Shown one piece after another: positions 1 through 64,000 of a DNA stretch of 64,000 nucleotides. The DNA is taken from contig VBMV01000047.1 of the NCBI GenBank assembly GCA_005878835.1, positions 1-64,000 of the forward strand, in the 5' to 3' direction. A program made the translations under genes and the position numbers. The stretch's first letter is position 1. The number at the start of each line of letters is the position of its first letter. The notes beneath the pieces are model-generated. The model did not search any database, was not told the origin of the DNA, and worked only from the letters and a program-made list of their open reading frames with translations. The stretch comes from Gammaproteobacteria bacterium. GTDB taxonomy: Bacteria; Pseudomonadota; Gammaproteobacteria; Steroidobacterales; Steroidobacteraceae.

Positions 1-234
1 ACTCTGTGTGGGTCAGAGCCCCATGCGTGACTTTAATCCGACGGTGAAGCGGCCTGGGCTCTCGGAACTCGGGCGGTCTTTGAACAACTGCCCAAGAAAG
101 ACTTCTCGGGCTGCACGAGCGCGCGTGAATTTCGCGTGATTCTCCTGTGCCCAACCGTGCTCTTTGGTGCCCACATGGCTGCTACGCCGTCCCGTCCAGC
201 AGATCCGTAGTAAAAAGATGTGCCTACAATCAGC
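1..234. other. gene-free stretch left of the first tRNA fragment
   Basis: I see no convincing coding region. Bases 74-95 are a 22-bp sequence that recurs exactly at 22686-22707, and the preceding 9-10 bases (49-57) also recur at 22669-22677, so this is a relic of some repeated element or gene end. The sequence directly before base 235 does not resemble the 5' half of a tRNA, so the tRNA fragment that follows is not part of an intact gene. Confidence 0.5.
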
Positions 235-280
235 TCATAATGCCGGGGTCGAGGGTTCGAGTCCCTCCCTTTCCACCAAT
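235..280 (+). repeat. attachment-site repeat: 3' half of tRNA-Met(CAU), copy 1
   Basis: 46 bp carrying the CAT anticodon, the 3' anticodon stem, the variable loop, a complete T-arm (stem gaggg/ccctc around TTCGAGT) and the 3' acceptor strand ending in CCA. The 5' half is missing. The same 46 bp occur without a mismatch at 15062-15107. A direct repeat of a tRNA 3' half is the classic mark of tyrosine-integrase islands. The GGGGTC variable loop fits elongator tRNA-Met better than tRNA-Ile2, but the tRNA identity is an inference from half a molecule. Confidence 0.85.
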
Positions 281-537
281 CAGATCAGAGTGATAGCGAT
301 GGGCGCCGAGATTGCCTGACCGCCGTAAGCGCAGGATAAGCGCAAGAAAGGCGACGTTCTTCGTTCTCGATCAAGAAATCCAGGTGTTTTCGATTGCGCT
401 TATAAGCGCACGTCGTGCTGGACCAGGCGCGATTGTTGACACCATCAATGGACTGTGCAGCGCGCCTCTTTGGAATGTAATGACGAGAGCCGCAGATTCT
501 TGATGCCCCCGCGATCCGGTCTATCAAAGCGGAGGAT
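281..537. other. island left-end (putative integrase arm-site) region, copy 1
   Basis: Next to the tRNA fragment lie TAAGCGC motifs at 326-332 and 337-343 and a perfect 14-bp palindrome GCGCTTATAAGCGC at 396-409. They sit 46, 57 and 116 bases from the end of the repeat. The same motifs lie at the same distances after the second copy (15153, 15164, 15223). Similar short peptides can be translated on the minus strand from both, but the conservation is most simply DNA-level. They are probably binding sites for the integrase or a directionality factor, or an eroded integrase end. Confidence 0.55.
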
Positions 538-1410
538 TCAACGGAGCAAGTTGGCTGGCACGTCAGGTCTTTCCAGGACGATAAAATGGCCGGCGCTTGG
601 CACCTGAGTGAATTTGGCCGTGGGAATCAGCTGCTTGTTGGCTTGCCGGTCTAGCGTCCGCGACCAGTCCTTTTCTCCATAGATGAGGCGGACCCATGCC
701 TTGACTTCGGGATAACGGGAACGCGCGGCGATGAAGGTGGGGAGGCTCGCATACACGGAGCGGGCGACGGTTGGGTAACCAGGTCGCCGACCGACCCTGA
801 GCAATTCATCCAGATAGTCCTCTCGCAGAGCAGTCTTGTCGACGAGGCCACCGCAAAGCACGGCGCGCATTATTGGTTTGGGTTCCAGCCCAGCGAGGAT
901 CGGACCGATACTGGGCGCGAGGACGCCGGTAATGATAAACCGAGCTAAGAGACTGGACCTCATGATTCCGCCAGCGTAGTCATAGGGATTGATCGCCAGG
1001 ACGCCTCGGACGCGATCGGGCAGATCGGCCGCCGTCGTGAGGGCGAGCACGGCACCCATTGACTCCCCAAGCAGTGTCAGGTCGCGCAAATCTAGTCGAG
1101 CAATAAATTTCTTGACGGCTTCGCGCATGACCGGCTCCCCATAGGAGGCGCCTGACACAATCTGCGAATAGCCCATTCCTGGCAGATCAAGAGCGTACAC
1201 GGTGTACCGGTCCTCGACCAAGGGGATGAGATGTCGGAAGTGCTCGGCCTGGGTACGTACGGTATGCAACAAGACCAGTGGGGCGCCCGTTCCGCCCGTG
1301 ATATATCGCAATCGGCCGTGGCCTCGGCCGCCTGGTTCCGTTGGGTCAAGGAAGTGGCTGCTGGTTCCCGGGATCGTAATTCCGGACTCGAAATTGCTGG
1401 CTAATGACAT
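538..1410 (-). CDS. alpha/beta-fold hydrolase
   Basis: 290 aa with the alpha/beta-hydrolase layout: an LVLLHT strand near residue 47 (oxyanion region), LDLPGMGYS, the nucleophile elbow GESMGA near residue 115, and a late histidine in SAGHFIVLERP. It resembles serine hydrolases of the epoxide-hydrolase/lipase type; the substrate cannot be told. The start is supported by an AGGAGAAGAG ribosome site directly upstream. It lies downstream of the RND efflux genes on the same strand, about 290 bases away, with a broken SDR gene between, so co-transcription is possible but not shown. Confidence 0.8.
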   Translation of the reverse strand: MSLASNFESGITIPGTSSHFLDPTEPGGRGHGRLRYITGGTGAPLVLLHTVRTQAEHFRHLIPLVEDRYTVYALDLPGMGYSQIVSGASYGEPVMREAVKKFIARLDLRDLTLLGESMGAVLALTTAADLPDRVRGVLAINPYDYAGGIMRSSLLARFIITGVLAPSIGPILAGLEPKPIMRAVLCGGLVDKTALREDYLDELLRVGRRPGYPTVARSVYASLPTFIAARSRYPEVKAWVRLIYGEKDWSRTLDRQANKQLIPTAKFTQVPSAGHFIVLERPDVPANLLR

Positions 1411-1473
1411 GCTCTTCTCCTGACGCGCAGACAGGCACAGTCGTCCCCGCGTGCTTCCAACCGCTGCGGTGAG

Positions 1474-1610
1474 TTACAAGAACATCCCGCCCGAGGCTTC
1501 GATGCACTGTCCGGTGATCCATCGATTCTCCTCCGAGAGCAGAAAGCGATCACTCCACCGATATCGTCCGGAACTCCGCAGTAACAAGGGCCACCCTCGG
1601 TCATCACGCT
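1474..1610 (-). pseudogene. C-terminal remnant of a short-chain dehydrogenase (SDR)
   Basis: Translating the minus strand gives GVPDDIGGVIAF and then, after a one-base frame change near 1541, a stretch reading LSEENRWITGQ and ending EASGGMFL before a stop at 1474. This is the standard SDR C-terminus (G-x-P-D-D-I-A/G, the WITGQ strand, the D/E-GG end). Nothing of the Rossmann N-terminus or the YxxxK site remains upstream, so the gene is both truncated and frameshifted. It sits between the efflux operon and the hydrolase gene and marks a past rearrangement. Confidence 0.7.
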
Positions 1611-1703
1611 TAGTCACCTTTCATCTCCCACAACTTATCGTTCGACCCGGAACGCCGCGGATGTGTTGCCCAATCTATCGTTCATCCAAATGATCAGACT
1701 CCA

Positions 1704-4700
1704 TCACCGTGCCGTAGCCATTAACCCCACCGTAATGGAGTGCGCTGCTGGATTCCTTACGCGGAACCAGATTGCATAGAGCGCCGGAAGGAAGAGCAGC
1801 GTCAGCACCGTGCCAGCAGCTGTGCCGCCGATCAGCGTGCAGGCCATTGATCCCCAAAACACAGAAGTCGTCAGCGGAATGAATGCCAGCACTGCCGCAA
1901 GGGCGGTAAGTAGGACAGGTCGCGCGCGCTGCACCGTGGCTTCGACGACCGCATGGTAGGGATCCAAACCCTCGGTTTCATTCGTGTGGATCTGGCCAAC
2001 TAGGATCAAGGTATTGCGCATCAGAATACCGGAGAGGCCGATCAGTCCGAGAATGGCATTGAAGCCGAAGGGCTGATGCAGAACGAGCAGGATCGGGACT
2101 GCGCCCACCAGGCCCAGTGGCGCGGTCAGGAACACCATGGTCATCGCTGACAGCGAGCGTGTCTGCAGGACCAACACCAGAAGGGTCAAGAGCACCATGA
2201 TCGGAAAGACGGGCAGCAACGCGGAGTTCGCCTTGACCGAATCCTCGATATTGCCCCCCGTCTCGATCCGATATCCGTTCGGAAGACGTGCGATGATGGG
2301 TGCGAGCGCTCTCTCAATTTCCATGGAGACCTCGGGCGGCTGCATGGCCTCATCGAAGTCCGATTGGACGGTGATGGTCGGCGTACGGTCGCGCCTTCTC
2401 AGTATCGGATCCTCGGGACGGATCTCGATGTGACCGATCTGACTCAACGGGACCGCGCGTCCCGTGCGGCTCGTCAGGGTCAGCTCGCCGAGTCGCGCGG
2501 GGTCGAGGCGCTCGGGGCCTGCGCTGCGCGCCACCACTTCCACCGTACGGATATCTTCCCGAACCTGAGTGACAGGGACTCCGGTTAGCAGGAACTGAAG
2601 TTGTTGTGCCGCCTCACTCGAGCTCAGCCCGATGAGCTGCAGCCGATCCTGGTCGAGCACGAAATTGACCGTTTGGGTGCGCTCACCCCAGTCCTGGTTC
2701 ACCTGGCGGGTATGGGGATTGGCGCGCATGACGGCCTGGACTTGGTTGGCAATGGTACGCAGCTCATCGGGGTCGGGCCCCATGACACGGAAGTGGACCA
2801 GGTAACGAGGGTACGGGCCGAAGATGAGCTGGGAGACCCGCACGCGAGCTTCAGGCGCCAGTCCCTGTGCGATCCGCTTACGTAAGCGCAACTTGAGTCG
2901 ATCGCGCGCGCGGGCGTCAGGAGTCAAGATGACCAGTTTCGCGAAGGCGGGATCCGGCAGCTCGGGGTTGTAGGAAAAGAAGAAGCGGGGCGCGCCCTGC
3001 CCAATGTAGGTGGTGACGATCTTGGCCTCGGGCTGTTGGCGCACCCATCCCTCTACTTTGATGGCGGCGGCCGTGGTCGCCTCGATGCTGGTCCCCTCCG
3101 GCATCTGCACTTCGACCAGCACTTCGGGCCGATCGGAGCTCGGGAAGAACTGACGCTTGACGAGCCCCATTCCGAGTCCCGCCAGCAGGAACGCCGCAAT
3201 GACCATGCCAGCGACCTTGAACCTGTGGTCGACGGCCCAGGAGATGAGCCGACGCAGGCGCTGATAGCGCGGTGTTGAATAGATCCCGGTGTGGCCACCG
3301 GGCGCGGGCGCGATGTCCGGGAGCAACTTGACACCGAGATACGGTGTGAAGACGACCGCCACCAGCCAGGACACGATCAGAGCATAGCCCACGATCCAGA
3401 AAATATTGCCTGCGTATTCCCCCGCCGTCGATCGAGCGAAACCCACGGGGGTAAACCCAATGATCGTGACCAATGTTCCCGAAAGCATCGGAGCTGCCGT
3501 GTGACTCCAGGCATATGCGGCAGCTTCCAGCCGTTCGAAGCCTTCTTCGAGCTTCACCACCATCATTTCGATTGCAATGATCGCATCATCAACAAGGAGT
3601 CCGAGTGCGATCACGAGCGCGCCCAGCGTAATCCGGTCGAAGACGCGACCGGTGAGGAGCATGACGACAAACACCGCAGCGAGCGTTAACGGCACGGCCG
3701 CAGCCACTACAATGCCAACGCGCCAGCCGAGACTGATGAGGCTCACGATCATGATAACGGCCAGGGCGACAAAGAACTTGAGCATGAACTCGCCCACTGC
3801 CTCCCCGATGTTCACTGCCTGGTCGACAACCTTCGTGAACCGCACGCCCGCAGGCAGCGCGCGCGCAATCTGCTTCTCTTCGGCATTCAGCGCTCGGCCA
3901 AGATCCAATCCGTTCCAACCGTCCTGCATCACGACGTCGAGTACCAGCGCGGCCTCGCCATCGTGACGCATCAGGAATGTCGGCGGGTCTTCGTAACCGC
4001 GTTTGACATCGGCAATGTCCGCAAGTCTGAATGTACGACCGCCGGCGGCGATCGGCGTATCGCGGATCTTCTGCAAATCATCGTAGGCGCCATCGAGACG
4101 CATGAACACCTGCGGCCCGTTGGTGTCGATCGAGCCGGCGGGGGTCACGGCGTTTTGATGCTGGAGCGTATCAAAAATGTCTTTTGGGCTGACACCGAGG
4201 TTCGCCAGCCTGGCATAGGAGAATTCGACGAAGATGCGCTCAGGGCGCTCGCCCTGGATGTTGACTTTCTTGACGCCCGGTACGTGAAGCAGGCGCTGCC
4301 GTAGTGTCTCGGCTTCGCGTGTGAGCTCTCGCGGTGGCATCCCATGAGCCTCGAGCGCGTATACGGCGAAGATGACATCAGAGTACTCGTCGTTGACGAA
4401 CGGACCCTGCACCCCGGCAGGCAGTTTGGGCGCCTCATCACCGAGCTTCTTGCGCGCCTGATAGAACTCCTCGGCAACCGCGGACGCCGGAGTCTTGTCG
4501 CTCAGCGTGACCATCATCACCGCGATGCCAGGGCGCGTGAAGGTCTCTACCCGATCGTACCAACGCAACTCCTGCATTCGCTTCTCGAGCGGCTCGGCGA
4601 CGAGGTCTTGCATCTCCTGGGCCGTCGCTCCGGGCCACACGGCGGTGACCGTCAGGGTTTTGATCACGAAAGAAGGATCCTCGGCGCGACCGAGGCGCAG

Positions 4701-4796
4701 GAACGCGTACGTGCCCGAGAGGATGATGGCGACGATCAGAAACAGGGTGATCGAGCGCTCGCGGACGGCCAACGCGGAGAGATTGAACCGACTCAT
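1704..4796 (-). CDS. RND efflux transporter, inner-membrane permease
   Basis: About 1030 aa, normal for an AcrB/MexB-type RND pump. The N-terminal helix is followed by a periplasmic porter domain (AEDPSF, WPGATAQEM), TM4 holds the proton-relay pair DD in GLLVDDAIIAIEMM, and a second half repeats the fold. It drives drug or metabolite export by proton antiport across the inner membrane, joined to the adaptor and channel encoded just upstream. I chose the ATG at 4796, one base after the adaptor's stop codon, rather than an upstream in-frame ATG that would overlap the adaptor. The conserved MSRFNLSALAVRERS start fits this. It is the third structural gene of the MarR-linked operon. The substrate is unknown. 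Confidence 0.93.
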   Translation of the reverse strand: MSRFNLSALAVRERSITLFLIVAIILSGTYAFLRLGRAEDPSFVIKTLTVTAVWPGATAQEMQDLVAEPLEKRMQELRWYDRVETFTRPGIAVMMVTLSDKTPASAVAEEFYQARKKLGDEAPKLPAGVQGPFVNDEYSDVIFAVYALEAHGMPPRELTREAETLRQRLLHVPGVKKVNIQGERPERIFVEFSYARLANLGVSPKDIFDTLQHQNAVTPAGSIDTNGPQVFMRLDGAYDDLQKIRDTPIAAGGRTFRLADIADVKRGYEDPPTFLMRHDGEAALVLDVVMQDGWNGLDLGRALNAEEKQIARALPAGVRFTKVVDQAVNIGEAVGEFMLKFFVALAVIMIVSLISLGWRVGIVVAAAVPLTLAAVFVVMLLTGRVFDRITLGALVIALGLLVDDAIIAIEMMVVKLEEGFERLEAAAYAWSHTAAPMLSGTLVTIIGFTPVGFARSTAGEYAGNIFWIVGYALIVSWLVAVVFTPYLGVKLLPDIAPAPGGHTGIYSTPRYQRLRRLISWAVDHRFKVAGMVIAAFLLAGLGMGLVKRQFFPSSDRPEVLVEVQMPEGTSIEATTAAAIKVEGWVRQQPEAKIVTTYIGQGAPRFFFSYNPELPDPAFAKLVILTPDARARDRLKLRLRKRIAQGLAPEARVRVSQLIFGPYPRYLVHFRVMGPDPDELRTIANQVQAVMRANPHTRQVNQDWGERTQTVNFVLDQDRLQLIGLSSSEAAQQLQFLLTGVPVTQVREDIRTVEVVARSAGPERLDPARLGELTLTSRTGRAVPLSQIGHIEIRPEDPILRRRDRTPTITVQSDFDEAMQPPEVSMEIERALAPIIARLPNGYRIETGGNIEDSVKANSALLPVFPIMVLLTLLVLVLQTRSLSAMTMVFLTAPLGLVGAVPILLVLHQPFGFNAILGLIGLSGILMRNTLILVGQIHTNETEGLDPYHAVVEATVQRARPVLLTALAAVLAFIPLTTSVFWGSMACTLIGGTAAGTVLTLLFLPALYAIWFRVRNPAAHSITVGLMATAR

Positions 4797-4797
4797 G

Positions 4798-5904
4798 TCA
4801 CTCTCGCGCGACCCGCGCCTCTGTGACCTTGACGCGCTGTCCTTCGTGCAGGAAGTGCCCGCCGACGGCGATGATCGGGTCTCCGATGTGAATTGCACCG
4901 CTCACGAGGGCGCGCTCACCGTCGAATCGGATGAACCTGACCGATCGGTAGGACACGGATGAGGACTGGCGGTCGAGCAGCCACACACCGGGGCCCCGTC
5001 CCTCGTCATCGACCGCCCCGAGTGGAACTGACAGCACACCGGACCGCTCCGACTCCTGCAGGTAGACCGTTACGGTCGCACCGAGCGGCGCTCTGGCGGC
5101 CGCTCCCTCCAAGACATAGCGGGCCTCAAACGTCCGGGTCAGCGGATCGGCAGCGTCGGACAACTGCCGGAGACGCGCCGGGTATTGCGTGGCCGAATCG
5201 GCATCCGCTCCATATAGGATTGCGTAGGCTGTTGCGCCAAGTGCCGGACGCAAGGTCTCAGGCAGGTTGACCGCCGCCTCGCGAGCTCCGGACCGTGCCA
5301 GGCGGACCACGATCTGGCCGGCGGAGACAAATTGTCCCGGTTCCGCCAGGGTCTCCATTACGGTGCCGTCGGCATCCGCCACAAGCGTTGCGTACGCGCC
5401 TTCATCCTGAGCGACTTTGAGCTGCGCTTCGGCGGCTGAGAGCAACGCTCGAGCGCTGTCCGCGGCAGCCTTGACCTGGTCGTAGGCCGCTTGGGACACG
5501 GCTCCCGAAGAGACCAGGCCACTGTAGCGGGCTTCATCGGCGGCCGCCTGCTGCAGCCGGGCCCGCGCCGCATCCACGTTGCCGACCTGAGTCGTAATGG
5601 CATGCACGTAATCCGTCCGGTCCAGGCGCATGAGCGGCTGGCCCTGATGCACCGCCTCGCCACTATCGACCACGCGCTCGATGACTTTGCCCGAGACGCG
5701 AAAACCCAGATTACTTTGGACGCGAGCTGACACGACGCCCGTGAACGCTCGCTCACCAACCTCGGCAGGCTGCACCACGGCGACTTCCGCAAGCTGGGGG
5801 ACAGTTCTGGGGTCCTGCGAGGCTTGCGAGGATGTGCAGGCCGCGAGGTCCATTGTCGCCGCGTAGACGGCACCGGCGAGGACAAGCGTTCTAACTCCAA
5901 ACAT
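4798..5904 (-). CDS. RND efflux membrane-fusion (adaptor) lipoprotein
   Basis: 368 aa from the ATG at 5904, which has a GGGAG ribosome site; a longer reading from 5946 would overlap the preceding gene. The leader ends in a lipobox-like LAAC, so it is probably anchored to the inner membrane by a lipid. The barrel-sandwich segments (GFRVSGKVIERVV..GEAVHQGQPLMRLD and TLVADADGTVMETLAEPGQFVSAGQ) flank an alanine-rich alpha-hairpin. This is the HlyD/AcrA fold that links the pump to the outer-membrane channel. It overlaps no neighbour and is followed one base later by the pump gene. Confidence 0.9.
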   Translation of the reverse strand: MFGVRTLVLAGAVYAATMDLAACTSSQASQDPRTVPQLAEVAVVQPAEVGERAFTGVVSARVQSNLGFRVSGKVIERVVDSGEAVHQGQPLMRLDRTDYVHAITTQVGNVDAARARLQQAAADEARYSGLVSSGAVSQAAYDQVKAAADSARALLSAAEAQLKVAQDEGAYATLVADADGTVMETLAEPGQFVSAGQIVVRLARSGAREAAVNLPETLRPALGATAYAILYGADADSATQYPARLRQLSDAADPLTRTFEARYVLEGAAARAPLGATVTVYLQESERSGVLSVPLGAVDDEGRGPGVWLLDRQSSSVSYRSVRFIRFDGERALVSGAIHIGDPIIAVGGHFLHEGQRVKVTEARVARE

Positions 5905-5939
5905 GGTTGTGCTCCCAGGAAAAGATTTGAAATCCGAGG

Positions 5940-7403
5940 TCACCATCCGCCACCCAATGCTCGGAACGTACCTACGGCGGCTCTGGCCGAATCGGCACGC
6001 GTTTGCGCGAGCTCGTCTTGGGCAGTCAGCAGTTGGCGATCGGCGTCGAGAACATCGGTCAGGGCGATCACGCCTCCCTGGTACGCTTCTTGCGAGGCGT
6101 CTCGCGCCCGCTTCAGTGCGGCGGCCTCGGTGAGCAGCTCTTGTTGATGAGCCTCGAGTTGCACCAGTGATGTGAAGGCGTTCTCGACGTCTTCGGCTGC
6201 GCGCAGCACCGCCTGTTGGTATCGGGCGAGTGCTTCAGCGTTGGCACCTCTGGCCTGCGTCACTTGGGCGCTCACCTTGCCGAAATCAAACACCCGCCAA
6301 CGCAGCCCGACGACGCCCGGCGGCTGGAAGGTCGCGGCTTTGAACAAGTCGCTCGGGCGAGAGCTTTCGTAGCCGAGCAATCCCGCCAGGGAGATCTTCG
6401 GATAATAGTCCGCGAGAGCCTGGCCGATCCGGGCATTGGACGCTGCCAGGTGCCGTTCAGCGGCGATGACATCCGGCCCTCGGCGTAGCACCTCGAGCGG
6501 CCTATCGTTGGCTGGCACACTCGGCACAGAGGGGATGTCGCTCGGTATTTGTAGCTCCCCGGCGGAAGTCCCCGGCTGCACTCCCAGCAGTACGTCCAGG
6601 CGGTTGATTTGCGCCTCCAGGTCGATACGCAGCGGCTGTAGTGAGGCGCGGGCGTGTGACGCCAGTGCTTCGACTTGTGCAACCTCACGCACTGCCGCCA
6701 GCCCGCGGCCGAATCTCTGACGCACCAGCTCGAGCAGGCGCTCATCGGTGGCGACCTGCTGCTCGGCAACTGCGATGCGCGCCTGATCTCCCCGGATGCG
6801 CAAGTAGGCGTCCGCGGCATCCGCTGTCACGGAAATCCGTGTGCCGACCTGCTCGGCAATCGCGGCGTCCGCCTCAGCCGAGGCGGCCTCTCTGCCGCGG
6901 CGCAGACCGCCGAACAAGTCCAACTCCCACATCGCGCTCAGACCTGCATCGTAGATCGATTGGTTACGGTTGAAACCGGGCAGGGGGCCGGCGATCTGGC
7001 CTACCGGGCTCTCCAGGGAATAGTGGATTCGGGTCGCCTGGCCGTTGACATCGAAAGTTGGCAGGAGCTGCGCACCGGCCTCACGGGCCGCTGCCCGAGC
7101 CTGCTGGACTCGCGCCAATGCCGCCGCAAGATCGAGGTTCTGATCACGCACCCGTTGCACGATGCGCGAGAGCATCGGGTCGTTGAAGCCATCCCACCAG
7201 GCTTCGCGGGCCGGCGCAGGGTCGCGCGTCGGGTGAGCCGCGTGAGCCCCGACACTGTGGAAGTTCTCGAGCGTCGCCGCGGGTCTTCGATAAGAGGGGC
7301 CGACGGCGCAACCCGACATGCAGAGCTGCGAAAACAGGCTGAGCGAGGCGAGAACGGCCAGGAGCGCCCGCATAACGATGGCTCTATTGGAGACAAACCT
7401 CAT
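5940..7403 (-). CDS. outer-membrane efflux channel lipoprotein, NodT family
   Basis: 487 aa, the usual length for NodT/OprM channels. The signal peptide ends in a lipobox (MSGC) followed by AVGPSYRRP, the hallmark VGPDY/SY start of this family. Two outer-membrane efflux repeats follow, with long coiled helices rich in Ala/Arg/Gln (DLAAALARVQQARAAAREAGAQLLP) and LGYESS-type strands. It forms the trimeric exit duct for the RND pump. It is the first of the three structural genes, 35 bases before the adaptor, and in the same direction. Confidence 0.92.
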   Translation of the reverse strand: MRFVSNRAIVMRALLAVLASLSLFSQLCMSGCAVGPSYRRPAATLENFHSVGAHAAHPTRDPAPAREAWWDGFNDPMLSRIVQRVRDQNLDLAAALARVQQARAAAREAGAQLLPTFDVNGQATRIHYSLESPVGQIAGPLPGFNRNQSIYDAGLSAMWELDLFGGLRRGREAASAEADAAIAEQVGTRISVTADAADAYLRIRGDQARIAVAEQQVATDERLLELVRQRFGRGLAAVREVAQVEALASHARASLQPLRIDLEAQINRLDVLLGVQPGTSAGELQIPSDIPSVPSVPANDRPLEVLRRGPDVIAAERHLAASNARIGQALADYYPKISLAGLLGYESSRPSDLFKAATFQPPGVVGLRWRVFDFGKVSAQVTQARGANAEALARYQQAVLRAAEDVENAFTSLVQLEAHQQELLTEAAALKRARDASQEAYQGGVIALTDVLDADRQLLTAQDELAQTRADSARAAVGTFRALGGGW

Positions 7404-7445
7404 GTGCGCCCCTGGCTCGCCCTATCGACCCCGAGCATCCAGTGC

Positions 7446-7874
7446 TCAACGCGTTCGACGTGCAGCGAGTCCCGAGGCGTCGCTCGCGACACGTTGGCCC
7501 AGCAGAAGCTGCCGCGCTGCCGCCTGCGCGTCGCCGTGGGCTACTGGGCGTGCCTGTCGCGCGGTCTTCCCTGAAGCTCGTGCAACCTCAGATTGCTTGA
7601 TCGCCTCAGCACCTCCTACACGGGAGCCGGTCGTCCCCAGTAACACCTGTCTCGCTAACTCCTGCGCATCGGCGGTTGGCCTGGTCACCTTGCCATCGCG
7701 CGGTGCGGATTGCGGGGCGGAATGAGCGGTAGTGGTACCTGTGAGCAGTTCCCTCGCCTGCTGTTGAGCGTCGCCCGTGGAATCGGCTGCCGTGGCGGCG
7801 CCGATATGAATGACGAGCGCCGCTCCGGCGAGGGCCAGCGGGTTTTTGAAGAGCTTGGCAATGTGCAGTGACAT
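7446..7874 (-). CDS. small exported protein with three DAQ..AR.LL.G repeats
   Basis: 142 aa. A signal peptide (KNPLALAGAALVIHIGAATA-AD) is followed by three degenerate units: GDAQQQARELLTGTT near residue 34, ADAQELARQVLLGTT near 69 and GDAQAAARQLLLGQR near 113, with polar Arg/Thr/Ala-rich linkers. I do not recognise a functional family. It is first after the MarR-type gene and directly before the channel gene, and shares the operator at 7902-7916, so it is very likely co-regulated with the efflux pump. It may be a periplasmic accessory or simply a lineage-specific exported protein. Each repeat would form a short amphipathic helix. Confidence 0.75.
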   Translation of the reverse strand: MSLHIAKLFKNPLALAGAALVIHIGAATAADSTGDAQQQARELLTGTTTAHSAPQSAPRDGKVTRPTADAQELARQVLLGTTGSRVGGAEAIKQSEVARASGKTARQARPVAHGDAQAAARQLLLGQRVASDASGLAARRTR

Positions 7875-7901
7875 GAGTGGTCTCCTGAATTGTTAAAGTA
7901 G

Positions 7902-7916
7902 ATGTATATACATGTA
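7902..7916. promoter_or_regulatory. putative MarR-type operator before the efflux operon
   Basis: ATGTATATACATGTA, containing the perfect 12-bp palindrome atgtatatacat, lies 28 bases upstream of the 7874 start. A 14/15 match (ATGTATCTACATGTA) sits at 8416-8430 in front of the regulator gene. Two matched palindromes at a regulator and its neighbour operon are what an autoregulated MarR repressor would use. Confidence 0.65.
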
Positions 7917-7958
7917 ACGGCTCGACGAAATGGTGTGCCCGAATTCTCCTATCTGCTG

Positions 7959-8402
7959 TCAGGGATGAACGGTTTGAGTCGAGGAGAGTCTGCTGGCGGC
8001 GCGGTACGATGCTTTTTTCAAAGCTGCCGCTTCCGCCCGCCCCAAGCGCTTCTCGAAGGCCTCCTGCGCGGCCTCCCAGCGGGGTTTCAGTTTCTTCTGT
8101 AGCGCTTGCCCCTGGGCGCTGAGAGCCCAGCGGCGCTGCCGGCGGTCAGCACCGACAGTATCGCTCGCCAGGCCAGCCTTCTTGATGAGCGCCAACATCC
8201 GCGTGGCCGTGGTTTGATCAACGCCGAGAGCCTCCGCCAGCTCCGTTGTGGTCAGGTTTGGGGCCGAGTCGAGAAGCTGCAACGCCGTGAATTGCGTGGC
8301 ATGCAGGCCGCTACCGGCGAGCATATCTTCGTACAGCACCGTTACAGCCCGGGCGGCTTGCCGCAAGGTTGCGCAGTAACAAGGTAGAGATAGCAAGTTC
8401 AT
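7959..8402 (-). CDS. MarR-family transcriptional regulator
   Basis: 147 aa, typical of MarR. The winged-helix core reads TQFTALQLLDSAPNLTTTELAEALGVDQTTATRMLALIKKAGLA, followed by the wing with ADRRQRRWALSAQG and a C-terminal dimerisation helix. The first residues (MNLLSLPCYCATLRQAARAV) resemble the common MarR subgroup with an N-terminal Cys pair (CYCATLR), which could sense oxidants. It is encoded upstream of and in the same direction as the efflux genes, with a palindromic operator on each side. It most likely represses itself and the pump until a ligand or oxidant binds. Confidence 0.9.
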   Translation of the reverse strand: MNLLSLPCYCATLRQAARAVTVLYEDMLAGSGLHATQFTALQLLDSAPNLTTTELAEALGVDQTTATRMLALIKKAGLASDTVGADRRQRRWALSAQGQALQKKLKPRWEAAQEAFEKRLGRAEAAALKKASYRAASRLSSTQTVHP

Positions 8403-8415
8403 GAGGGTACATTAT

Positions 8416-8430
8416 ATGTATCTACATGTA
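8416..8430. promoter_or_regulatory. putative MarR-type operator before the regulator gene
   Basis: ATGTATCTACATGTA lies 14 bases upstream of the regulator's start codon and differs by one base from the site at 7902-7916. A regulator bound here would cover its own promoter or ribosome site, giving negative autoregulation. The surroundings are AT-rich against a GC-rich background, consistent with a promoter. Confidence 0.65.
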
Positions 8431-8590
8431 TTGTCAATAGCGCTTCCGAGGGGGTGCTCCGAACGGAATTCAGCTGCCGCTGCTGTTGAGATGATGGAAT
8501 CTGGGGATTCAGTCCGGCCGGTAAGTGGCCTAAATCAGGTTTTCAGTACCTCGGTTGATCGGCGCTACAGTTACCCCGTTGAACGCCCGG

Positions 8591-9298
8591 CTAGGTGACT
8601 TCCCAATCCACGTCGCCGCGCAAATCGGCGGCAATACTGCGCAACTCCACGTCCAGCCGGTCGCGGGTGCTGCGGCGGGGCAAACGGAAGACAAATTCAA
8701 TCCGCGCCTTTTCCAGCGAATGATGCTCAGCAATGATGCTGCAGCCATGCCCCTTCAGAATGCCGCGATAGACCTCGGTGCACCTATCGGCGCGATCCTT
8801 CGCTATGCCTTCCACCCGGATGCGGTAGGGCGGTCTGGTGTCGAAGACATAGATCAGGGCGGAGGTGAACAGCGTGATGATCACCGCAAAATGCAACAGG
8901 CCGAGGCCCGCGGTCAGTCCCACCAGGGTAACGATGATCAGCCGCACTGTGTCGCGCGTCGAATCTGCCGCCGAGCGGAAACGGGTTAGACCGCCGATGC
9001 CGAACACCACCAAACCGACCACGGTGCCGAATTCGCGCACGGCCACGCCGATCACCGCGCCGATCAACGCATACATCACATAGACATGCGGCATGTCCGC
9101 TTCATGCAGCCCGTCTATGGTGCGCCGCGTCGCTGGGTGGTAGCCAATCACGGCGCCCAGCAGGGTGGCCAGCAGCAGGATGCCGACCGAGTTCGCGATG
9201 AATCGCACGTCTGTCAGGCCGGACCAGTCCAGCGCGGCAGCCGGACCATGGGTTCCGTCAAACAGGGCTTGAGCTTTGTCAGCGTTTAGATGTGTCAC
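8591..9298 (-). CDS. DUF4956/MgtC-like integral membrane protein
   Basis: 235 aa. At least four hydrophobic helices span residues 30-155 (FIANSVGILLLATLLGAVIGY, YVMYALIGAVIGVAV, TVVGLVVFGIGGLTRFRSA, LIIVTLVGLTAGLGLLHFAVIITLF), followed by a soluble alpha/beta tail ending DVDWEVT. The FGIGGLTRFRSA loop matches the G-x-G-x-x-x-R-F-R signature of MgtC/SapB and DUF4956 proteins. DUF4956 proteins are often found with CotH-like kinases, and here a CotH-like gene lies 28 bases upstream in the same direction. The biochemical role is unknown. Confidence 0.65.
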   Translation of the reverse strand: MTHLNADKAQALFDGTHGPAAALDWSGLTDVRFIANSVGILLLATLLGAVIGYHPATRRTIDGLHEADMPHVYVMYALIGAVIGVAVREFGTVVGLVVFGIGGLTRFRSAADSTRDTVRLIIVTLVGLTAGLGLLHFAVIITLFTSALIYVFDTRPPYRIRVEGIAKDRADRCTEVYRGILKGHGCSIIAEHHSLEKARIEFVFRLPRRSTRDRLDVELRSIAADLRGDVDWEVT

Positions 9299-9326
9299 GA
9301 CGTATCGCCCCGGCCCCTCTACGCGA

Positions 9327-10385
9327 TTAACGCAAGCACACTTTCATGAGATCGGCCACCTTGGACGGCGATCCGGCCTCCTCGAAAAAGTCGCCGAGAT
9401 AACCGGCCGCCTTTCGGCGCGTCCTGTCTTCCAGCTGCGGCGTCTCGTTGAGAATGGCCATCAGCGAGTCACGGCGGGTGGAAATCTGCGTGAGGAACGC
9501 CTTGGCCTCCTCGTTATGCGCGCAGAAGCCGCGATAGCGCCGCACTTTCACATTGGCGACATGGATCCCGTCCGGCGGCACGGCATAGGGCGCGTTGACC
9601 AGGCCGGCATAGTCAAAGTCATAAGGCACGGGGATCAGGCCCGTCGATGCGCCGGTCACGCCCTTGGCACCCATCAGCCGGGCATTGTGGCAGCAATCCG
9701 CGCCGGCCGGACCGGCCGTCATGGCCCAATCCAGGTTGCTGATCATGTACTCAAACACCGCATAGCGCGCCGCGGCGGCCGCATCCAGTTGCGAGGCGGA
9801 TATTCTTCTGACACCCCTGAGCCGTTCCTGCCCGTTGCGCTTCACCACGTCATTGACATCCTCAATAAAAAAGCCGAGCCGTGTGATGAGGGCTTGGCCG
9901 TCCTTGTAGGTATAGTCAATCTTGGCAAGTCGGACGTTGAAGCTTTCCGGGGTCAGGGCGCGGTACAGCCGGTAGGCAGTATATTCCAGCAGCAGATATT
10001 GCTGGTAATCCGCGCTGCGCTGGCAATGGGTCACCAGCTTGAGCCGCTTCTGTCCCTTGAAGATGGAAGACGGTCCGGGTTTTTGCGAGAACTCCACGCG
10101 CAGGGGCGGAAAGGCACATACCTCTTTCTTGCGCCGCGTGATGCCGCGCACCGACAAGGTCACGGGCATGGTTTCTGGCGCCGCGCCGCCAACCTTCAGT
10201 ACACCGGGGACCGGCTTGGCGGCGCTGTCGCGCGAAATCGTGTCGAAGGGTCCCGTGAGGGTCAGACTCAGCACATCGTCGCTGGCAAACAACGGTTTGG
10301 GGCCGTCGGCAGCGCGGACGGGATTTGCCCAGGACAGGATGGAAAACGTCGCGGCAGCGAAGGCCATTTTCAGAACCAAGCACAT
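9327..10385 (-). CDS. exported CotH-like atypical kinase family protein
   Basis: About 352 aa with a signal peptide (LKMAFAAATFSILSWANPVRA). Near residues 215-265 it carries EYMISNLDWAM, then HNARLM, then VPYDFDYAGLVNAPYA, the D and DFD arrangement seen in CotH-type atypical kinases and their secreted relatives. Kinase activity is an inference. The ATG at 10385 overlaps the stop codon of the metallophosphatase gene by one base (TGATG), and an in-frame GTG lies one codon earlier. Translational coupling suggests that the phosphatase and this protein act in one pathway, possibly on a shared phospho-substrate in the periplasm. Confidence 0.6.
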   Translation of the reverse strand: MCLVLKMAFAAATFSILSWANPVRAADGPKPLFASDDVLSLTLTGPFDTISRDSAAKPVPGVLKVGGAAPETMPVTLSVRGITRRKKEVCAFPPLRVEFSQKPGPSSIFKGQKRLKLVTHCQRSADYQQYLLLEYTAYRLYRALTPESFNVRLAKIDYTYKDGQALITRLGFFIEDVNDVVKRNGQERLRGVRRISASQLDAAAAARYAVFEYMISNLDWAMTAGPAGADCCHNARLMGAKGVTGASTGLIPVPYDFDYAGLVNAPYAVPPDGIHVANVKVRRYRGFCAHNEEAKAFLTQISTRRDSLMAILNETPQLEDRTRRKAAGYLGDFFEEAGSPSKVADLMKVCLR

Positions 10386-11533
10386 CACGGCGCTCCCTGT
10401 TTTGAGGGTTGCTGAGATCGTGCGACGGCATGCGGGACGGGCGTCCCATCGACTATGTCCAGATAGGAGACCGTACCGCCGTACACGGCCGATATTCCAG
10501 TATCAATGCAGATCAGCTTTCCGTCATGGAAGAGAGCGATTCCCGACAGGATGGGCGTGTGACCGACCACGATTCGCTTCGCGCCATAAGCAGATAGCAG
10601 GGCATCCAGCTGATCTTCGCCGGCCGGCTGAATCTGGGCTGGCGTCGGCGCCGCGAGCGTCTCGCCGTTGTTGGACGCCAGCGGCTGCGCCAGCCCCCGG
10701 TACCAGAGCGGCCCCTGGTCGTCATTGATGATCGCTGTAGGATCGGTGTTTCGCGCCGTCAGCGCGGCTGCGGCGCGGACATTGATCTCCGCCACGGTCA
10801 GATTGGCATAAGCCGGACTGATACCGCCATGCACGAACAGCGTGCCGTCCAGCAGGACGACAACAGGATTTTTCACGACCCATCGACCGATGGTGCCGTG
10901 ATCGCTCCAGGCGATCTGGTGCTCGATGCGCCCTAGTGGGAAGGCTTCGAACCAGACCTTCTTGATCGCGTCGCCGCTCATCTGCGGGTCTTTTTGGCGA
11001 TAGGCCCTTTCGATAGCAGTCTTATTGGAATTGTAGACATCCTCGCGCCGCACGGCCGATCGGCGGTCGGCATAGCCGGCATAGTCGGCGGCGGAGACAT
11101 AGCGCAGGTCACCGGTCAGGTTCATGGCTTCGTGATTGCCGACCATGGCGATGACGTGACCGTGGGCGCGGGCCGCTTCTTTCTGCAGCCGCACGAGATC
11201 CTGGATGATCTCGAGCGAATTCGGGCCGCGATCGACGGCGTCGCCGGTCTGGATTAGGACCACGTCGCCGCCGGTCCAGTGGCCATGGTTATCGACCAGG
11301 CTTGCGGAACGCAGGATATCCCGCCAGGCGGAAAAATCGCCATGTAGATCGCCGACCGCAACGATGCGATGCAAGGGGGCGGCCGTGGCAGGTATGGCTA
11401 GGGCTAGGACCGTCGCCAGCCAAGCAAGGCGCAGCCAAAGACCCCGCAAATGGGCGCCCTTTTTAGTACCTTTTCCTCCGGAGAGTGTTGTCCAACTTCT
11501 GGTTGTCGTGCAAGCATTGCCGACGACGACCAT
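10385..11533 (-). CDS. exported metallophosphoesterase (Shewanella-like phosphatase type)
   Basis: About 382 aa. All the calcineurin-type metal motifs are present: VGDLHGDFSAW, GDAVDRG, VGNHEAM, then VVGHTP and a late GISAVYGG. A hydrophobic leader (LRLAWLATVLALAIPATAA-AP) predicts export to the periplasm. Start choice is uncertain. ATG 11533 gives a long N-terminus before the leader, while a TTG at 11449 with an AGGG before it would begin directly at the leader and leave room for a promoter towards the divergent gene at 11546. The 3' end is fused to the start of the CotH-like gene by a one-base overlap. Confidence 0.82.
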   Translation of the reverse strand: MVVVGNACTTTRSWTTLSGGKGTKKGAHLRGLWLRLAWLATVLALAIPATAAPLHRIVAVGDLHGDFSAWRDILRSASLVDNHGHWTGGDVVLIQTGDAVDRGPNSLEIIQDLVRLQKEAARAHGHVIAMVGNHEAMNLTGDLRYVSAADYAGYADRRSAVRREDVYNSNKTAIERAYRQKDPQMSGDAIKKVWFEAFPLGRIEHQIAWSDHGTIGRWVVKNPVVVLLDGTLFVHGGISPAYANLTVAEINVRAAAALTARNTDPTAIINDDQGPLWYRGLAQPLASNNGETLAAPTPAQIQPAGEDQLDALLSAYGAKRIVVGHTPILSGIALFHDGKLICIDTGISAVYGGTVSYLDIVDGTPVPHAVARSQQPSKQGAP

Positions 11534-11545
11534 GGAGTCACCGGC

Positions 11546-12103
11546 ATGTTGAAGATCATGATCATCCGGCATGCGGAAAAGCATCAGCATGGCAGTCGTG
11601 ACCGGGGTGTAACCGAAGACGGCCGTCCTGCGCATCACGAATTGACGGTGCGCGGCTGGCAACGGGCGGGCGCCTTGGTGCATCTGTTCGCACCGCCCGG
11701 GGGGCTGCCGGCTGGCTCCAGGATTCACACGCCTCGCTCGATTTTCGCGTCGGATGCTACCGGGGACAGTCCCAGCTTGCGGGCGATGCACACGGCCGGC
11801 CCGCTGGCGGCTGCCCTGGGCATCCCGGTCAATCATGCGTATGCGGAAGAAGAAGAGGCAGCGCTGGCGGCGGTAGTGATCGCGGCCCCATCACCGGCGC
11901 TGATTGTCTGGCACCATGCCGCCATTCCGCGGCTGGTCATGGAAATCGCCGGCAAGCTGCCGGGCTGTCCCATCCATTGGCCAGATGGCCGGTTCGACCT
12001 GATCTGGATTCTGGAGCGCAACGCTCCGCGCGCCGGCTGGAGTTTTTCCCAGGTCTCGCAACGGTTGCTTCCGGGTGACGGTACCGACGTGGCGCCGCCA
12101 TGA
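11546..12103 (+). CDS. histidine phosphatase superfamily protein (SixA/phosphoglycerate-mutase type)
   Basis: 185 aa from ATG 11546. The RHG-type start MLKIMIIRHAEKHQ carries the catalytic RH. HELTVRGWQRAGALVHLF is the following helix and VWHHAAIPRLV holds the second catalytic histidine region. Length fits short SixA-like phosphohistidine phosphatases rather than metabolic mutases. It is transcribed away from the metallophosphatase, only 12 bases from that gene's longer start, so the two probably share a control region. No SD is obvious. Confidence 0.75.
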   Translation: MLKIMIIRHAEKHQHGSRDRGVTEDGRPAHHELTVRGWQRAGALVHLFAPPGGLPAGSRIHTPRSIFASDATGDSPSLRAMHTAGPLAAALGIPVNHAYAEEEEAALAAVVIAAPSPALIVWHHAAIPRLVMEIAGKLPGCPIHWPDGRFDLIWILERNAPRAGWSFSQVSQRLLPGDGTDVAPP

Positions 12104-12478
12104 GCGCGCGCTGCGACCAGCCCGTGCTTCGAACTTCGCCTCAACCGCTGTCATGAGCTGGGAGGTATCGAGCGTATGGATGATTCCCGGTGCATTGTCG
12201 ACGACGGCTGGCAGCTTCACTCTCTACCAGGACTTTACTGCGGGATTCGGCAACAGTGACCGGCAGAGCGTGAGCTGAGATTCCGCGATGTGGTGCGCTA
12301 GCTGGTGTTCGAGGAATATACCCACTCCGGCTCGAACAACCGGTGGACCAGGACCGACGGGGGCGACATGGTCATGCGCGTAATTCCCGAAGAAATCTGA
12401 GCACCTTTGCTCATTGCCTGTCGGTGCGACATTGCTGCGCGCCAGTCGCCTTTAGCCCCCGTTCGCGCGGAACCGTCG
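12104..12478. other. gene-free stretch of 375 bases
   Basis: Short reading frames exist on both strands but none has a family signature, a credible ribosome site or a length that convinces. The convergent ends of the phosphatase (plus strand) and the SLOG gene (minus strand) lie on either side. I see no clear terminator hairpin with a T-run. Confidence 0.5.
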
Positions 12479-14254
12479 TCAGCCTCCTGGCGGCTCATGC
12501 TCGCGATGGTAGCGATGGATCGTCCATAGATAGCTCTCCATGAGCGAATCCTTGCCGAGTTCGGCGAGCACCTCGTTGCGCCGACGCACCGACGTTACCC
12601 TCGAAAGCAACGCCTTTGCCCGGGCAAAATGCCCGCGCTGGTTGCGGTACTGCCAAAGCAGTTCACGGGTCGCCATCTTGTTCTGATGCAGCTCCCAGGC
12701 GCCGAGCAGGATGGCCATTAGCCCCAAGGTGAAGGTCAGCAAGTTCTTGACCGAGATGCCGAGCAGTGTCTGCATACGATCGAACGCACCGCCTGATATG
12801 AACAGCGAGGAGATGACGACCAGAATGCTCACCAGCAGCGCCTGCTTCAGGCGTTCAATCCGACGGCTGCGCTTCTCCAGTACCGCGACTTTGACAGTAA
12901 AATAACGGTGTTGGTTCTGGATCCACGCTTCCTCTACGCAACGCTGTCGGGGAGATTCCGGCGGTCGGTCGGTGAGCACCGAGATATCCGCTGGCTCGAT
13001 ACTTTTCAGTACAAATGCAATCCAGCTGAAACCCTCAAAGCGATCGATTCCCGAGAGCGCGAGCACCTCGGCCGAGTTCACCCGGTGATCGGCGCCGGCC
13101 AGTCGCAGATAGAAACGCGCCCGCAAAGTTTCCGCGAGCGCCCGGTAGGTCAGGTGTTTGCTGAACCAGCGCCGACCTTCCAGAGCGTAGTACGCTCCCA
13201 ACCCGGTAAAAAGCATGACCAGATAAACGATCAGCAGCGCGCGCGATGAGGTCAGCTTGTCGTACATAAGATAGGCGATGCCCATGGCGAATGCCATGAT
13301 GGCAAACAAGTCGAAGAGACGGTCGGACCGGCGCTGGTAGTACACCGCGAGCGCATCTGCTTTGGTGTACTGCGCGTTGATATGCTCGAGCAGCTGGGAC
13401 CTCGAGCATGCGCCCAAGCGTGGCAGGGGCGCGAGCAGCGAGTCAGGCGTGCCGAGCCTTCCTGATGCCGAGAGAGTGCGAAACTCAAAGTTGTAATCGT
13501 TGAACTGCTCTAGCTGGATTTTGAGCCAGGGCGGCATGCTGGGGTGCGCCTGCAGAGTGTTGTCCCCCGCGCCTGAGAGAAAGCACGGGGGTCGCTGAAG
13601 CGGCAGCGGTGCGACATTGATGCGCGCGGTGGGAGCCCAGTACACCAACCGCGTCCCCGGGTCGAGCTCTTCGACCTCGGAGACAAATCCCAGCGCGTCG
13701 GCATCCTGGCTCTCATCGGTGTGCACGCCCAGGTAGCGAAGCACCGTGTCGGCTGTGCCGCCGCAGAGATTCGATGGACGCCCGTCCCAAAGGGCGAGCA
13801 GGAGGCTGCTGCGCCGAATGAGCGTGTCGGTGAGGTTGGCATACATCGCGTTGCGGGCGTCCACGGACGATAGCGGTGCCACGTCCGGTGACTCCTGGGC
13901 ATCGGCACGCAGCTCCACACAATGAACGCGCGGGTGGCGCAGGAGCTCCTTAAGGTGCTGCAGCGTGTCGGGCTCGAAATCGGCCGCATACTGGTCCAGC
14001 GACATGGGCAGTACGGCCTCGACCTGGACATTAAGATCCAGGACCGTCTCGACCACCAGGAGGTCTGCCCCTGGCGCCATGCCGACCACCATGTGCACCT
14101 CCGTGTCGGGCAGATACGACTTGAGTTGGGTGACAAACGCCGCAACGGCGTCCTTGAGGCGCGGGAGTTCCGTGGGGTCGAGATCCCGGTGACCCGATAC
14201 CCCCACGATGAATGGGGAATTTCCCTGCACGTCCGGTCGAAACTGATCCAACAT
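12479..14254 (-). CDS. SLOG-domain protein with C-terminal four-helix (SLATT-like) membrane module
   Basis: 591 aa from the ATG at 14254 (GGGAG before it); the frame stays open upstream but that part has no similarity to the family. Residues 15-25 read FIVGVSGHRDL and about 59-72 VVGMAPGADLLVVE, the two glycine-rich nucleotide-binding signatures of the SLOG (YspA/LOG/DprA-like) Rossmann fold. TRLVYWAPTARIN follows. From about residue 310 there are two pairs of membrane helices (FDLFAIMAFAMGIAYLMY / LLIVYLVMLFTGLGAYYALE and ALLVSILVVISSLFISGG / LLTFTLGLMAILLGAWEL), each followed by a long charged helix, like the SLATT 2-TM effector modules linked with SLOG sensors. Such pairs are predicted to sense a nucleotide-derived signal and disrupt the membrane during phage attack. 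Family placement is by eye, and the defence role is inferred from known SLOG/SLATT associations and the island location. Confidence 0.7.
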   Translation of the reverse strand: MLDQFRPDVQGNSPFIVGVSGHRDLDPTELPRLKDAVAAFVTQLKSYLPDTEVHMVVGMAPGADLLVVETVLDLNVQVEAVLPMSLDQYAADFEPDTLQHLKELLRHPRVHCVELRADAQESPDVAPLSSVDARNAMYANLTDTLIRRSSLLLALWDGRPSNLCGGTADTVLRYLGVHTDESQDADALGFVSEVEELDPGTRLVYWAPTARINVAPLPLQRPPCFLSGAGDNTLQAHPSMPPWLKIQLEQFNDYNFEFRTLSASGRLGTPDSLLAPLPRLGACSRSQLLEHINAQYTKADALAVYYQRRSDRLFDLFAIMAFAMGIAYLMYDKLTSSRALLIVYLVMLFTGLGAYYALEGRRWFSKHLTYRALAETLRARFYLRLAGADHRVNSAEVLALSGIDRFEGFSWIAFVLKSIEPADISVLTDRPPESPRQRCVEEAWIQNQHRYFTVKVAVLEKRSRRIERLKQALLVSILVVISSLFISGGAFDRMQTLLGISVKNLLTFTLGLMAILLGAWELHQNKMATRELLWQYRNQRGHFARAKALLSRVTSVRRRNEVLAELGKDSLMESYLWTIHRYHREHEPPGG

Positions 14255-14627
14255 GGCTCCCGTCGCTACGGTTCGGCGCGACAGATTGTGCGGCCAGCGT
14301 CTAGGAGTGCCAAGACGGCCGCCTGTAGTCGCTTCCCTTTGCCGTGAAGTTGCTGTTGAGGAATTTAGAGGAAGATGGGTAGTCGCTCGCTCCGCGACCG
14401 GGCCGGATGACTTCGTAAACGGATACCTTACGCCAGCCGGGTGCTTTGGGGACCGGGCACGCTCTTCGCGCGCCGGGAAAGCTTGTGACGCGTCGACGCT
14501 TCTGTACGGCCATGCTGTCCGCCAGTGTTGGTACACATCTGGTACACAAAATCTGTTAATTTGCCTCCAGGCGTCGCTCTGGACTACGCCAAAACAAGGG
14601 CTTAGGGGAGGGGAACAAGGCAAACAA
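14255..14627. other. gene-free stretch next to the third tRNA fragment
   Basis: No gene recognised. It contains two 9-bp direct repeats TGGTACACA at 14529-14537 and 14540-14548, 11 bases apart, directly before the short tRNA-end repeat at 14628-14646. Sequences of this sort are common close to the ends of tRNA-targeting islands and may be recombination-protein binding sites. Confidence 0.4.
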
Positions 14628-14646
14628 GTCCCTCCCTTTCCACCAA
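14628..14646 (+). repeat. short third copy of the tRNA-Met 3' end
   Basis: 19 bases identical to the last part of the T-arm plus acceptor end (gtccctccctttccaccaa) of the longer repeats at 235 and 15062. It may be an attachment site from a separate integration, which would make 14647-15107 a small remnant element. Confidence 0.6.
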
Positions 14647-14747
14647 CTATTTATAATTGCTGAATAATTGATGCCAATCGCCTGATGGCCGCGGCGTCAG
14701 CAGCGCGGGCGATAGGCAGCGATCGGTCCATCGCTCGGGGCTATCGT

Positions 14748-14942
14748 TTACTTGCGCCGCCCCAGAAAGCCGAAGCAAGCCAATCCGATCAGCGCGATGA
14801 TCCAGGCCCGTTGCAACGCCCGATCCCCACTCAGGAGCACGTTTACAAACAGGACCGGCCCGGTAAAGATCAGCGCGAGAATGGGCCACAACTCCCTGGG
14901 GAGGGCGTGTGAACGCTCCGCCTTGTTTTTCACAGGATTCAT
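14748..14942 (-). CDS. small two-helix membrane protein, unknown
   Basis: 64 aa from ATG 14942, with an AGGACC ribosome site. The frame is open further upstream but runs across the island-end region, so the short form is preferred. Two hydrophobic helices (ELWPILALIFTGPVLFVNVLLSG and WIIALIGLACFGFLG) are separated by a charged turn (DRALQR), and the protein ends in GRRK. I do not recognise a family. It lies between two tRNA-end repeats and is the only plausible gene there. Confidence 0.45.
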   Translation of the reverse strand: MNPVKNKAERSHALPRELWPILALIFTGPVLFVNVLLSGDRALQRAWIIALIGLACFGFLGRRK

Positions 14943-15061
14943 CTGCAGGTCCTGTTGAAGACAGATACCAAGTCGCTCAGCGGCGCGAAATAAGGCGAAC
15001 GCGTTACCGCGTGCATGGGGCAAAGACTGGCGAGTCCGCGAGGACAATTGCTGTGCCCTGG

Positions 15062-15107
15062 TCATAATGCCGGGGTCGAGGGTTCGAGTCCCTCCCTTTC
15101 CACCAAT
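15062..15107 (+). repeat. attachment-site repeat: 3' half of tRNA-Met(CAU), copy 2
   Basis: Identical over 46 bp to 235-280 and in the same orientation. The bases before it again do not form a tRNA 5' half. Together the two copies delimit an element of about 14.8 kb (281-15107) in a probable tandem array whose intact tRNA gene should lie to the left of the window. Confidence 0.85.
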
Positions 15108-15552
15108 AGAATCAACGCGGTAGCAATCAGCGCTTGGATTGCCGAGTCGCTGTAAGCGCGCGGTAAGCGCACAGTTTGACCGTTCCCTGGTCTTGATCAC
15201 GAAAATCCATGCGCTCACGAGTGCGCTTATAAGCGCTCACCAGACTTAATGCCTGAGTCCGGGTCGACACCTTGTCGTCGCCTCGCGGTGGTTCGCAAGC
15301 GCGCGAGTTAGGTAAGCGCATCGTAAGCCTGTTGTTTTCGGCCAAGTGCATTTCTGATGAAGGATGTGGGTACGGTTTCAGGAGATCATGTAGTGTTAGC
15401 TCTTGCTCTGTGTTGCCGCAGACCGAGTCGTCGTGGTTCCAGTATCGGGTTGGAACAAAAGCCGCCTGCAGTTGTATAAGTCTTTGTTGGCACGCTCACG
15501 ACGAGCACTTCCGCCTTGGCCGCAAGCCGCTTAGGGCGTAAGGAGGAAGCGC
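15108..15552. other. island left-end region, copy 2, and spacer
   Basis: TAAGCGC motifs at 15153-15159 and 15164-15170 and the palindrome GCGCTTATAAGCGC at 15223-15236 repeat the spacing seen after copy 1 (46, 57 and 116 bases from the repeat end), and the sequence between can be aligned without gaps. From about 15300 to 15540 nothing recognisable is seen apart from a good ribosome site (GGAGGAAG) for the gene at 15553. Confidence 0.55.
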
Positions 15553-16104
15553 ATGTCAAAGCAAGTTCTGTTCATTCAAGGCGGCGGCGCAGGCGCCCAT
15601 GACGAGTGGGACAACAAGCTCGTCGAGAGCCTCGCCCGAGAGTTGGGCCCCACGTATGAGATCAGCTACCCGCGTATGCCGGACGAAGCCGATCCAACTT
15701 ATGCCGCTTGGAAGGCGGCGCTTGAGCGGGAAATCGCGGCGCTCGACGATGGCCCAATCCTGATCGGCCACTCGCTCGGCGGAACGATCCTGATCAACGC
15801 GCTCGCCGAGGAGCCGCCGGATCGGAAGCTGTCTGGCGTCCTTCTCATCGCGGCACCCTTTGTCGGTGCAGGAGGTTGGCCGGGTGAAGACATCACGCCG
15901 TCGCCTGAGCTCGGCGCGCGATTGCCTGAGGCGACGCCAATCTATCTGTATCACGGCAGCGCGGACGACACAGCGCCATTCGCGCACATAGACTTGTATG
16001 CGAGAGCCATTCCGTACGCCCTTGTCCGCAGACTCGAAGGCCGCAACCATCAGCTCAATGACGACTTGGCCGAGGTTGCGGCAGATGTCCGCGCTTTGGC
16101 CTGA
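15553..16104 (+). CDS. RBBP9/YdeN-type alpha/beta hydrolase
   Basis: 183 aa, the standard size for this small serine-hydrolase family. VLFIQGGGAGAH opens the fold, ILIGHSLGGTIL near residue 75 holds the catalytic serine, GSADDTAP near 142 gives the acidic residue, and GRNHQLNDDL near 168 gives the histidine. Family members act as general esterases, and the natural substrate is usually unknown. A strong GGAGGAAGCGC ribosome site fixes the start. It is the first gene to the right of the second tRNA-end repeat. Confidence 0.85.
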   Translation: MSKQVLFIQGGGAGAHDEWDNKLVESLARELGPTYEISYPRMPDEADPTYAAWKAALEREIAALDDGPILIGHSLGGTILINALAEEPPDRKLSGVLLIAAPFVGAGGWPGEDITPSPELGARLPEATPIYLYHGSADDTAPFAHIDLYARAIPYALVRRLEGRNHQLNDDLAEVAADVRALA

Positions 16105-16167
16105 ACCATCGCGAGACCATCTATGTGGGGACCGTGTCGGCAATACTGCAGATGCCTAACACGTGCT

Positions 16168-16310
16168 CTAAGCGCGAGCAGTTCCGCGCCGTGCCGCTTC
16201 GATGGCGGCGATGTCGATCTTTTTCATTTTCATCATCGCCTCGAACGCGCGCTTGGCGGCTTCAAGGAATCCGCCCCACAGCACCAGGTGATCACCGACC
16301 GTGCCGACGC
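16168..16310 (-). pseudogene. C-terminal fragment of a PhnB/VOC-like gene
   Basis: The minus strand translates to VGTVGDHLVLWGGFLEAAK followed by RAFEAMMKMKKIDIAAIEAA and a stop at 16168. The last part is the characteristic end of PhnB/3-demethylubiquinone-methyltransferase-like VOC proteins (AMxxMKKIDIAALEAA). The N-terminal beta-alpha-beta modules are absent. Bases 16258-16309 recur with four mismatches at 21198-21249, so the same gene end stands on both sides of the heat-shock cluster. Confidence 0.65.
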
Positions 16311-16670
16311 GCCGCATTTCGTAGTCGGATGAATCGTGGCGCGAGACCGCTGGCGACGGCGCACAATCGGCCGAGCTCATAAACGACCTTCGACGTCTGG
16401 TTCCGGTCGTTCACGTTGCGCCGCAAGTAGCTGGAGCTTGGCAATTTTCTGCTTTCCGACGGCCGGGAATTGCAGACCCGACAGCTCCGGTCGGACTGGA
16501 TATCCCCGGCGCGCCGTTGTCGGAAGGCTGGAACTTTTTGCGCGTACCTCCGGTCAATGCGCCAGGTAACCGAATGACCCGAGGCGGAGCTGCGGGTCGG
16601 TTGAAACTCTGGATCCGGCCCGTTTCCCCAACTGGGCAACCTCCCCCGGATAGACCCGTGAGTCTTTCGC

Positions 16671-16691
16671 CTCGGTCATTCGGTGACCGAG
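16671..16691 (+). promoter_or_regulatory. leader hairpin upstream of the SPW gene
   Basis: CTCGGTCA-TTCGG-TGACCGAG forms a perfect 8-bp stem with a TTCGG loop, 31 bases before the start codon and just before the AGGAGG ribosome site. It is too far from a T-run to be a simple terminator. It could stabilise the leader or act as a cis-regulatory element. Confidence 0.4.
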
Positions 16692-16722
16692 TGTCTTAGG
16701 TCTCTTCAGGAGGGCAAAGACT

Positions 16723-17088
16723 ATGGCCAATCCGTCAGTCAAGCACTGGCAAGATCCGGTGAACCTGATCCTCGGGTTGTGGCTGATCGCCTCCCCCTGG
16801 ATCCTTGAATATCAGGCCGAAACGTACGCGTTGTGGAGCGCGGTGTGTCTCGGGGTCCTGATCGCAGCAACCGCGATCGCCGCGCTCTTCCGGGTCAAGG
16901 CCTGGGAAGAGTGGGCGAACCTCGTGCTCGGGGTCTGTGCGGTCGTTTCTCCGTGGGCCCTGCGCTTCAGCGAGTCCGTCGCAGCGACGTGGAACTCGGT
17001 CATCATGGGTATCGTCATCGCGGCGCTGGCATTGTGGGCGCTCGGTACCGACCGTGACATCGGAGGTTGGTGGAGCCCCGCAACGTGA
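16723..17088 (+). CDS. SPW-repeat integral membrane protein
   Basis: 121 aa with two copies of the SPW unit: WQDPVNLILGLWLIASPWILEY (residues 9-30) and EWANLVLGVCAVVSPWALRF (61-80). Each ends in the eponymous SPW inside a membrane helix, and two further helices (LWSAVCLGVLIAATAIAAL and WNSVIMGIVIAALALWAL) complete a four-helix protein. The SPW family has no settled function. Several members lie in stress-gene islands, as here beside groESL and small heat-shock genes. AGGAGG precedes the start. Confidence 0.85.
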   Translation: MANPSVKHWQDPVNLILGLWLIASPWILEYQAETYALWSAVCLGVLIAATAIAALFRVKAWEEWANLVLGVCAVVSPWALRFSESVAATWNSVIMGIVIAALALWALGTDRDIGGWWSPAT

Positions 17089-17151
17089 CTCTGCGGAGCG
17101 CGGCTTCGCGCGCGCGTGTGCGGCGCGACCGCGGGATCTTAAGCCGATCGA

Positions 17152-17185
17152 GCCGCCGCCCGGGCCCTGAGACCCGGGCGGCGGC
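17152..17185. terminator. hairpin terminator between convergent genes
   Basis: GCCGCCGCCCGGG and its exact complement enclose an 8-base loop, giving a 13-bp GC stem. It lies between the SPW gene (plus, ends 17088) and groEL (minus, ends 17207). There is no clear T-run, but symmetry and position fit a bidirectional transcription end. Confidence 0.55.
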
Positions 17186-17206
17186 ATGTCCGCCTCTGCC
17201 TGGCTG

Positions 17207-18838
17207 CTAAAAATCCTCGTCCATGTCTGGCGGAACGGCAGGCGGCGCAGGTGTCTTTTTCTTAGGCGCCTCGACCGCCGCCACCTCCGTGGTTAGCAAG
17301 AGCCCCGCCACCGAGGCGGCGTTCTGTAGCGCCAGCCGGGCGACTTTCGTCGGATCCAGAATACCCTCTTCAACAAGATCGCCGTAGTCGCCTGCCACGG
17401 CGTTGTAGCCATAACTACCTTTGTTCTCCTTCACACGCGCCACGACGATCTCGGCGTGATCCCCCGCGTTGCTGGCGATCTGGCGCAGCGGCTCCTCGAG
17501 CGCGCGTGCCACGATTCGGATGCCTACCCGTTGGTCCTCGTTGGTGCCCGCCAACTTCTCGAGTGCCTTGGCGGCCCGCAGATACGCCACGCCGCCGCCC
17601 GGTACCACTCCTTCCTCCACGGCGGCGCGTGTGGCATGGAGTGCATCTTCGACACGCGCCTTCTTCTCCTTCATCTCAGGCTCGGTCGCCGCGCCCACCT
17701 TGATGACGGCCACACCACCGGAGAGCTTGGCAATACGCCCCTCTAGCTTTTCCCGGTCGTAAGTCGATTTCGTATCCTCGGCTTCCTTGCGCAGCGTCTC
17801 GATGCGGGCCTGGATGTCAGCCTTCTTGCCCGCACCGTGGATCAGGGTTGTACTCTCTTTTTCGACGACGACCTTCTTGGTCTTGCCGAGATCCGCCAGA
17901 GCGACTTTTTCCAGCGATAATCCGACTTCATCGCTGATCACCTTGCCGCCGGTCAGGACCGCAATGTCCTGAAGCACGGCTTTGCGTCGATCGCCGAACT
18001 CGGGAGCTTTGACCGCAGCGACCTTCACAGTGCCTCGCATGTTGTTGACCACCAGCGTGGCCAATGCCTCGCCCTCGACCTCTTCAGCCACCACCAGCAA
18101 GGGTTTGCTTGCTTTCGCCACGGCTTCGAGCAGGGGCAGCAGCTCGCGGAGGCTCGAGATCTTTTTCTCGTGCAACAGAATGACCGGGTCTTCCAGCTCA
18201 GCGGTCTGAGTCTCGGGCTTGTTGATGAAATAGGGCGAGAGGTACCCGCGATCGAACTCCATGCCTTCGACGATCTCGAGCTCATTTTGAAGACCCGACC
18301 CGTCCTCAACCGTAATAGCACCTTCCTTGCCCACCTTCGCCATCGCCTTGGCGATCATCTTGCCGATGTCAGCATCGCCGTTGGCTGCGATGGTGCCCAC
18401 CTGGGTGATGGTTTCCGAATCCGTACACGGCTTGGACAGGCGTTCGAGCTCGGCAACGACCGTTGTGACGGCCTGGTCGATCCCGCGCTTTAGGTCCATG
18501 GGATTCATGCCGGCGGCGACCGATTTCAACCCCTCGCGGGCGATCGCCTGCGCGAGCACCGTCGCTGTGGTCGTGCCGTCGCCGGCTTCATCGGCGGTCT
18601 TCGAGGCCACTTCCTTGACCAGTTGCGCGCCGACGTTTTCGAGCTTTTCCTTCAGCTCAATCTCCTTGGCAACCGTCACCCCGTCCTTCGTCACGATCGG
18701 CGCCCCGAAGCTCTTCTCGAGCAACGCGTTCCGCCCCTTGGGCCCCAGGGTCACCTTCACCGCATTCGCAAGAATGTTGACGCCACGCACCATTTGGTGG
18801 CGAGCTTCTTCGCTAAAGCGCACTTCTTTGACGGCCAT
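17207..18838 (-). CDS. groEL: chaperonin GroEL (60 kDa)
   Basis: 543 aa. Classical features are [32 protein letters not shown] near residue 28, [13 protein letters not shown] near 87 (ATP site), [14 protein letters not shown] near 191, and [12 protein letters not shown] near 411. It forms the two-ring folding chamber, with GroES as lid. The C-terminus is [20 protein letters not shown] instead of the GGM-repeat tail of proteobacterial housekeeping GroEL, so this is probably a second, specialised or acquired copy. It follows groES by 42 bases on the same strand. Confidence 0.97.
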
Positions 18839-18880
18839 ACGTCATGTCCTCCACTACCTCATATGAGTTTCTCGTCAGCG

Positions 18881-19174
18881 TTACGCTTCCTCGACAACCG
18901 CCATGATGTCTTCCTCGCGCGCGACGATCAGCTCTTCGCCATTGAGCTTGACCTCCGTACCACTGTACTTCCCAAACAGCACGCGATCACCGGCCTTGAG
19001 GTCGGTTGGACGAACCTTGCCGTTGGCGAGAACTTTGCCTTGACCAACGGCGACCACCCGGCCTTCGGTGGGCTTCTCTCCGGCGGTTGCCGGAATCAGA
19101 ATGCCGCCCGGTGAGCGCTGCTGGGGGTCGTCCCGTTTCAATACGACCCGGTCTTGAAGCGGACGAATGTTCAT
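18881..19174 (-). CDS. groES: co-chaperonin GroES (10 kDa)
   Basis: 97 aa, the standard length. [16 protein letters not shown], then the mobile loop (EQKSPGG-like, here [15 protein letters not shown]), [11 protein letters not shown] and [31 protein letters not shown]. It caps GroEL. The ATG at 19174 is fixed by a strong GGAGGA ribosome site and by family alignment, although the frame is open further upstream. It is first gene of the groESL operon, which is divergent from the small heat-shock genes. Confidence 0.96.
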
Positions 19175-19248
19175 GGCGCTGTCCTCCGTGCAGATCAATG
19201 AAATGAGTACTCCGCTTTGCCGCGGCGCTTCGAAAATCCCCTTTCTGA

Positions 19249-19270
19249 CGGCGCTGCTGCGAGTTTCAAG
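19249..19270 (-). promoter_or_regulatory. possible sigma-32 promoter for groESL
   Basis: On the minus strand CTTGAAA (19264-19270) is an exact sigma-32 -35 element. The -10 counterpart 12-14 bases on (CCGTCAGA or GTCAGAAA) is a weak match to CCCCATnT. It lies about 90 bases before groES. No CIRCE inverted repeat is visible. Confidence 0.4.
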
Positions 19271-19428
19271 GGAGGTGCGCGAAGGGCCAAAACGCTTCGC
19301 AACTCCCGATGGTTGCGAGGCTGCCCGCAAGGCGCCTTCGTAGCCTTCGAGCTTTACCGTGGGCCTGAGCGTGGGCGCTTCAGGTCCCCTCTCCAGCAAT
19401 TACCGCCACCGAGTCGCCAAGGCAGCCC

Positions 19429-19457
19429 CTTGAAATTATGGACGCGGAACCCAGTTT
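19429..19457 (+). promoter_or_regulatory. probable sigma-32 promoter for the first hsp20
   Basis: CTTGAAA at 19429-19435, a 14-base spacer and CCCAGTTT at 19450-19457. The -35 is exact and the -10 partial; the spacing matches that of the perfect promoter at 20510-20538. The start codon of the gene lies 44 bases downstream. Confidence 0.5.
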
Positions 19458-19500
19458 GCGGTTCGTCAAACCTGGCCCAACAGCGCAAGGAGGTGTTGCC

Positions 19501-19945
19501 ATGTTCGAGAGTCTGTTCGGTGGCTTCGATACCGACATCTTCGATGAATTCAAGCGCCTGGAGAGCGAGATGCTCCAGCTGTTTGGCAGTTCCCCGTGGC
19601 CTGCGGGGATCCGTGCGATGCAAAGAGGCGCGTTCCCGCCACTCAACGTGGGGACCACACCCGAGCGGGTGGACGTGTACCTCTTCGCCGCCGGTCTGGA
19701 TCCCAAGAGCCTTGATCTGTCGATCCAGCAGAATCTCCTGGCGGTCTCCGGGAGCCACAAGGTCAAGGTGGACGAGAAGGCCGACTTTACCGGCGCGAGC
19801 GCTTCGATGGGGACTTCAGGCGTGTGATCACACTACCCGATGACGTAGACCCGGACCGCGTCGAAGCAAGGTACCGCGACGGCGTGCTCCAGGTCACGAT
19901 TCAGCGGCGCGAATCGGCACGGCCGCGGCAGATCACCGTGAACTG
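19501..19945 (+). pseudogene. Hsp20 small heat-shock protein, broken by a one-base frameshift
   Basis: Starts MFESLFGGFDTDIFDEF after AAGGAGG. The first frame reads through the alpha-crystallin domain (ERVDVYLFAAGLDPKSLDLSIQQNLLAVSG) as far as DEKADF and then stops at 19827. In the next frame the domain continues exactly as expected: YRRERFDGDFRRVITLP, then VEARYRDGVLQVTI and PRQITVN, stop at 19945. Loss of one T in the TTT at 19786-19788 explains the break (GAC TTT TAC would restore it). Either a true pseudogene or a sequencing error in a short homopolymer; the intact product would be about 148 aa, normal for Hsp20. Confidence 0.85.
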
Positions 19946-19960
19946 AGAAAGGAGGTCATA

Positions 19961-20362
19961 ATGACAGCGAATCAAGAAGTCACGGCGCGCAAGAGCACCG
20001 CAGTTGATGAGCGGAAAACACGCGCACAGGAAGCGCCAATGCTTCCGGCGGTTGATATCTTCGAGGACGCGTATCAGATTACGGTGCAGGCGGAAATGCC
20101 GGGCGTGTCCAAGGACAGGCTCAATGTCCAGGCCCACCACAACGAGTTGCTCATCGAAGGCGATGTGCAACTCGATATGCCGGCAGGGATGAGCGCATTT
20201 TATGCGGACCTGCAGACCACGAAGTACCGGCGGAGATTTGTCTTGAGCGGTGAGCTTGAAACCGACCGGATCGCCGCGAGTCTCAAGGACGGAGTACTGA
20301 CGGTGCGCATCCCAAAGCGGGCGGAGTTTCGCACGCGCAGGATAAAAGTAGACGCGCAATGA
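19961..20362 (+). CDS. Hsp20/alpha-crystallin small heat-shock protein
   Basis: 133 aa. After a polar N-terminus (MTANQEVTARKSTAVDE) comes the alpha-crystallin domain: PAVDIFEDAYQITVQAEMPGVSKDRLNVQAHHNELLIEG, a loop with YRRRFVLSGELETDRI, and the LKDGVLTVRIPK motif. The C-terminal I-x-V (IKVDAQ) for oligomer contacts is present. It holds unfolding proteins for refolding by GroEL/DnaK. An AAGGAGG site fixes the start, 15 bases after the first hsp20, so the two form one transcript. Confidence 0.92.
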   Translation: MTANQEVTARKSTAVDERKTRAQEAPMLPAVDIFEDAYQITVQAEMPGVSKDRLNVQAHHNELLIEGDVQLDMPAGMSAFYADLQTTKYRRRFVLSGELETDRIAASLKDGVLTVRIPKRAEFRTRRIKVDAQ

Positions 20363-20376
20363 GCTGCGCAGGCTCC

Positions 20377-20400
20377 GGTCCGAGCGCGCTCGCTCGGACC
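20377..20400 (+). terminator. hairpin after the second hsp20
   Basis: GGTCCGAGCG-CGCT-CGCTCGGACC is a perfect 10-bp stem, 14 bases past the stop codon. A second GC palindrome (GGGCCGCGCGGCCC) follows at about 20400-20414. There is no T-run, so it may only be a transcript-stabilising 3' end. Confidence 0.5.
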
Positions 20401-20509
20401 GGGCCGCGCGGCCCGGCCTTCCGGGCCGACGACGGCCCCATGCTCGCTCTGCAAAAGAACGGTGCACGTTCCCGGTGTCGCGGCTGGGTCGTGGGGCGGA
20501 CATCGGGGC

Positions 20510-20538
20510 CTTGAAAGAATAGTGAGATTACCCCATCT
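20510..20538 (+). promoter_or_regulatory. sigma-32 (RpoH) promoter of the third hsp20
   Basis: CTTGAAA, 14-base spacer, CCCCATCT: an exact match in both boxes to the heat-shock consensus CTTGAAA-N(13-15)-CCCCATnT. It is 34 bases before the ATG at 20573. Confidence 0.85.
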
Positions 20539-20572
20539 GTGTACCGTTTTGGCTTTGGTGCGTCTGGCCACG

Positions 20573-21070
20573 ATGGACCCAATCAGGAAACTGCGGTCGG
20601 AACTCGAACGGGGTGTCTCCCGCGCCTGGCAAGGTCTGACCGAGGGCTGGCGTGAGGTACTCACTCGTGGTACCGGCGCGCTCACCCAGTTCGTCCGCGC
20701 TGCGAAACAAAAGCAAGGCGATGAGGGAAGCAATCACTTTCCACAGTGGGCGCTCCTGGCAAGCGAATGTTGGGAAACCGCGCAATCGGTCATCGTGCGC
20801 ATCGAGCTGCCTGGGATGCGCAAGGAAGACATCGACATCTCAGTTTCCCGAGGCCACCTTCAGATCCGCGGGGAAAGGAGATCCTGCAGCGAGCATGAGG
20901 CGCGGTACTACCATTTGATGGAGAGAGCGTTCGGGCGTTTTGAGCGAAGCATTCCCTTGCCCCCGAACATCGACGCAGGGCGCGCGGAAGTCTCCTATGA
21001 GGATGGCCTCATTACCGTGATTGTGCCCAAGACCGAGACCACGCCGCCGACGCAACTGTCCATTAAGTGA
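20573..21070 (+). CDS. Hsp20-type small heat-shock protein, divergent class
   Basis: 165 aa from ATG 20573; the open frame before it overlaps the promoter. The N-terminus has a long amphipathic helix (DPIRKLRSELERGVSRAWQGLTEGWREVL). The alpha-crystallin domain follows: VIVRIELPGMRKEDIDISVSRGHLQIRGERR, then a FGRFERSIPLPPNI strand and YEDGLITVIVPK. It belongs to the IbpA-unlike class found in stress islands. It is controlled by its own perfect RpoH promoter, unlike the preceding pair. Confidence 0.9.
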   Translation: MDPIRKLRSELERGVSRAWQGLTEGWREVLTRGTGALTQFVRAAKQKQGDEGSNHFPQWALLASECWETAQSVIVRIELPGMRKEDIDISVSRGHLQIRGERRSCSEHEARYYHLMERAFGRFERSIPLPPNIDAGRAEVSYEDGLITVIVPKTETTPPTQLSIK

Positions 21071-21415
21071 ACCAGCGCAGCCGGGTACCGCGGCTTGAGA
21101 TCACCCCGGAGCTTCGGCAGCTTGTGATCATTGCTCCGCTCGCGCAGCAGTTGATCGGCCACGTTGGAGAGCGCCTCGCGACAATCACCGCCGTTACGGC
21201 TTCAAGGAGTCCGCCCCAGAGCACGAGGTGATCACCGACCGTACCGACGTTCGCACGCGCAGACCGCTGGTTGTGCCTCGTGGGACAACTCCGGCGTTGG
21301 CTCGACAGTTGCGGCGCATCGCGACCCAGAGCTCGACATCCATAAGCTGAGCGGCAATTGTCGATTCGAGCCGTCTCCGTACGTCGTCAGGGAAGGACCG
21401 TGGAAGGACACTGGT
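21071..21415. other. spacer with second VOC-gene relic
   Basis: 345 bases without an intact gene. Bases 21198-21249 are a near copy of 16258-16309, whose minus-strand translation reads GTVGDHLVLWGG then LLEA before the similarity stops, so this is another broken end of the same VOC-like gene in the same orientation. Confidence 0.55.
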
Positions 21416-22624
21416 ATGCCTTCTCCCTATCGTTGGGTAATTGTCGGACTTGGCGGGCTGATGGGTTGCGTCGCCATCGGAGCGATGTTCTCGCTTGCCG
21501 TGTTTCTCGGGCCGATTTCGGCCGCCACCGGCTGGAGCCGCGCGGCCATCTCGAGCGCCATGACGCTGGACTTCCTCGTCATGGGGTTCGCAGGATTTGC
21601 CTGGGGCGCAGCGAGTGACCGCCTGGGCACCCGTGTCGTCGTGCTCACGGGGGCGATCATTCTCGGCGCCGGACTGTGGCTCGCGAGTCGCGCAACCTCC
21701 GCTCCAATGTTCCAGCTTGGCTTCGGCGTGTTCGTCGGCGTGGCGTGCGGCGCATTCATTGCGCCGATGATCGCCGCCGTGACGGCGTGGTTCGACACCC
21801 AGCGAGCGCTCGCGGTGTCCCTTGTCTCGGCGGGCATGGGTATGGCACCCATGACGATGTCGCCGTTTGCAGCCTGGCTCGTCTCACACTACGACTGGCG
21901 CACAGCCTTGGCTGTCCTCGGGTGTCTCGCCTGGGTATTTCTGATTCCCGCGGCGCTGCTGGTGCGGCAGCCGCCCAGGACAGATCACGCCACTGCTGCG
22001 GCAGCCATGGACGCCGGAACACCCGTGCCGCGCGTGAAGGCTGCGCTCCTTTCCGTCCCGTTCATTGTTCTGGGAATGACGTTCTTTCTGTGCTGCGCGG
22101 CTCATTCCGGTCCGCTCTTCCATTTCGTGAGCTATGCGATCACCTGTGGTGTGCCGATGATGGCGGCGGTGAGTATCTACAGCGTCGAAGGTCTCGCGGG
22201 ACTCGGTGGCCGACTGCTCCTCGGAGTTGCTGCGGACAGGCTGGGCGTGAAGCCGGTGTTGATCGGTGGTCTGTTGGTCCAGTCGCTCGCAATTCAGGGC
22301 TATATGTTCGCGAGCCGACAGAGCGAGTTCTACCTGCTCGGGATCGTGTTCGGAACCGCGTACAGCGGAGTCATGCCGCTCTACGCCGTGCTCGCCCGCG
22401 AATACTTCGACCAGCGCATCATGGGGACCGTGTTCGGTGCCGCCATCATGCTTTCCAGCGTGGGCATGGCCCTTGGGCCCGTGGCGGGTGGTTGGATTTT
22501 CGACACATATCACGACTATCGCTGGCTATATCTGAGCTCCACGGCCATCGCGCTCGCAGCCACCGCGGTTGCATTCACATTTCCGCCTTTGCCGCGCGCA
22601 CAGCCCAAGGCAGTGGCCACTTGA
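21416..22624 (+). CDS. MFS transporter (OxlT/monocarboxylate-like)
   Basis: 402 aa, twelve predicted helices. MFS signatures include GAASDRLGTRVVVLTGAI between helices 2 and 3, GMGMAPMTMSPFAAWLV around helix 5, and a repeat in the second half (GGRLLLGVAADRLGVKPVLIGGLL). The order resembles oxalate/formate and monocarboxylate carriers. I chose ATG 21416, where MPSPYRWVIVGLGG begins the first helix; the open frame upstream crosses the VOC relic. It may have been carried with the heat-shock block but shows no functional link. Confidence 0.87.
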   Translation: MPSPYRWVIVGLGGLMGCVAIGAMFSLAVFLGPISAATGWSRAAISSAMTLDFLVMGFAGFAWGAASDRLGTRVVVLTGAIILGAGLWLASRATSAPMFQLGFGVFVGVACGAFIAPMIAAVTAWFDTQRALAVSLVSAGMGMAPMTMSPFAAWLVSHYDWRTALAVLGCLAWVFLIPAALLVRQPPRTDHATAAAAMDAGTPVPRVKAALLSVPFIVLGMTFFLCCAAHSGPLFHFVSYAITCGVPMMAAVSIYSVEGLAGLGGRLLLGVAADRLGVKPVLIGGLLVQSLAIQGYMFASRQSEFYLLGIVFGTAYSGVMPLYAVLAREYFDQRIMGTVFGAAIMLSSVGMALGPVAGGWIFDTYHDYRWLYLSSTAIALAATAVAFTFPPLPRAQPKAVAT

Positions 22625-22685
22625 CGTGTCACCCATCATCATCGCCGCCGTCCGACATCGTATTCCGAGCGGCCTGGAGCTCGGC

Positions 22686-22707
22686 CGGTCTTTGAACAAC
22701 TGCCCAA
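22686..22707 (+). repeat. 22-bp repeat shared with 74-95
   Basis: Exact 22-base copy of 74-95, and the sequence just before (22668-22677) also resembles 49-57. The two copies are directly repeated 22.6 kb apart. No gene is attached to either. Confidence 0.6.
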
Positions 22708-22871
22708 TAAGCAAGAGCTGCACTCTGGTCTCGACGATCATCGGATAACCACAAACGCTGTCGCAGATCCTTGCCCACGGGCGCCTTTCGGTACGGCACG
22801 ATGTTCGTGCTCGGCATGTGGCGTTCGCACTCGGCGTTCCCTTCTCGGTGGCGGTCTGTCGTATGGGCGTT

Positions 22872-25151
22872 TCAGATTCCGATCGCCGCCTTCACGCCCG
22901 CGCCGAAGAGTGGAAGATCCCGCAGGCGTTTGCCGGTTGCGTCCGCAATAGCGTTGGCGACCGCCGCCGCGGCCGGGCCCTGGCCGGCTTCGCCGCAACC
23001 CAGAAACGGCTCGCCCGCTCGGTCCACGATGTGGACCTCGACGCTGTCCGGAACCGCATCGAAGCGCAGGATCGGATACTTCGACCAGTCCACTGACGTG
23101 ATGCGCGTGTCGTCGAAGCCGACCTTCTCATAGAGGGTCCAGCTCAGCGACTGCAGGATTGCGCCTTCGATCTGGTTGCGGACACCGTCGGGGTTGACGA
23201 CCTGTCCGGTATCCACGGCAGCCACGACGCGCTCGATTCTGATGCGCCCGGCCTCGTACTGGACGGCGACCTGCATGGCAACGGCGCAATACGCCGCGAG
23301 ATTCTTGTAGCGGGCGAAGGCAAAGCCGCACCCGGTTCCCGGCCCTTTGCGGCCGCCGTGGCGCCGGCCCGCCCATCCGAACCGCTCCGCCGTCGTGGTG
23401 ATGACATCGCGTGCGCGGGGGTCCTGGAGATGCCGGAGCCGGAACTCCACCGGGTCGGCCCCGGCGCCCAGCGCAAGCTCATCCATGAAGCTCTCGATGG
23501 CGAACACATTCATGTGCGCACCGAGTGAGCGCAGCGCCGATACGCGCACCGGCATCGTCGGAAGAAAGTGATGCACGACCTTCGCTTGCGGCAGGCTGTA
23601 GAGGGGAATGGCATTCCGGTCGCCGCCGCCTTCCGGTTGCGGCAGTACCCGGGGCGGTGGAATGGGGAAGGCGTGCTCGACGTGTTGGCCCGCCAGTGTC
23701 GACCCGGCAGGTCCAGGCCGCGTCGCGTGCGTGTTGGACCACACTCCGTAGTCCCAGTCGCGGATCTGTCCGGAAGGATCCAGCGAGGCGCGTACTCTGG
23801 CTACCATCGCCGGGCCGAAGGGTTCCCACGCAAATTCCTGTTCACGCATCCATTGCATGCGGATCGGCCGGCCGGGCAATCGGCTGGCGACGAGCGCAGC
23901 ATCCGCAGCTGCGTCGTCGGCACCGTTGTGCCCGTAGCAACCGGAGCCTTCCACGTGAATGCAATGCACCTTCTCCGGTGCAAGACCCAACAGCTCGGCA
24001 ATCGCCTGCCGGTCGGGGTAGACGCCCTGAGTGTGGCTCCAGAGCGTCACGGAATCTTTGTCCGCCAGTGCCACGGCGCACGAGGGGCCGATGGACGCGT
24101 GCGCAAGGTACGGGCGTGAATAGGTCGCTGCCAACGAGGTGGCCGGCGCCGTGACGCCGGCTCGTTTCTCGAAGATCGTGAAATCCTCAGCAGGAAGCTT
24201 CAGGAGCGCGGCGGAGAGCTCCGACTGCTTCGGCAGCGTCGGTCTCTCCTGCCAGCGCGCCGCAGCAGCCAGCGAGCGCATCGCCTGGATCGCCTGGAAC
24301 TCCCGCTCGGCCACGACCGCCAGAAAATTCCCATCGCGGACGATCGTGACGATGCCCGGCATGCGTTCGACGGATGTCATGTCCACGGTCGTGAGCTGCG
24401 CTCGATAGCTTGGTGGGCGCACGACACGCGCATGCAACATGCCCGGCAGTCGCATGTCCTGCACATACGCGGCTCCGCCCGTTACCTTGGCAGGAATATC
24501 GATCCGCGGGATCGCTCGATCCATCACCGTGAAGCGGGCAGGACCCTTCAGGGGCGTCACCGGCCGTGCCTGAACGTGGAGGAGGTTCGGTGCCACGATT
24601 TCGCCGTAGGTGAGGCGTGCTCCATTCGGGCCCAATACGGTCGCGTTTGCGGCTTTGAGCCGATCGGGCGGCGTGCGCAGCTTGCGGGCCGCCTCGAGTA
24701 TCAGGATCTCGCGAGCCTGTGCCGCGGCATGGCGCAGCGCAGTGCCGCTGTCCTGAAGAGAATGGCTTCCGGCCGTGTAACCCTCGTCGGGCGTCCGTTC
24801 GGTGTCGGCCGTGACGAGCTTGAGCCGGTCGAGCGGGACTTCGAGCTCCTCCGACACGACCTGCGTCAGCGCGGTCTTGACGCCCTGGCCGAGTTCCGCC
24901 TTGCCGGTGAAAGCGGTGACGGTTCCGTCCGCGTCGATACGAATCCAGGCATCGAGAAACGGCGCGCGGCCGAGGCTCCCGGGCAACCTGGCAGCGGCGC
25001 CGACGGGTTCCAGTCCTCCCGCTTGCCGTGCAGAGGCGAGCGGCGGGAGGGCAAAGCTGATGATCAGTGCGCCCGTGCCCCGCAGCACGGCGCGGCGCGA
25101 AACGTTGACGTCGTCCTTCCGGGCGGCGAGTCGCTTCGAGGCGGCTGTCAC
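22872..25151 (-). CDS. Tat-exported molybdopterin hydroxylase large subunit (IorB type)
   Basis: 759 aa from a GTG at 25151 that overlaps the stop codon of the 2Fe-2S gene (cGTGA). The N-terminus has a twin-arginine signal, SRRAVLRGTGALIISFALPPLASA. The body matches xanthine-oxidase-family subunits of the IorB/nicotinate-dehydrogenase group: GKAELGQGVKTALTQVVSEEL, GSHSLQDSGTALRHAAAQAR, IPAKVTGGAAYVQDMRLPGMLHARVVRPP, and GCGEAGQGPAAAAVANAI with the glutamate that serves as catalytic base. It oxidises an aldehyde or N-heterocycle in the periplasm and passes electrons to the small subunit. The substrate is unknown; aldehyde or quinoline-type compounds are the usual range. Confidence 0.9.
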   Translation of the reverse strand: MTAASKRLAARKDDVNVSRRAVLRGTGALIISFALPPLASARQAGGLEPVGAAARLPGSLGRAPFLDAWIRIDADGTVTAFTGKAELGQGVKTALTQVVSEELEVPLDRLKLVTADTERTPDEGYTAGSHSLQDSGTALRHAAAQAREILILEAARKLRTPPDRLKAANATVLGPNGARLTYGEIVAPNLLHVQARPVTPLKGPARFTVMDRAIPRIDIPAKVTGGAAYVQDMRLPGMLHARVVRPPSYRAQLTTVDMTSVERMPGIVTIVRDGNFLAVVAEREFQAIQAMRSLAAAARWQERPTLPKQSELSAALLKLPAEDFTIFEKRAGVTAPATSLAATYSRPYLAHASIGPSCAVALADKDSVTLWSHTQGVYPDRQAIAELLGLAPEKVHCIHVEGSGCYGHNGADDAAADAALVASRLPGRPIRMQWMREQEFAWEPFGPAMVARVRASLDPSGQIRDWDYGVWSNTHATRPGPAGSTLAGQHVEHAFPIPPPRVLPQPEGGGDRNAIPLYSLPQAKVVHHFLPTMPVRVSALRSLGAHMNVFAIESFMDELALGAGADPVEFRLRHLQDPRARDVITTTAERFGWAGRRHGGRKGPGTGCGFAFARYKNLAAYCAVAMQVAVQYEAGRIRIERVVAAVDTGQVVNPDGVRNQIEGAILQSLSWTLYEKVGFDDTRITSVDWSKYPILRFDAVPDSVEVHIVDRAGEPFLGCGEAGQGPAAAAVANAIADATGKRLRDLPLFGAGVKAAIGI

Positions 25152-25633
25152 GGGTTCACCGCGCTCCCCGACCCGCCCCTCTGCATGAGTCCGGCCGCCC
25201 GGCGAACGGCACGCAGAATTCGCACGTGCGTCCCGCACCGGCACAGATGGGATTGCAGCTGGGTGCGAATCTCGGCGTCCGAGGCGTGGGCATTCCTCTG
25301 CAGCAACGCCTGTGCACGCATGATCATGCCCGGTATGCAATAGCCGCACTGCGCGGCCTGCTCGTCCATGAAGGCACGCTGCAACGGCCCGGGATGCTCG
25401 ATCGTGCCGAGTCCCTCGAGTGTCGTGATCTCCTTGCCTCCGAGAACCTGGATCGGGACGATGCAGGAAAACACCGCCTGGCCATCGACGATCACGGTGC
25501 AGGCGCCGCATTGGCCGAGCCCGCAGCCGTACTTGGCAGCATTGAGCTGGAGATTCTCCCGCAGCACATACAGCAGCGGCGTCTGCGGGTCGGCGTCGAC
25601 CGCACGAATCCGGCCATTGACCTTGAGATCCAT
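25148..25633 (-). CDS. 2Fe-2S small subunit of molybdenum hydroxylase (IorA type)
   Basis: 161 aa. The plant-ferredoxin-like cluster is CGLGQCGACTVIVDGQAVFSC (residues 37-57) and the helical-bundle cluster is CGYCIPGMIM ... CRCGTH (about 95-135). This is the electron-transfer partner of the large subunit, carried to the periplasm by hitch-hiking on its partner's Tat signal. It is translationally coupled to the large subunit by a four-base overlap. No FAD subunit is present, as is normal in the IorAB subgroup, so electrons probably go to a cytochrome c not encoded here. Confidence 0.93.
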   Translation of the reverse strand: MDLKVNGRIRAVDADPQTPLLYVLRENLQLNAAKYGCGLGQCGACTVIVDGQAVFSCIVPIQVLGGKEITTLEGLGTIEHPGPLQRAFMDEQAAQCGYCIPGMIMRAQALLQRNAHASDAEIRTQLQSHLCRCGTHVRILRAVRRAAGLMQRGGSGSAVNP

Positions 25634-25746
25634 CAGCGGCAGTTCCCCAGGCTCGCGACCAAGCCCCCCGCCAAGCGCTCGGGGCGCTCAGACACGCCGG
25701 CATTCGGCAGCGAGCCGCAGTTGCGTCAACTCAACCAGTGTGCAGG

Positions 25747-28509
25747 CTACGCCGGCTGCCGACACTCGCAGATCAGAAGGGTTCCGCCATTCTCTCCGGG
25801 TGCGATCGACAGGTGAGCGTCAATCATTGCGGCCCGGTAGCGCATGATCTTGAGGCCGAGGCCGGCAGACTCTGCCGCGTGCGGCGATAGTCCGACGCCG
25901 TCGTCCGAGATCTCGAGCCGTACGGTGTCGGGCTGAACATCGAGAGTGACATTGATGGACTGCGCCCCTGCGTGTTTGAGCGCATTCGTCAGACCCTCCT
26001 GAGCAATGCGGAACACATGGTCCGTGGACGGCCACTGCAGGCGGATCGGCGCATCCTCGATCGCGTTAAATCGCACGGCGGGGCCGCTGGGGTCGTACTG
26101 GCGGTCCACCATGTCGTGCAGCGCCTGGACCAGCCCGCCATGCGCCTCGCTCAACGGCGCGAGGCCTTGGGCAATGGCGTGACAAGTACTGATGGTCCGG
26201 CTGGCGAGCACCGAGAGCCGGTCGAGCTCATCTGCGTTCGGCTGGTGGCCTTTTCGCGCGGACGCGGCGAGACCTCGGGCGAGCAGCGCAACCTCCATGA
26301 GCTCCTGACCCAGCCCATCGTGAATCTCCTTGCCGAGTCGTTGCTGCTCCTGGTAGGTCGCCTCGCCGACCGCCCACTCGAGGCGCTTTTGCTCCGTGAT
26401 GTCCTGTGCAACGCCAAGGACGCGGTCAATCACTGCTCCCGGCCCGGTGCGAACGCCTCGGGCAACGACCCGTAGCCAACGTTGCACGCCGTCGGTGCTC
26501 CACAGCGACACATCGATGTTGAGATCGGACCCCTGGGCAATGGTGGACGCACCCGCAAGAATACGTGCGCGCGTCGCCTCGTCGTAGAAGCTCTTGGCGC
26601 CCAATTCAATAAAGCGATCGAGATTACAGCCGTACACGCGCTCAAAGCCGCTGCTCACCCAGGTCGGCTGCGGGTGCCCATCCCTTACCACTCCCTCGAA
26701 CACGAAGCCCGGTACGAGATTGGCGATGGTCCGATAGCGGAACTCGCTGTCGACGAGCTGACTCTCCGCGTGCTTCCGAGCGGTGATGTCCTGGATCTGC
26801 CCAACGAAATACATCGGCTGACCTGCGTCGTCGCGCACCAGCGAGACGGATAGAAGGATCCAGACGATGTGCCCGTCCTTGTGAAAATATCGTTTCTCCA
26901 TGTCGTAGTGAGATCGCGATCCGTCGAGCAGCTGTCGCATGTACTCCATGTCCGCATGGAGATCATCCGGGTGGCTGATGGCCTGAAACGTCGTCGTCAA
27001 CAACTCCTCGGCCGTATAACCCACGATTCCACACAAAGCGCGGTTGACTCGCAGCCACCGGCCGTCCGGAGCGACCAGCGCCATGCCGATGGCTGCGAAC
27101 TCGAACGCACCGCGGAACCGCTGCTCGCTCTCGCGCAAGACTGTTTCCATCCGCTTGCGGGCATCAATATCGAGAGAGATGCCCATCACCTTGCGCGGCG
27201 CTCCGTCAGGAGCACGCTCGACCACGCGGCCGCGATCGAGTAGCCATTTGTACTCACCGGTGGCAGCCCGGATACGAAACTCGGACTCGAAGAAGCCGGT
27301 GGCATCAGCCGCATCCCCCGAAAATACTTGACTGAGCCGGCCAACGTCGTCGGGATGGATATTGCTCCGCCACGTCTCCACGCGCCGCGCGGCCTCCGCT
27401 TCCGTTACGTCGTGGCCCAGGACCTGGTGCCAGTAGAGGTTGCCGATGACGGTGTCGCCGTCGACGTCATATTCCCAAACCGGCAGTCGGGCGGCGTCCA
27501 CAGCAAGTTGGTAGCGATCCTCCGCCGTGCGCAGAGCTGCTTCCATCTTCTTTTGTTCGTCGATCACGAAGCACACACCGACGAATCGTTGCGCGACGCC
27601 GCTGCCATCGCGCGCAGTCACCTTGCCGCGCTCGTGCAACCAGCGCCAGCGTCCGCTTCGGGTCAGGATCCGATAGTCAACGACATAGTGCTCGATGACA
27701 CCCCGCGCGGCGTCGTCGCTCGTTCTGGTGTAGCGCTCGACATCCTCAGGATGAATCCTCTCGCGCCAACGTCGGTCCTGATCAGGTCCGTCACACGGGT
27801 CGATGTCGAAACGCTCGCACCATTTGTCGAACCGGCTGTAGTCGCCGTCGATGCCGCTTGTCCAAAGGCCGATGTCCGTACCCCAAATAGCCGCTTCGAG
27901 CCGCGCATCGGTGGTGCGAAGTCTCTCGCCGTCGCGATGTCGCTGCATGACAAATGCCGCCAGGGAGGACGCGAACTGAATGAGATCAGTCTCCCGCGTC
28001 GACGGCGCTCGTCGCTCGCGGTAATAGAGAGCCAGCGTGCCGAGCAAAGCCCCGGCATCGTCGACAATCGGCACCGACCAGCAGGCCCTGAGGCCGTACG
28101 ACAAGGCGATCGGCGCATATTTGGTCCAGAGGTCGGACCGTTCAACGTCTTCGACGACGACCATCTCACGACGTGCGGCGGCGGTGCCACAGCTTCCCTC
28201 CCCGATGCCAATCGGCACGGGATCTATCGCGCGGGTGTACGCATCTGGCAGGCTCGGAGCTGCCCCGGGCCGCAGCAGCCGGCCCGTCGGGTCGACGAGC
28301 AGTACCGTGCAATGAAGGCCCTCCGTCCAGGTCTCGACATAGGATGCGAGTGCGCCTAGCAGCACATTGAGGGGCGCGGCAGAGCTGAGCAGGGCGAGCA
28401 ATCGGACCTGCGCCCTCAGAGGATCCCGATGCGAGGCCGATCTCGGTGCGCGGCTCACGATCGAATCGACAGAGGCGGCCCAGTTCGTGTTCTCGGCCGT
28501 GCGAGGCAT
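25747..28509 (-). CDS. orphan sensor histidine kinase: GAF, several PAS, HisKA_3
   Basis: About 920 aa from ATG 28509. A GAF domain (residues ~30-185, GEGSCGTAAARREMVVVEDV) is followed by four PAS/PAC units (for example GIVGYTAEELLTTTFQAISHPDDL). Next comes an NarL-type HisKA_3 helix with the phospho-accepting His in LGKEIHDGLGQELMEV near residue 730, and an HATPase domain (NALKHAGAQ, EISDDGVGLS, GLGLKIMRYRA). No membrane helix is seen, so the sensor is cytosolic, perhaps for redox or small ligands. No response regulator is encoded next to it. It is upstream of iorAB on the same strand with a 113-base gap; a functional link is only a possibility. Confidence 0.9.
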   Translation of the reverse strand: MPRTAENTNWAASVDSIVSRAPRSASHRDPLRAQVRLLALLSSAAPLNVLLGALASYVETWTEGLHCTVLLVDPTGRLLRPGAAPSLPDAYTRAIDPVPIGIGEGSCGTAAARREMVVVEDVERSDLWTKYAPIALSYGLRACWSVPIVDDAGALLGTLALYYRERRAPSTRETDLIQFASSLAAFVMQRHRDGERLRTTDARLEAAIWGTDIGLWTSGIDGDYSRFDKWCERFDIDPCDGPDQDRRWRERIHPEDVERYTRTSDDAARGVIEHYVVDYRILTRSGRWRWLHERGKVTARDGSGVAQRFVGVCFVIDEQKKMEAALRTAEDRYQLAVDAARLPVWEYDVDGDTVIGNLYWHQVLGHDVTEAEAARRVETWRSNIHPDDVGRLSQVFSGDAADATGFFESEFRIRAATGEYKWLLDRGRVVERAPDGAPRKVMGISLDIDARKRMETVLRESEQRFRGAFEFAAIGMALVAPDGRWLRVNRALCGIVGYTAEELLTTTFQAISHPDDLHADMEYMRQLLDGSRSHYDMEKRYFHKDGHIVWILLSVSLVRDDAGQPMYFVGQIQDITARKHAESQLVDSEFRYRTIANLVPGFVFEGVVRDGHPQPTWVSSGFERVYGCNLDRFIELGAKSFYDEATRARILAGASTIAQGSDLNIDVSLWSTDGVQRWLRVVARGVRTGPGAVIDRVLGVAQDITEQKRLEWAVGEATYQEQQRLGKEIHDGLGQELMEVALLARGLAASARKGHQPNADELDRLSVLASRTISTCHAIAQGLAPLSEAHGGLVQALHDMVDRQYDPSGPAVRFNAIEDAPIRLQWPSTDHVFRIAQEGLTNALKHAGAQSINVTLDVQPDTVRLEISDDGVGLSPHAAESAGLGLKIMRYRAAMIDAHLSIAPGENGGTLLICECRQPA

Positions 28510-28669
28510 GCGGCTCCTGTTGGTCGACAGCCGTGCCCGTGTCGACGTCGGCGGTATATACGCCGCCGATTCGCCCAACGCAAGACGTCGCTACGGCACT
28601 ACGATCAGGCAGCGGCGGGGTATCCGCGCGCCTGTTGTTGTTCCGGGGACTGATCGCACATGCGCCTTG

Positions 28670-29304
28670 TCAACGCTCCGCTAGATCGCGCCATTTCGGA
28701 CTGAGCTCGAGGCCGACGCGAATGCCCATCTCGGGTAAAACCCTCCCGTGGCATGGGCGCGCGTGCACAGAACGTTCGCACAGACCCGACTCGTGGCTGA
28801 AGGCGCTCAATAGTCCTTGCCGCGCAGCGTCTTGTTTCGGGAAGGCCACCGCGTCTGCCTCCATTGCATCACTTCCGCAGGATTCTGTTGCCGCTCCCGG
28901 CTCGTCGGGCGCTGCACGCTCCAGCCCATCCGCTGCAGGGTCCGCCACACGGAACTTACCGCCAGGCGCACCCCAAACTCCCGCCGGATCAACGCCCCAA
29001 TCCGCTGCAGCTTCCACATCTCCGTGGTATACCCGGCTGCCTGCGACCCTGCCTTGAGGAGTTTCGCCAGCTGCTCGAGTTGCCGGTCCGTCAGAATGGA
29101 CGGTCGGCCAATCCGCCCCGCACGTCGTAAACCCCGCAAACCGTCCTGCTCGAGCAGTCGGCCCCAGCGCATCACCGACTGCCGCGACGCCGCGACCCAG
29201 CGAGCAACCTCGGCCGGCCGTACACCGCGCCGCAGCAGCTCCCCCGCCAGCCGTCGGCGCTGCTCCAGCTCCTTCAGCGTTTCCAGGTCTCGTTTGGTAC
29301 CCAT
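28670..29304 (-). pseudogene. truncated IS630-type transposase
   Basis: The intact 5' part (MGTKRDLETLKELEQRR ...) encodes a helix-turn-helix pair (VRPAEVARWVAASRQSVMRW, and DGLRGLRRAGRIGRPSILTDRQLEQL) and a winged segment (FGVRLAVSSVWRTLQRMGWSVQRPT), as in IS630/Tc1-like ORFA. The frame ends at 28807. In another frame the sequence continues with SHESGLCERSV, a decayed form of the first catalytic DESG motif of the DDE domain, and stops at 28670. The rest of the DDE domain is missing. This is a dead element. Confidence 0.75.
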
Positions 29305-29359
29305 GCTCTCGTCGTATCTCACCACCGGGCATCCTCGACCCGCAAGCGGCGTCAAAAAT

Positions 29360-29409
29360 GTCACCCATTTATGAAAGCGTCACCCATTTACCGAAGTGTC
29401 ATTCATTTA
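29360..29409. repeat. three direct repeats with a 19-bp period
   Basis: GTCACCCATTTA at 29360 and 29379, and GTCATTCATTTA at 29398: three units spaced exactly 19 bases apart. Multiple short direct repeats with this core are common at the ends of IS21/IS481-type insertion sequences, so this is most likely a stranded IS terminus beside the dead IS630 gene. Confidence 0.6.
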
Positions 29410-29620
29410 CGGAAGTCCAAATCAAAACGCAAGCTTGAGCCCCCGTTGTCCAAAGTTGCGTGGGGTGTCACAAACAGTCTCTCAGAAAACCACAACAATC
29501 CAGCCATTGTCGCATTCGACTTCGGCCGCTGCGGCGTAACGCGACGCGACTGCCCTCTGGGGGCAGCGCGCGGTTAATGAAATTGGGCCGTCTCTCAAAT
29601 CAAGCTCAGGAATCAGCATC
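29410..29620. other. upstream region of the surface-structure operon
   Basis: No gene. The stretch is less GC-rich than its surroundings and must carry the promoter of the five-gene cluster. I cannot point to a clear -35/-10 pair. The start at 29621 has only a moderate ribosome site (caggaa). Confidence 0.4.
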
Positions 29621-30259
29621 ATGCGCAATTCGATCGTACTCAAGGGTCTCCTGGCCGCGACGGCGGCGGTGGTGCCGCTGCTGTGTAACGCCGAGTCGAA
29701 CGTTCAGACCGGCGCCAATACGGCCGCACCCGGCGCGACCGCTCATGTGGACTTCCAGATCACGATTCCGAAGATACTGTATCTTCGCGTCGGTACCGGA
29801 TCCTCCTACACCACTGGGGTCCTGACCTCGGTCGGCACGGTCGATCTGATTCAGTTCGCGCCCGCCGCGGCCGTGGTGGGTAACGGCACCGCGGTCGCGG
29901 GCACGGGTGGCGATCAGACCAACGGCGTGGAGACGGCAGCGGTCGTCAGCAACAGCGGCAACGTGACGCTGAACGCCACCGCAACCGGCGCGCTCGGCGA
30001 CGGCGCCGGCGATTCCATCGCCTACACTCAGATCAGCACGACCGCGACGACACTGACCTCGGCGACTGCCCTGCCGGCACCCACGCTGGCCAACGGCGCC
30101 AGCGCAAACGTGGTGATCACCGCGCCACCGACCAAGGTGATCAACCAGGATGCGAAGTGGACCTACGCGTACGCCAACACGACAACGCCGCCGGCCGGAA
30201 CCTACGGTGGCGTGAACGTGAATAACGGCCGCGTGGTCTACACCGCGACGATGCCGTAA
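29621..30259 (+). CDS. exported beta-rich subunit-like protein A
   Basis: 212 aa. A signal peptide (MRNSIVLKGLLAATAAVVPLLCNA-ES) is followed by a low-complexity Gly/Ala/Thr/Asn-rich beta protein with alternating hydrophobic residues. Near the start lies HVDFQITIPKILYLRVGTG, and the end reads YANTTTPPAGTYGGVNVNNG followed by RVVYTATMP. The next gene ends in the closely similar YGNTTIPAAGTYTGRVLYT, and both contain VGNGTA. I do not know the family; composition and context (chaperone and barrel genes behind) suggest a secreted filament or coat subunit comparable to spore-coat U/fimbrial proteins. First gene of the operon. Confidence 0.75.
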   Translation: MRNSIVLKGLLAATAAVVPLLCNAESNVQTGANTAAPGATAHVDFQITIPKILYLRVGTGSSYTTGVLTSVGTVDLIQFAPAAAVVGNGTAVAGTGGDQTNGVETAAVVSNSGNVTLNATATGALGDGAGDSIAYTQISTTATTLTSATALPAPTLANGASANVVITAPPTKVINQDAKWTYAYANTTTPPAGTYGGVNVNNGRVVYTATMP

Positions 30260-30289
30260 CGCTCGTCAGACCCCAAGACTCGGTGCTTC

Positions 30290-30988
30290 ATGTCCCCCCT
30301 ACGGCGCGACACATACCAGCGCCTTGGGGGGGCGGTTTTGCATAACGCAGGCCGCCTGGCCAGGCGCGTCCTGTGCCTTGCGCTGCTCGCCCCAGTTTCG
30401 CACACGGTTTGCGCCTTCACGGTAACGATCGCCCCAGCGGCGCCCAAGACCGTTTATCTGCAGGTGGGAGTCGGTGGCTTCACCGGCCACTACAGTGCCG
30501 GCGGCACCCCGGGCAATAATGCGACCGTCAACAAGGAGTCTGTCGCCGTGGCCGCCGCCGCAGTCGGCAATGGCACCGCGCAGGCCATGACCACGGACAG
30601 CACCGTGGGCGCGAGCTCCTACGACGGCTTTGCATTCTGTAACGTCCCTGCGCAGCTGTACATCGGCGGTTTCTACCGGACCACGACCGCCGGCGCAGGC
30701 TCCGTCAATGTGACCGCGACCGTGCCCGCCGCGCTCGTCGATGCCGGCGGCGACACCCTCTCGTTCGCGCGAATTTCCTGGACGACCGGCGGCAACGGTC
30801 CGACCGGCAGCACTCCGACTCAACCCTTCCCCGCCGGAACCTTCACCGCAGGCGCGGTGCAGACCGTGGGGGCCATTGCCCAAAACCAGTGGGCCGAAAG
30901 CTGCTGGACCTTCTCCTACGGCAACACCACGATTCCGGCCGCGGGCACTTATACCGGCCGCGTGCTCTACACGTTGACCGCACCGTGA
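30290..30988 (+). CDS. exported beta-rich subunit-like protein B
   Basis: 232 aa from ATG 30290; the signal-peptide core is RRVLCLALLAPVSHTVCA-FT, so a somewhat later start is possible. PKTVYLQVGVGG parallels the PKILYLRVGTG of the preceding protein, VGNGTA is shared, and the C-terminus YGNTTIPAAGTYTGRVLYT is the same motif. It has Cys residues (FCNVP, ESCWTF) that could form a disulfide, absent in protein A. A diverged paralogue of A, perhaps the tip or minor subunit. It begins 30 bases after gene A. Confidence 0.72.
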   Translation: MSPLRRDTYQRLGGAVLHNAGRLARRVLCLALLAPVSHTVCAFTVTIAPAAPKTVYLQVGVGGFTGHYSAGGTPGNNATVNKESVAVAAAAVGNGTAQAMTTDSTVGASSYDGFAFCNVPAQLYIGGFYRTTTAGAGSVNVTATVPAALVDAGGDTLSFARISWTTGGNGPTGSTPTQPFPAGTFTAGAVQTVGAIAQNQWAESCWTFSYGNTTIPAAGTYTGRVLYTLTAP

Positions 30989-31007
30989 CCGCGTTGCCGC
31001 CCGAGCT

Positions 31008-31466
31008 ATGCGTCCCCTCCCGCGGCTGCTGCTGTTGACGGTTCTGGTCGTCGCCGTTCCGGCTGACGCCAAGACCACGGTCATCGACGACTCCGGCACG
31101 CTGCCTTACGACGCGCCGCTCGTGCTGCACTGGCAACAGCTGTCGCCGCGCCGGCCCGTCAACAACCGCATGACCGGCACGCTGACTGTGCGCGTGAAAC
31201 TGAACGTCGCGCCCTGGCTGCGGCGCCCCGGGCGCATCTACCTGGCGCTGCCGGCGCAGCAGCCTGGTGCGATGAACGCCTCCTGGTCCACACAGGGCCG
31301 GCTGCTTGCGGGACGCTTGAGCTCCGGTACTCGGGCGCTCGTGTATTCGGGATTGATCACCACGCCCTTCATCGAGGACGTCCTGCAACTCAGCCTGGAG
31401 GTGGACGGCACCCAGATGCGGCAGCTGTACCACGTGAACTTCAGATTCGAGATGGACGAGGAGTGA
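31008..31466 (+). CDS. small exported protein of the surface-structure operon
   Basis: 152 aa with a cleavable signal (LPRLLLLTVLVVAVPADA-KT). The mature part is a beta-rich domain: LTVRVKLNVAPWLRRPGRIYLALP, TRALVYSGLITTPFIEDVLQLSLEVDG, ending LYHVNFRFEMDEE. I do not recognise a family. Size and position (between subunits and chaperone) fit a minor subunit or periplasmic adaptor. Its stop codon overlaps the GTG start of the chaperone gene, so their synthesis is coupled. Confidence 0.68.
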   Translation: MRPLPRLLLLTVLVVAVPADAKTTVIDDSGTLPYDAPLVLHWQQLSPRRPVNNRMTGTLTVRVKLNVAPWLRRPGRIYLALPAQQPGAMNASWSTQGRLLAGRLSSGTRALVYSGLITTPFIEDVLQLSLEVDGTQMRQLYHVNFRFEMDEE

Positions 31467-32260
31467 TCGTGCGACGCATGGCACTGGGGGTGAGTTTGCT
31501 GCTGGCCGCGTGGCATGCGGCGGTCGCGTCGGCCGCCGGGTTTGCCGCGCTGGTGTCGCCGCCGCGATTCGAGCTGACGAGCCGGGCGGGTACCACGGTC
31601 CGCCAGGTATTCGAGCTCACGAATCGTTCCGCCGCGCCCGCCAAGTTCCAGGTACACACGGCGGACTTCACGCTGGGTGCGGACTACAGCGTCGCGTTCC
31701 AGGATGAACTCCAACCGGACAGCTGCCGGCCCTGGGTCGCGATCGAGAGGCCCGAGGTCGCCTTGCCGGGCGGCGGCACCATCCGCTACCGCTTCGAAGT
31801 GCAGGTGCCGAAGGATGCGCCGGCGGGGGAGTGCCGGTTCGGCATCCTGGTCGAGGGCGAGGAGCCGGCCGTGGCCCAGAGCGGCGCACTGCGGCTTCCG
31901 GTCGTGGGACGCATCGGCATCATCGTGTATGTGATTGTTGGTGACGCCAAGCCACAAATCGAAGTGTTCGGGCCGCAGCTGGTCACGCTCAACGGCCAGA
32001 AGGTGCCGGCCCTGCGTGTGCACAACGCCGGCAATGCACACGCGCGCATGAGCGGGTTTCTCTCCGGCACGGATGCGAAGGGCATCAAGTACGACTTCAA
32101 CCCCTCCGACCTGCCGATTCTTCCCGGCGACGTCCGCGAAGTCTTCCTGACACCGTCCACCGATGGCAACGACCACCCGACGCTCACCTTCCCCGTCACG
32201 GTGCAGGGAGCACTCGAATGGGGAAATCAGCGCACCGAGCTCGCCGAGCGCTTTGAATGA
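31463..32260 (+). CDS. PapD-like periplasmic chaperone
   Basis: 265 aa from a GTG at 31463, with an ATG five codons later as alternative. The signal peptide (GVSLLLAAWHAAVASA-AG) is followed by an Ig-like domain: ALVSPPRFELTSRAGTTVRQVFELTNRSAAPAKFQVHTADF, then YRFEVQVPKDAPAGECRFGILV. That is the F1/G1 organisation of pilus chaperones and MSP-like proteins. The second domain contains ALRVHNAGNAHARMSGFLSG. It would hold subunits A and B in the periplasm and hand them to the barrel protein. It overlaps both neighbours by four bases (GTGA and ATGA). Confidence 0.78.
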   Translation: MIVRRMALGVSLLLAAWHAAVASAAGFAALVSPPRFELTSRAGTTVRQVFELTNRSAAPAKFQVHTADFTLGADYSVAFQDELQPDSCRPWVAIERPEVALPGGGTIRYRFEVQVPKDAPAGECRFGILVEGEEPAVAQSGALRLPVVGRIGIIVYVIVGDAKPQIEVFGPQLVTLNGQKVPALRVHNAGNAHARMSGFLSGTDAKGIKYDFNPSDLPILPGDVREVFLTPSTDGNDHPTLTFPVTVQGALEWGNQRTELAERFE

Positions 32261-34296
32261 TCCCCGGGGCGGGCCGCGCCTGGCGCCTGGTGGCGTGGCT
32301 GTGGGGCCCGTGGCTGATCGCGACGCTGAGCGCACCGTCACACGCACAGACCGCCCCGCAGGCGCCACCGGCCCCGGCACCCACCTACCAGGATCGCTAC
32401 ATTGCCGGCGGCACCTTGAGTCCCGACCTTTCCACCGAGGGCTACGGCACGAGCGAGACCGGTGGCCTTGCGCGCTCGATACGCATCGATGGTGTCGTCA
32501 GCGTCCTTGACCAGCAAGGTCCGGACGCTCCCCCCCGCACGCACGAGAACGGTGCGATCGTGGACACGCAATGGGACACCGCGTCCTACGGCGCCTGGTC
32601 GGCCGATGCGGCAGCACGCACCGGCGGTTCCAGCCGCCCCGGGGTCAGCCACGACTACCGAACCGCCTCGTTCTCGCTGCACGAGCGGGGCATGCCCTTC
32701 GACGATGGCTGGCAGGCGGACGACGCACTCGGCGATATCAATGCGCCGCTCATCAACCTCGCGCGCGTGCAACCGCGCTTTCTGCTGGCGCAGGGGCCGA
32801 TGGAGGGCGTCGAGACCGAATGGCGGGGCCCGTCGGCGCTGCAGTTCGTGGCCGGCGCCGGCAAGCCGGGCATCTACGACGGCATCAAGGTCCCGACCTT
32901 TCAGACCCTGGGCGGATCCACCGCCACGCTGGGTGCGCAGTGGGCGCCGGCGTCACAATGGGCGCTGGGCGGAGAATTGGCAGCCGCCCGCGATGTCTCG
33001 CTGTACTACCAGCCGCTGGGCACCTTCGCCACGATGGCTACCGAGCGCATCTCTTCCACCACCGGCTTGCTCACGGCCGCGTGGCAGGATGGCGGCTCGC
33101 GCGCGCAGATTAACGTCATCGACGGCACCGTGGGTGGCAACGGCAACTCGCTCGGTGTGTGGGTGGATGCCTCGCACGCCCAGGGCGCAATGACGCAGAC
33201 TTTCGGCGCGTTCCGTATCGACCCCAATCTTGCCTGGGGTAACCAGCTGATTACCAGCGACGCCCAGGGCGGATACTACCGCGTGGACTACCAGAGCCGG
33301 CGCTGGCTGGCGGACTTCGGAGTGGACCAAGTCAGCTCGGTGTCGGGAACGGGCTCCAGCACGACTTTCGTCAACGGCGATGCGCGCTACCAGCTGTCCC
33401 GCGCCCTAGGGCTAGGCGGCGTGGTCAACGTCCGCCGCAGCGCCAGCGCCAGCGCCTGGTCGGTGGAAGCGTACCTCGACGACGCCAACTCCTACGGGAT
33501 CGGCCGCGGACAACTCGACTACGCGACCGATCCGCAAGCCCGGGACGCCACTATCACGCTGCAGCAGACCTGGAACATGCGTGCCGGCACTCGCCTGAGC
33601 ACCACGGCCGCCGTCGACCATATCCGCAGCGCGGCGATCACGAACGTCGAGCAGGACAGCACCGTCGTGCGCCTGGCAGTTTACGGGGGCGGAGACCTCA
33701 CCGCGCGCCTCGCCCTGGATGGCGGCGTCCAATGGGCAACCGCCGTGCAGGGTCAGGCGGCGCCTTCCCGGTCCGCAGATGTTTCACTCACCTGGCAGGT
33801 GGCCCGCGCGTGGTCGGTGCTCGCGAGCTACTACGAGAACCGGGTCGGCTCGTGGACGCCACTGGTCGTGACCTCGCCGCTGGCGCCGCCAACTCCAGCC
33901 GTAATTGCGGCGGCCGGTGAGCGTGGGGTGTTCCTGACCGTGCGCTACCAGGAGGCGCACGGCGCGCACTTCGTGCCGCTGGGTGGTATGCCGGGCTCGG
34001 GATCGGGCCGCCTGAGCGGTGTCGTGTACCTGGACATGAACGAGAATGGCCGCTACGACGCCGGTGAACCCGGCGCTGCGAACGTGACGGTAATCCTCGA
34101 CGGGCGTTTCTCGGTGCGCAGCGACTCCAATGGGCGCTTTGACTTCCCGGCGGTTGCGGCTGGGCACCACGTGCTCAGCGTGCAGGCGGACAATCTGCCA
34201 CTACCGTGGACGCTCGCCAACTCCGGCCGCACCGAGGTCGATGTGGCCACGCGCGCCCGCACCGAAGCCAACATCGGTGCGCTGCGCCTGAAATGA
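32257..34296 (+). CDS. outer-membrane beta-barrel (usher-like) protein with SdrD-B-like C-terminal domain
   Basis: 679 aa with a signal peptide ending SAPSHAQ. The middle (about 140-560) consists of alternating-residue strands with turns rich in D/N/G (for example QWALGGELAAARDVSLYYQPLG, ASAWSVEAYLDDANSYGIG), as in a 20-plus-strand barrel. The C-terminal 90 residues form a Ca-binding Cna/SdrD-B-like fold: GVVYLDMNENGRYDAGEPGAANVTVIL, then RSDSNGRFDFPAV. Classical FimD ushers are about 800-850 aa with a plug and N-domain; I cannot see those, so this is usher-like by context only. Last gene of the five-gene operon. Confidence 0.7.
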   Translation: MIPGAGRAWRLVAWLWGPWLIATLSAPSHAQTAPQAPPAPAPTYQDRYIAGGTLSPDLSTEGYGTSETGGLARSIRIDGVVSVLDQQGPDAPPRTHENGAIVDTQWDTASYGAWSADAAARTGGSSRPGVSHDYRTASFSLHERGMPFDDGWQADDALGDINAPLINLARVQPRFLLAQGPMEGVETEWRGPSALQFVAGAGKPGIYDGIKVPTFQTLGGSTATLGAQWAPASQWALGGELAAARDVSLYYQPLGTFATMATERISSTTGLLTAAWQDGGSRAQINVIDGTVGGNGNSLGVWVDASHAQGAMTQTFGAFRIDPNLAWGNQLITSDAQGGYYRVDYQSRRWLADFGVDQVSSVSGTGSSTTFVNGDARYQLSRALGLGGVVNVRRSASASAWSVEAYLDDANSYGIGRGQLDYATDPQARDATITLQQTWNMRAGTRLSTTAAVDHIRSAAITNVEQDSTVVRLAVYGGGDLTARLALDGGVQWATAVQGQAAPSRSADVSLTWQVARAWSVLASYYENRVGSWTPLVVTSPLAPPTPAVIAAAGERGVFLTVRYQEAHGAHFVPLGGMPGSGSGRLSGVVYLDMNENGRYDAGEPGAANVTVILDGRFSVRSDSNGRFDFPAVAAGHHVLSVQADNLPLPWTLANSGRTEVDVATRARTEANIGALRLK

Positions 34297-34309
34297 TTGT
34301 GCGGCCGCG

Positions 34310-35383
34310 TCAGGGATCTGCGGAACTGATGCAGCCCGCTGCTCCTAAAGAGCGCCACGCCTCAAATACCGCATCCACGGAGAGCTGATCGACGCGCGTG
34401 GAGAGCGGCGGGCCGCCGATGCCGACCACCGCCGACCCGCACGGGCTGCGCGGCAGGTAGTACCTCGGCGACTGGCCGCCGTAGAGCACCGCGAGCGGCA
34501 GGCTCAAAGCGGCGGCCGCATGTGCCGGACCGGTGTCGACCGAGATCATGCTGTGCGCCGACTCGCACAGCGCAAAGAGCTGACGCAGTCCGGTGCTGGC
34601 AACGACCACGCTCGCGAGTCGTGCGGCGACGCGGATCTCCTCGAGCATCGGCACCTCTTCGGGGGAGCCGCACAGCACCAGCACAGCTTCGCTGCGGCAA
34701 GCGTGGATTCTATGCAACAGTTCCGCCCAGCGCTCGAGCGGCCACCATTTGTCGTCCGTGTTCAGCCGGCGCCAGCGTGCGCGCCGCGGCCCCATGCTGC
34801 GATGATTGCCCGGCTGCAGCAGGATGAGCTCACGCCCGTACCAGCCCTGGGCCTGCAGCCAGGCATCACGCTCGGCGCGCTCGGCCGCGAGCACATGCAG
34901 GCGCGGGCCGTCGAGCGCCGCCGCCGCGGGCAGAGGGTAGTCTGTCGCACGCAGCGCCGGCGGCGTGACCGCCCCCAGGTTGACGAGGCCATCGATCCGC
35001 GGTTGAGCAGCGGTATCGCTGCCGATAAAGACGCAGCGGCGCCCGTCGACACCACTCAATCGCAGCATCCGCCGGATTCTGGGCAGCTGGCGGTAGTGAC
35101 GCTCGCAGACATAGATCGGACCGGGCGCGCTGTCACGCAACGCGCGGCGCACGCTTGACCAGGGACGGTCGAGCGGAAAGGGCAGATGGCGATGAAAAGA
35201 CCAGACTCCGGCGACATCTGGGTTGCCCTGGTAAATCGCCGACGTCCAGGATCCGGTGCCGATCACCTGGCACGGCAGGCGGTAGCGCTTGTGCAGCAGG
35301 CTCAGCAGCGCGGTCAGCATGATCATGTCGCCGAGCCGGCAGAAAAAGAAGACCGTGGGTCTCAGGGGTGTAGGGACTTTCAA
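34310..35383 (-). CDS. glycosyltransferase family 9 (heptosyltransferase-like)
   Basis: 357 aa, two Rossmann-like halves. It opens with TVFFFCRLGDMIMLTALLSLLHKRY, the GDxxxxTP-like start of GT9, and has LLQPGNHRS and VLCGSPEE in the second half, then MISVDTGPAHAAAALSLPLAVLYGGQSPRYY, the ADP-heptose-binding signature. It would add heptose or a related sugar to lipopolysaccharide core or a surface glycan. It is convergent with the surface operon and not part of an obvious LPS cluster. Confidence 0.85.
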   Translation of the reverse strand: MKVPTPLRPTVFFFCRLGDMIMLTALLSLLHKRYRLPCQVIGTGSWTSAIYQGNPDVAGVWSFHRHLPFPLDRPWSSVRRALRDSAPGPIYVCERHYRQLPRIRRMLRLSGVDGRRCVFIGSDTAAQPRIDGLVNLGAVTPPALRATDYPLPAAAALDGPRLHVLAAERAERDAWLQAQGWYGRELILLQPGNHRSMGPRRARWRRLNTDDKWWPLERWAELLHRIHACRSEAVLVLCGSPEEVPMLEEIRVAARLASVVVASTGLRQLFALCESAHSMISVDTGPAHAAAALSLPLAVLYGGQSPRYYLPRSPCGSAVVGIGGPPLSTRVDQLSVDAVFEAWRSLGAAGCISSADP

Positions 35384-35427
35384 TGAGGGTCACATGTCGT
35401 TCGCGGGCATCAGCTTATTTTTGTACT

Positions 35428-35433
35428 TATAAT
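35428..35433 (+). promoter_or_regulatory. possible -10 element upstream of the Wzi gene
   Basis: A TATAAT hexamer inside an AT-rich patch (35415-35440) of an otherwise GC-rich 267-base gap. It is 218 bases before the Wzi start, with no good -35, and the patch is nearly symmetrical, so it could also serve the GT9 gene on the minus strand. Confidence 0.3.
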
Positions 35434-35650
35434 GGCTATTCTGTGCAATGAGCAATCGCCCAACACCGTCGAACGGAGCCCATGGCGCGCCGAGCGCCAA
35501 ACAGTCAGCCTAGCTCGCCACTTGACGCGTCCACGGCAGGCTCCAGCTCCAACTTGATAAACCCGTGGCCGTGGCGAGTGTAGCCGTTTTTTTACGAAGT
35601 CTCTCGGCGGGCAAGCAACGCCGCTGCATCGGACGAACCTGACGCCACTC

Positions 35651-37663
35651 ATGACGACACGACGAGGATTGCTGCTGCTTGCGCTGCTGGCCGCACTGCA
35701 GCCTCACGCGTACGCACGCGGCGTAACCCCCTATCTGCCGCTCAATCTGGACCCCGAGGTTGAACGCGAGGTGGAGCGCGTCCTCGTTCTGGGTGGCAAG
35801 CCTGTCATGACCCGACCTATCCCGGCGGCGGTGGTACTGGATGCATTGCCGAAAGCCTGTGAGGTCGATGCGGTTCTGTGCAGTCGCGTCCGCAGAGCTC
35901 TCAAGCAATACATGCAGGACACGGCGGTTGAGTTCACCAGCGTCGCGGGCGCGATCACCAACGGCTCGAAGACCGTGATGCCCAACCAGCACGGCGAAAC
36001 GGCGCAGAGTCCCTTTCAGGTGGCGGGTGCGGCGTACATCCAGCCGAGCGCCTACGCTTTGGTGAATGTGGGCGGTGTGGCTTACCAGGGAAGGGAGAGG
36101 GCGACCGGGTCGCTGATCAGCCTCGGCTTTGACTGGGCACAGCTCGATCTGGGCTTCCGTGATCACTGGTGGTCGCCCATGACCGACAGCGCCATGCTGA
36201 TCAGCACGCAAGCACCGACCATGCCGTCCGTCACTGTCTCGAACTATGACCCGTTGACGCGCCTGGGTTTGCAGTACGAGGTATTTGCCGCCCGCATGTC
36301 GTACTCGGACAAGATCGAGCTCACCAATGGGAATTTGACGCGCGGCTATCCCAAGTTCGCCGGCCTGCACCTGGGCATCGAGCCCGGGAATTCCGGTTGG
36401 TCGCTCGCGGCCAACCGTATCATCGTGTTCGGCGGCGGCGCCGCGGGTGGGCAGTCGATCAGCGGCATTCTCCGGGCATTTTTCAATGCCACCCAGTGCC
36501 AGACCACGGGGTGCGGCACGACCGCCATCATCGGCAAGCAGGAAGCCTCGGTCACGAGCCGATTCATTTTCCCGGGCAGGGTGCCGTTCTCCGTCTATTT
36601 CGAATTCGCTGGCAACGACACGGCTGGCGGCAACAGGTTGCTGTTCTCGAAGACGGATCTTTCGGCGGGCATTCACTTCCCGCGTGTCGGTCCGTTCGAC
36701 GTCACGTACGAGCTCTCCGAGTGGCAGCCGACCTGGTACGTGCACCGCCACAGTGCGGTGCAGACCGGTTACGGCGACGGCATAACGAACTATTTACTCA
36801 GCATTGGCCACTGGTTCGGCGATCAACGGGCGTTCGGCGACGCCGTGGGCGGTCAAAGCAACATGCTGCGTGTGGGGTGGGAGCCCCGACTGGGCGGTCT
36901 TCTCGAAGCACGATTCCGCTCACTCACGAACGATTCCTTCTACTCCGCCAGCGCATATCGCCACGAGAATATGGGCTCGTTGACCTACTCCTACCCGTGG
37001 AAGGATTACGTACTGGGAACCGAGATCGACTACGGGCGTGACGTCTTTGGCGCCCATTACACGCGCTTAGTCGGCTTCCTGCGCTACGGCGACGCTCTGC
37101 ACTCCGATGCCGACTCCGCGGAAGAATCCGGCGACGTTCCGCGCCCCGATCGCGCCGAGATCTTCGTTGACGCCGGCGTCGTCGCCAACCGCGTACTGTC
37201 GGACATCACATCGTGTCATACGATCACACCATCGTGTCAAACGATCACACCGCGCGTTGAGTCAGGCACATCCTATGGGGCCCACGTCGCTCTGGGAGCG
37301 CGGCGCGCGGTCTCGGAGCACCAGGATGTGGGTGTGGCAGTTGAAGCTGACGACATTCAGGGTCTCTCGCTGGTAGGCGCTCGTATCCTCGACTATCGCT
37401 ATCGGTTCACCGGGCCCCTCGCCCTGAGCCTGTTTGGCGGGGCTGCGCGTTACGCCAACGCCACGCCGGCCTATGGCTTCTATCTAGGGGGCGGACTTCA
37501 GTGGCGCGACCTCATGCCGCATTGGGACCTTGGCATCGACTATCGGTACGCCGCCAAACTCGACCGCCTGCGAGTCCTGCCGGGCGAGCCGCAGGGCGGC
37601 TATCGCCCCGACGCGTACTACGATGTGTCCATGGGAACGCTGTACGTGTCGCGCAAATTCTGA
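35651..37663 (+). CDS. Wzi-family capsule assembly outer-membrane protein
   Basis: 670 aa with signal peptide (LLLLALLAALQPHAYA-RG). It shows the Wzi layout: an N-terminal helical segment (LDPEVEREVERVLVLGGKPVMTRPI), then an 18-strand barrel with FDWAQLDLGFRDHWWSPMTDSAMLIST, NRIIVFGGG, and a barrel end with YRYAAKLDRLRVLPGE and LYVSRKF. Wzi binds capsular polysaccharide at the outer surface. A 21-base tandem duplication (37210-37251) repeats an S-C-x-T-I-T-P unit inside a loop. No Wza/Wzb/Wzc genes are nearby. Confidence 0.85.
   Translation: MTTRRGLLLLALLAALQPHAYARGVTPYLPLNLDPEVEREVERVLVLGGKPVMTRPIPAAVVLDALPKACEVDAVLCSRVRRALKQYMQDTAVEFTSVAGAITNGSKTVMPNQHGETAQSPFQVAGAAYIQPSAYALVNVGGVAYQGRERATGSLISLGFDWAQLDLGFRDHWWSPMTDSAMLISTQAPTMPSVTVSNYDPLTRLGLQYEVFAARMSYSDKIELTNGNLTRGYPKFAGLHLGIEPGNSGWSLAANRIIVFGGGAAGGQSISGILRAFFNATQCQTTGCGTTAIIGKQEASVTSRFIFPGRVPFSVYFEFAGNDTAGGNRLLFSKTDLSAGIHFPRVGPFDVTYELSEWQPTWYVHRHSAVQTGYGDGITNYLLSIGHWFGDQRAFGDAVGGQSNMLRVGWEPRLGGLLEARFRSLTNDSFYSASAYRHENMGSLTYSYPWKDYVLGTEIDYGRDVFGAHYTRLVGFLRYGDALHSDADSAEESGDVPRPDRAEIFVDAGVVANRVLSDITSCHTITPSCQTITPRVESGTSYGAHVALGARRAVSEHQDVGVAVEADDIQGLSLVGARILDYRYRFTGPLALSLFGGAARYANATPAYGFYLGGGLQWRDLMPHWDLGIDYRYAAKLDRLRVLPGEPQGGYRPDAYYDVSMGTLYVSRKF
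37210..37251 (+). repeat. 21-bp in-frame tandem duplication in the Wzi gene
   Basis: Two adjacent 21-base units at 37210-37230 and 37231-37251 differ at one base and encode a seven-residue repeat containing cysteine in a predicted extracellular or periplasmic loop. Slippage here would change loop length without a frameshift. Confidence 0.7.
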
Positions 37664-37727
37664 CCGAATCCTGTGAACGCTGACTGGTCGGGCAAATCAA
37701 CGCTGCCCACCGCTGGAGAACCTACGC

Positions 37728-38855
37728 ATGTCTGCGGAAAATGTCTCTCGCGCCAGGACATGGAAGCGGCTCGCGTGGCCGTTGCTGCTGACCGCAGTCG
37801 TGCAGGCAGCGCTGATTCAAGCGCCCAGGGCCGGGGAGGACTCCGGCTCGCGGCCGCGGGTGGATGCCGACGGGGTGGCACATGTACCCGCGATGAGCGT
37901 CCCGCCATCGAGATTCATGAGCCCGGAGGCGCGCAGCAAGTTCATCAAGCTGTTCTCGAATCCCGAGCCGTCGCCGCCTGCGGGTGCGGATATCCGTCTG
38001 GTGCGCGAGCATGACGAGCGAAAGAATGCTCCGTTCGTGGCTCGAGCCCAGGCGCTCTACCCGGTCAATATCGAGGAGCGCGTGATTGGCGGCGTCCGCA
38101 CCAGGGTCATCACCCCGAAGGCGGGCGTCGCGGCGAGGAATCGCGATCGCGTGCTCGTCAACCTGCACGGCGGGGGCTTCCTGTGGGGCGAGGGGAATGG
38201 CGCGCTCACCGAGTCGATACCCATTGCCGGCGTGGGGAAGATCACCGTCATCACGGTCGCATACCGACTGGCGCCGGAGTTCAAGTTCCCTGCGGCAAGC
38301 GAGGATGTGGCGTCGGTCTACCGAGAGTTGCTGAAGGAGCACCGGGCCGCCGATATCGGTATTTATGGGTGCTCTGCCGGCGGCATGCTGACGGCGGAGG
38401 CCGTAGCCTGGTTCCAGCAGGAAAAACTGCCCCAGCCCGGTGCCATCGGGACATTCTGCGGGTCCGCCGGTTCGCTGGGCGGTGATTCGAGTCACCTGGC
38501 GTCCTTGCTCGTCGGCGAGTCGCCGTCTGCGGCTGCTGACACCGGATCCCTGAGCTTGATGCCTTACTTCAGCGAGGCGTCATCCTCGGACCCCCTGGTG
38601 CTTCCGATCAGCTCACAGAGGGTGCTCAGCAGGTTTCCTCCCACTCTGCTGATCGCCGGTTCGCGCGACTTCACAGTGAGCTCGTTATTTCATGCTCAAG
38701 CTGCCCTGACCAGCGTGGGGGTCGAAGCCGAGCTGCACGTGTGGGATGGAATGTGGCATGCGTTCTTCATGGATCCGGATCTGCCCGAGTCGCAACAGGT
38801 CTACCGCGTGGTGGCGAAGTTCTTCGATCGACACCTGGGTGCTCTGCAGCATTGA
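37728..38855 (+). CDS. exported esterase, hormone-sensitive-lipase family
   Basis: 375 aa with a signal/anchor (LAWPLLLTAVVQAALIQA). The HSL oxyanion motif HGGGF near residue 147 and the nucleophile motif GCSAGG near 214 are clear. The acidic residue is in GSRDFTV near 317 and the histidine in MWHAFFMDPDLPES near 345. It would hydrolyse short-chain esters or lactones in the periplasm. It follows the Wzi gene by 64 bases, so may be co-transcribed, and precedes the formamidase-like gene by 93 bases. Confidence 0.87.
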   Translation: MSAENVSRARTWKRLAWPLLLTAVVQAALIQAPRAGEDSGSRPRVDADGVAHVPAMSVPPSRFMSPEARSKFIKLFSNPEPSPPAGADIRLVREHDERKNAPFVARAQALYPVNIEERVIGGVRTRVITPKAGVAARNRDRVLVNLHGGGFLWGEGNGALTESIPIAGVGKITVITVAYRLAPEFKFPAASEDVASVYRELLKEHRAADIGIYGCSAGGMLTAEAVAWFQQEKLPQPGAIGTFCGSAGSLGGDSSHLASLLVGESPSAAADTGSLSLMPYFSEASSSDPLVLPISSQRVLSRFPPTLLIAGSRDFTVSSLFHAQAALTSVGVEAELHVWDGMWHAFFMDPDLPESQQVYRVVAKFFDRHLGALQH

Positions 38856-38948
38856 CCTGTGCACTGCGTACCACCGGCCGGATACGATCCGGCGCGATTC
38901 TCGCCTATCATGAAGAGCGGTCGACAAGAACTTCGTCGGGGAGCCCAC

Positions 38949-40076
38949 ATGAGACCATCACTCGCTGCGCCGGCAACGCTGGCGTTGATCCTCACTGTTG
39001 CCCTTGCGGGCCCTGCGCAGCAGGGAAGCGGCTCTGAAGCCCACGCGCCCGCCGCCGCATCGAAACACTATTTTCTGCCCGCGACGGCGCAGAACGTGCA
39101 ATGGGGCTGGTACGACCCGGGCGAGAAGCCCAGGCTGGTCATCAATTCGGGTGACACCGTGTCCATCGAAACGATCTCGCACTCACTCGGGCAGATCAAG
39201 CCGGGCCTGGACATGGACGGCATCGTGAAGCTGCGGAAGGAAAACGACGGCGGCGGCCCGCACTCGATCACCGGCCCCATTTACGTGTCGGGGGCGGAAC
39301 CCGGCGATACGCTGGAGGTCCGCATACTCAGGATCGTTCCCAAACCCGACGCTTTCAACTTCAACCTGCCGGGCAGGGATTTTCCGACCGTGGGTCTGCT
39401 GGCGCCGGAATTCCCGGAAGGATTCGTGCGTTACTACAAGCTCGATCTGGTCAGGATGCAAACGCAGTTCAAGCCGGGAATCGTGATCGATCTGCAGCCC
39501 TTCCCCGGAACGTTCGCCGTCGGGGTCGACCCGAACGAACCGGACGCCAAGGCCGGGCCGCCCATTCACGATGCGAAAGGGCGCACCAGTACGCTGCGGC
39601 CGTGGAAGAACGGCTCGAACATGGATCTGAACGAGCTGCAGGCCGGTTCGACCCTGTACCTGCCGGTGTTCCTCAAGGGCGGCCTGATCTGGACCGGCGA
39701 TTCGCACTGCCGGCAGGGTAACGGCGAGGTGAACCTCACGGCGCTCGAGTGTGCCTACAAGGAGATCGAGATTCGGCCAATCGTGCGCAAGGACCTGAAG
39801 ACCGACTGGCCCTGGGCGGAAACGAAGAGCGACTGGATCTTCATGGGTTACGACGAAGACCTGAATCAGGCGATGAAGATCGCCGTCGAGCAGACCGTGC
39901 ATTGGCTCGCCAGTCAGCAGATCGTCCCGATGAGCCGCGAGGAGGCGTACGCGCTCGCCTCTATCGTGGGGGACTGTCGTGTGACGCAGGTCGTCGATAT
40001 CCGCAAGGGCGTGCATTGCATGATTCCCAAGCGGGTATTTGTCGGCCACCGGCAAACCGCGCACCAGGGCAACTGA
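38949..40076 (+). CDS. exported acetamidase/formamidase family protein
   Basis: 375 aa from ATG 38949, with an alternative ATG at 38910. A signal peptide (PATLALILTVALAGPAQ) is followed by the FmdA/AmdA fold: GEKPRLVINSGDTVSIETI, GGPHSITGPIYVSGAEPGDTLEVRIL, TFAVGVDPN, STLYLPVFLKGGLIWTGDSHCRQGNGEVNLTALEC, and EAYALASIVGDCRVTQVVD. It hydrolyses small amides such as formamide or acetamide. Most family members are cytosolic, so export is notable. Confidence 0.87.
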   Translation: MRPSLAAPATLALILTVALAGPAQQGSGSEAHAPAAASKHYFLPATAQNVQWGWYDPGEKPRLVINSGDTVSIETISHSLGQIKPGLDMDGIVKLRKENDGGGPHSITGPIYVSGAEPGDTLEVRILRIVPKPDAFNFNLPGRDFPTVGLLAPEFPEGFVRYYKLDLVRMQTQFKPGIVIDLQPFPGTFAVGVDPNEPDAKAGPPIHDAKGRTSTLRPWKNGSNMDLNELQAGSTLYLPVFLKGGLIWTGDSHCRQGNGEVNLTALECAYKEIEIRPIVRKDLKTDWPWAETKSDWIFMGYDEDLNQAMKIAVEQTVHWLASQQIVPMSREEAYALASIVGDCRVTQVVDIRKGVHCMIPKRVFVGHRQTAHQGN

Positions 40077-40143
40077 AGCACTCCGCTCGTCCCCAGTGAG
40101 CTCCGATTCCCCGGGGGCGTTGGGCAGCGTGACGATGCCCGAT

Positions 40144-40344
40144 TTACCTGCGCAGAGCCCACGCGAGGATCGAAATCACCGCGCTGATGAGCAACATGGT
40201 CGTGATCGGAAAGAAAAACTTGAATCCGGGCCGGTCGATGACGATATCGCCTGGCAGGCGAAACAGCGGCAGGCGCTTGACCCAGGACCAGGCCAGGCCC
40301 AGCAAAATGAGGCTCGCACCCAGAGTGATGAGCAGGCGGTTCAT
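40144..40344 (-). CDS. DUF2905 small membrane protein
   Basis: 66 aa, typical of the family. It has two helices (LLITLGASLILLGLAWSWV and FPITTMLLISAVISILAWALR) around the DUF2905 core LPLFRLPGDIVIDRPGFKFFFP. The family has no established function. It is last in line after the HlyD-like gene, 50 bases downstream on the same strand, and is probably a general genomic neighbour rather than a part of the export system. Confidence 0.88.
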   Translation of the reverse strand: MNRLLITLGASLILLGLAWSWVKRLPLFRLPGDIVIDRPGFKFFFPITTMLLISAVISILAWALRR

Positions 40345-40394
40345 CGCTGAAGAGTCTACGACATCGCCCGACCGGGCGGTCGCCGTACGGGCCT

Positions 40395-41444
40395 CTAGCG
40401 GCTCAACTCGCCGAGCAGCGACCCGATGACCTTTCCCAGCCCGGAGGACTCCCAGTCGTAGTGGAAGCGCACCGACACCGGCAGGCCGTGAACCTTCTGG
40501 TTCTCGCTCAAGTGATCCGCGGGCGTCAGGTTCAGCACGACGGTCATCGGACGGAGTCCAAACTGATCGACGAGGTCCACGGGCATGCGTTGCGTCAGGC
40601 GCGGCGGCTCGGCCACGGTGGCAAGCGTGCGCGTGCCGTCCGGGAAGCGGATGGTCGCCTGCATCCCGACCGTGAGGCGAATGCCGAACTTCGGCGAGGT
40701 GTAGGCGATCACCCGCGGGTTGTCGGTGCGCGCCAGGATGACCAGCGGCTCGCCCGGCGTGACGTATTCCCCGGGCTTGGCGGGCGTCTCGAGGACACGG
40801 CCGCCGTAGGCAGAGGAGAGGGTCAGGGAGCGTTGCTGGCGCTCGATGAGGTCGTGGTCGATCTCGGCCGTGTTGACCCCGGCGCGCTCGGCGGCCGCCC
40901 GCGCTTGCAGCACTCCTGCCTCCGCCTCGGCGGTCTGTGACTCGGCTGCGTTCTGCTCCGCGACCGTCGCCGCTCCCTGCTGAACGAGCCCCGCGATCGT
41001 GTCGCGCCGCTCTCCCTGATACCGAAGCACCCGCTCCCGCAGCAGCAGCTGCTCGCTCGCCGCCTTCTGCTGCCGCCGCACTCCCGCGGCGGCCTGCCGC
41101 TCGATCGCGTTGCGCGCCGCGGCCGCGTCGAGCTCGAGACTGTCGAGGACGGCGATCGTCTTCCCTGCCGCGACCGTTTCGCCGGCCAGGACGCCGAGCC
41201 GGTTGATGCGGCCGGACCGCGGTGCGCGGATCTCGTACTGCTCGAGGGCCACGGTGCCGTTGGCGGTCAGAGTGAGCCAGGATCCCACGACTCCGGTCAG
41301 GAGCAGCAGGATGGGCGAGAGCACCGCGAACAGGATCAAGTACCAGGCGATCTTGTGTCTCTGGCTCTTTGCCGTGGCGTAGAGGATCTTCACGCCGTCC
41401 AGCTGCTCGGGTGGACGCTGCCTGGATCTGAAACGCAACTGCAC
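40395..41444 (-). CDS. HlyD-like inner-membrane adaptor of polysaccharide exporter
   Basis: 349 aa from a GTG at 41444, two bases after the stop of the TolC fusion gene and with a GGGAG site. One N-terminal membrane helix (IAWYLILFAVLSPILLLLTGVVGSWL) is followed by a biotinyl-lipoyl half (YEIRAPRSGRINRLGVLAGETVAAGKTIAVLDS), a long Ala/Gln/Glu coiled hairpin, and the second half (YGGRVLETPAKPGEYVTPGEPLVILA). The topology matches adaptors such as HlyD and EmrA. With the TolC-like protein and the membrane glycosyltransferase it should form a trans-envelope conduit. Fourth gene of the operon. Confidence 0.85.
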   Translation of the reverse strand: MQLRFRSRQRPPEQLDGVKILYATAKSQRHKIAWYLILFAVLSPILLLLTGVVGSWLTLTANGTVALEQYEIRAPRSGRINRLGVLAGETVAAGKTIAVLDSLELDAAAARNAIERQAAAGVRRQQKAASEQLLLRERVLRYQGERRDTIAGLVQQGAATVAEQNAAESQTAEAEAGVLQARAAAERAGVNTAEIDHDLIERQQRSLTLSSAYGGRVLETPAKPGEYVTPGEPLVILARTDNPRVIAYTSPKFGIRLTVGMQATIRFPDGTRTLATVAEPPRLTQRMPVDLVDQFGLRPMTVVLNLTPADHLSENQKVHGLPVSVRFHYDWESSGLGKVIGSLLGELSR

Positions 41445-41446
41445 CG

Positions 41447-43540
41447 TTACTCTCCCGCGGCGAGCCGCGCGAGGCCCGAGGCATCCCGCCAGGCGTCCTC
41501 GATTTGCAGGGTGAGGCCGGAGAAGTTCGCGGCGGCGAGCTGGGATTCAACGCGCTCGATGCGCCGGCGGCGCTCGGCTTCCGTATAGGACCAGAGGCTC
41601 TCCTCTCGACCGAGCGACTTCTCGAGGCTCAAGGCGACACTGAAGGAGAGCTCCGGATGGTGTCCGAGCAGCGGCTCGGCGATCTCCACCGCGCGATCGG
41701 GGTTTGCCACGTAGACCATGAGGGTAGGGGAGACCCGGAGCCGGTGCAGCACCTCGGCGAAGCTCGAGTCCCCGACCGGCGCGTCCAGATCGCGCGGGTG
41801 GACGCTGAGCGCCACGGGCCACGGGCTGGCCGCGCTCGCGGCGACGAGGGTCTGCGCCAGCGAGCCGAGGAGCGCCGGGAGCCTGTCGGGTGCCGGGTCG
41901 ATCTGCGCGGGCTCGAGATCGAGATGCAGGCCGTCGAAGGGCACGGACTTGAGGGCCTCGATGATGCGCAGGAGCCCCGCACGCTGCTCGGGCCGGATCC
42001 AGTCGGGATCGCCAAGCAGCAGCTCGACTTTGAAGCCGTGCTCGTGGGTGTTGCGCACGGCACGCAGCAGCGGGGAGGGGTCGGCGCTCACGCGGCGCAT
42101 CTGAGCGGCATCGAGCGAGACCAGGAGTCGCTCGATGCCGGCCGCGTGGATTGCGCGGAGCTTGCGTTCCCCGAGCTCAGTGGCGCCTTCAGTGAGCCAC
42201 TCGGCCGAGTGCCAGAGGTAAAGCGCCCGCCCGCCCGGTCGGGCCGCCGGCTGCGTCGGGGCAGTGCTGGCCGTCGACTGACAGGGACTCGTCTCGAAGC
42301 GCGCCCAGTCGGCGTACCAGTAGACCATCGCCTTGTCGGCCTCGACCAGCGACTTGGCCGCGTTGTAACGCTGCAGGCGCGCCCGCTGCAGCTGCTCGGC
42401 CACGTCGCCTTCGAGCTTCACGGCGCGCAGGTCGCGCTCGTGAACCGCCGCGTCCGCGGAAGCGAGCCGGGCCGAGGCGAATTCCGAATTCCGACGCAGC
42501 ACCGCGGCGCGGGCGATGAGCTCGCGCCGCTGCTGTTGCAGCTCCTGCCGCCGGACCTCGTACTCGAGTTGGGCGCGGGAGAGCTGCGCGGCGGCCGCGC
42601 GGGCGAGTAAGCGGCGCTGTGACAGGTACTCGATCGGGACCTGGAACGACCAGCTGAGGACCGCGGAGCCGCCGTGCTGTCCGGTCGGCATGTCATCGCG
42701 TGCGGTGTAGCCGAGCTGGACGCTGGATTGCACCGGATACAGCGCGTTGTCACGCGGGCTGCTTTGCCTCAGGGCAATGACTTTCTGCAGCCCGGCGAGC
42801 TCCGGGTCCGAATCGGTCCAGTCCTCACTCGAGTCGACACCGCGCACGCACGCGAGGGGCACCAGAGGCCGCACCGCCACGCCGCCATCGAGATCCTGAC
42901 CGGTGAACTCGCGCATCAGGGCGAGCGCGACTTCCCGGTCGGCGCCGCCCGAGGCCTCGTCGCGCCGGGCGAGGGAGAACCCGGTGAGAAGCTCGAGACG
43001 GTCGGCTTCGAGCAACAGGCCCGCCCGCGTACGCAGCGCAGCGAGGTGCTCGAAGGTGGGCTCGTCCTGGAGATACCCCTGCGCCAGCACCTCGAGGCGT
43101 TGCGCCTGCCAGTAGTCGCCGTACGCCTTACGCAGTCGCGCGATCAGCTCACGGCGTTGAAGCTGGCGCCGGGCGTCGAGCTGCAGCACCTGCAGCCGCT
43201 GCTCGGCGAGCGAGTCCTCGAGCTGCAGCCGGCTGCCGAGCACCGGTACCGACAGGCCGCCGCCCGCCAGTCCCTGGTTGTAGCCCCACGAATGCGTCGG
43301 ATCGATGATGTCGTGGTTGTGCGAGTAGCCGACACTGCCGAAGGCGCTCACGCCCAGGCCGATGCGGCCCGCGCTGAACGCATCGCGCGCGGATTCGAAG
43401 GTCCGCTCGGCGAGCTGCGCGGCGGGGGAGAGTTCGACGCGCGTCTCGAGCTGCTCGAGCGGCGGCAGGGCGAGCGCCACCGCCGGACCGAGCAGGAGGG
43501 CCGGAATCAGGGTGCACAGGATGCGTGCCGCCGTGATCAT
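41447..43540 (-). CDS. TolC-like outer-membrane channel fused to a TIM-barrel hydrolase-like domain
   Basis: About 697 aa from ATG 43540, four bases after the glycosyltransferase stop. Residues 1-430 form an outer-membrane efflux protein: signal peptide (LIPALLLGPAVALA), a SVGYSHNHDI strand, long coiled helices with LDARRQLQRRELIARLRKAYGDYWQAQ and RRQELQQQRRELIARAAVLRR. Residues ~450-697 are a different fold: GRALYLWHSAEWL, AIHAAGIERLLVSLDAAQMRR, HGFKVELLLGDPDWI, VPFDGLHLDLEPAQ and PVALSVHPRD. These are repeating beta-alpha units with acidic residues at strand ends, as in glycoside-hydrolase or deacetylase-like TIM barrels. Such a hydrolase tethered to the export duct is unusual. The active-site assignment (D-L-E in HLDLEP) is inferred. 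Confidence 0.75.
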   Translation of the reverse strand: MITAARILCTLIPALLLGPAVALALPPLEQLETRVELSPAAQLAERTFESARDAFSAGRIGLGVSAFGSVGYSHNHDIIDPTHSWGYNQGLAGGGLSVPVLGSRLQLEDSLAEQRLQVLQLDARRQLQRRELIARLRKAYGDYWQAQRLEVLAQGYLQDEPTFEHLAALRTRAGLLLEADRLELLTGFSLARRDEASGGADREVALALMREFTGQDLDGGVAVRPLVPLACVRGVDSSEDWTDSDPELAGLQKVIALRQSSPRDNALYPVQSSVQLGYTARDDMPTGQHGGSAVLSWSFQVPIEYLSQRRLLARAAAAQLSRAQLEYEVRRQELQQQRRELIARAAVLRRNSEFASARLASADAAVHERDLRAVKLEGDVAEQLQRARLQRYNAAKSLVEADKAMVYWYADWARFETSPCQSTASTAPTQPAARPGGRALYLWHSAEWLTEGATELGERKLRAIHAAGIERLLVSLDAAQMRRVSADPSPLLRAVRNTHEHGFKVELLLGDPDWIRPEQRAGLLRIIEALKSVPFDGLHLDLEPAQIDPAPDRLPALLGSLAQTLVAASAASPWPVALSVHPRDLDAPVGDSSFAEVLHRLRVSPTLMVYVANPDRAVEIAEPLLGHHPELSFSVALSLEKSLGREESLWSYTEAERRRRIERVESQLAAANFSGLTLQIEDAWRDASGLARLAAGE

Positions 43541-43544
43541 GCGG

Positions 43545-44888
43545 TCAGAACTTGGTGCGCCGGAGCACCCAGGACGGCGCCATCGCGGACTCGAGATGCG
43601 ACTTGCCGAGCAGCTCGTTGAGTGTCGCAATCGCGTTCCAGCAGCGGGTGAGGAACGTGAACCCCGGGAAGGCCAGCAGCATCCAGGCGAGCTTGAGGTC
43701 CTGCCGGCGGCGCTCGGAATAGAGGAACCAGTATTCCACGTACATCAAAGCGGCCAGCAGGGTATAGAAGAGGTACACGAACGCCAGCACGCCGAGCGTC
43801 ACGGCGGCCGGATAGACGAACAGCATGTAGATCGTGTAGGTGAGCAACACGAACGGCAGCGCCAGCTGAAACAGCAGCCCGGTCCAGACCAGCGCGAGGA
43901 AATTACGCAGGCCCATGAGCCCGGGCCGCAGGTGATGGCGGTACTTGCGCAGGTACAGGTAAGAGAGGTCTCCGTCCCAGCGCAACCGCTGCTTGAGGAA
44001 ACCCCGGAACGTCTCGGGCACGTCGGTGTGTCCCATGGCCCGCGGCTCGAAGCGGATGCGTAAGTCGGGGTGGCGCGCGAAATACTTCTTGATGCGCAGC
44101 GTGAGATCGAGATCCTCGGCCGTGCCGCTGTCCCAGCCGCCGATGCGCCGCAGGAAGTCGCGGCGGAAGACGCCGAACGCGCCGGAGATGTTGTTCACGA
44201 GATTGAAGGCGTCCAGCCCCGCGCGGCTCAGGTGTATCGAGAGCGCGTACTCGAGGGCCTGCAGGCGCGTGACGAAGCTGCTGCGGGCGTTGCGGGCGCG
44301 CAGGTTCCCCGACACCGCGACGACGTTCTGATCGGCGAAGTGCCGTACGGCGTGCCGCACCATGTCGTTGTCGAAGGAGGTGTCGCCGTCGAGGGCCATG
44401 ACGATCTCGCCGGAAGCCAGCGCGAGCCCCTGGTTCAGGCTCGAGACACGCCCGCCGCGCTGCAGCTTGGGGACGATCTCGAGGCGGCGGAGCTTCCTCG
44501 CATTGACGTACGACTGTAGCGCCCGCAGCGCCGTGAGTGTCGCGCGGTTCTGCACGGCCCCATCCACCACTGCGAGCATCTCGACCGGACCGTCGTAGAG
44601 TTGCTCGGTGAGCGAGCGGACGGTCTTCTGCACGTCCGCGCCCTCGGAGTAGCAGGTGATGACGCAGGAGACACTCGGATGGTAGGCGAGCGGGTAGCGC
44701 GCGGTGCGCCGCCCCTCGATGTAACGGCGCACCCCGCCGAGCATCACCAGTGCCTGGATCGGCAGCTCGAACATCAGCACGAACGGAAAGAACTTGAGGG
44801 CGATGACGATCCAGTCGGATCGCCAGACCGCTTCCAGCAGCTGCAGCAGCGTGAGCCACGCGCCGGTCAGGGTGAGTATCGCGTCCAT
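43545..44888 (-). CDS. membrane glycosyltransferase family 2 (polysaccharide synthase)
   Basis: 447 aa. The ATG at 44888 overlaps the regulator's stop (TGATG). Two membrane helices lie at the N-terminus. The catalytic domain has SVSCVITCYSEG, DGDTSFD (DxD), SGTAEDLDLTLR (third Asp/ED) and QRLRWDGD (the Q-x-x-RW motif of processive synthases). Three or four helices follow (FLALVWTGLLFQLALPFVLLTYTIYMLF, ALAFVYLFYTLLAALMYVEYW). This is the BcsA/HAS/PgaC type of enzyme that polymerises and extrudes a chain across the inner membrane. No PilZ domain is present, so any c-di-GMP control would come through the adjacent regulator. Confidence 0.9.
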   Translation of the reverse strand: MDAILTLTGAWLTLLQLLEAVWRSDWIVIALKFFPFVLMFELPIQALVMLGGVRRYIEGRRTARYPLAYHPSVSCVITCYSEGADVQKTVRSLTEQLYDGPVEMLAVVDGAVQNRATLTALRALQSYVNARKLRRLEIVPKLQRGGRVSSLNQGLALASGEIVMALDGDTSFDNDMVRHAVRHFADQNVVAVSGNLRARNARSSFVTRLQALEYALSIHLSRAGLDAFNLVNNISGAFGVFRRDFLRRIGGWDSGTAEDLDLTLRIKKYFARHPDLRIRFEPRAMGHTDVPETFRGFLKQRLRWDGDLSYLYLRKYRHHLRPGLMGLRNFLALVWTGLLFQLALPFVLLTYTIYMLFVYPAAVTLGVLAFVYLFYTLLAALMYVEYWFLYSERRRQDLKLAWMLLAFPGFTFLTRCWNAIATLNELLGKSHLESAMAPSWVLRRTKF

Positions 44889-46324
44889 CAGCCGACGCGG
44901 CTCCGCAGGGTGCCCATGAGGAGGCGCGCGTTGGTGCTGCCCGCGCCGGCGTCGGCGGAGGTGAAGGAGGCGGTTGCGATCTCGATGCGCAATCCTTCCT
45001 CCGGCGTCGCTGCGGCGCCGAGCGCCACGATGCGCTCGAGGAGGATCGCGACGCCTGCGGGCAGGGTCTGCGGCAGCAGCAGCCAGCAGCACGCATCGTC
45101 ATCGCGCATGAAGAGGTCGGTGGTGCGGATCAAGGCCCGCAGGCGCTGCGCCAGCGCATCGAACATCTGCGCGACGCGATGGCGCGGGAGGCGGGAAGCG
45201 AGCAGGTGAACGTTGGCGAACTTCAGGCACACCAGGCCGAACTGCACTTCCTCGTGCCGGCGGGAGAGGTCGAGCAGCCACTCGAGCGTGCGGCTGAAGT
45301 ACTCGGGGTGTGCATGGCTGAACTCGTCGAGGAGCTTGAAGAGGTCGCCCACCTGGCCGGTGCGGGCGGCGAGCTCGCCGGCCGCCGACAGGCGCAGCCC
45401 GTAGTAGTTGCGCTCGGAGAGCGCGTCGGTGCCGCAGGTCTTGCGACACTGAAGGCAGCGAGCCTTCACGTTGGGCTCCGTGAAGCGTCCCGAGCAGTCC
45501 TTGCACACGAAGGTTTCGAGAGCTCGGTCGTAGTCGACGCCGATGTGGCGCAGCCGCACCGCGCATTTCGGGCAGGTGAGCCCCTCGTTGGTCAGGTACT
45601 CCTCCTGAGTCCCGACGTGGCCGCAGGAGTAGCAATGGAGGAAATTCTGCTCGGCGGTGTCGATGCTGCCGCATTGCGGGCAGGTCTCGATGAAGAGCAG
45701 CTGGCCCGCGGAGCACGACGGGCAGGTGTGCACCCGCTCGACGAGGCCCGCGGTCTCGAGCAACCCGCGGCGACGCAACCGCTCGAGCATGAGGAAGCTA
45801 TCCTCCCCGGGACGGCCCAACGCATCCGCCAGCGGGTACCGGTAGATCCTCTCGTCGCGCCAGTCGGCAACCGGTGTCAAAACCCGCTCGGTCCGCAGGT
45901 ACAGGAAGGCGAGCAGCCGCTCGTCGCCCTCGGCCGTCTCCCGCCGGCTGAGGGATGGGGCGCGGGCGGCAATGGCCGCGGCCTCCGGGGCTGCCGCCTC
46001 CGGGGTCGAGGCGACACCGTCGCTGAGCGCATCGACCGCTTCCCCGAATGACCGGTTGAGGAAGATGGGCAGCAGGGCCAGCCGTGGAGCGCGCCGCAGG
46101 CTTTCCAGCCAGCTCGCAGCCTGCCGGGCATCGCCCGGCGTCAAAAGCAGCGCATCGGGAGCGAAACCGGCCGCCAGGAGCTGGGGCGCTTCGGCGTAAT
46201 GGGGGCCTTCAGTCCAATGATCGGGCGCAACCGCGCCGCCGGACTCGGCGGATGTGCGCTTGGCGACCAGCGTCGAGATCGCCGGCAAGACGCGCAGTCT
46301 TACGCTCGTGGATGCGGTAGGCAT
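44888..46324 (-). CDS. TackOD1 zinc-ribbon regulator with degenerate GGDEF-like C-domain
   Basis: 478 aa. The N-terminus (1-130) is a receiver-like alpha/beta domain lacking clear phospho-acceptor residues (FAPDALLLTPGDARQAASWLESL, LLPIFLNRSF). The middle carries three CxxC ribbons: HTCPSCSAG, ETCPQCGS, HCYSCGHVGTQEEY, then CPKCAVRLRHIGVDYDR and FVCKDCSGRF plus CLQCRKTCG. This pattern, including LRHIGVDYD, is that of the TackOD1 output domain. The last 190 residues (VQFGLVCLKFANVHLLASRLPRHRVAQMFDALAQRLRALIRTTDLFMRDDDACCWLLLPQT) have the GGDEF fold order but no GGDEF signature. It is the first gene of the operon and probably senses a signal for polymer output. Confidence 0.75.
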   Translation of the reverse strand: MPTASTSVRLRVLPAISTLVAKRTSAESGGAVAPDHWTEGPHYAEAPQLLAAGFAPDALLLTPGDARQAASWLESLRRAPRLALLPIFLNRSFGEAVDALSDGVASTPEAAAPEAAAIAARAPSLSRRETAEGDERLLAFLYLRTERVLTPVADWRDERIYRYPLADALGRPGEDSFLMLERLRRRGLLETAGLVERVHTCPSCSAGQLLFIETCPQCGSIDTAEQNFLHCYSCGHVGTQEEYLTNEGLTCPKCAVRLRHIGVDYDRALETFVCKDCSGRFTEPNVKARCLQCRKTCGTDALSERNYYGLRLSAAGELAARTGQVGDLFKLLDEFSHAHPEYFSRTLEWLLDLSRRHEEVQFGLVCLKFANVHLLASRLPRHRVAQMFDALAQRLRALIRTTDLFMRDDDACCWLLLPQTLPAGVAILLERIVALGAAATPEEGLRIEIATASFTSADAGAGSTNARLLMGTLRSRVG

Positions 46325-46538
46325 GGTTCAGCAGCGTGCACTCTAATGGCATTGTTATTGTCAAACGCGCACCCCGGGCGGTGCATGGAAGCCGTCACGG
46401 TTCTTGCGCTTTACGGCCCCGGCTACGCGCGGCGGACGCGCTAAATCCCAACGGCGTCACGCTTTGTTGGCAGCGCGATTCGACACCCAGGTCCGGGGCG
46501 ATCCACGCGGCGCCGGGGGCAGGCCGTCAATGACGGTG

Positions 46539-46994
46539 TCAGCTCGCCGTTGCGGGATCGGCGCCGTGCGGCGAGTGCGGATGGATTTCCAGCGCCACCG
46601 CCAACCCAAGTCGGCCGAGCAGGCCGAGGGTCTCAGGTGTCAGGTCCAGGCGGAAGTTGTCGCGGACGAACAGACTGACGTGAAGCTCGGCTATGCCGCC
46701 GTCGGTGCTGAGCCGCTCCAGAAATGCGTGTGATCGGCGCAAGTGAGCGAGCGTCTGCAGCAGCACGCTCTCCACCGAAAGCCGGCCGGAAGACAGTTCC
46801 GGGCCCGGCATCAGTCGGCCCATCCAGTAACTCTCCCGATAGGCGCCCTCGCGTGCCTCACCCGCAGGGCTGCGCCGCGGATCGCCGGCTTTCCAGGTGT
46901 GTTGCGGTTCGAAGCCGAGCGTCTGCGTGATCGTGCTCGGCTCGATGCTGGGGTGGCGGATGCGAAGCGAAATGGTGAATTCGTATTCGCTCAT
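46539..46994 (-). CDS. DUF4279 protein
   Basis: 151 aa, cytosolic. The DUF4279 core is present: FTISLRIRHPSIEPSTITQTLGFEPQHTWKAGDPRR, then SYWMGRL and ELHVSLFVRDNFRLDLTPETLGLLGRLGLAVALEIHP. Family proteins are small alpha/beta folds without known function, sometimes found as immunity-type proteins. Nothing nearby hints at a toxin. It stands alone on the minus strand, with a 214-base gap before the regulator gene at 46324 and the RRM gene upstream. Confidence 0.8.
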   Translation of the reverse strand: MSEYEFTISLRIRHPSIEPSTITQTLGFEPQHTWKAGDPRRSPAGEAREGAYRESYWMGRLMPGPELSSGRLSVESVLLQTLAHLRRSHAFLERLSTDGGIAELHVSLFVRDNFRLDLTPETLGLLGRLGLAVALEIHPHSPHGADPATAS

Positions 46995-47079
46995 GGAACT
47001 GCCCGTCGGATTTCAGGAGCGCGCCGCCGAGGCTCTCCGCGCCTGTATCGGGTCGGGCGGGACCTGGACCCCGACCAGG

Positions 47080-47118
47080 ACACCGCTCCCGGCCGCAGCG
47101 CGCGGCCGGGAGCGGTGT
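47080..47118 (-). terminator. strong hairpin after the RRM gene
   Basis: ACACCGCTCCCGGCCGC, a 5-base loop AGCGC, and the exact complement give a 17-bp stem starting 18 bases past the stop of the RRM gene. There is no T-run on the minus strand, but position and perfect pairing mark a transcript end. Confidence 0.65.
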
Positions 47119-47135
47119 GGATGGACCTTCGCGTA

Positions 47136-47420
47136 TCAGTAGCGGCGCGGCCCGCCGCGGTTGCCGCCGCCCGACCGCTCGCGATCCTGCGCTTCGTTGA
47201 CTTTGAGGGGCCGACCGTCGAAGTCGGTGCCGTTCAGCGCCTGCATGGCGCGCGAGGCGTCGGCATTCGACATCTCCACGAAGCCGAAGCCGCGCGGCCG
47301 ACCCGTGTCGCGATCGGTGATCAGGGAGACCTTCTCGACCGTTCCGTGTTTGGAAAACAGGGCGCGGACGGCCTCGTCGGTCGCGGTGAAGGGGAGATTT
47401 CCGACATATAGTTTGGTCAT
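47136..47420 (-). CDS. RNA-recognition-motif (RRM) RNA-binding protein
   Basis: 94 aa from ATG 47420. A single RRM fills it: RNP2 is KLYVGNLPF at the N-terminus and RNP1 is RGFGFVEM near residue 44, with TDEAVRALFSKHGTVEKVSLI between and a Gly/Arg/Asn tail (SGGGNRGGPRRY). These short glycine-tailed RRM proteins are widespread in proteobacteria and cyanobacteria and are often cold-induced. They bind single-stranded RNA and may act as chaperones. It has its own terminator and a leader of about 80 bases, so is monocistronic. Confidence 0.93.
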   Translation of the reverse strand: MTKLYVGNLPFTATDEAVRALFSKHGTVEKVSLITDRDTGRPRGFGFVEMSNADASRAMQALNGTDFDGRPLKVNEAQDRERSGGGNRGGPRRY

Positions 47421-47728
47421 TTGCAGAGTACTCACGAGAGAATAGAAAAACACCGGCAGGTAAGTCCTGCCTCCTGGTTCGTCAAGCTTTACGAGGGTGA
47501 GAGATTGACCGGATGGAGCGTCGGTGACGCACGCAGGCCAAGGCAGACAAGCCGAAAGTTACGAGCCGGCGGGCACATTACAGGTTTTCCGGCTGCGCCG
47601 CCATCTTCGCGCCGCTCATGCCGGGAATGTGCGCCGGCGCGAGCGCATCAGGCGCGCCGTCGCTGCCTGCGCGAGCATTGCGCTCCTCAGGGGTAAGGCG
47701 CAAGGTAAGCCATCCGCGAGGAGTGCCC
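47421..47728. other. 308-base gap between divergent genes
   Basis: No gene is convincing. Near 47455-47471 lies a small inverted repeat (GGCAGG/CCTGCC, 5-base loop) in the leader of the RRM gene, which might influence its expression. Confidence 0.4.
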
Positions 47729-47983
47729 ATGGACCACGCCGAAGCGACGCTCGCCATCCGTTGGCGACTGAGGCAGCGAATTCTGCCGCACGGTGAGTTG
47801 TGGCGCCGCCTGGGCGAATACACCGGCGGGGGTTCGTGCGGTGGGTGTGGCGAGCGCATCACCTCGGCGCAAGCGTCGTACGACGTAGACTTTACGCCGG
47901 GCGTGATTCCGCAGTCGATCCGCTTTCATCGCGAGTGCTTCGAGATCTGGCAGTGTGAATGCCAGAGTGCGTTGCCGTCCTAG
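47729..47983 (+). CDS. small Cys-rich, probably zinc-binding protein
   Basis: 84 aa from ATG 47729, preceded by GAGGAG. After a short helix (ATLAIRWRLRQRILPHGELWRRLGEY) it has SCGGCGERI (CxxC), then FHRECFEIWQCECQ, giving a CxxC...HxxC/CxC set that could bind one zinc ion as a treble-clef or LIM-like finger. I do not recognise a function. It ends tail-to-tail with the following minus-strand gene, overlapping by four bases. Confidence 0.65.
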   Translation: MDHAEATLAIRWRLRQRILPHGELWRRLGEYTGGGSCGGCGERITSAQASYDVDFTPGVIPQSIRFHRECFEIWQCECQSALPS

Positions 47984-48393
47984 CCGGCGTGTTCGGTGTC
48001 ACTGTGGTACGTCGCCGTGACCGTGTAGAGCAGATGCAACTGACAGGGTCGCTTTGAGGCGTAATCGCGCACCCGCAGGCCGGAGCACTCCAGTACCCCG
48101 GTGGCCTGATGCGCCGGGTCCGCGAGTGCCGCTTTGACGGCACTGGTGAGATCGAACTGTCCGTCGCAGTCGGCATAAGGACAGGGGAACTCGAAGAACG
48201 CCCGCGCCGGTGGATGCAGCACGTGCGACTGCAATGTCGGCGTGCTCGAGGTGGTACTTTCGAATTTCAGCTCCAGACGCAGATGCTGGACGGCGGGGAA
48301 CGCGACGCGCAGTGCCTGCGCGGCCGCCCGGTCGCGACGCAACCGCTCGGTGCGCTCCTGGCGTGCGGCGGCGCTGAAACGTGCCGGGTTCAC
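47980..48393 (-). CDS. conserved hypothetical protein with FPCPYADCDG motif
   Basis: 137 aa from a GTG at 48393 that overlaps the stop of the preceding small gene (GTGA). The sequence has AVQHLRLELKFE, HPPARAFFEFPCPYADCDGQFDLTSAVKAAL and GVLECSGLRVRDYASKRPCQLHLLYTVTATY. Paired cysteines suggest a structural metal site. Proteins of this type occur with the small MAKPNY-type protein in gammaproteobacteria; the role is unknown. Confidence 0.65.
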   Translation of the reverse strand: MNPARFSAAARQERTERLRRDRAAAQALRVAFPAVQHLRLELKFESTTSSTPTLQSHVLHPPARAFFEFPCPYADCDGQFDLTSAVKAALADPAHQATGVLECSGLRVRDYASKRPCQLHLLYTVTATYHSDTEHAG

Positions 48394-48569
48394 GTCGCGC
48401 TCCCGGTAGTCGGATCGGGCGCAGTGGCCGGCGCTTCCAACTGGCTCGCCTCGGGGTTCTCGCCGCGAGCGCCTGGGCGCGCCGACCGACGTTGCTGCTT
48501 CTCCTGCTGGCGCGCCTTGCGGGCCAGCTCCTTCTGTTTTCTTGCCTGATGGTAGTTCGGCTTCGCCAC
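48390..48569 (-). CDS. small basic MAKPNY-type protein
   Basis: 59 aa from a GTG at 48569, with AGGAG nine bases before. It reads V/MAKPNYHQARKQKELARK and continues with K/R/Q/E-rich residues before a Pro/Ala tail (EAPATAPDPTTGSAT). The MAKPNYxxxKRQKELAKK start belongs to a very common, uncharacterised family of short basic proteins in proteobacteria, likely nucleic-acid or ribosome associated. Translation is coupled to the next gene by the GTGA overlap. Confidence 0.75.
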   Translation of the reverse strand: MAKPNYHQARKQKELARKARQQEKQQRRSARPGARGENPEASQLEAPATAPDPTTGSAT

Positions 48570-48821
48570 GAGGCTCTCCTGTGTCGCTGAAGTGAAGCCC
48601 GGGGCAGGCTCGCGGTCCGACCCACGGGATGGCATGGGCGTGCGCGCCCCTGGGTCGTGGTCGGCGCGCAGCTTGAGCTGCACTCTACTCCAGAATTGGA
48701 CCATCGGCTCGGCGGGCGCGTTGCGGGCTGGATCATTGCGGTGCCAGGCTCCGTGGAGCGCTGCGCAGCCTTCGGTCGGTACCCCGGCTGCCACGGAGGG
48801 GATCGGGGCGCTTATGGCATC

Positions 48822-50390
48822 ATGGCCCGAACGGTCATGGGCGTGAATTCGCAAACCTCGTCCGTCATCGATCCTGCCGAGTGGGTCGAGTACGCCGCGC
48901 GCGAGCACCCACGCCGCTTGTTCCTCAGGACCCTGGCGGGTCGACAACTCAGCTACGAGGCGTTGCGCGAGCAGTCCGCGCGTCTCGCGTCTGCACTGCT
49001 GGGTCGCGGCGTGGCGAGCGGCGATCGGGTCGCGGCTCGAGTGGAAAAGTCTGCGGAAGCCGTGCTGCTGTATGTCGCCTGCCTGCGCCTGGGTGCGGTG
49101 TTTGTGCCGATCAACCCCGCCTGCACGCCCAACGAGCTCGAGTACCTGCTGTGCGACTCGAGTCCGCGCCTCGCCATCGTGCCGCCGGGCGAGAGAGACA
49201 TGCTCGCCCCGCTGGCCGATCGCGCCGGCATTCAGTGCCTCGAGACGCTCGGAGCGGACGGCAACGGCTCGCTGTCGGAGCTCGCACGGCTCTGCAACCC
49301 CGACCGCCAGGCGCCGGGGGCCCATGACCCAGATGCGCCGGCGGCGATCGTCTACACCTCCGGAACCACGGGTCGGTCAAAAGGGGCGATCCTGACGCGT
49401 GTGAATCTCGCGTCCAACGCGACGGCGTTGGCCGCGGCCTGGCGTTTCACCGGCCAGGACGTGTTGATGCACAGCTTGCCGCTGTTTCACGTTCACGGAC
49501 TGTGTGCGGCGATCAACACCGTGCTGGCCTCGGCTGCAGGCATCCTGCTGCTGCCAAAATTCGAAGTCCGCTCGGCACTGCAACACCTGGCCCACGTCAC
49601 GGTCTTCATGGGTGTGCCGACCCACTACACGCGCCTGCTGCAGGACGAGGGGCTGAATCGCGAGGCGACCGCGCACATGCGGCTGTTCGTCTCGGGATCG
49701 GCGCCTTTGCCGATCGAGACCCACCAGGAATTCCTGCGGCGCACCGACCAGGTGATTCTCGAACGCTACGGAATGACCGAGACGCTGATCAACGCCTCGA
49801 ATCCCTACGACGGTCCGCGGGTTCCGGGCTCGGTCGGGCCGGCTCTGCCGGGGATCGCGATCCGCGTGACCAACCGGGACAGCGGCACCGTGGAGCCCAA
49901 GCCGGATGTGATCGGTACACTCGAGATCGCGGGACCGAACGTCTTTGCCGGTTACTGGAGAGATCCCGATAAGACCAGCGCCGAGTTCACCGCCGACGGC
50001 TGGTTCAAGACGGGAGATCTGGGCCGCATCGATCGCGATGGCTACGTGCACATCGCGGGTCGGGTCAAGGATCTCGTCATCAGCGCCGGCTGCAATGTCT
50101 ATCCCAGGGAAGTCGAGTCGGAGCTGGAGGCGCTGCCGGGCGTCGCGGAGAGTGCCGTCTTCGGCGCTCCGCATCCGGATTTCGGCGAGGGGGTCACTGC
50201 TGTCATCGTGCCCGAGGCCGGAGCCGTGCTGTCGGAAGCGCAGGTCATCGAGTCCCTCAGCACGCGCCTGGCTCGCTACAAGGTCCCGAAACGCGTACTG
50301 CTGGTCGCGGAGCTGCCCAGAAATGCGATGGGCAAGGTGCAGAAGGATGCGTTGCGTGCCACGTACGCCTGCCTCTATCGTGGCTCCTGA
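48822..50390 (+). CDS. acyl-CoA synthetase, malonyl-CoA ligase (MatB)-like
   Basis: 522 aa. The adenylation signature YTSGTTGRSKGA is near residue 172, then LPLFHVHGLCAAINTVLASAAGILLLPKF, RYGMTET near 317, and the hinge and C-domain: GWFKTGDLGRIDRDGYVHIAGRVKDLVISAGCNVYPREVE, with catalytic lysine in AMGKVQKDALR. The FHVHGL segment and length resemble malonyl-CoA synthetases. It activates a carboxylic acid to its CoA thioester with ATP. Starts at 48822 and 48837 are both possible; the frame upstream is unlikely to be translated. Confidence 0.85.
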   Translation: MARTVMGVNSQTSSVIDPAEWVEYAAREHPRRLFLRTLAGRQLSYEALREQSARLASALLGRGVASGDRVAARVEKSAEAVLLYVACLRLGAVFVPINPACTPNELEYLLCDSSPRLAIVPPGERDMLAPLADRAGIQCLETLGADGNGSLSELARLCNPDRQAPGAHDPDAPAAIVYTSGTTGRSKGAILTRVNLASNATALAAAWRFTGQDVLMHSLPLFHVHGLCAAINTVLASAAGILLLPKFEVRSALQHLAHVTVFMGVPTHYTRLLQDEGLNREATAHMRLFVSGSAPLPIETHQEFLRRTDQVILERYGMTETLINASNPYDGPRVPGSVGPALPGIAIRVTNRDSGTVEPKPDVIGTLEIAGPNVFAGYWRDPDKTSAEFTADGWFKTGDLGRIDRDGYVHIAGRVKDLVISAGCNVYPREVESELEALPGVAESAVFGAPHPDFGEGVTAVIVPEAGAVLSEAQVIESLSTRLARYKVPKRVLLVAELPRNAMGKVQKDALRATYACLYRGS

Positions 50391-50455
50391 TCCTGGCGCA
50401 CCATATCCCGCCTGAGCGGGTCCGCAGGCCGCTCGTCCAGTCGAGGGGACGCACC

Positions 50456-51337
50456 ATGTGCGATGACGACTCGCTCGAGGACATGATCCAGTATCAGCTC
50501 AGGTCGGCCCGGCTGTCGCGGCGACAGTTTGGAGCGTTGAGCCTCGGCGCCGGCGCGAGCTCGCTTCTGCCACCGCTCGCAGGCGCCGCGGCCGAGGTGC
50601 AGGAATCGGAGGTCGACATCAAAACCCCCGACGGCACCGCAGATGCTCACTTCGTACATCCGTCCCGCGGCGCCCACCCGGCCGTGTTGATGTGGCCGGA
50701 TATCTACGGCCTGCGGCCGGCCTTCAGGCAGATGGGCAAGAGACTGGCCGAATCAGGCTACGCGGTCCTGGTCGTCAACCCGTTCTACCGGACGAAGCGG
50801 GCACCCACCGCTCCCGAGCACGCCGATTTCGAGGATCCTGCCACCCGCGCGGCGCTCATGGCGCTGGCCGCCTCGCTGACGGCGCAGACCGCCGTGACGG
50901 ACGCCAAGGCTTTCGTTGCTTGGCTGGACGGCCAGCCCTCGGTCGACCGCAGGCGCAAGATGGGCACGTGCGGTTACTGCATGAGCGGACCCTTCACGAT
51001 GCGCGCAGCGGCAGCGCTTCCTGATCGCATCGGTGCCGGCGCCTCCTTTCACGGCGGCAGTCTGGTGACTGACACACCGGACAGCCCACACCTGCTGGTA
51101 CCGAAGATGAAGGCACGGTATCTCTTCGCCATCGCCGAGAGCGACGACCAGCGTCAGCCTGAGGCGAAGAATGTGCTGCGTGAGGCATTCGCCACGGCGA
51201 AGCTGCCCGCCGAGATCGAGGTGTACGCCGGTACCATTCACGGCTGGTGCCCGACCGACTCGCGCGTCTATAACCACGATCAGGCGGAAAAAGCCTGGAG
51301 CCGGATGCTGGCGCTGTTCAAAGCGGCGCTGGCGTAG
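50456..51337 (+). CDS. dienelactone hydrolase family protein with Tat-like signal
   Basis: 293 aa. The N-terminus carries LSRRQFGALSLGAGASSLLPPLAGA, a twin-arginine signal, so export in folded form is likely. The dienelactone-hydrolase core has PAVLMWPDIYGL, nucleophile GYCMSGPFTM (Cys) near residue 173, FHGGSLV, and the late Asp/His around AESDDQR and IHGWCP. It would open lactones or hydrolyse esters. It follows the acyl-CoA synthetase by 65 bases. Its 3' end overlaps the convergent GAF gene by 20 bases. Confidence 0.87.
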   Translation: MCDDDSLEDMIQYQLRSARLSRRQFGALSLGAGASSLLPPLAGAAAEVQESEVDIKTPDGTADAHFVHPSRGAHPAVLMWPDIYGLRPAFRQMGKRLAESGYAVLVVNPFYRTKRAPTAPEHADFEDPATRAALMALAASLTAQTAVTDAKAFVAWLDGQPSVDRRRKMGTCGYCMSGPFTMRAAAALPDRIGAGASFHGGSLVTDTPDSPHLLVPKMKARYLFAIAESDDQRQPEAKNVLREAFATAKLPAEIEVYAGTIHGWCPTDSRVYNHDQAEKAWSRMLALFKAALA

Positions 51338-52166
51338 CCGCGTTGGCAGCCACCGCAGTCAGGCCATCCATCAGCCCGATCAGCGACTCCAGTCTTTCCC
51401 GGTTGGCGTCGCTGAGAGCCTGTACATGCCAGTGGAGCTCCTGCCCGAGCTGCTGACTCAGCTCGCGCGCCGCGGCATCCAGCGCCGCCGCGGCATCCAG
51501 CGCCGCCGCGGCGCTCATCGGGGAACACTCAGCTGCGCGCGAGCCGCTCTCGCCACGATTCAGGCGCGCATGCACATACGCCCGGTAGGAGGCCGACGCA
51601 AATTTCCCGAGGTCCGCGATGAGGCGCCCGTCCTCGGCATCGAAGTGCTGCGTGGCATCGTGCGTCACGACCCAGATCGTTCCGACCGTTCGAGCGCCCG
51701 AGGTGAAAGGAATCAGCAGCGCCTCGAAGATCTTCGGGCCCAGGTCCGCCAGGTATCTGTAGTGCAGTTCCGGGTCGGACATCAACTGCAGGGAGTTGCT
51801 CTCGACCACCATTGCGCAGGGGCTGAAGTCGCGAGGCGTCGTGCCCCAGAGGTGCTCAGCCATCTCGCCGCTCACCGCGTGCGCGCGGAACAGCGCTTCG
51901 CCGCGGTGTTCATCGATGAGGCTCACGCCAGCGGAGCCGCCCCGGCACAGTCTCATGACCGCATCGGCCAGATGCTCCAGAATGCCTGCGGGCGATCGGA
52001 GCAGGTGCCGGGCGAGCTCGACCAGGACCTCGCTCTCCGCCTGGTACTGCGGCGCGCGGCACGAGCGCCACGCCAATTCGGCGGTCGAAATGACCACCTC
52101 GAGCGGCACCAGGGGCGCGGGCGGCTCGCCGGGCTGAGCCGAACGCCGGGTCATGAGCTCTGACAT
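51318..52166 (-). CDS. GAF-domain sensor-like protein
   Basis: 282 aa from ATG 52166. A single GAF domain (residues ~45-200) reads LADAVMRLCRGGSAGVSLIDEHRGEALFRAHAVSG, then ESNSLQLMSDPELHYRYLADLGPKIFEALLIPF and GTIWVVTHD. The C-terminus is a helical tail with ARELSQQLGQELHWHVQALSDANRERLESLIGL, reminiscent of a degenerate dimerisation helix but lacking a kinase core. An 18-base perfect tandem duplication (51471-51506) encodes the AAALDA repeat before that helix. It is divergent from the hybrid kinase gene and may act in the same pathway. Confidence 0.75.
   Translation of the reverse strand: MSELMTRRSAQPGEPPAPLVPLEVVISTAELAWRSCRAPQYQAESEVLVELARHLLRSPAGILEHLADAVMRLCRGGSAGVSLIDEHRGEALFRAHAVSGEMAEHLWGTTPRDFSPCAMVVESNSLQLMSDPELHYRYLADLGPKIFEALLIPFTSGARTVGTIWVVTHDATQHFDAEDGRLIADLGKFASASYRAYVHARLNRGESGSRAAECSPMSAAAALDAAAALDAAARELSQQLGQELHWHVQALSDANRERLESLIGLMDGLTAVAANAATPAPL
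51471..51506 (-). repeat. 18-bp perfect tandem duplication in the GAF-protein gene
   Basis: Units 51471-51488 and 51489-51506 are identical and encode ALDAAA twice in the linker between GAF domain and C-terminal helix. Replication slippage would alter linker length by six residues. Confidence 0.75.
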
Positions 52167-52286
52167 GAGCGAAATCCTCGAAGACGAGCGTGCCGCCGAG
52201 CGGTAGCTTCGTTGGCGCGCAGCTCGGGGGATGCAGCGAGGATTATATGCCTGCGGCCGGCCGGGCACGCGCGGGCGCAGGCGCCG

Positions 52287-52295
52287 TGCTATAAT
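52287..52295 (+). promoter_or_regulatory. extended -10 promoter of the hybrid kinase
   Basis: TGCTATAAT is a perfect extended -10 box, about 107 bases before the ATG at 52402. The -35 region is GC-rich and poor, as is common with extended -10 promoters. Confidence 0.55.
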
Positions 52296-52401
52296 TGCAC
52301 AGGCAAAGTTCACGTATCACTCCTTTGCGGCACTCAGCCACAATGGGCACTGATCGCAGCATCATGGCACCGCACGCCGTGCGTGTTCGTCACGCGCCCA
52401 C

Positions 52402-55400
52402 ATGACACCCGAAAGCTCCAAGTCCGCTCAGCCCGGCGAATCAGCCTGCGAACCCGCGGAGGTTCCCGCCGCGCCGGATGATTTCGTCGAGCAGGCTCTG
52501 CTGCCATTCCCGGTGGTGGGCATCGGCGCATCGGCCGGGGGAGTCGAAGCCCTCAACGCGTTCTTCGACGGACTGCCGCGGGAAAGCGCCATGGCGTTCG
52601 TGGTCGTTCAGCATCTGCCCCCCGAGCGCGAGAGCCTGATGGCGGAGATCCTCGCGCGTCACACGCACCTGCCGGTGCTGCAGGTGACGGGCGGGCTGAC
52701 GCTGCAGGCGGGCCATGTCTACGTCACCCGCCCCGGCTTCACGGTGACTCTCGAGCGCGGCGTTTTCAGGCTCGGCGAGCCCGTCGAGAAGCGCGGCCAT
52801 CGCCGTCCGGTCGACGACTTCTTTCGCTCCCTGGCCGACATGCAGCAGGAGAAGGCGATCGCCGTCGTGCTCTCCGGGATGGGCACGAACGGCACCGCGG
52901 GCGCCCGGGCGATCAAGGCCGCCGGTGGTCTGTGCTTCGCGCAGTCGCCCGAGAGCGCCGAATTTCCCGCGATGCCCACGAGCCTGATCCACGCCGGCTA
53001 CGCGGATCAGGTACTGCCGCCCGGGGACATCGGGCGGGCCATCGTTCAATACCTGAAGTATTCGAGCTTCGACGCCGCAGGCTCGGCGGCGGCGCGCGGG
53101 CAGGAGATCCTGCAGCGCGAGCGCCAGCACCTGAGCGAGATTCTCGCGATCCTGCGAACGCACACGGGTCACGATTTCGGCGGCTACAAGAAGGGTACCG
53201 TGCTGCGCCGTCTGCAGCGGCGCATGGGACTCGCCTCGCTGTTCACGCTGGCTGACTACGCGGCGCGACTGCACGACAGCGCGGACGAGGTGGGCGCGCT
53301 GGCCAACGACCTGATGATCAACGTCACCGGTTTCTTTCGCGATTTACAGGCGTGGGAGACGCTGCGCGAACTGGTGGTACGGCCGCTCGTGACCGGGTGG
53401 CAAAGCAATATACCGATTCGCGCCTGGGTGTCGGCGTGCTCGAGCGGCGAGGAGGCCTACTCGCTCGCCATGCTGCTCGCCGAGGAAATCCTGCGCTCCG
53501 GCAAGAGCATCGAGGTGAAGATCTTCGCCACCGATGCGGCCGTCAAGGCGCTCGATTTGGCGCGCGCGGGCGTGTACCCGGGAGGCATCGAGGGGGATCT
53601 GTCACTCGAGCGCCTCGACCGCTTCTTCGAGAAGGAGGAGCACGTGTACCGGATCCGCAAGCCGATCCGCGACATGGTGGTGTTCGCTCCGCAGAACGTG
53701 TTGCGCGACCCGCCGTTCTCACACGTCGATATCTGCACCTGCCGCAATCTGCTCATTTATCTCGAGCCCGACGTCCAGGAGCGCGTGCTGGCGCTGCTGC
53801 ATTTCGCGCTCAAGCATGGTGGCACGCTGTTCCTCGGCAGTGCGGAAACGCCGGGCTCGCTGAAGGGCGTGTTCGAGGCGGTCAGCCTCAAGCATCGCAT
53901 TTACCGCCGCATCGGCCCGCACGGCCATCGCCATCCGGAGCTTCCCGCAATAGCCGCGCGCATGATCGCCGCGGCGCCGCGGCTGGCACCGTACAGCCCG
54001 CGCCCGGCAACGTCCTTTGCCGTGCAACAGGCGCTGTTCGAGCAGTTCGGGCCGCCCACGGTGGTGGTGGATGCGCAGGATCGCATCGTCTATTTCCATG
54101 GTGACACCACGCCTTTTCTGATTCAGCCGCTCGGCGAACCGACGCGCGATCTGTTCGAGGTGCTGCACCTCGGCATCCGCTCCGCGATACGAAACGCTGT
54201 GAGTCAGGTACGTGCCGGCGGCGGACGTATCGTGATCGAGGCGGCCGACATGCAAAACGGCGCCGGTGTGCCACAGGTTCGCATTACGGTCGCACCGCTG
54301 GTGGCGGCGGGTGGCCCGGGATACCTCCGGGTGAGCTTCCAGCCCGAGGGCTCGCCCGCACCCGCTGCTGCGCCGGGCTCGGCCGTGCGCACCGTGCCAG
54401 CGGAGGGCGTGACGAAAGATTCCGCGAACGACGCGCTGCTGCAGGAGGAGCTGCGCATCGCGCGCCGCGAGCTGCAAAGCACCGTCGAGGCGTTCGAGTC
54501 CAGCAACGAGGAGCTGAAGGCTTCCAACGAGGAAGTCATCTCGATCAACGAGGAGCTGCAAAGCACCAACGAGGAGCTGGAGACCAGCAAGGAAGAGCTC
54601 CAGTCGATGAACGAGGAGCTGATCACCGTCAATGGACAGCTGCAGTCGAAGATCGCTGAGCTCGAGGCCGCCAATAATGACCTGTCCAACCTGTGGAGCA
54701 GCACCAGTATCGGGGTCGTCTTTCTGGATCTGCAGCTGCAGGTACGGCGCTTCACACCGGCGATGAACGAGCTGATCGCGCTGCGACCGTCGGACATCGG
54801 GCGACCGATCGATCACTTCCAGCCCAAATTCAGCGACGGCGATCTCGCCGAGGAAGCGCGCCTGGTGCTCGCGACCCTGATCCCCTCGGAAGCCGAAACA
54901 CGCACTCATGGCGGCGCCTGGTACCTGCGGCGTACGATCCCTTATCGCACCGCCGACAATCGCATCGACGGCATTGTCATCACCTTCGTGGACATCACGG
55001 CGCGCAAGCGCGCGGAGCAGGCCATCGATGCCGTCCAGGCGCGTCTGCAGGCAACCATCGACCAGATGCCGGCCGCCATCCTGATGGTGGAGGCTCCGAC
55101 CGGCACGGTCATCTACGGCAACCAACGCGCCGCGACCCTCTTCGGCCTGCCCTTCCCGCTGCCGCTGCTCGGCGCGCCATGGAGCTCGGCGTCGATCGCC
55201 TTCAAGGGCCTGGATCCGAACGGCCGGGTGTACGAGGCGCAGGAGTGGCCCCTGGCGCGCACGCTCGCCTCGGGCGCGACGGTCAGCGACGAGGAATTCG
55301 ATTTTCTGCGTGCGGACGGCACGCGAGGTTCGCTGTCGGTCAGCTCGGCGCCGATCAGCGATCGCACGGGCCAAATCGTCGCCGCGGTCGCGACGTTCTG

Positions 55401-57021
55401 GGACATCAGCGACCGCAAACGCATGGAAGCGACCCTGCGCGAAAGCGAGCAGCGCTTCAGGCTGCTGCTGGAGAACACGGCCGACTACGCGATTTTCATG
55501 ATCGACGACCAGGGCCGCATCAGCACCTGGAACAGCGGGGCGGAGCGCCTGCTCGGCTGGAGCGAGAGCGAAGTGGTCGGACGTCCTGCAGCGATGCTTT
55601 ACACCCCCGAGGATCGCACGCTGGGAGTGCCCGAGCGGCAGTTGCGCCTGGCGCTCGAGGGCGGCAAGGCGAGCGAGGAGCGCGCCTACATGAGAAAGGA
55701 CGCCAGCCGCTTCTGGGCGAGCGGCACACTGACGGCGATTCGCGACTCAAGCGGTGCCGTTCCGGGCTTTGCGTGTGTCATGCGTGATCACACCGAGCTC
55801 AGGCAGGCGCGGGAGCATCTGCACCAGGCATTGCGGGCGTCCGAGGAATTGCGCCTGAGCGCCGAGCGTGCCAACCACGCCAAGGACGATTTCATCTCGA
55901 CGGTCAGCCACGAGCTGCGTACCCCGCTCAACACCATCCGTCTGTGGTCGGGGCTGTTCCTGGGCGGCAAGGTGACCGCGGAGAACCTCGATTCGGGTTT
56001 TCAGACGATCGATCGCGCGGCCAGGGCCCAGCAGGCGCTCATCGACGATCTGCTGGACACCTCAAGGATGGCCTCAGGGAAGCTGCGTCTGGCGTTGCGC
56101 GAGACCCGGCTTGCAGAGGTCGTGCAGGGCGCGATTGACGCCGTGCTGCCCAATGCGGCCTCCCGCAGCATCAGGCTGGAATCGCGGCTCAGTGACGAAG
56201 TGGGCGTGGTGCGCGCCGATCCGGATAGGATTCAGCAGGTGGTCTTGAATCTGTTGAGCAATGCCGTGAAGTTCACCCCTTCGGGCGGAGCCATCGAGGT
56301 CGAGTTGTCCCGGGACGGCGGCGCCGTGCAGATCGTCGTTCGCGACAACGGCATAGGTATTCGTCCCGACTTCCTGCCGCTGGTGTTCGATCGCTTCAAG
56401 CAGGCTGAAGCGGTGACCAGCCGACAGCATACGGGGCTGGGCCTGGGATTGGCCATCGCCCGGGAGCTGGTGGAGCTGCACGGCGGCTCGATCAGCGCGC
56501 ACAGTGAGGGGGAGGGACGCGGCTCGGCCTTTACCGTGCGATTGCCGCTCGCGCGACGACAGGAATTGCCGGTTGCGGACGGCGACGCCGCGGCCGGCGG
56601 GGACGCGAAGCTCGCGGGGATGCAGGTGCTCATCGTCGAGGATGAATCGGCAGCGGCGGAGGCGATGTGGCAGTTCCTCGAGGCGGCCGGAGCGCGCGTG
56701 CGCATCGCGACCTCGGCGGCCACCGCAAGAGAGGCGCTGGCGTTGCACCGTCCGAATGTGGTGGTCTGCGATATCGGACTTCCCGGCGAGGATGGCTATC
56801 AGCTGCTGGCCAGCATTCGCAAACGTGAGGGCGAAGGGCATACGCCACGCGTGGGCGCGGTGGCAGTCACGGCGTTCGCCCGCGACGATGATCGCCGGCA
56901 CGCGCTCGAGGCGGGCTTCGATGAGCACGTACCGAAGCCCGTTGATCCCGGGCAGCTCATCGACGTGCTTACGAAGGTCGTGGGCGCCCCGGTGAGCAGC
57001 GCCAGAACGTTGCGCGACTGA
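52402..57021 (+). CDS. giant CheB-CheR-PAS-histidine kinase-receiver hybrid
   Basis: 1539 aa. Order of domains: CheB methylesterase (about 38-215; GIGASAGGVEAL, SGMGTNGTAG), CheR methyltransferase (about 230-495; VSACSSGEEAYSLAMLL for SAM, then DPPFSHVDICTCRNLLIYL), a PAS-like segment, an 85-residue coiled coil (about 679-765; repeated SNEELKASNEE/STNEELETSKEEL units), three PAS domains, HisKA with His in FISTVSHELRTPLN near 1170, HATPase (NLLSNAVKF, DNGIGI, GLGLGLAIA) and a receiver (VLIVEDES near 1410, CDIGLPGEDGY near 1453). It is a self-contained signalling protein of a class common in soil bacteria, with no MCP or CheA genes nearby. The CheB and CheR parts may act on a different partner or be regulatory only. 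Confidence 0.95.
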   Translation: MTPESSKSAQPGESACEPAEVPAAPDDFVEQALLPFPVVGIGASAGGVEALNAFFDGLPRESAMAFVVVQHLPPERESLMAEILARHTHLPVLQVTGGLTLQAGHVYVTRPGFTVTLERGVFRLGEPVEKRGHRRPVDDFFRSLADMQQEKAIAVVLSGMGTNGTAGARAIKAAGGLCFAQSPESAEFPAMPTSLIHAGYADQVLPPGDIGRAIVQYLKYSSFDAAGSAAARGQEILQRERQHLSEILAILRTHTGHDFGGYKKGTVLRRLQRRMGLASLFTLADYAARLHDSADEVGALANDLMINVTGFFRDLQAWETLRELVVRPLVTGWQSNIPIRAWVSACSSGEEAYSLAMLLAEEILRSGKSIEVKIFATDAAVKALDLARAGVYPGGIEGDLSLERLDRFFEKEEHVYRIRKPIRDMVVFAPQNVLRDPPFSHVDICTCRNLLIYLEPDVQERVLALLHFALKHGGTLFLGSAETPGSLKGVFEAVSLKHRIYRRIGPHGHRHPELPAIAARMIAAAPRLAPYSPRPATSFAVQQALFEQFGPPTVVVDAQDRIVYFHGDTTPFLIQPLGEPTRDLFEVLHLGIRSAIRNAVSQVRAGGGRIVIEAADMQNGAGVPQVRITVAPLVAAGGPGYLRVSFQPEGSPAPAAAPGSAVRTVPAEGVTKDSANDALLQEELRIARRELQSTVEAFESSNEELKASNEEVISINEELQSTNEELETSKEELQSMNEELITVNGQLQSKIAELEAANNDLSNLWSSTSIGVVFLDLQLQVRRFTPAMNELIALRPSDIGRPIDHFQPKFSDGDLAEEARLVLATLIPSEAETRTHGGAWYLRRTIPYRTADNRIDGIVITFVDITARKRAEQAIDAVQARLQATIDQMPAAILMVEAPTGTVIYGNQRAATLFGLPFPLPLLGAPWSSASIAFKGLDPNGRVYEAQEWPLARTLASGATVSDEEFDFLRADGTRGSLSVSSAPISDRTGQIVAAVATFWDISDRKRMEATLRESEQRFRLLLENTADYAIFMIDDQGRISTWNSGAERLLGWSESEVVGRPAAMLYTPEDRTLGVPERQLRLALEGGKASEERAYMRKDASRFWASGTLTAIRDSSGAVPGFACVMRDHTELRQAREHLHQALRASEELRLSAERANHAKDDFISTVSHELRTPLNTIRLWSGLFLGGKVTAENLDSGFQTIDRAARAQQALIDDLLDTSRMASGKLRLALRETRLAEVVQGAIDAVLPNAASRSIRLESRLSDEVGVVRADPDRIQQVVLNLLSNAVKFTPSGGAIEVELSRDGGAVQIVVRDNGIGIRPDFLPLVFDRFKQAEAVTSRQHTGLGLGLAIARELVELHGGSISAHSEGEGRGSAFTVRLPLARRQELPVADGDAAAGGDAKLAGMQVLIVEDESAAAEAMWQFLEAAGARVRIATSAATAREALALHRPNVVVCDIGLPGEDGYQLLASIRKREGEGHTPRVGAVAVTAFARDDDRRHALEAGFDEHVPKPVDPGQLIDVLTKVVGAPVSSARTLRD

Positions 57022-57029
57022 TCGGCGGC

Positions 57030-58163
57030 TCAGGGGCGCCGGCTCAGGACCTCTGCGATGGGGGCGGCGGCGGCCGGTACCGCCTGCCGGTAGTCCTGGC
57101 CCAGCAGCGCCGCCACGGTTGCCGCAATCTGGGCCTGGCTGACCGGTGCGGTGTGAGTGCGCTCGCCGAGCGGTGGAGTGTCCGGGCCCAGCACCGCGAT
57201 CCAGATGTTTTCCGAGCCTGGCTGCCCGACGCCGTGCTCCTTCCAATCGATCGGCCCGCTGCCGCGGCCATGATCGGTCGTGATGATGAAGGTAGTCCGA
57301 TCGCGATACGCCGGCAGGCCCTGCAGGGTGTGCCAAAGCTCTTCGACGAACCGATCGAACAGGTGCGCGCTGTGCAGCACCAGGTCGTAGCGACCCGCGT
57401 GCGCCCAGTTGTCGGTCTCGCCGTAGCCGACGAACAATACCCTTGGTGAGTGTTCGCGCAACGAGTCGAGCAACCGGACCTGCAGGAACGCGTTGTAGAC
57501 ATCCCCGTCGTCCAGCCTGGTCGTGGACCGGTAGAGTTGGTTCAGCAGCTCCTGCCGCGGGGTGAGTTGGCCGCGATAGGGCAGGTCCCATCCGACCTGC
57601 AGCGGCAGGCCGCTGCGGCGAACGTTGAAGATATCCTTGAACGTCTCCCAGGTTGCGTACACGCTCACGCGCCCGTGCAGCTCCGGCAGACCGTTCAGCC
57701 ATTCGAACACCGTGGGGTTGGGATTCGGGCCGAACCGGTTGGAGTCGATGCGCGGATCGGGGTGGCCGGTCAGCATTTCATTGTATCCGGGGTAGGAGAA
57801 GGCCAAGCCGTTGGTGACGCGGGCGATGCTGCCTTTGGCCTGGTTGCCGAAGACCTGGCCGCGCGCGGCGACGGTCGTCCACAGGAACGGAAACAGCGCC
57901 CGGCGGCGCTCATCCGGGTCGGCGCGCCAGAATTCGCGGCGCAGGTCCTGTTCCTTGTCCCAGATGCCGCCGTTTTTCTCGTTCAACAGCGTGGGGTCGG
58001 CGCCGGTGAAAATCTCCTGCCAGCGAAGGCCGTCGCTCACGATGAGCACGACGTTGCGCGTCTTCGGCGGCGTCGCTGTCTGAGCGCGCGCGGCGGGCTG
58101 CAGCGCGCCGAGCGCCAGCAGCACAGCGCACCAGAGGCTACGCGAGGCAATCCGGGGCAACAT
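57030..58163 (-). CDS. exported alkaline-phosphatase-superfamily phosphodiesterase
   Basis: 377 aa from ATG 58163, with signal peptide (LWCAVLLALGALQPAARAQ). The alkaline-phosphatase-like core reads RNVVLIVSDGLRWQEIFTGAD (first metal Asp), SYPGYNEMLTGHPD, FVGYGETDNWAHAGRYD (second Asp/His) and TFIITTDHGRGSG (metal D-H) with WKEHGVGQPG. Type I phosphodiesterase/nucleotide pyrophosphatase or sulfatase-like; Ser/Thr nucleophile assignment is unclear. Last gene of the Rieske operon, 28 bases after the MFS gene. Confidence 0.85.
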   Translation of the reverse strand: MLPRIASRSLWCAVLLALGALQPAARAQTATPPKTRNVVLIVSDGLRWQEIFTGADPTLLNEKNGGIWDKEQDLRREFWRADPDERRRALFPFLWTTVAARGQVFGNQAKGSIARVTNGLAFSYPGYNEMLTGHPDPRIDSNRFGPNPNPTVFEWLNGLPELHGRVSVYATWETFKDIFNVRRSGLPLQVGWDLPYRGQLTPRQELLNQLYRSTTRLDDGDVYNAFLQVRLLDSLREHSPRVLFVGYGETDNWAHAGRYDLVLHSAHLFDRFVEELWHTLQGLPAYRDRTTFIITTDHGRGSGPIDWKEHGVGQPGSENIWIAVLGPDTPPLGERTHTAPVSQAQIAATVAALLGQDYRQAVPAAAAPIAEVLSRRP

Positions 58164-58191
58164 CAGCACAGGATGCTCATGATACAGGCGT

Positions 58192-59547
58192 TCAGTAAGA
58201 ACGACGCGCGGCACCCTGGGCCGCGGCGCCGGATGCATCGCTGCCCACGCCGCGCGTGGGGTCCACCAGCAGCCACGCGGCCGCGCTCACCACGGCGAAA
58301 CCGGTCCCGATCAGAAAGGCCTGGGTCCAGGCGTGATGGCCCGACAGATAGGCGACGATCGGCGTGGCGATCAGGCCGCCGGCGTTGCCGCCGGTATTGA
58401 GCAGCCCCGACGCCGCCATGGTGTCGGCACGCCCGACGTGCATGATCGCCGCCCAGTAAGGGCCTTCGTTCAGTTCGACGCAGGCAAAACACAGCGCCAG
58501 GGCCCCCACGGCGAGGTAAGGGCTCGCCGCGTCCACCGCCAGGAATTGCAGCAGGCCGGCGGCAGGCAGTGAGAGCAGGGGCAGGATCCGCAGGCCGCTG
58601 CGCACGCCATAGCGCCGTCCCAGCACGCTCGCGAGCAGGCCGCCAACGCCCGCGCCGATGGCGGCTGCGAGCGGCGGTGTGCTGGCCAGCCAGCCGCTCT
58701 CGAGCACCGTGAAGTGCCGCTCCTGCACCAGGTAGAGGAAACACCAGTTGGCGAGCAGGTAGTACACGTAGTTCATGCACACGTAGGAGCCGGTCAGGGC
58801 CAGCACGTCCCGGTTGCGCATCAACGCCCACACACGTGGCCACGAGATCGTGGAGTCGGCAGGCGCAGGGGGCTCGGGCCCGAGCTCGGCGAGCTCCTCC
58901 GCACTCACCGCCGCATGCTCGGCGGGGCTGTTCCTGCCATACCAGGCCCACCAGGCGATCAGCAGCAGCGCGGGCAGCGTCGTCCAGGCGAGCGCCCGAC
59001 GCCAGTCGAACGCGGTCATGAGCCAGGCGATGAGCGGGGGAGTGAGCGAGGCGCCGAGGCCAAGACCCATGCTCTGCATGCCCTGCACCAGCGGCCATCT
59101 GTCGGGCGTGAACCAGGCCTCGAACACTCCCGATGAGACCGGGAATATCGGCGCCTGTGAAGCGCCGAGCACCAACTGCACGGCGAGCAACCCGCCGAAC
59201 AGCGCGGCTCCCGGCAGCAGCACCGGCGCGAGTGGCGTCACCATGCAGCACACGAAGGCGACGAGCCCGATCACCACCAGGGTCAAACGCGCTCCGAGGC
59301 GCTGGCCGAGCACCCCGCCGGGAAACTGCAGGGCCGTGTAGCCCACCAGGAGCGCGGTCTCCAGCCAGCCGATCTGCATCTGCGTGAAACCCAGGTCCGG
59401 CATCATCCGGTAACTGGCGATGGTCAGGCTTCGCTGCTGCACATAGGCGATGAAGCCGAAGCCGAACAGGAACAGGAATATCCTCCAGCGCACACGGATG
59501 CGCTGCGGGGAGGGGAAAGAGGCTGCTACCGCCGGCTGGTCCCTCAC
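58192..59547 (-). CDS. MFS transporter (ACS/anion-cation symporter-like)
   Basis: 451 aa with twelve predicted helices. It starts near the helix RIFLFLFGFGFIAYVQQRSLTIA, has the GGVLGQRLGARLTLVVIGLV motif between helices 2 and 3, and APIFPVSSGVFEAWFTPDRWPLVQGM, characteristic of the ACS/hexuronate transporter group. The ATG overlaps the Rieske stop codon by four bases (ATGA), so it very likely imports the substrate of the oxygenase. The C-terminus is an Ala/Gly-rich tail. Confidence 0.88.
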   Translation of the reverse strand: MRDQPAVAASFPSPQRIRVRWRIFLFLFGFGFIAYVQQRSLTIASYRMMPDLGFTQMQIGWLETALLVGYTALQFPGGVLGQRLGARLTLVVIGLVAFVCCMVTPLAPVLLPGAALFGGLLAVQLVLGASQAPIFPVSSGVFEAWFTPDRWPLVQGMQSMGLGLGASLTPPLIAWLMTAFDWRRALAWTTLPALLLIAWWAWYGRNSPAEHAAVSAEELAELGPEPPAPADSTISWPRVWALMRNRDVLALTGSYVCMNYVYYLLANWCFLYLVQERHFTVLESGWLASTPPLAAAIGAGVGGLLASVLGRRYGVRSGLRILPLLSLPAAGLLQFLAVDAASPYLAVGALALCFACVELNEGPYWAAIMHVGRADTMAASGLLNTGGNAGGLIATPIVAYLSGHHAWTQAFLIGTGFAVVSAAAWLLVDPTRGVGSDASGAAAQGAARRSY

Positions 59548-60701
59548 GTCGCTTCGACCGCCTCGCCGATCCGCTCCAGGACGTAGCGACGGATGTCGAG
59601 ACTGGAGTCTTCCATCGGGGCGTAGTAGCCACGCTCGTGCACGCGCGCGCTGATGCCCTGCTGCACCGCCTCGCAGATCGCCCAGTCCTGGCGGTTGACG
59701 AGATCCCAGAACCCGGTGGTGTCGCTGGGCTCGAAGTCGGGCTTCTCGATCTCGAACGGCTCGAACAGGAAATGACAGGTGATGTCGGTGTGCACGGCGC
59801 TCCGCGGCTGCAGGATGAAAACCGCGGCATGATCGCAGGCGAGGCTCAGGAACAGATTCGGATACAGCAGCTCGCCCTTGTGGCGCACCCGCTCGTCTTC
59901 GTTCAGGGTCGGGAATGCGCGGCGGCGCGTGGTGCCCGACTTGGTGAACGTATACGCGCCGGGGCGATGCGCAATGCCGCGCAGCCAGTCGAGATTCGCG
60001 CCGCCGCGCTCACGGAACGCCGGCACCAGCTCACACAGCTCCGGGTGCACGCCCCCGCAGTGGTAGCACTCGTTGTAGTTCTCGCAGAGCACCTTCCAGT
60101 TCGCGGCCACCTGGTAGCGGATCGTATGACCGATCCGCAGCTCACCCAAGGGGTAGCGCGCCAGGCGCTCGGGAATTCCGCCGAGCTGCCGCTGCAATGG
60201 CACGGCAGTGGCTGGGGTCAGGTTCAGGAACACGAAACCGCCCCACACCTCGACCTGCGCCGGGTACAGGCTGAACAGTGCCTTGTCGAATTGCGGCTGA
60301 GCGCTCAGATAGGGTGCGGCGATCAGCCGCCCGTCGAGGTCGTAGGTCCACTGGTGATACGGACAGGTGATACGGCCGGCGGTGATGCCACCGGGGAGCC
60401 GGGCGCCGGGGCCCGCGGCGCCCGGCTCCCGGCACAGGCGCGTCCCACGGTGCCGGCATACATTGTAGAAGGCGCGCAGCCGAGCCTCGCGGTTGCGCAG
60501 CAGAATGATGCTTTCGCCGAGGATATCCAGCACGCGGAACGCGCCGGGCTGCAGCAGCTCTTCCTCGCGCCCGACACAGACCCAGTCGCGGCAGAAGATC
60601 CGCTCCTTCTCCACGGCGAATACGCTCTTGGAGCGATACCAGCTCGATGGCAGGGTGGCCTCCAGACCGGCCAGCCGTGGGGGCGGCTCATGGGTGCTCA
60701 C
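59544..60701 (-). CDS. Rieske non-haem iron oxygenase, alpha subunit
   Basis: 385 aa. The Rieske 2Fe-2S site is CRHRGTRLC near residue 82 and CPYHQWTYD near 113. The mononuclear iron site is ENYNECYHCGGVHPEL near 209, with Asp in the later FWDLVNRQD. The N-terminus (LPSSWYRSKSVFAVEKERIFCRDWVCVGRE) resembles the GbcA/stachydrine-demethylase branch that removes methyl groups from betaines rather than true ring hydroxylases. It overlaps the flavoprotein gene by 14 bases. No reductase or ferredoxin gene lies next to it, though the flavoprotein may supply electrons or act on the product. Confidence 0.88.
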   Translation of the reverse strand: MSTHEPPPRLAGLEATLPSSWYRSKSVFAVEKERIFCRDWVCVGREEELLQPGAFRVLDILGESIILLRNREARLRAFYNVCRHRGTRLCREPGAAGPGARLPGGITAGRITCPYHQWTYDLDGRLIAAPYLSAQPQFDKALFSLYPAQVEVWGGFVFLNLTPATAVPLQRQLGGIPERLARYPLGELRIGHTIRYQVAANWKVLCENYNECYHCGGVHPELCELVPAFRERGGANLDWLRGIAHRPGAYTFTKSGTTRRRAFPTLNEDERVRHKGELLYPNLFLSLACDHAAVFILQPRSAVHTDITCHFLFEPFEIEKPDFEPSDTTGFWDLVNRQDWAICEAVQQGISARVHERGYYAPMEDSSLDIRRYVLERIGEAVEAT

Positions 60702-62811
60702 GGAAGTCCAGATCCTCGTTGGCAGCGAACCCCGGCATCACCGTACCGCACTGCCCGCCCAGGGGTGCATCGCGCCGCAACTTCAGGGCCGCGGGGGCGG
60801 CATCCAGTTCCCGAGCATACCGGTGGCCGCTGTACACGGCATGCACAATCGCGCCCGGCGCGAGCGCATCCCCGATGCGGCTGACGGATTGGATTGCCGC
60901 CCATTCCTGCGGGCGGGCGCCGAGCGCGGTGTGCAGGGCATCGTTCGCCAGGCGCGCGCCGACGATCACCAGGGACTTGCAGGCGAGCCGCGTGGCGGCG
61001 CCCGTGAACTGGCTGGCGAGCGCGAGCTCGCCGCCCTCGAATCCGGTCACGCGTGAGAGTGTATGCAGGGCAACCCCGGCCGCGAACAGCGCCCGGTGAA
61101 CCTGCGGCTGCTCGTTGCTCATGATGGCCCAGGCCGAGGCATGCCCCGCGGGCGTCACGTAGCTGACCGCCTGCCCGAGCCTGGCAAGGTGCTCCGCCAG
61201 CGCGCTGCCCATGTAGTAGTTGTCAAAGTCGTAGACGACCACCGGCCCTTCGATCCGTGCGCCGTCCGCGACGTCATCGGGAGTGAAGACATCGGGGCCC
61301 TCGAGGCTCCCCACCGGGATCTCGAGCGCCGAGTACAGCAGGCGCGCCCAGCGCGATCCGGTGGCGATGACCACGTGCGTGTTGCCCAGGCCCAGGATGT
61401 CCTGCGCCGTCAGGCGATTGCCGCGGTAGATGTTGACGTTCGGCAGCCGCTCCAACTGACCCCGGCGCCAGTCGAGGACGCGCCCCCAGCCTGCCAGTCC
61501 GGGCAGGCGGGTCTCGAAGCGCAACCGGCCGCCGATCTCGTCGGCCGCCTCCGCCACCGTCACCTCGTAACCGCGCCGGCCGAGCGACAGCGCACACTCG
61601 AGACCCGCGGGGCCCGCGCCGACCACCAGCACCGAGGCCGCGCTGCCCGCCGGGGCGATGCGCTCGGGGTGCCAGCCGCGGCGCCACTCCTCGCCGATCG
61701 TCGGGTTCTGAGTGCAGCGCACCGGCACCGAGTCGTGCCAGCTCGAGATGCAGATGTTGCAGCCGATGCACTCGCGGATGTCCTGCTCGCGGCCCTCGTC
61801 GATTTTCCTGGGAAGGAACGGATCCGCGATCGAGGGTCGTGCCGCGCCGATCAAGTCGAGCACGCCGCGCTTGATCTGACCGACCATGGCGTCCGGGGAG
61901 GTGAAACGGCCGACGCCGACCACCGGCTTGCGTGTCAACTTCCTGACGAACTCGACGATCGGCTCATGGCTGCCCTCGGGCGCGAAGCGCGACGGGGCGC
62001 AGTCGGTCGGCGAGGAGTCCAGCTTCACGTCCCACAGATCGGGCACCTCGGCGAGCAGCTCGACGACCTCGTGGGCTTCCGAGGGCGCCGCATCGCTCGG
62101 CCGCGAACGCAGCTCCTCGAGACTGATCCGCAGCGCCACGGCGCAGCGGTCGCCGACCGCCGCGCGCGTGACTTCCAGCAGCTCCCGCACGATGCGGACA
62201 CGATTGCGCACGCTGCCGCCGTAGGCATCCGTGCGCTGGTTCCAATCCGACAGCAGGAACTCGTACGGCAGATATCCCATGCCGGCATAGACGTAGACGA
62301 TGTCGAATCCCGCGCAGCGCGCCTTGCGCGCCGCTTCCGCCTGCCAGGCGAGCAGCGCGCGGATGTCGCGCGTGTCCATGGCCCGCGGCCGCTGGGTACC
62401 CATGAAATTGACATGCGTGGCCATCCACGACGTTCCGGACGGGGACAGGGGCGCGATGCGGCTGCTGCGGTTCATCACCGAACCGCCTCCGTGCCACAGT
62501 TCGATGCCCGCCAGCGCACCGTGCCGGTGCACGGCCTCGGTCATCAGGGCGTGGGAGCGGATGTCGTCCTCATCCCAGAGAGTTGCGAACGGCAGGGGTG
62601 CATCGTCGGAGCTGGGGTCGATCGAGACATAGCCGCTGCAGACCACGCCCCATCCGCCTTCGGCCTTGGTCTCGCGAAACTTCGCGCGCATGTGCGGCAT
62701 CGAGTTGGTCATGCCGGCGGCATGCGGAACCGCGTAGAAGCGGTTGCGGGCCGTGACCGGTCCGATCTTCACCGGCTCGAACAGGATGTCGTAGCGCGGG
62801 TTGCGAGCCAT
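60688..62811 (-). CDS. OYE-type NADH:flavin oxidoreductase with 4Fe-4S (trimethylamine-dehydrogenase-like)
   Basis: 707 aa from ATG 62811. The N-terminal TIM barrel binds FMN: LFEPVKIGPVTARNRFYAVPHAAGM, GIELWHGGG, YEFLLSDWNQRTDAYGGSVRNRVRI. The 4Fe-4S motif CIGCNICISSWHDSVPVRCTQNP follows near residue 330, then a dinucleotide domain with VLVVGAGPAGLECALSLGRRGYEVTVAEA. This layout matches TMADH, dimethylamine and histamine dehydrogenases and DgcA-like subunits of dimethylglycine/betaine catabolism. It probably oxidises an N-methyl or related amine. First gene of the operon; the Rieske gene starts before its stop codon. Confidence 0.88.
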   Translation of the reverse strand: MARNPRYDILFEPVKIGPVTARNRFYAVPHAAGMTNSMPHMRAKFRETKAEGGWGVVCSGYVSIDPSSDDAPLPFATLWDEDDIRSHALMTEAVHRHGALAGIELWHGGGSVMNRSSRIAPLSPSGTSWMATHVNFMGTQRPRAMDTRDIRALLAWQAEAARKARCAGFDIVYVYAGMGYLPYEFLLSDWNQRTDAYGGSVRNRVRIVRELLEVTRAAVGDRCAVALRISLEELRSRPSDAAPSEAHEVVELLAEVPDLWDVKLDSSPTDCAPSRFAPEGSHEPIVEFVRKLTRKPVVGVGRFTSPDAMVGQIKRGVLDLIGAARPSIADPFLPRKIDEGREQDIRECIGCNICISSWHDSVPVRCTQNPTIGEEWRRGWHPERIAPAGSAASVLVVGAGPAGLECALSLGRRGYEVTVAEAADEIGGRLRFETRLPGLAGWGRVLDWRRGQLERLPNVNIYRGNRLTAQDILGLGNTHVVIATGSRWARLLYSALEIPVGSLEGPDVFTPDDVADGARIEGPVVVYDFDNYYMGSALAEHLARLGQAVSYVTPAGHASAWAIMSNEQPQVHRALFAAGVALHTLSRVTGFEGGELALASQFTGAATRLACKSLVIVGARLANDALHTALGARPQEWAAIQSVSRIGDALAPGAIVHAVYSGHRYARELDAAPAALKLRRDAPLGGQCGTVMPGFAANEDLDFREHP

Positions 62812-62852
62812 GCGCCGGAGTCTGCCGGTAGTTGAGCGAATGTTCAATAAGC

Positions 62853-62858
62853 TATACT
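62853..62858 (+). promoter_or_regulatory. possible -10 box for the M14 peptidase gene
   Basis: TATACT with an upstream TTGAGC 15 bases before it, about 45 bases ahead of the ATG at 62903. The 91-base gap is the only place for two divergent promoters. Spacing is short, so support is modest. Confidence 0.35.
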
Positions 62859-62902
62859 GCGCCGCGTTCGAACAGGCCGGTGTGGTCTCGCGGGGGACGC
62901 TG

Positions 62903-64000
62903 ATGCTCGACAAGCCGCTGCTGCTCGACAAACCGCTGCTGCTACTGGGCCTGCTGGCGCTCGCCCCGCGCGTGTTGTGTGCGCAGTCGAGCGCCCCGGA
63001 TACGCCCGAGCCCGGCTCGGTCGAGGAGATCGCGCAGGCAACGACCGAGGCCCGCTTCCTCTCGCCCTGGGTCGCCTATCTGCCGGCCTCCGCGAGCGTG
63101 GTGTCACCGCGGACTTTTTTGCACCGCATCCCGGGGGCGGCGGGCGAGCTGGTGAATTCCTCGACCGCCTATGGGTACTGTCGCGCGCTCGCGGGCTCTT
63201 CCGCGCGCGTGCGCCTGTTCACGATCGGGCGTTCGGAAGAAGGCCGTGACATCGTGATGCTCGCGATCGCGGACGAAAAGGGCATCCAGGAGCTGGAGCG
63301 GCTGAGGGCCGCGACTGCCGCGCTGGCGGATCCGCGCACCACCGACGCCGCCGCCGCCGAGCGCATCGTGGCGAGCGCCCGTCCGATCTACTACTTCAAC
63401 GCGGCGCTTCACTCTGATGAGACCGGATCCACGGAGTCGGTGCTGGAGCTGGCCTATCGGCTGGCGGTATCGGAGCAGCCGATGATCCGGCGCATACGCG
63501 AGAATCTGGTGGTGCTGATCAACCCGGTCTCGAATCCCGACGGGCGCGACAAGCAGGTCGAGTGGTTCTACCGCTTTCTCAAGGGCAGGACGGAGCTCGC
63601 GAGCCTGCCGCGACAGGCGCCGCCCTACTGGTCGAAGTACGCCTTCGTCGACATCAACCGCGACGCGCACCAGCAGGTTCACGAGACCACCAAGGCGGTG
63701 TTCCGCATGTTCCGTGAGTGGCATCCGCAGGTGGTCCACGATCTGCACGAGAGCGTGGCGCTGCTGGTGACCTGGAATGGCACCGGGCCGATCAACCAGT
63801 ATGTCGATCCGCTCACTTACGCCGAACGCCTCGAGCTGAGCTTCCATGAAGTTCAGGCACTGACCGCACTCGGGATGCCGGGTGTATGGACCTGGAACTT
63901 CGGCGATGACTTCGCGCATCTGTACCTGGATGCGATCGCGACCAACCACAACTCCGACGGCCGCGGCTACGAGACCTTCGGCAACGGCACCGCGGAAACG
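62903..64000 (+). CDS. M14-family zinc carboxypeptidase, exported (3' end outside window)
   Basis: At least 366 aa, open to the right edge. ATG 62903 follows a GGGGGA site. The leader is MLDKPLLLDKPLLLLGLLALAPRVLC-AQ, containing a tandem duplication. The M14 fold is shown by FTIGRSEEGRDIVMLAIAD, the zinc ligands in NAALHSDETGSTES (H-x-x-E), VLINPVSNPDGRD, VDINRDAHQQVHETT and VVHDLHESVAL. Such large exported M14 proteins hydrolyse peptides or cell-wall-derived fragments in the periplasm. It is transcribed away from the Rieske operon. Confidence 0.85.
   Translation, partial: MLDKPLLLDKPLLLLGLLALAPRVLCAQSSAPDTPEPGSVEEIAQATTEARFLSPWVAYLPASASVVSPRTFLHRIPGAAGELVNSSTAYGYCRALAGSSARVRLFTIGRSEEGRDIVMLAIADEKGIQELERLRAATAALADPRTTDAAAAERIVASARPIYYFNAALHSDETGSTESVLELAYRLAVSEQPMIRRIRENLVVLINPVSNPDGRDKQVEWFYRFLKGRTELASLPRQAPPYWSKYAFVDINRDAHQQVHETTKAVFRMFREWHPQVVHDLHESVALLVTWNGTGPINQYVDPLTYAERLELSFHEVQALTALGMPGVWTWNFGDDFAHLYLDAIATNHNSDGRGYETFGNGTAET
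62906..62941 (+). repeat. 18-bp tandem duplication in the signal peptide of the M14 gene
   Basis: Units 62906-62923 and 62924-62941 differ by one base and encode LDKPLL twice, lengthening the region before the hydrophobic core. Confidence 0.7.

What the first reader, a model, noticed from the sequence alone, without database searches (positions are those of the whole stretch)
40395..46324. Candidate new exopolysaccharide synthase-export system with a TolC-TIM-barrel fusion
Four genes overlap or are separated by at most four bases: a TackOD1 zinc-ribbon regulator, a processive-type GT2 (DxD, ED, QxxRW), an outer-membrane TolC-like channel fused to a TIM-barrel hydrolase-like domain, and an HlyD adaptor. 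Known synthase systems (Bcs, Pga, Alg, Pel) use TPR-barrel or dedicated porins; here the duct is type-I-secretion-like and carries its own putative glycan-processing domain. I do not recognise this arrangement as a described pathway.
Basis: partly seen in the sequence, partly recalled or inferred. Interest (0 to 1): 0.82.

Follow-up and report, generated by a model that had tools for sequence, protein, structure and literature searches.

The report
Polysaccharide exporter with fused sugar cutter
A four-gene cassette in this soil bacterium looks like a machine that makes a surface polysaccharide and pushes it out through a drug-pump-like channel carrying its own sugar-cutting enzyme, and the same cassette sits in many unrelated bacteria although I found no paper describing it.

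Summary
Confirmed. The minus-strand operon 46324-40395 encodes a TackOD1 protein, a processive-type GT2, a TolC channel fused to a TIM barrel, and an HlyD adaptor. In a GTDB-wide scan the four keep one order and strand in 35 of 37 non-duplicate loci; two are cut by contig ends. Hosts include Pseudomonas, Stutzerimonas, Nitratidesulfovibrio, a Planctomycetota MAG and Synechococcus MAGs (there the TIM barrel stands alone); an Aeromonas plasmid carries it. Searching from TackOD1, GT2 and HlyD lie beside it in 15 of 16 genomes examined in one sample and 15 of 15 in another, often without a detected TolC-TIM. The TIM barrel folds confidently (pLDDT 92.8); its best matches are mostly glycosidases, and acids ending strands 4 and 7 are invariant in 38 of 38. 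The TackOD1 protein ends in a degenerate GGDEF domain: catalytic motif lost and I-site RxxD kept in 33 of 33, as in PelD. Best reading: an undescribed c-di-GMP-gated, synthase-type polysaccharide system exporting through HlyD-TolC. Polymer, c-di-GMP binding and hydrolysis are inferred. Ten searches of an open-access library listed no description.

The parts
44888..46324 (-). TackOD1 protein, 478 aa: receiver-like N-terminus (about residues 14-124, my reading of the model), TackOD1 zinc-ribbon domain 129-310, degenerate GGDEF domain 330-478
45116..45127 (-). RxxD (residues R400-D403), putative c-di-GMP I-site; the GGDEF signature next to it (residues 409-413) is lost
   Evidence: RxxD 33 of 33, R431 33 of 33, intact GG[DE]EF 0 of 33
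43545..44888 (-). membrane GT2 polysaccharide synthase, 447 aa, DxD, ED, QxxRW, hydrophobic segments at 26-44 and 331-381
   Evidence: Pfam and NCBIfam; solved relatives: an unspecified GT2 (6yv7) first, then hyaluronan synthases; hydropathy
42251..43540 (-). TolC/OEP half of the fusion, with N-terminal hydrophobic (signal-like) segment
   Evidence: Pfam OEP 40.0 bits; 33 of 34 aligned members match OEP; hydropathy
41447..42250 (-). C-terminal TIM barrel (residues 431-697), glycosidase-like; no Pfam family
   Evidence: model pLDDT 92.8; best structural matches Cwp19, PgaB-C, GH18, GH20, PslG; no Pfam match at E<=0.1 for this member
41912..41914 (-). E543 at the end of strand 4 (LDLE motif), candidate catalytic acid
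   Evidence: 38 of 38; strand ends at domain residue 110
41621..41623 (-). E640 at the end of strand 7, candidate second catalytic acid
   Evidence: 38 of 38; strand is domain residues 203-208
40395..41444 (-). HlyD-family adaptor, 349 aa, one N-terminal hydrophobic (membrane) segment (36-54)
   Evidence: Pfam HlyD_3 and HlyD_D23; hydropathy

Best explanation
The four genes encode one envelope-spanning machine that makes and exports a polysaccharide under c-di-GMP control. The GT2 polymerises a sugar nucleotide and threads the chain through the inner membrane, as processive GT2 synthases do. The TackOD1 protein is the cytosolic switch: c-di-GMP binds the I-site of its dead GGDEF domain and activates the synthase, as PelD does for Pel. 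HlyD is anchored beside the synthase and joins it to the TolC half of the fusion, giving a closed duct to the outside. The TIM barrel hangs from the periplasmic side of the channel and cuts chains, to free stalled ones or set their length. Shown: gene content, order, conservation, predicted folds and conserved residues. Inferred: polymer, c-di-GMP binding, duct assembly, hydrolysis.
For: Same four genes, order and strand in 35 of 35 testable loci; co-inheritance. Searching from TackOD1: GT2 and HlyD adjacent in 15 of 16 genomes examined in the class sample and 15 of 15 in the phylum sample; two genomes are in both samples. No transporter family in the four proteins besides OEP and HlyD, so the synthase is the only candidate motor in the operon. 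29 of 29 GT2s match PgaC/IcaA at E<=1e-10, which is the top model for the window protein; hyaluronan and chitin synthases are among the solved relatives. Degenerate GGDEF with RxxD and a downstream Arg, 33 of 33; the equivalent three residues of B. cereus PelD are needed for c-di-GMP binding (PMC7112168 passages). One related cluster is flanked by GGDEF and GGDEF-EAL genes (L088). The TIM barrel's structural matches are mostly glycosidases, PgaB-C and PslG among them; in one relative without a detected TIM a GH16-family gene follows HlyD (L085). In one Synechococcus MAG the lone TIM starts with what looks like a signal and lipobox.
Against: No polymer is known. Foldseek's own top hits for the TIM barrel are mixed TIM-barrel enzymes at TM-scores near 0.5, and the VIA list also holds a xylanase inhibitor and concanavalin B, so glycosidase activity is not proved; catalytic geometry was not measured. 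In the two samples more clusters lack a detected TIM than have one, so duct and hydrolase are not universal. The TolC half was not folded and its profile finds no PDB relative. The window's own GGDEF match is under the Pfam cut-off. One genome has TackOD1 without the others, another a second, solitary copy.
Confidence: 0.7

Rival explanations
1. The GT2 makes a glycolipid or short oligosaccharide rather than a long polymer, and HlyD-TolC exports that product.
For: The GT2 also scores, far below cut-off, to families that do not make long polymers, such as HpnI, MftF and NodC. No product is known.
Against: DxD, ED and QxxRW invariant in 29 of 29; PgaC/IcaA is the top model for the window protein and matches 29 of 29; solved relatives include processive hyaluronan and chitin synthases; a glycosidase-like domain fused to the channel fits a chain passing by.
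Confidence: 0.15
2. A divergent form of an already named system (Pga, Pel or cyanobacterial Xcs cellulose).
For: Functional parts correspond: synthase, c-di-GMP receptor, periplasmic hydrolase, outer-membrane exit; Xcs is modelled with HlyD and TolC.
Against: PgaC equivalog cut-off missed (161.8 against 422.3 bits; no member scored better); no deacetylase, TPR or PilZ match in the four proteins; the TIM domain fits no Pfam family.
Confidence: 0.1
3. The TIM barrel is a catalytically dead glycan-binding or structural cap of the channel.
For: A hydrolase-like domain may be kept for binding; activity is untested; the fold list also holds non-enzymes.
Against: D541, E543, H581, R583, Y610 and E640 invariant in 38 of 38, most of which share only 28-39% identity with the window's domain, the pattern of an active site.
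Confidence: 0.2
4. The TackOD1 protein is a transcription or redox regulator that does not act through c-di-GMP.
For: TackOD1 was described as an output domain of archaeal response regulators, function obscure (PMC5847659 passages); zinc-ribbon cysteines are invariant. One plasmid relative encodes TackOD1 in a 312-aa protein with no GGDEF match.
Against: I-site kept while the catalytic motif is lost, 33 of 33; no DNA-binding regulator family among the Pfam matches apart from weak, sub-cut-off zinc-ribbon hits of the TFIIB type.
Confidence: 0.15

Closest known systems
Pel system (PelD, PelA, PelB)
   Same: Regulator is a degenerate GGDEF with an I-site RxxD (PMC7112168 passages); a periplasmic glycosidase domain; synthase-coupled export
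   Different: Here the synthase is GT2 (Pel synthase is GT4, recalled), the regulator carries a zinc-ribbon domain, the exit is HlyD-TolC rather than a TPR-barrel pore, and the hydrolase is fused to the channel
Pga system (PgaC, PgaB, PgaA)
   Different: Scores below the PgaC cut-off, no deacetylase match, no PgaA-type pore match
Cyanobacterial XcsAB-TolC cellulose model
   Same: GT2, HlyD adaptor, TolC exit and a separate glycosidase (XcsC)
   Different: XcsA carries PilZ, genes may be scattered, TolC is not fused; the review says the model lacks experimental validation (PMC12430437 passages)
BcsZC fusion of Zymomonas
   Same: Periplasmic hydrolase fused to the outer-membrane pore (PMC7112194 passages)
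   Different: Cellulose system; the other parts here are not Bcs proteins
F. novicida c-di-GMP gene cluster FTN_0451-0456
   Same: A review passage ties it to c-di-GMP and biofilm (PMC9763628); the c-di-GMP enzymes flanking layout-B locus L088 reminded me of it
   Different: The link is recall only; gene content was not compared and the genome behind L088 is unnamed

Membership tests
[quoted passage not shown]
   GT2 with DxD, ED, QxxRW 29 of 29 and hydrophobic segments; by sequence only
[quoted passage not shown]
   Degenerate GGDEF with I-site residues 33 of 33; binding itself cannot be tested here
[quoted passage not shown]
   Glycosidase-like TIM barrel; activity and place untested
[quoted passage not shown]
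   No TPR match in the four proteins; OEP instead
PNAG (Pga/Ica) | PgaC/IcaA equivalog score | tested here: not met
   161.8 bits against cut-off 422.3
Cellulose (Bcs/Xcs) | CelA equivalog score; PilZ domain in the synthase | tested here: not met
   CelA 21.7 against 699.1 bits; no PilZ match at E<=0.1
Glycoside hydrolase family GH153 (PgaB-C) | fold and sequence relation | tested here: inconclusive
Active diguanylate cyclases | GG[DE]EF catalytic signature | tested here: not met
   0 of 33
TolC/OEP channels | Pfam OEP match | tested here: met
   window protein over the cut-off; 33 of 34 members at E<=0.01
TackOD1 (PF18551) | Pfam match over the cut-off, conserved CxxC motifs | tested here: met
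   211.7 bits against 32; 33 of 33 members match; 12 invariant Cys and 2 invariant His

The most novel reading that the evidence does not exclude
A sixth, widespread family of synthase-dependent exopolysaccharide machines, beside cellulose, acetylated cellulose, PNAG, alginate and Pel, defined by a zinc-ribbon/dead-GGDEF c-di-GMP receptor and a polysaccharide-dedicated HlyD-TolC duct, with a new glycosidase family built into the channel, and probably a new polymer.
Probability: 0.55. Interest if true: 0.85.

Novelty: new variant of a known kind. Interest (0 to 1): 0.74.

Why it matters
It would add a synthase-type polysaccharide pathway to the five listed in PMC7112194 (passages), explain a family of operons now annotated piecemeal (on the Aeromonas plasmid as diguanylate cyclase, TolC family protein and HlyD adaptor), and show that the TolC-HlyD principle known from drug and protein export can be driven by a polymerase. 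It also gives TackOD1, a domain of obscure function, a testable role.

Tried and rejected
Chance neighbours: rejected by 35 of 35 conserved order. TIM barrel as ordinary part of the channel: rejected by its confident fold on its own, its form without a TolC half in three Synechococcus MAGs and, less strongly, its higher conservation than the TolC half (mean column identity 52% in 38 rows against 43% in 34 partly different rows). Known EPS family by curated models: none reached its cut-off. The sequence search of the PDB with the TIM profile gave only marginal hits (best E 0.013, a protein named putative GH97; chitinases at E 1.1 to 1.7). Foldseek alone gave mixed TIM barrels. A crude search for a fifth conserved gene in the flanks failed, because in this GC-rich DNA my longest-ORF calls were mostly spurious; no conclusion is drawn. 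No Rfam match in the window at gathering thresholds, no promoter-like match, and one terminator-like match inside the GT2 where 2.3 are expected by chance. Literature: ten searches listed no paper whose title or abstract start describes this cassette. I opened passages of eight papers only: PMC5847659, PMC12430437, PMC9763628, PMC8795689, PMC7112168, PMC8277102, PMC7112194, PMC5933820; the other listed papers were not opened, and the library lacks most subscription journals and all preprints. PMC8277102, a review of tripartite pumps of which under half is held, showed no polysaccharide-exporting tripartite system in the passages found.
Full report
OBSERVATION. The TackOD1 gene 46324-44888 shares one base with the GT2 gene 44888-43545; the TolC-TIM gene 43540-41447 follows after 4 bases and the HlyD gene 41444-40395 after 2. 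Pfam supports TackOD1, GT2, OEP and HlyD. The neighbours are a DUF4279 gene 214 bases upstream on the same strand and a convergent FmdA_AmdA gene 318 bases downstream.

CONSERVATION. A profile of five TolC-TIM sequences (one of them partial) scanned against one genome for each of 84,980 species gave 125 pattern stretches, of which 40 loci encode relatives. Three (L018, L019, L020) are contigs that I already held as G034, G014 and G033 and were dropped; L018 has all four genes, L019 and L020 start at a contig end inside the GT2 and the TolC-TIM gene. Of the remaining 37, 35 hold TackOD1, GT2, TIM and HlyD in this order on one strand. The other two (L025, L054) begin at a contig end inside the TolC-TIM gene. 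Some of the 35 are partial: TackOD1 is cut by the contig end in L017 and L049, and two genes are split between frames in L024. Titles name Pseudomonas, Stutzerimonas, Marinobacter, Nitratidesulfovibrio, Pantoea (one record) and MAGs of Gammaproteobacteria, Chromatiales, Paucimonas, Deltaproteobacteria, Planctomycetota and Synechococcus. In the three Synechococcus MAGs (L042, L047, L049) the TIM barrel has no TolC half, and in L047 it starts with what looks like a signal and lipobox. Pairwise identities of the four products correlate at rho 0.93-0.95 across 33 loci with four usable genes (0 of 999 permutations as high), so the cassette is inherited as a unit.

MOBILITY AND PATCHINESS. A plasmid search with the TolC-TIM protein found two Aeromonas caviae records, matching over the TIM part. 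The one read, pKAM345_3, predicted mobilizable, holds all four genes in order; its GT2 crosses the record start and was read in two pieces. A GT2 search found seven plasmid records, of which I looked at three besides Aeromonas: Plesiomonas and Alisedimentitalea carry layout B, and the Photobacterium record has no gene table there. In the window's genus 4 of 37 genomes carry the TolC-TIM gene, own included, and 0 of 23 other genomes of the order in the same search; an order-wide sample gave 2 of 296, the window's own and G034. In G034 the cassette sits between the same neighbours. In same-genus G015 (75% complete) the FmdA and DUF4279 genes lie about 60 bases apart and none of the four genes matches that contig. 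The cassette thus seems to be gained or lost whole.

CONVERSE TEST. Searching with the TackOD1-GGDEF profile gave 17 of 369 genomes in the class. I examined flanks of 16 (15 fetched, plus the window): GT2 and HlyD are adjacent in 15 and absent in one, G539; in G565 the matches are partial. The seventeenth, G347, was not fetched; its coordinates fit L024, which has all four. In the phylum sample 15 of 398 genomes matched, and all 15 (13 newly fetched, plus G000 and G481, which are in both samples) have GT2 and HlyD beside it; in G884 HlyD is cut at a contig end. Three layouts emerge. A, TackOD1-GT2-TolC.TIM-HlyD: the window and 4 fetched loci (L097, L098, L139, L140). B, TackOD1-GT2-HlyD with no detected TIM: 14 loci (L084-L089, L141-L145, L150-L152). 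C, HlyD-TackOD1-GT2: 10 loci (L090-L095, L146-L149), 6 of them with a weak TIM match just before HlyD (E 3e-7 to 6e-16), in five cases in an open frame of about 690-700 aa. A lone second TackOD1 copy exists in G610 (L096). The TIM profile itself rang in 6 of 369 genomes of the class at E<=1e-10.

SYNTHASE. The GT2 keeps D109, D167xD169, E258-D259 and QxxRW in 29 of 29 and has hydrophobic segments at both ends. The top NCBIfam model of the window protein is PgaC/IcaA (161.8 bits, cut-off 422.3); 29 of 29 match it at E<=1e-10, none better than the window's. The best solved relative is an unspecified GT2 (6yv7), followed by hyaluronan synthases.

MECHANISM. No ABC, RND or MFS pump is among the four proteins. 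The synthase is therefore the likely motor, HlyD the bridge, TolC the exit, the TIM barrel a periplasmic cutter near the duct, and the TackOD1 protein the c-di-GMP switch; this step is inference. That a GH16-family gene follows HlyD in one layout-B relative (L085), and that GGDEF and GGDEF-EAL genes flank another (L088), fits it. galE follows HlyD on an Alisedimentitalea plasmid, where TackOD1 also lies upstream, a hint of a galactose-type sugar there.

COMPARISON. A survey lists five synthase-dependent polymers and a typical set of synthase, c-di-GMP unit, modification enzyme and TPR-coupled pore (PMC7112194 passages). The first is met here by sequence, the middle two are likely but untested, and the last is replaced. 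I therefore do not file it as a member, but say it works like one.

Noticed in passing
window 35651-37663: Gene for a Wzi-type capsule assembly outer-membrane protein (Pfam Caps_assemb_Wzi) about 2.7 kb from the operon, also beside it in G034.
   Followed up: partly
L084-L095, L141-L152: A larger superfamily of clusters with TackOD1, GT2 and HlyD, many without a detected TolC-TIM gene; one has a GH16-family gene and one c-di-GMP enzymes next door.
   Followed up: partly
L100 (Plesiomonas shigelloides plasmid p1) 5590-9290: Genes annotated diguanylate cyclase, glycosyltransferase and HlyD adaptor in that order, near N-acetylmannosamine and sialic acid genes.
   Followed up: no
L099 (Alisedimentitalea plasmid) 5623-10277: TackOD1 in a 312-aa protein with no GGDEF match, followed by a small hypothetical gene, GT2, HlyD and galE.
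   Followed up: no
L136 (G015) 4106-4164: Apparent empty site: the two genes that flank the cassette in the window lie about 60 bases apart.
   Followed up: yes
window 5976-7169: A second TolC-family gene (open frame 493 aa) in the same window.
   Followed up: no
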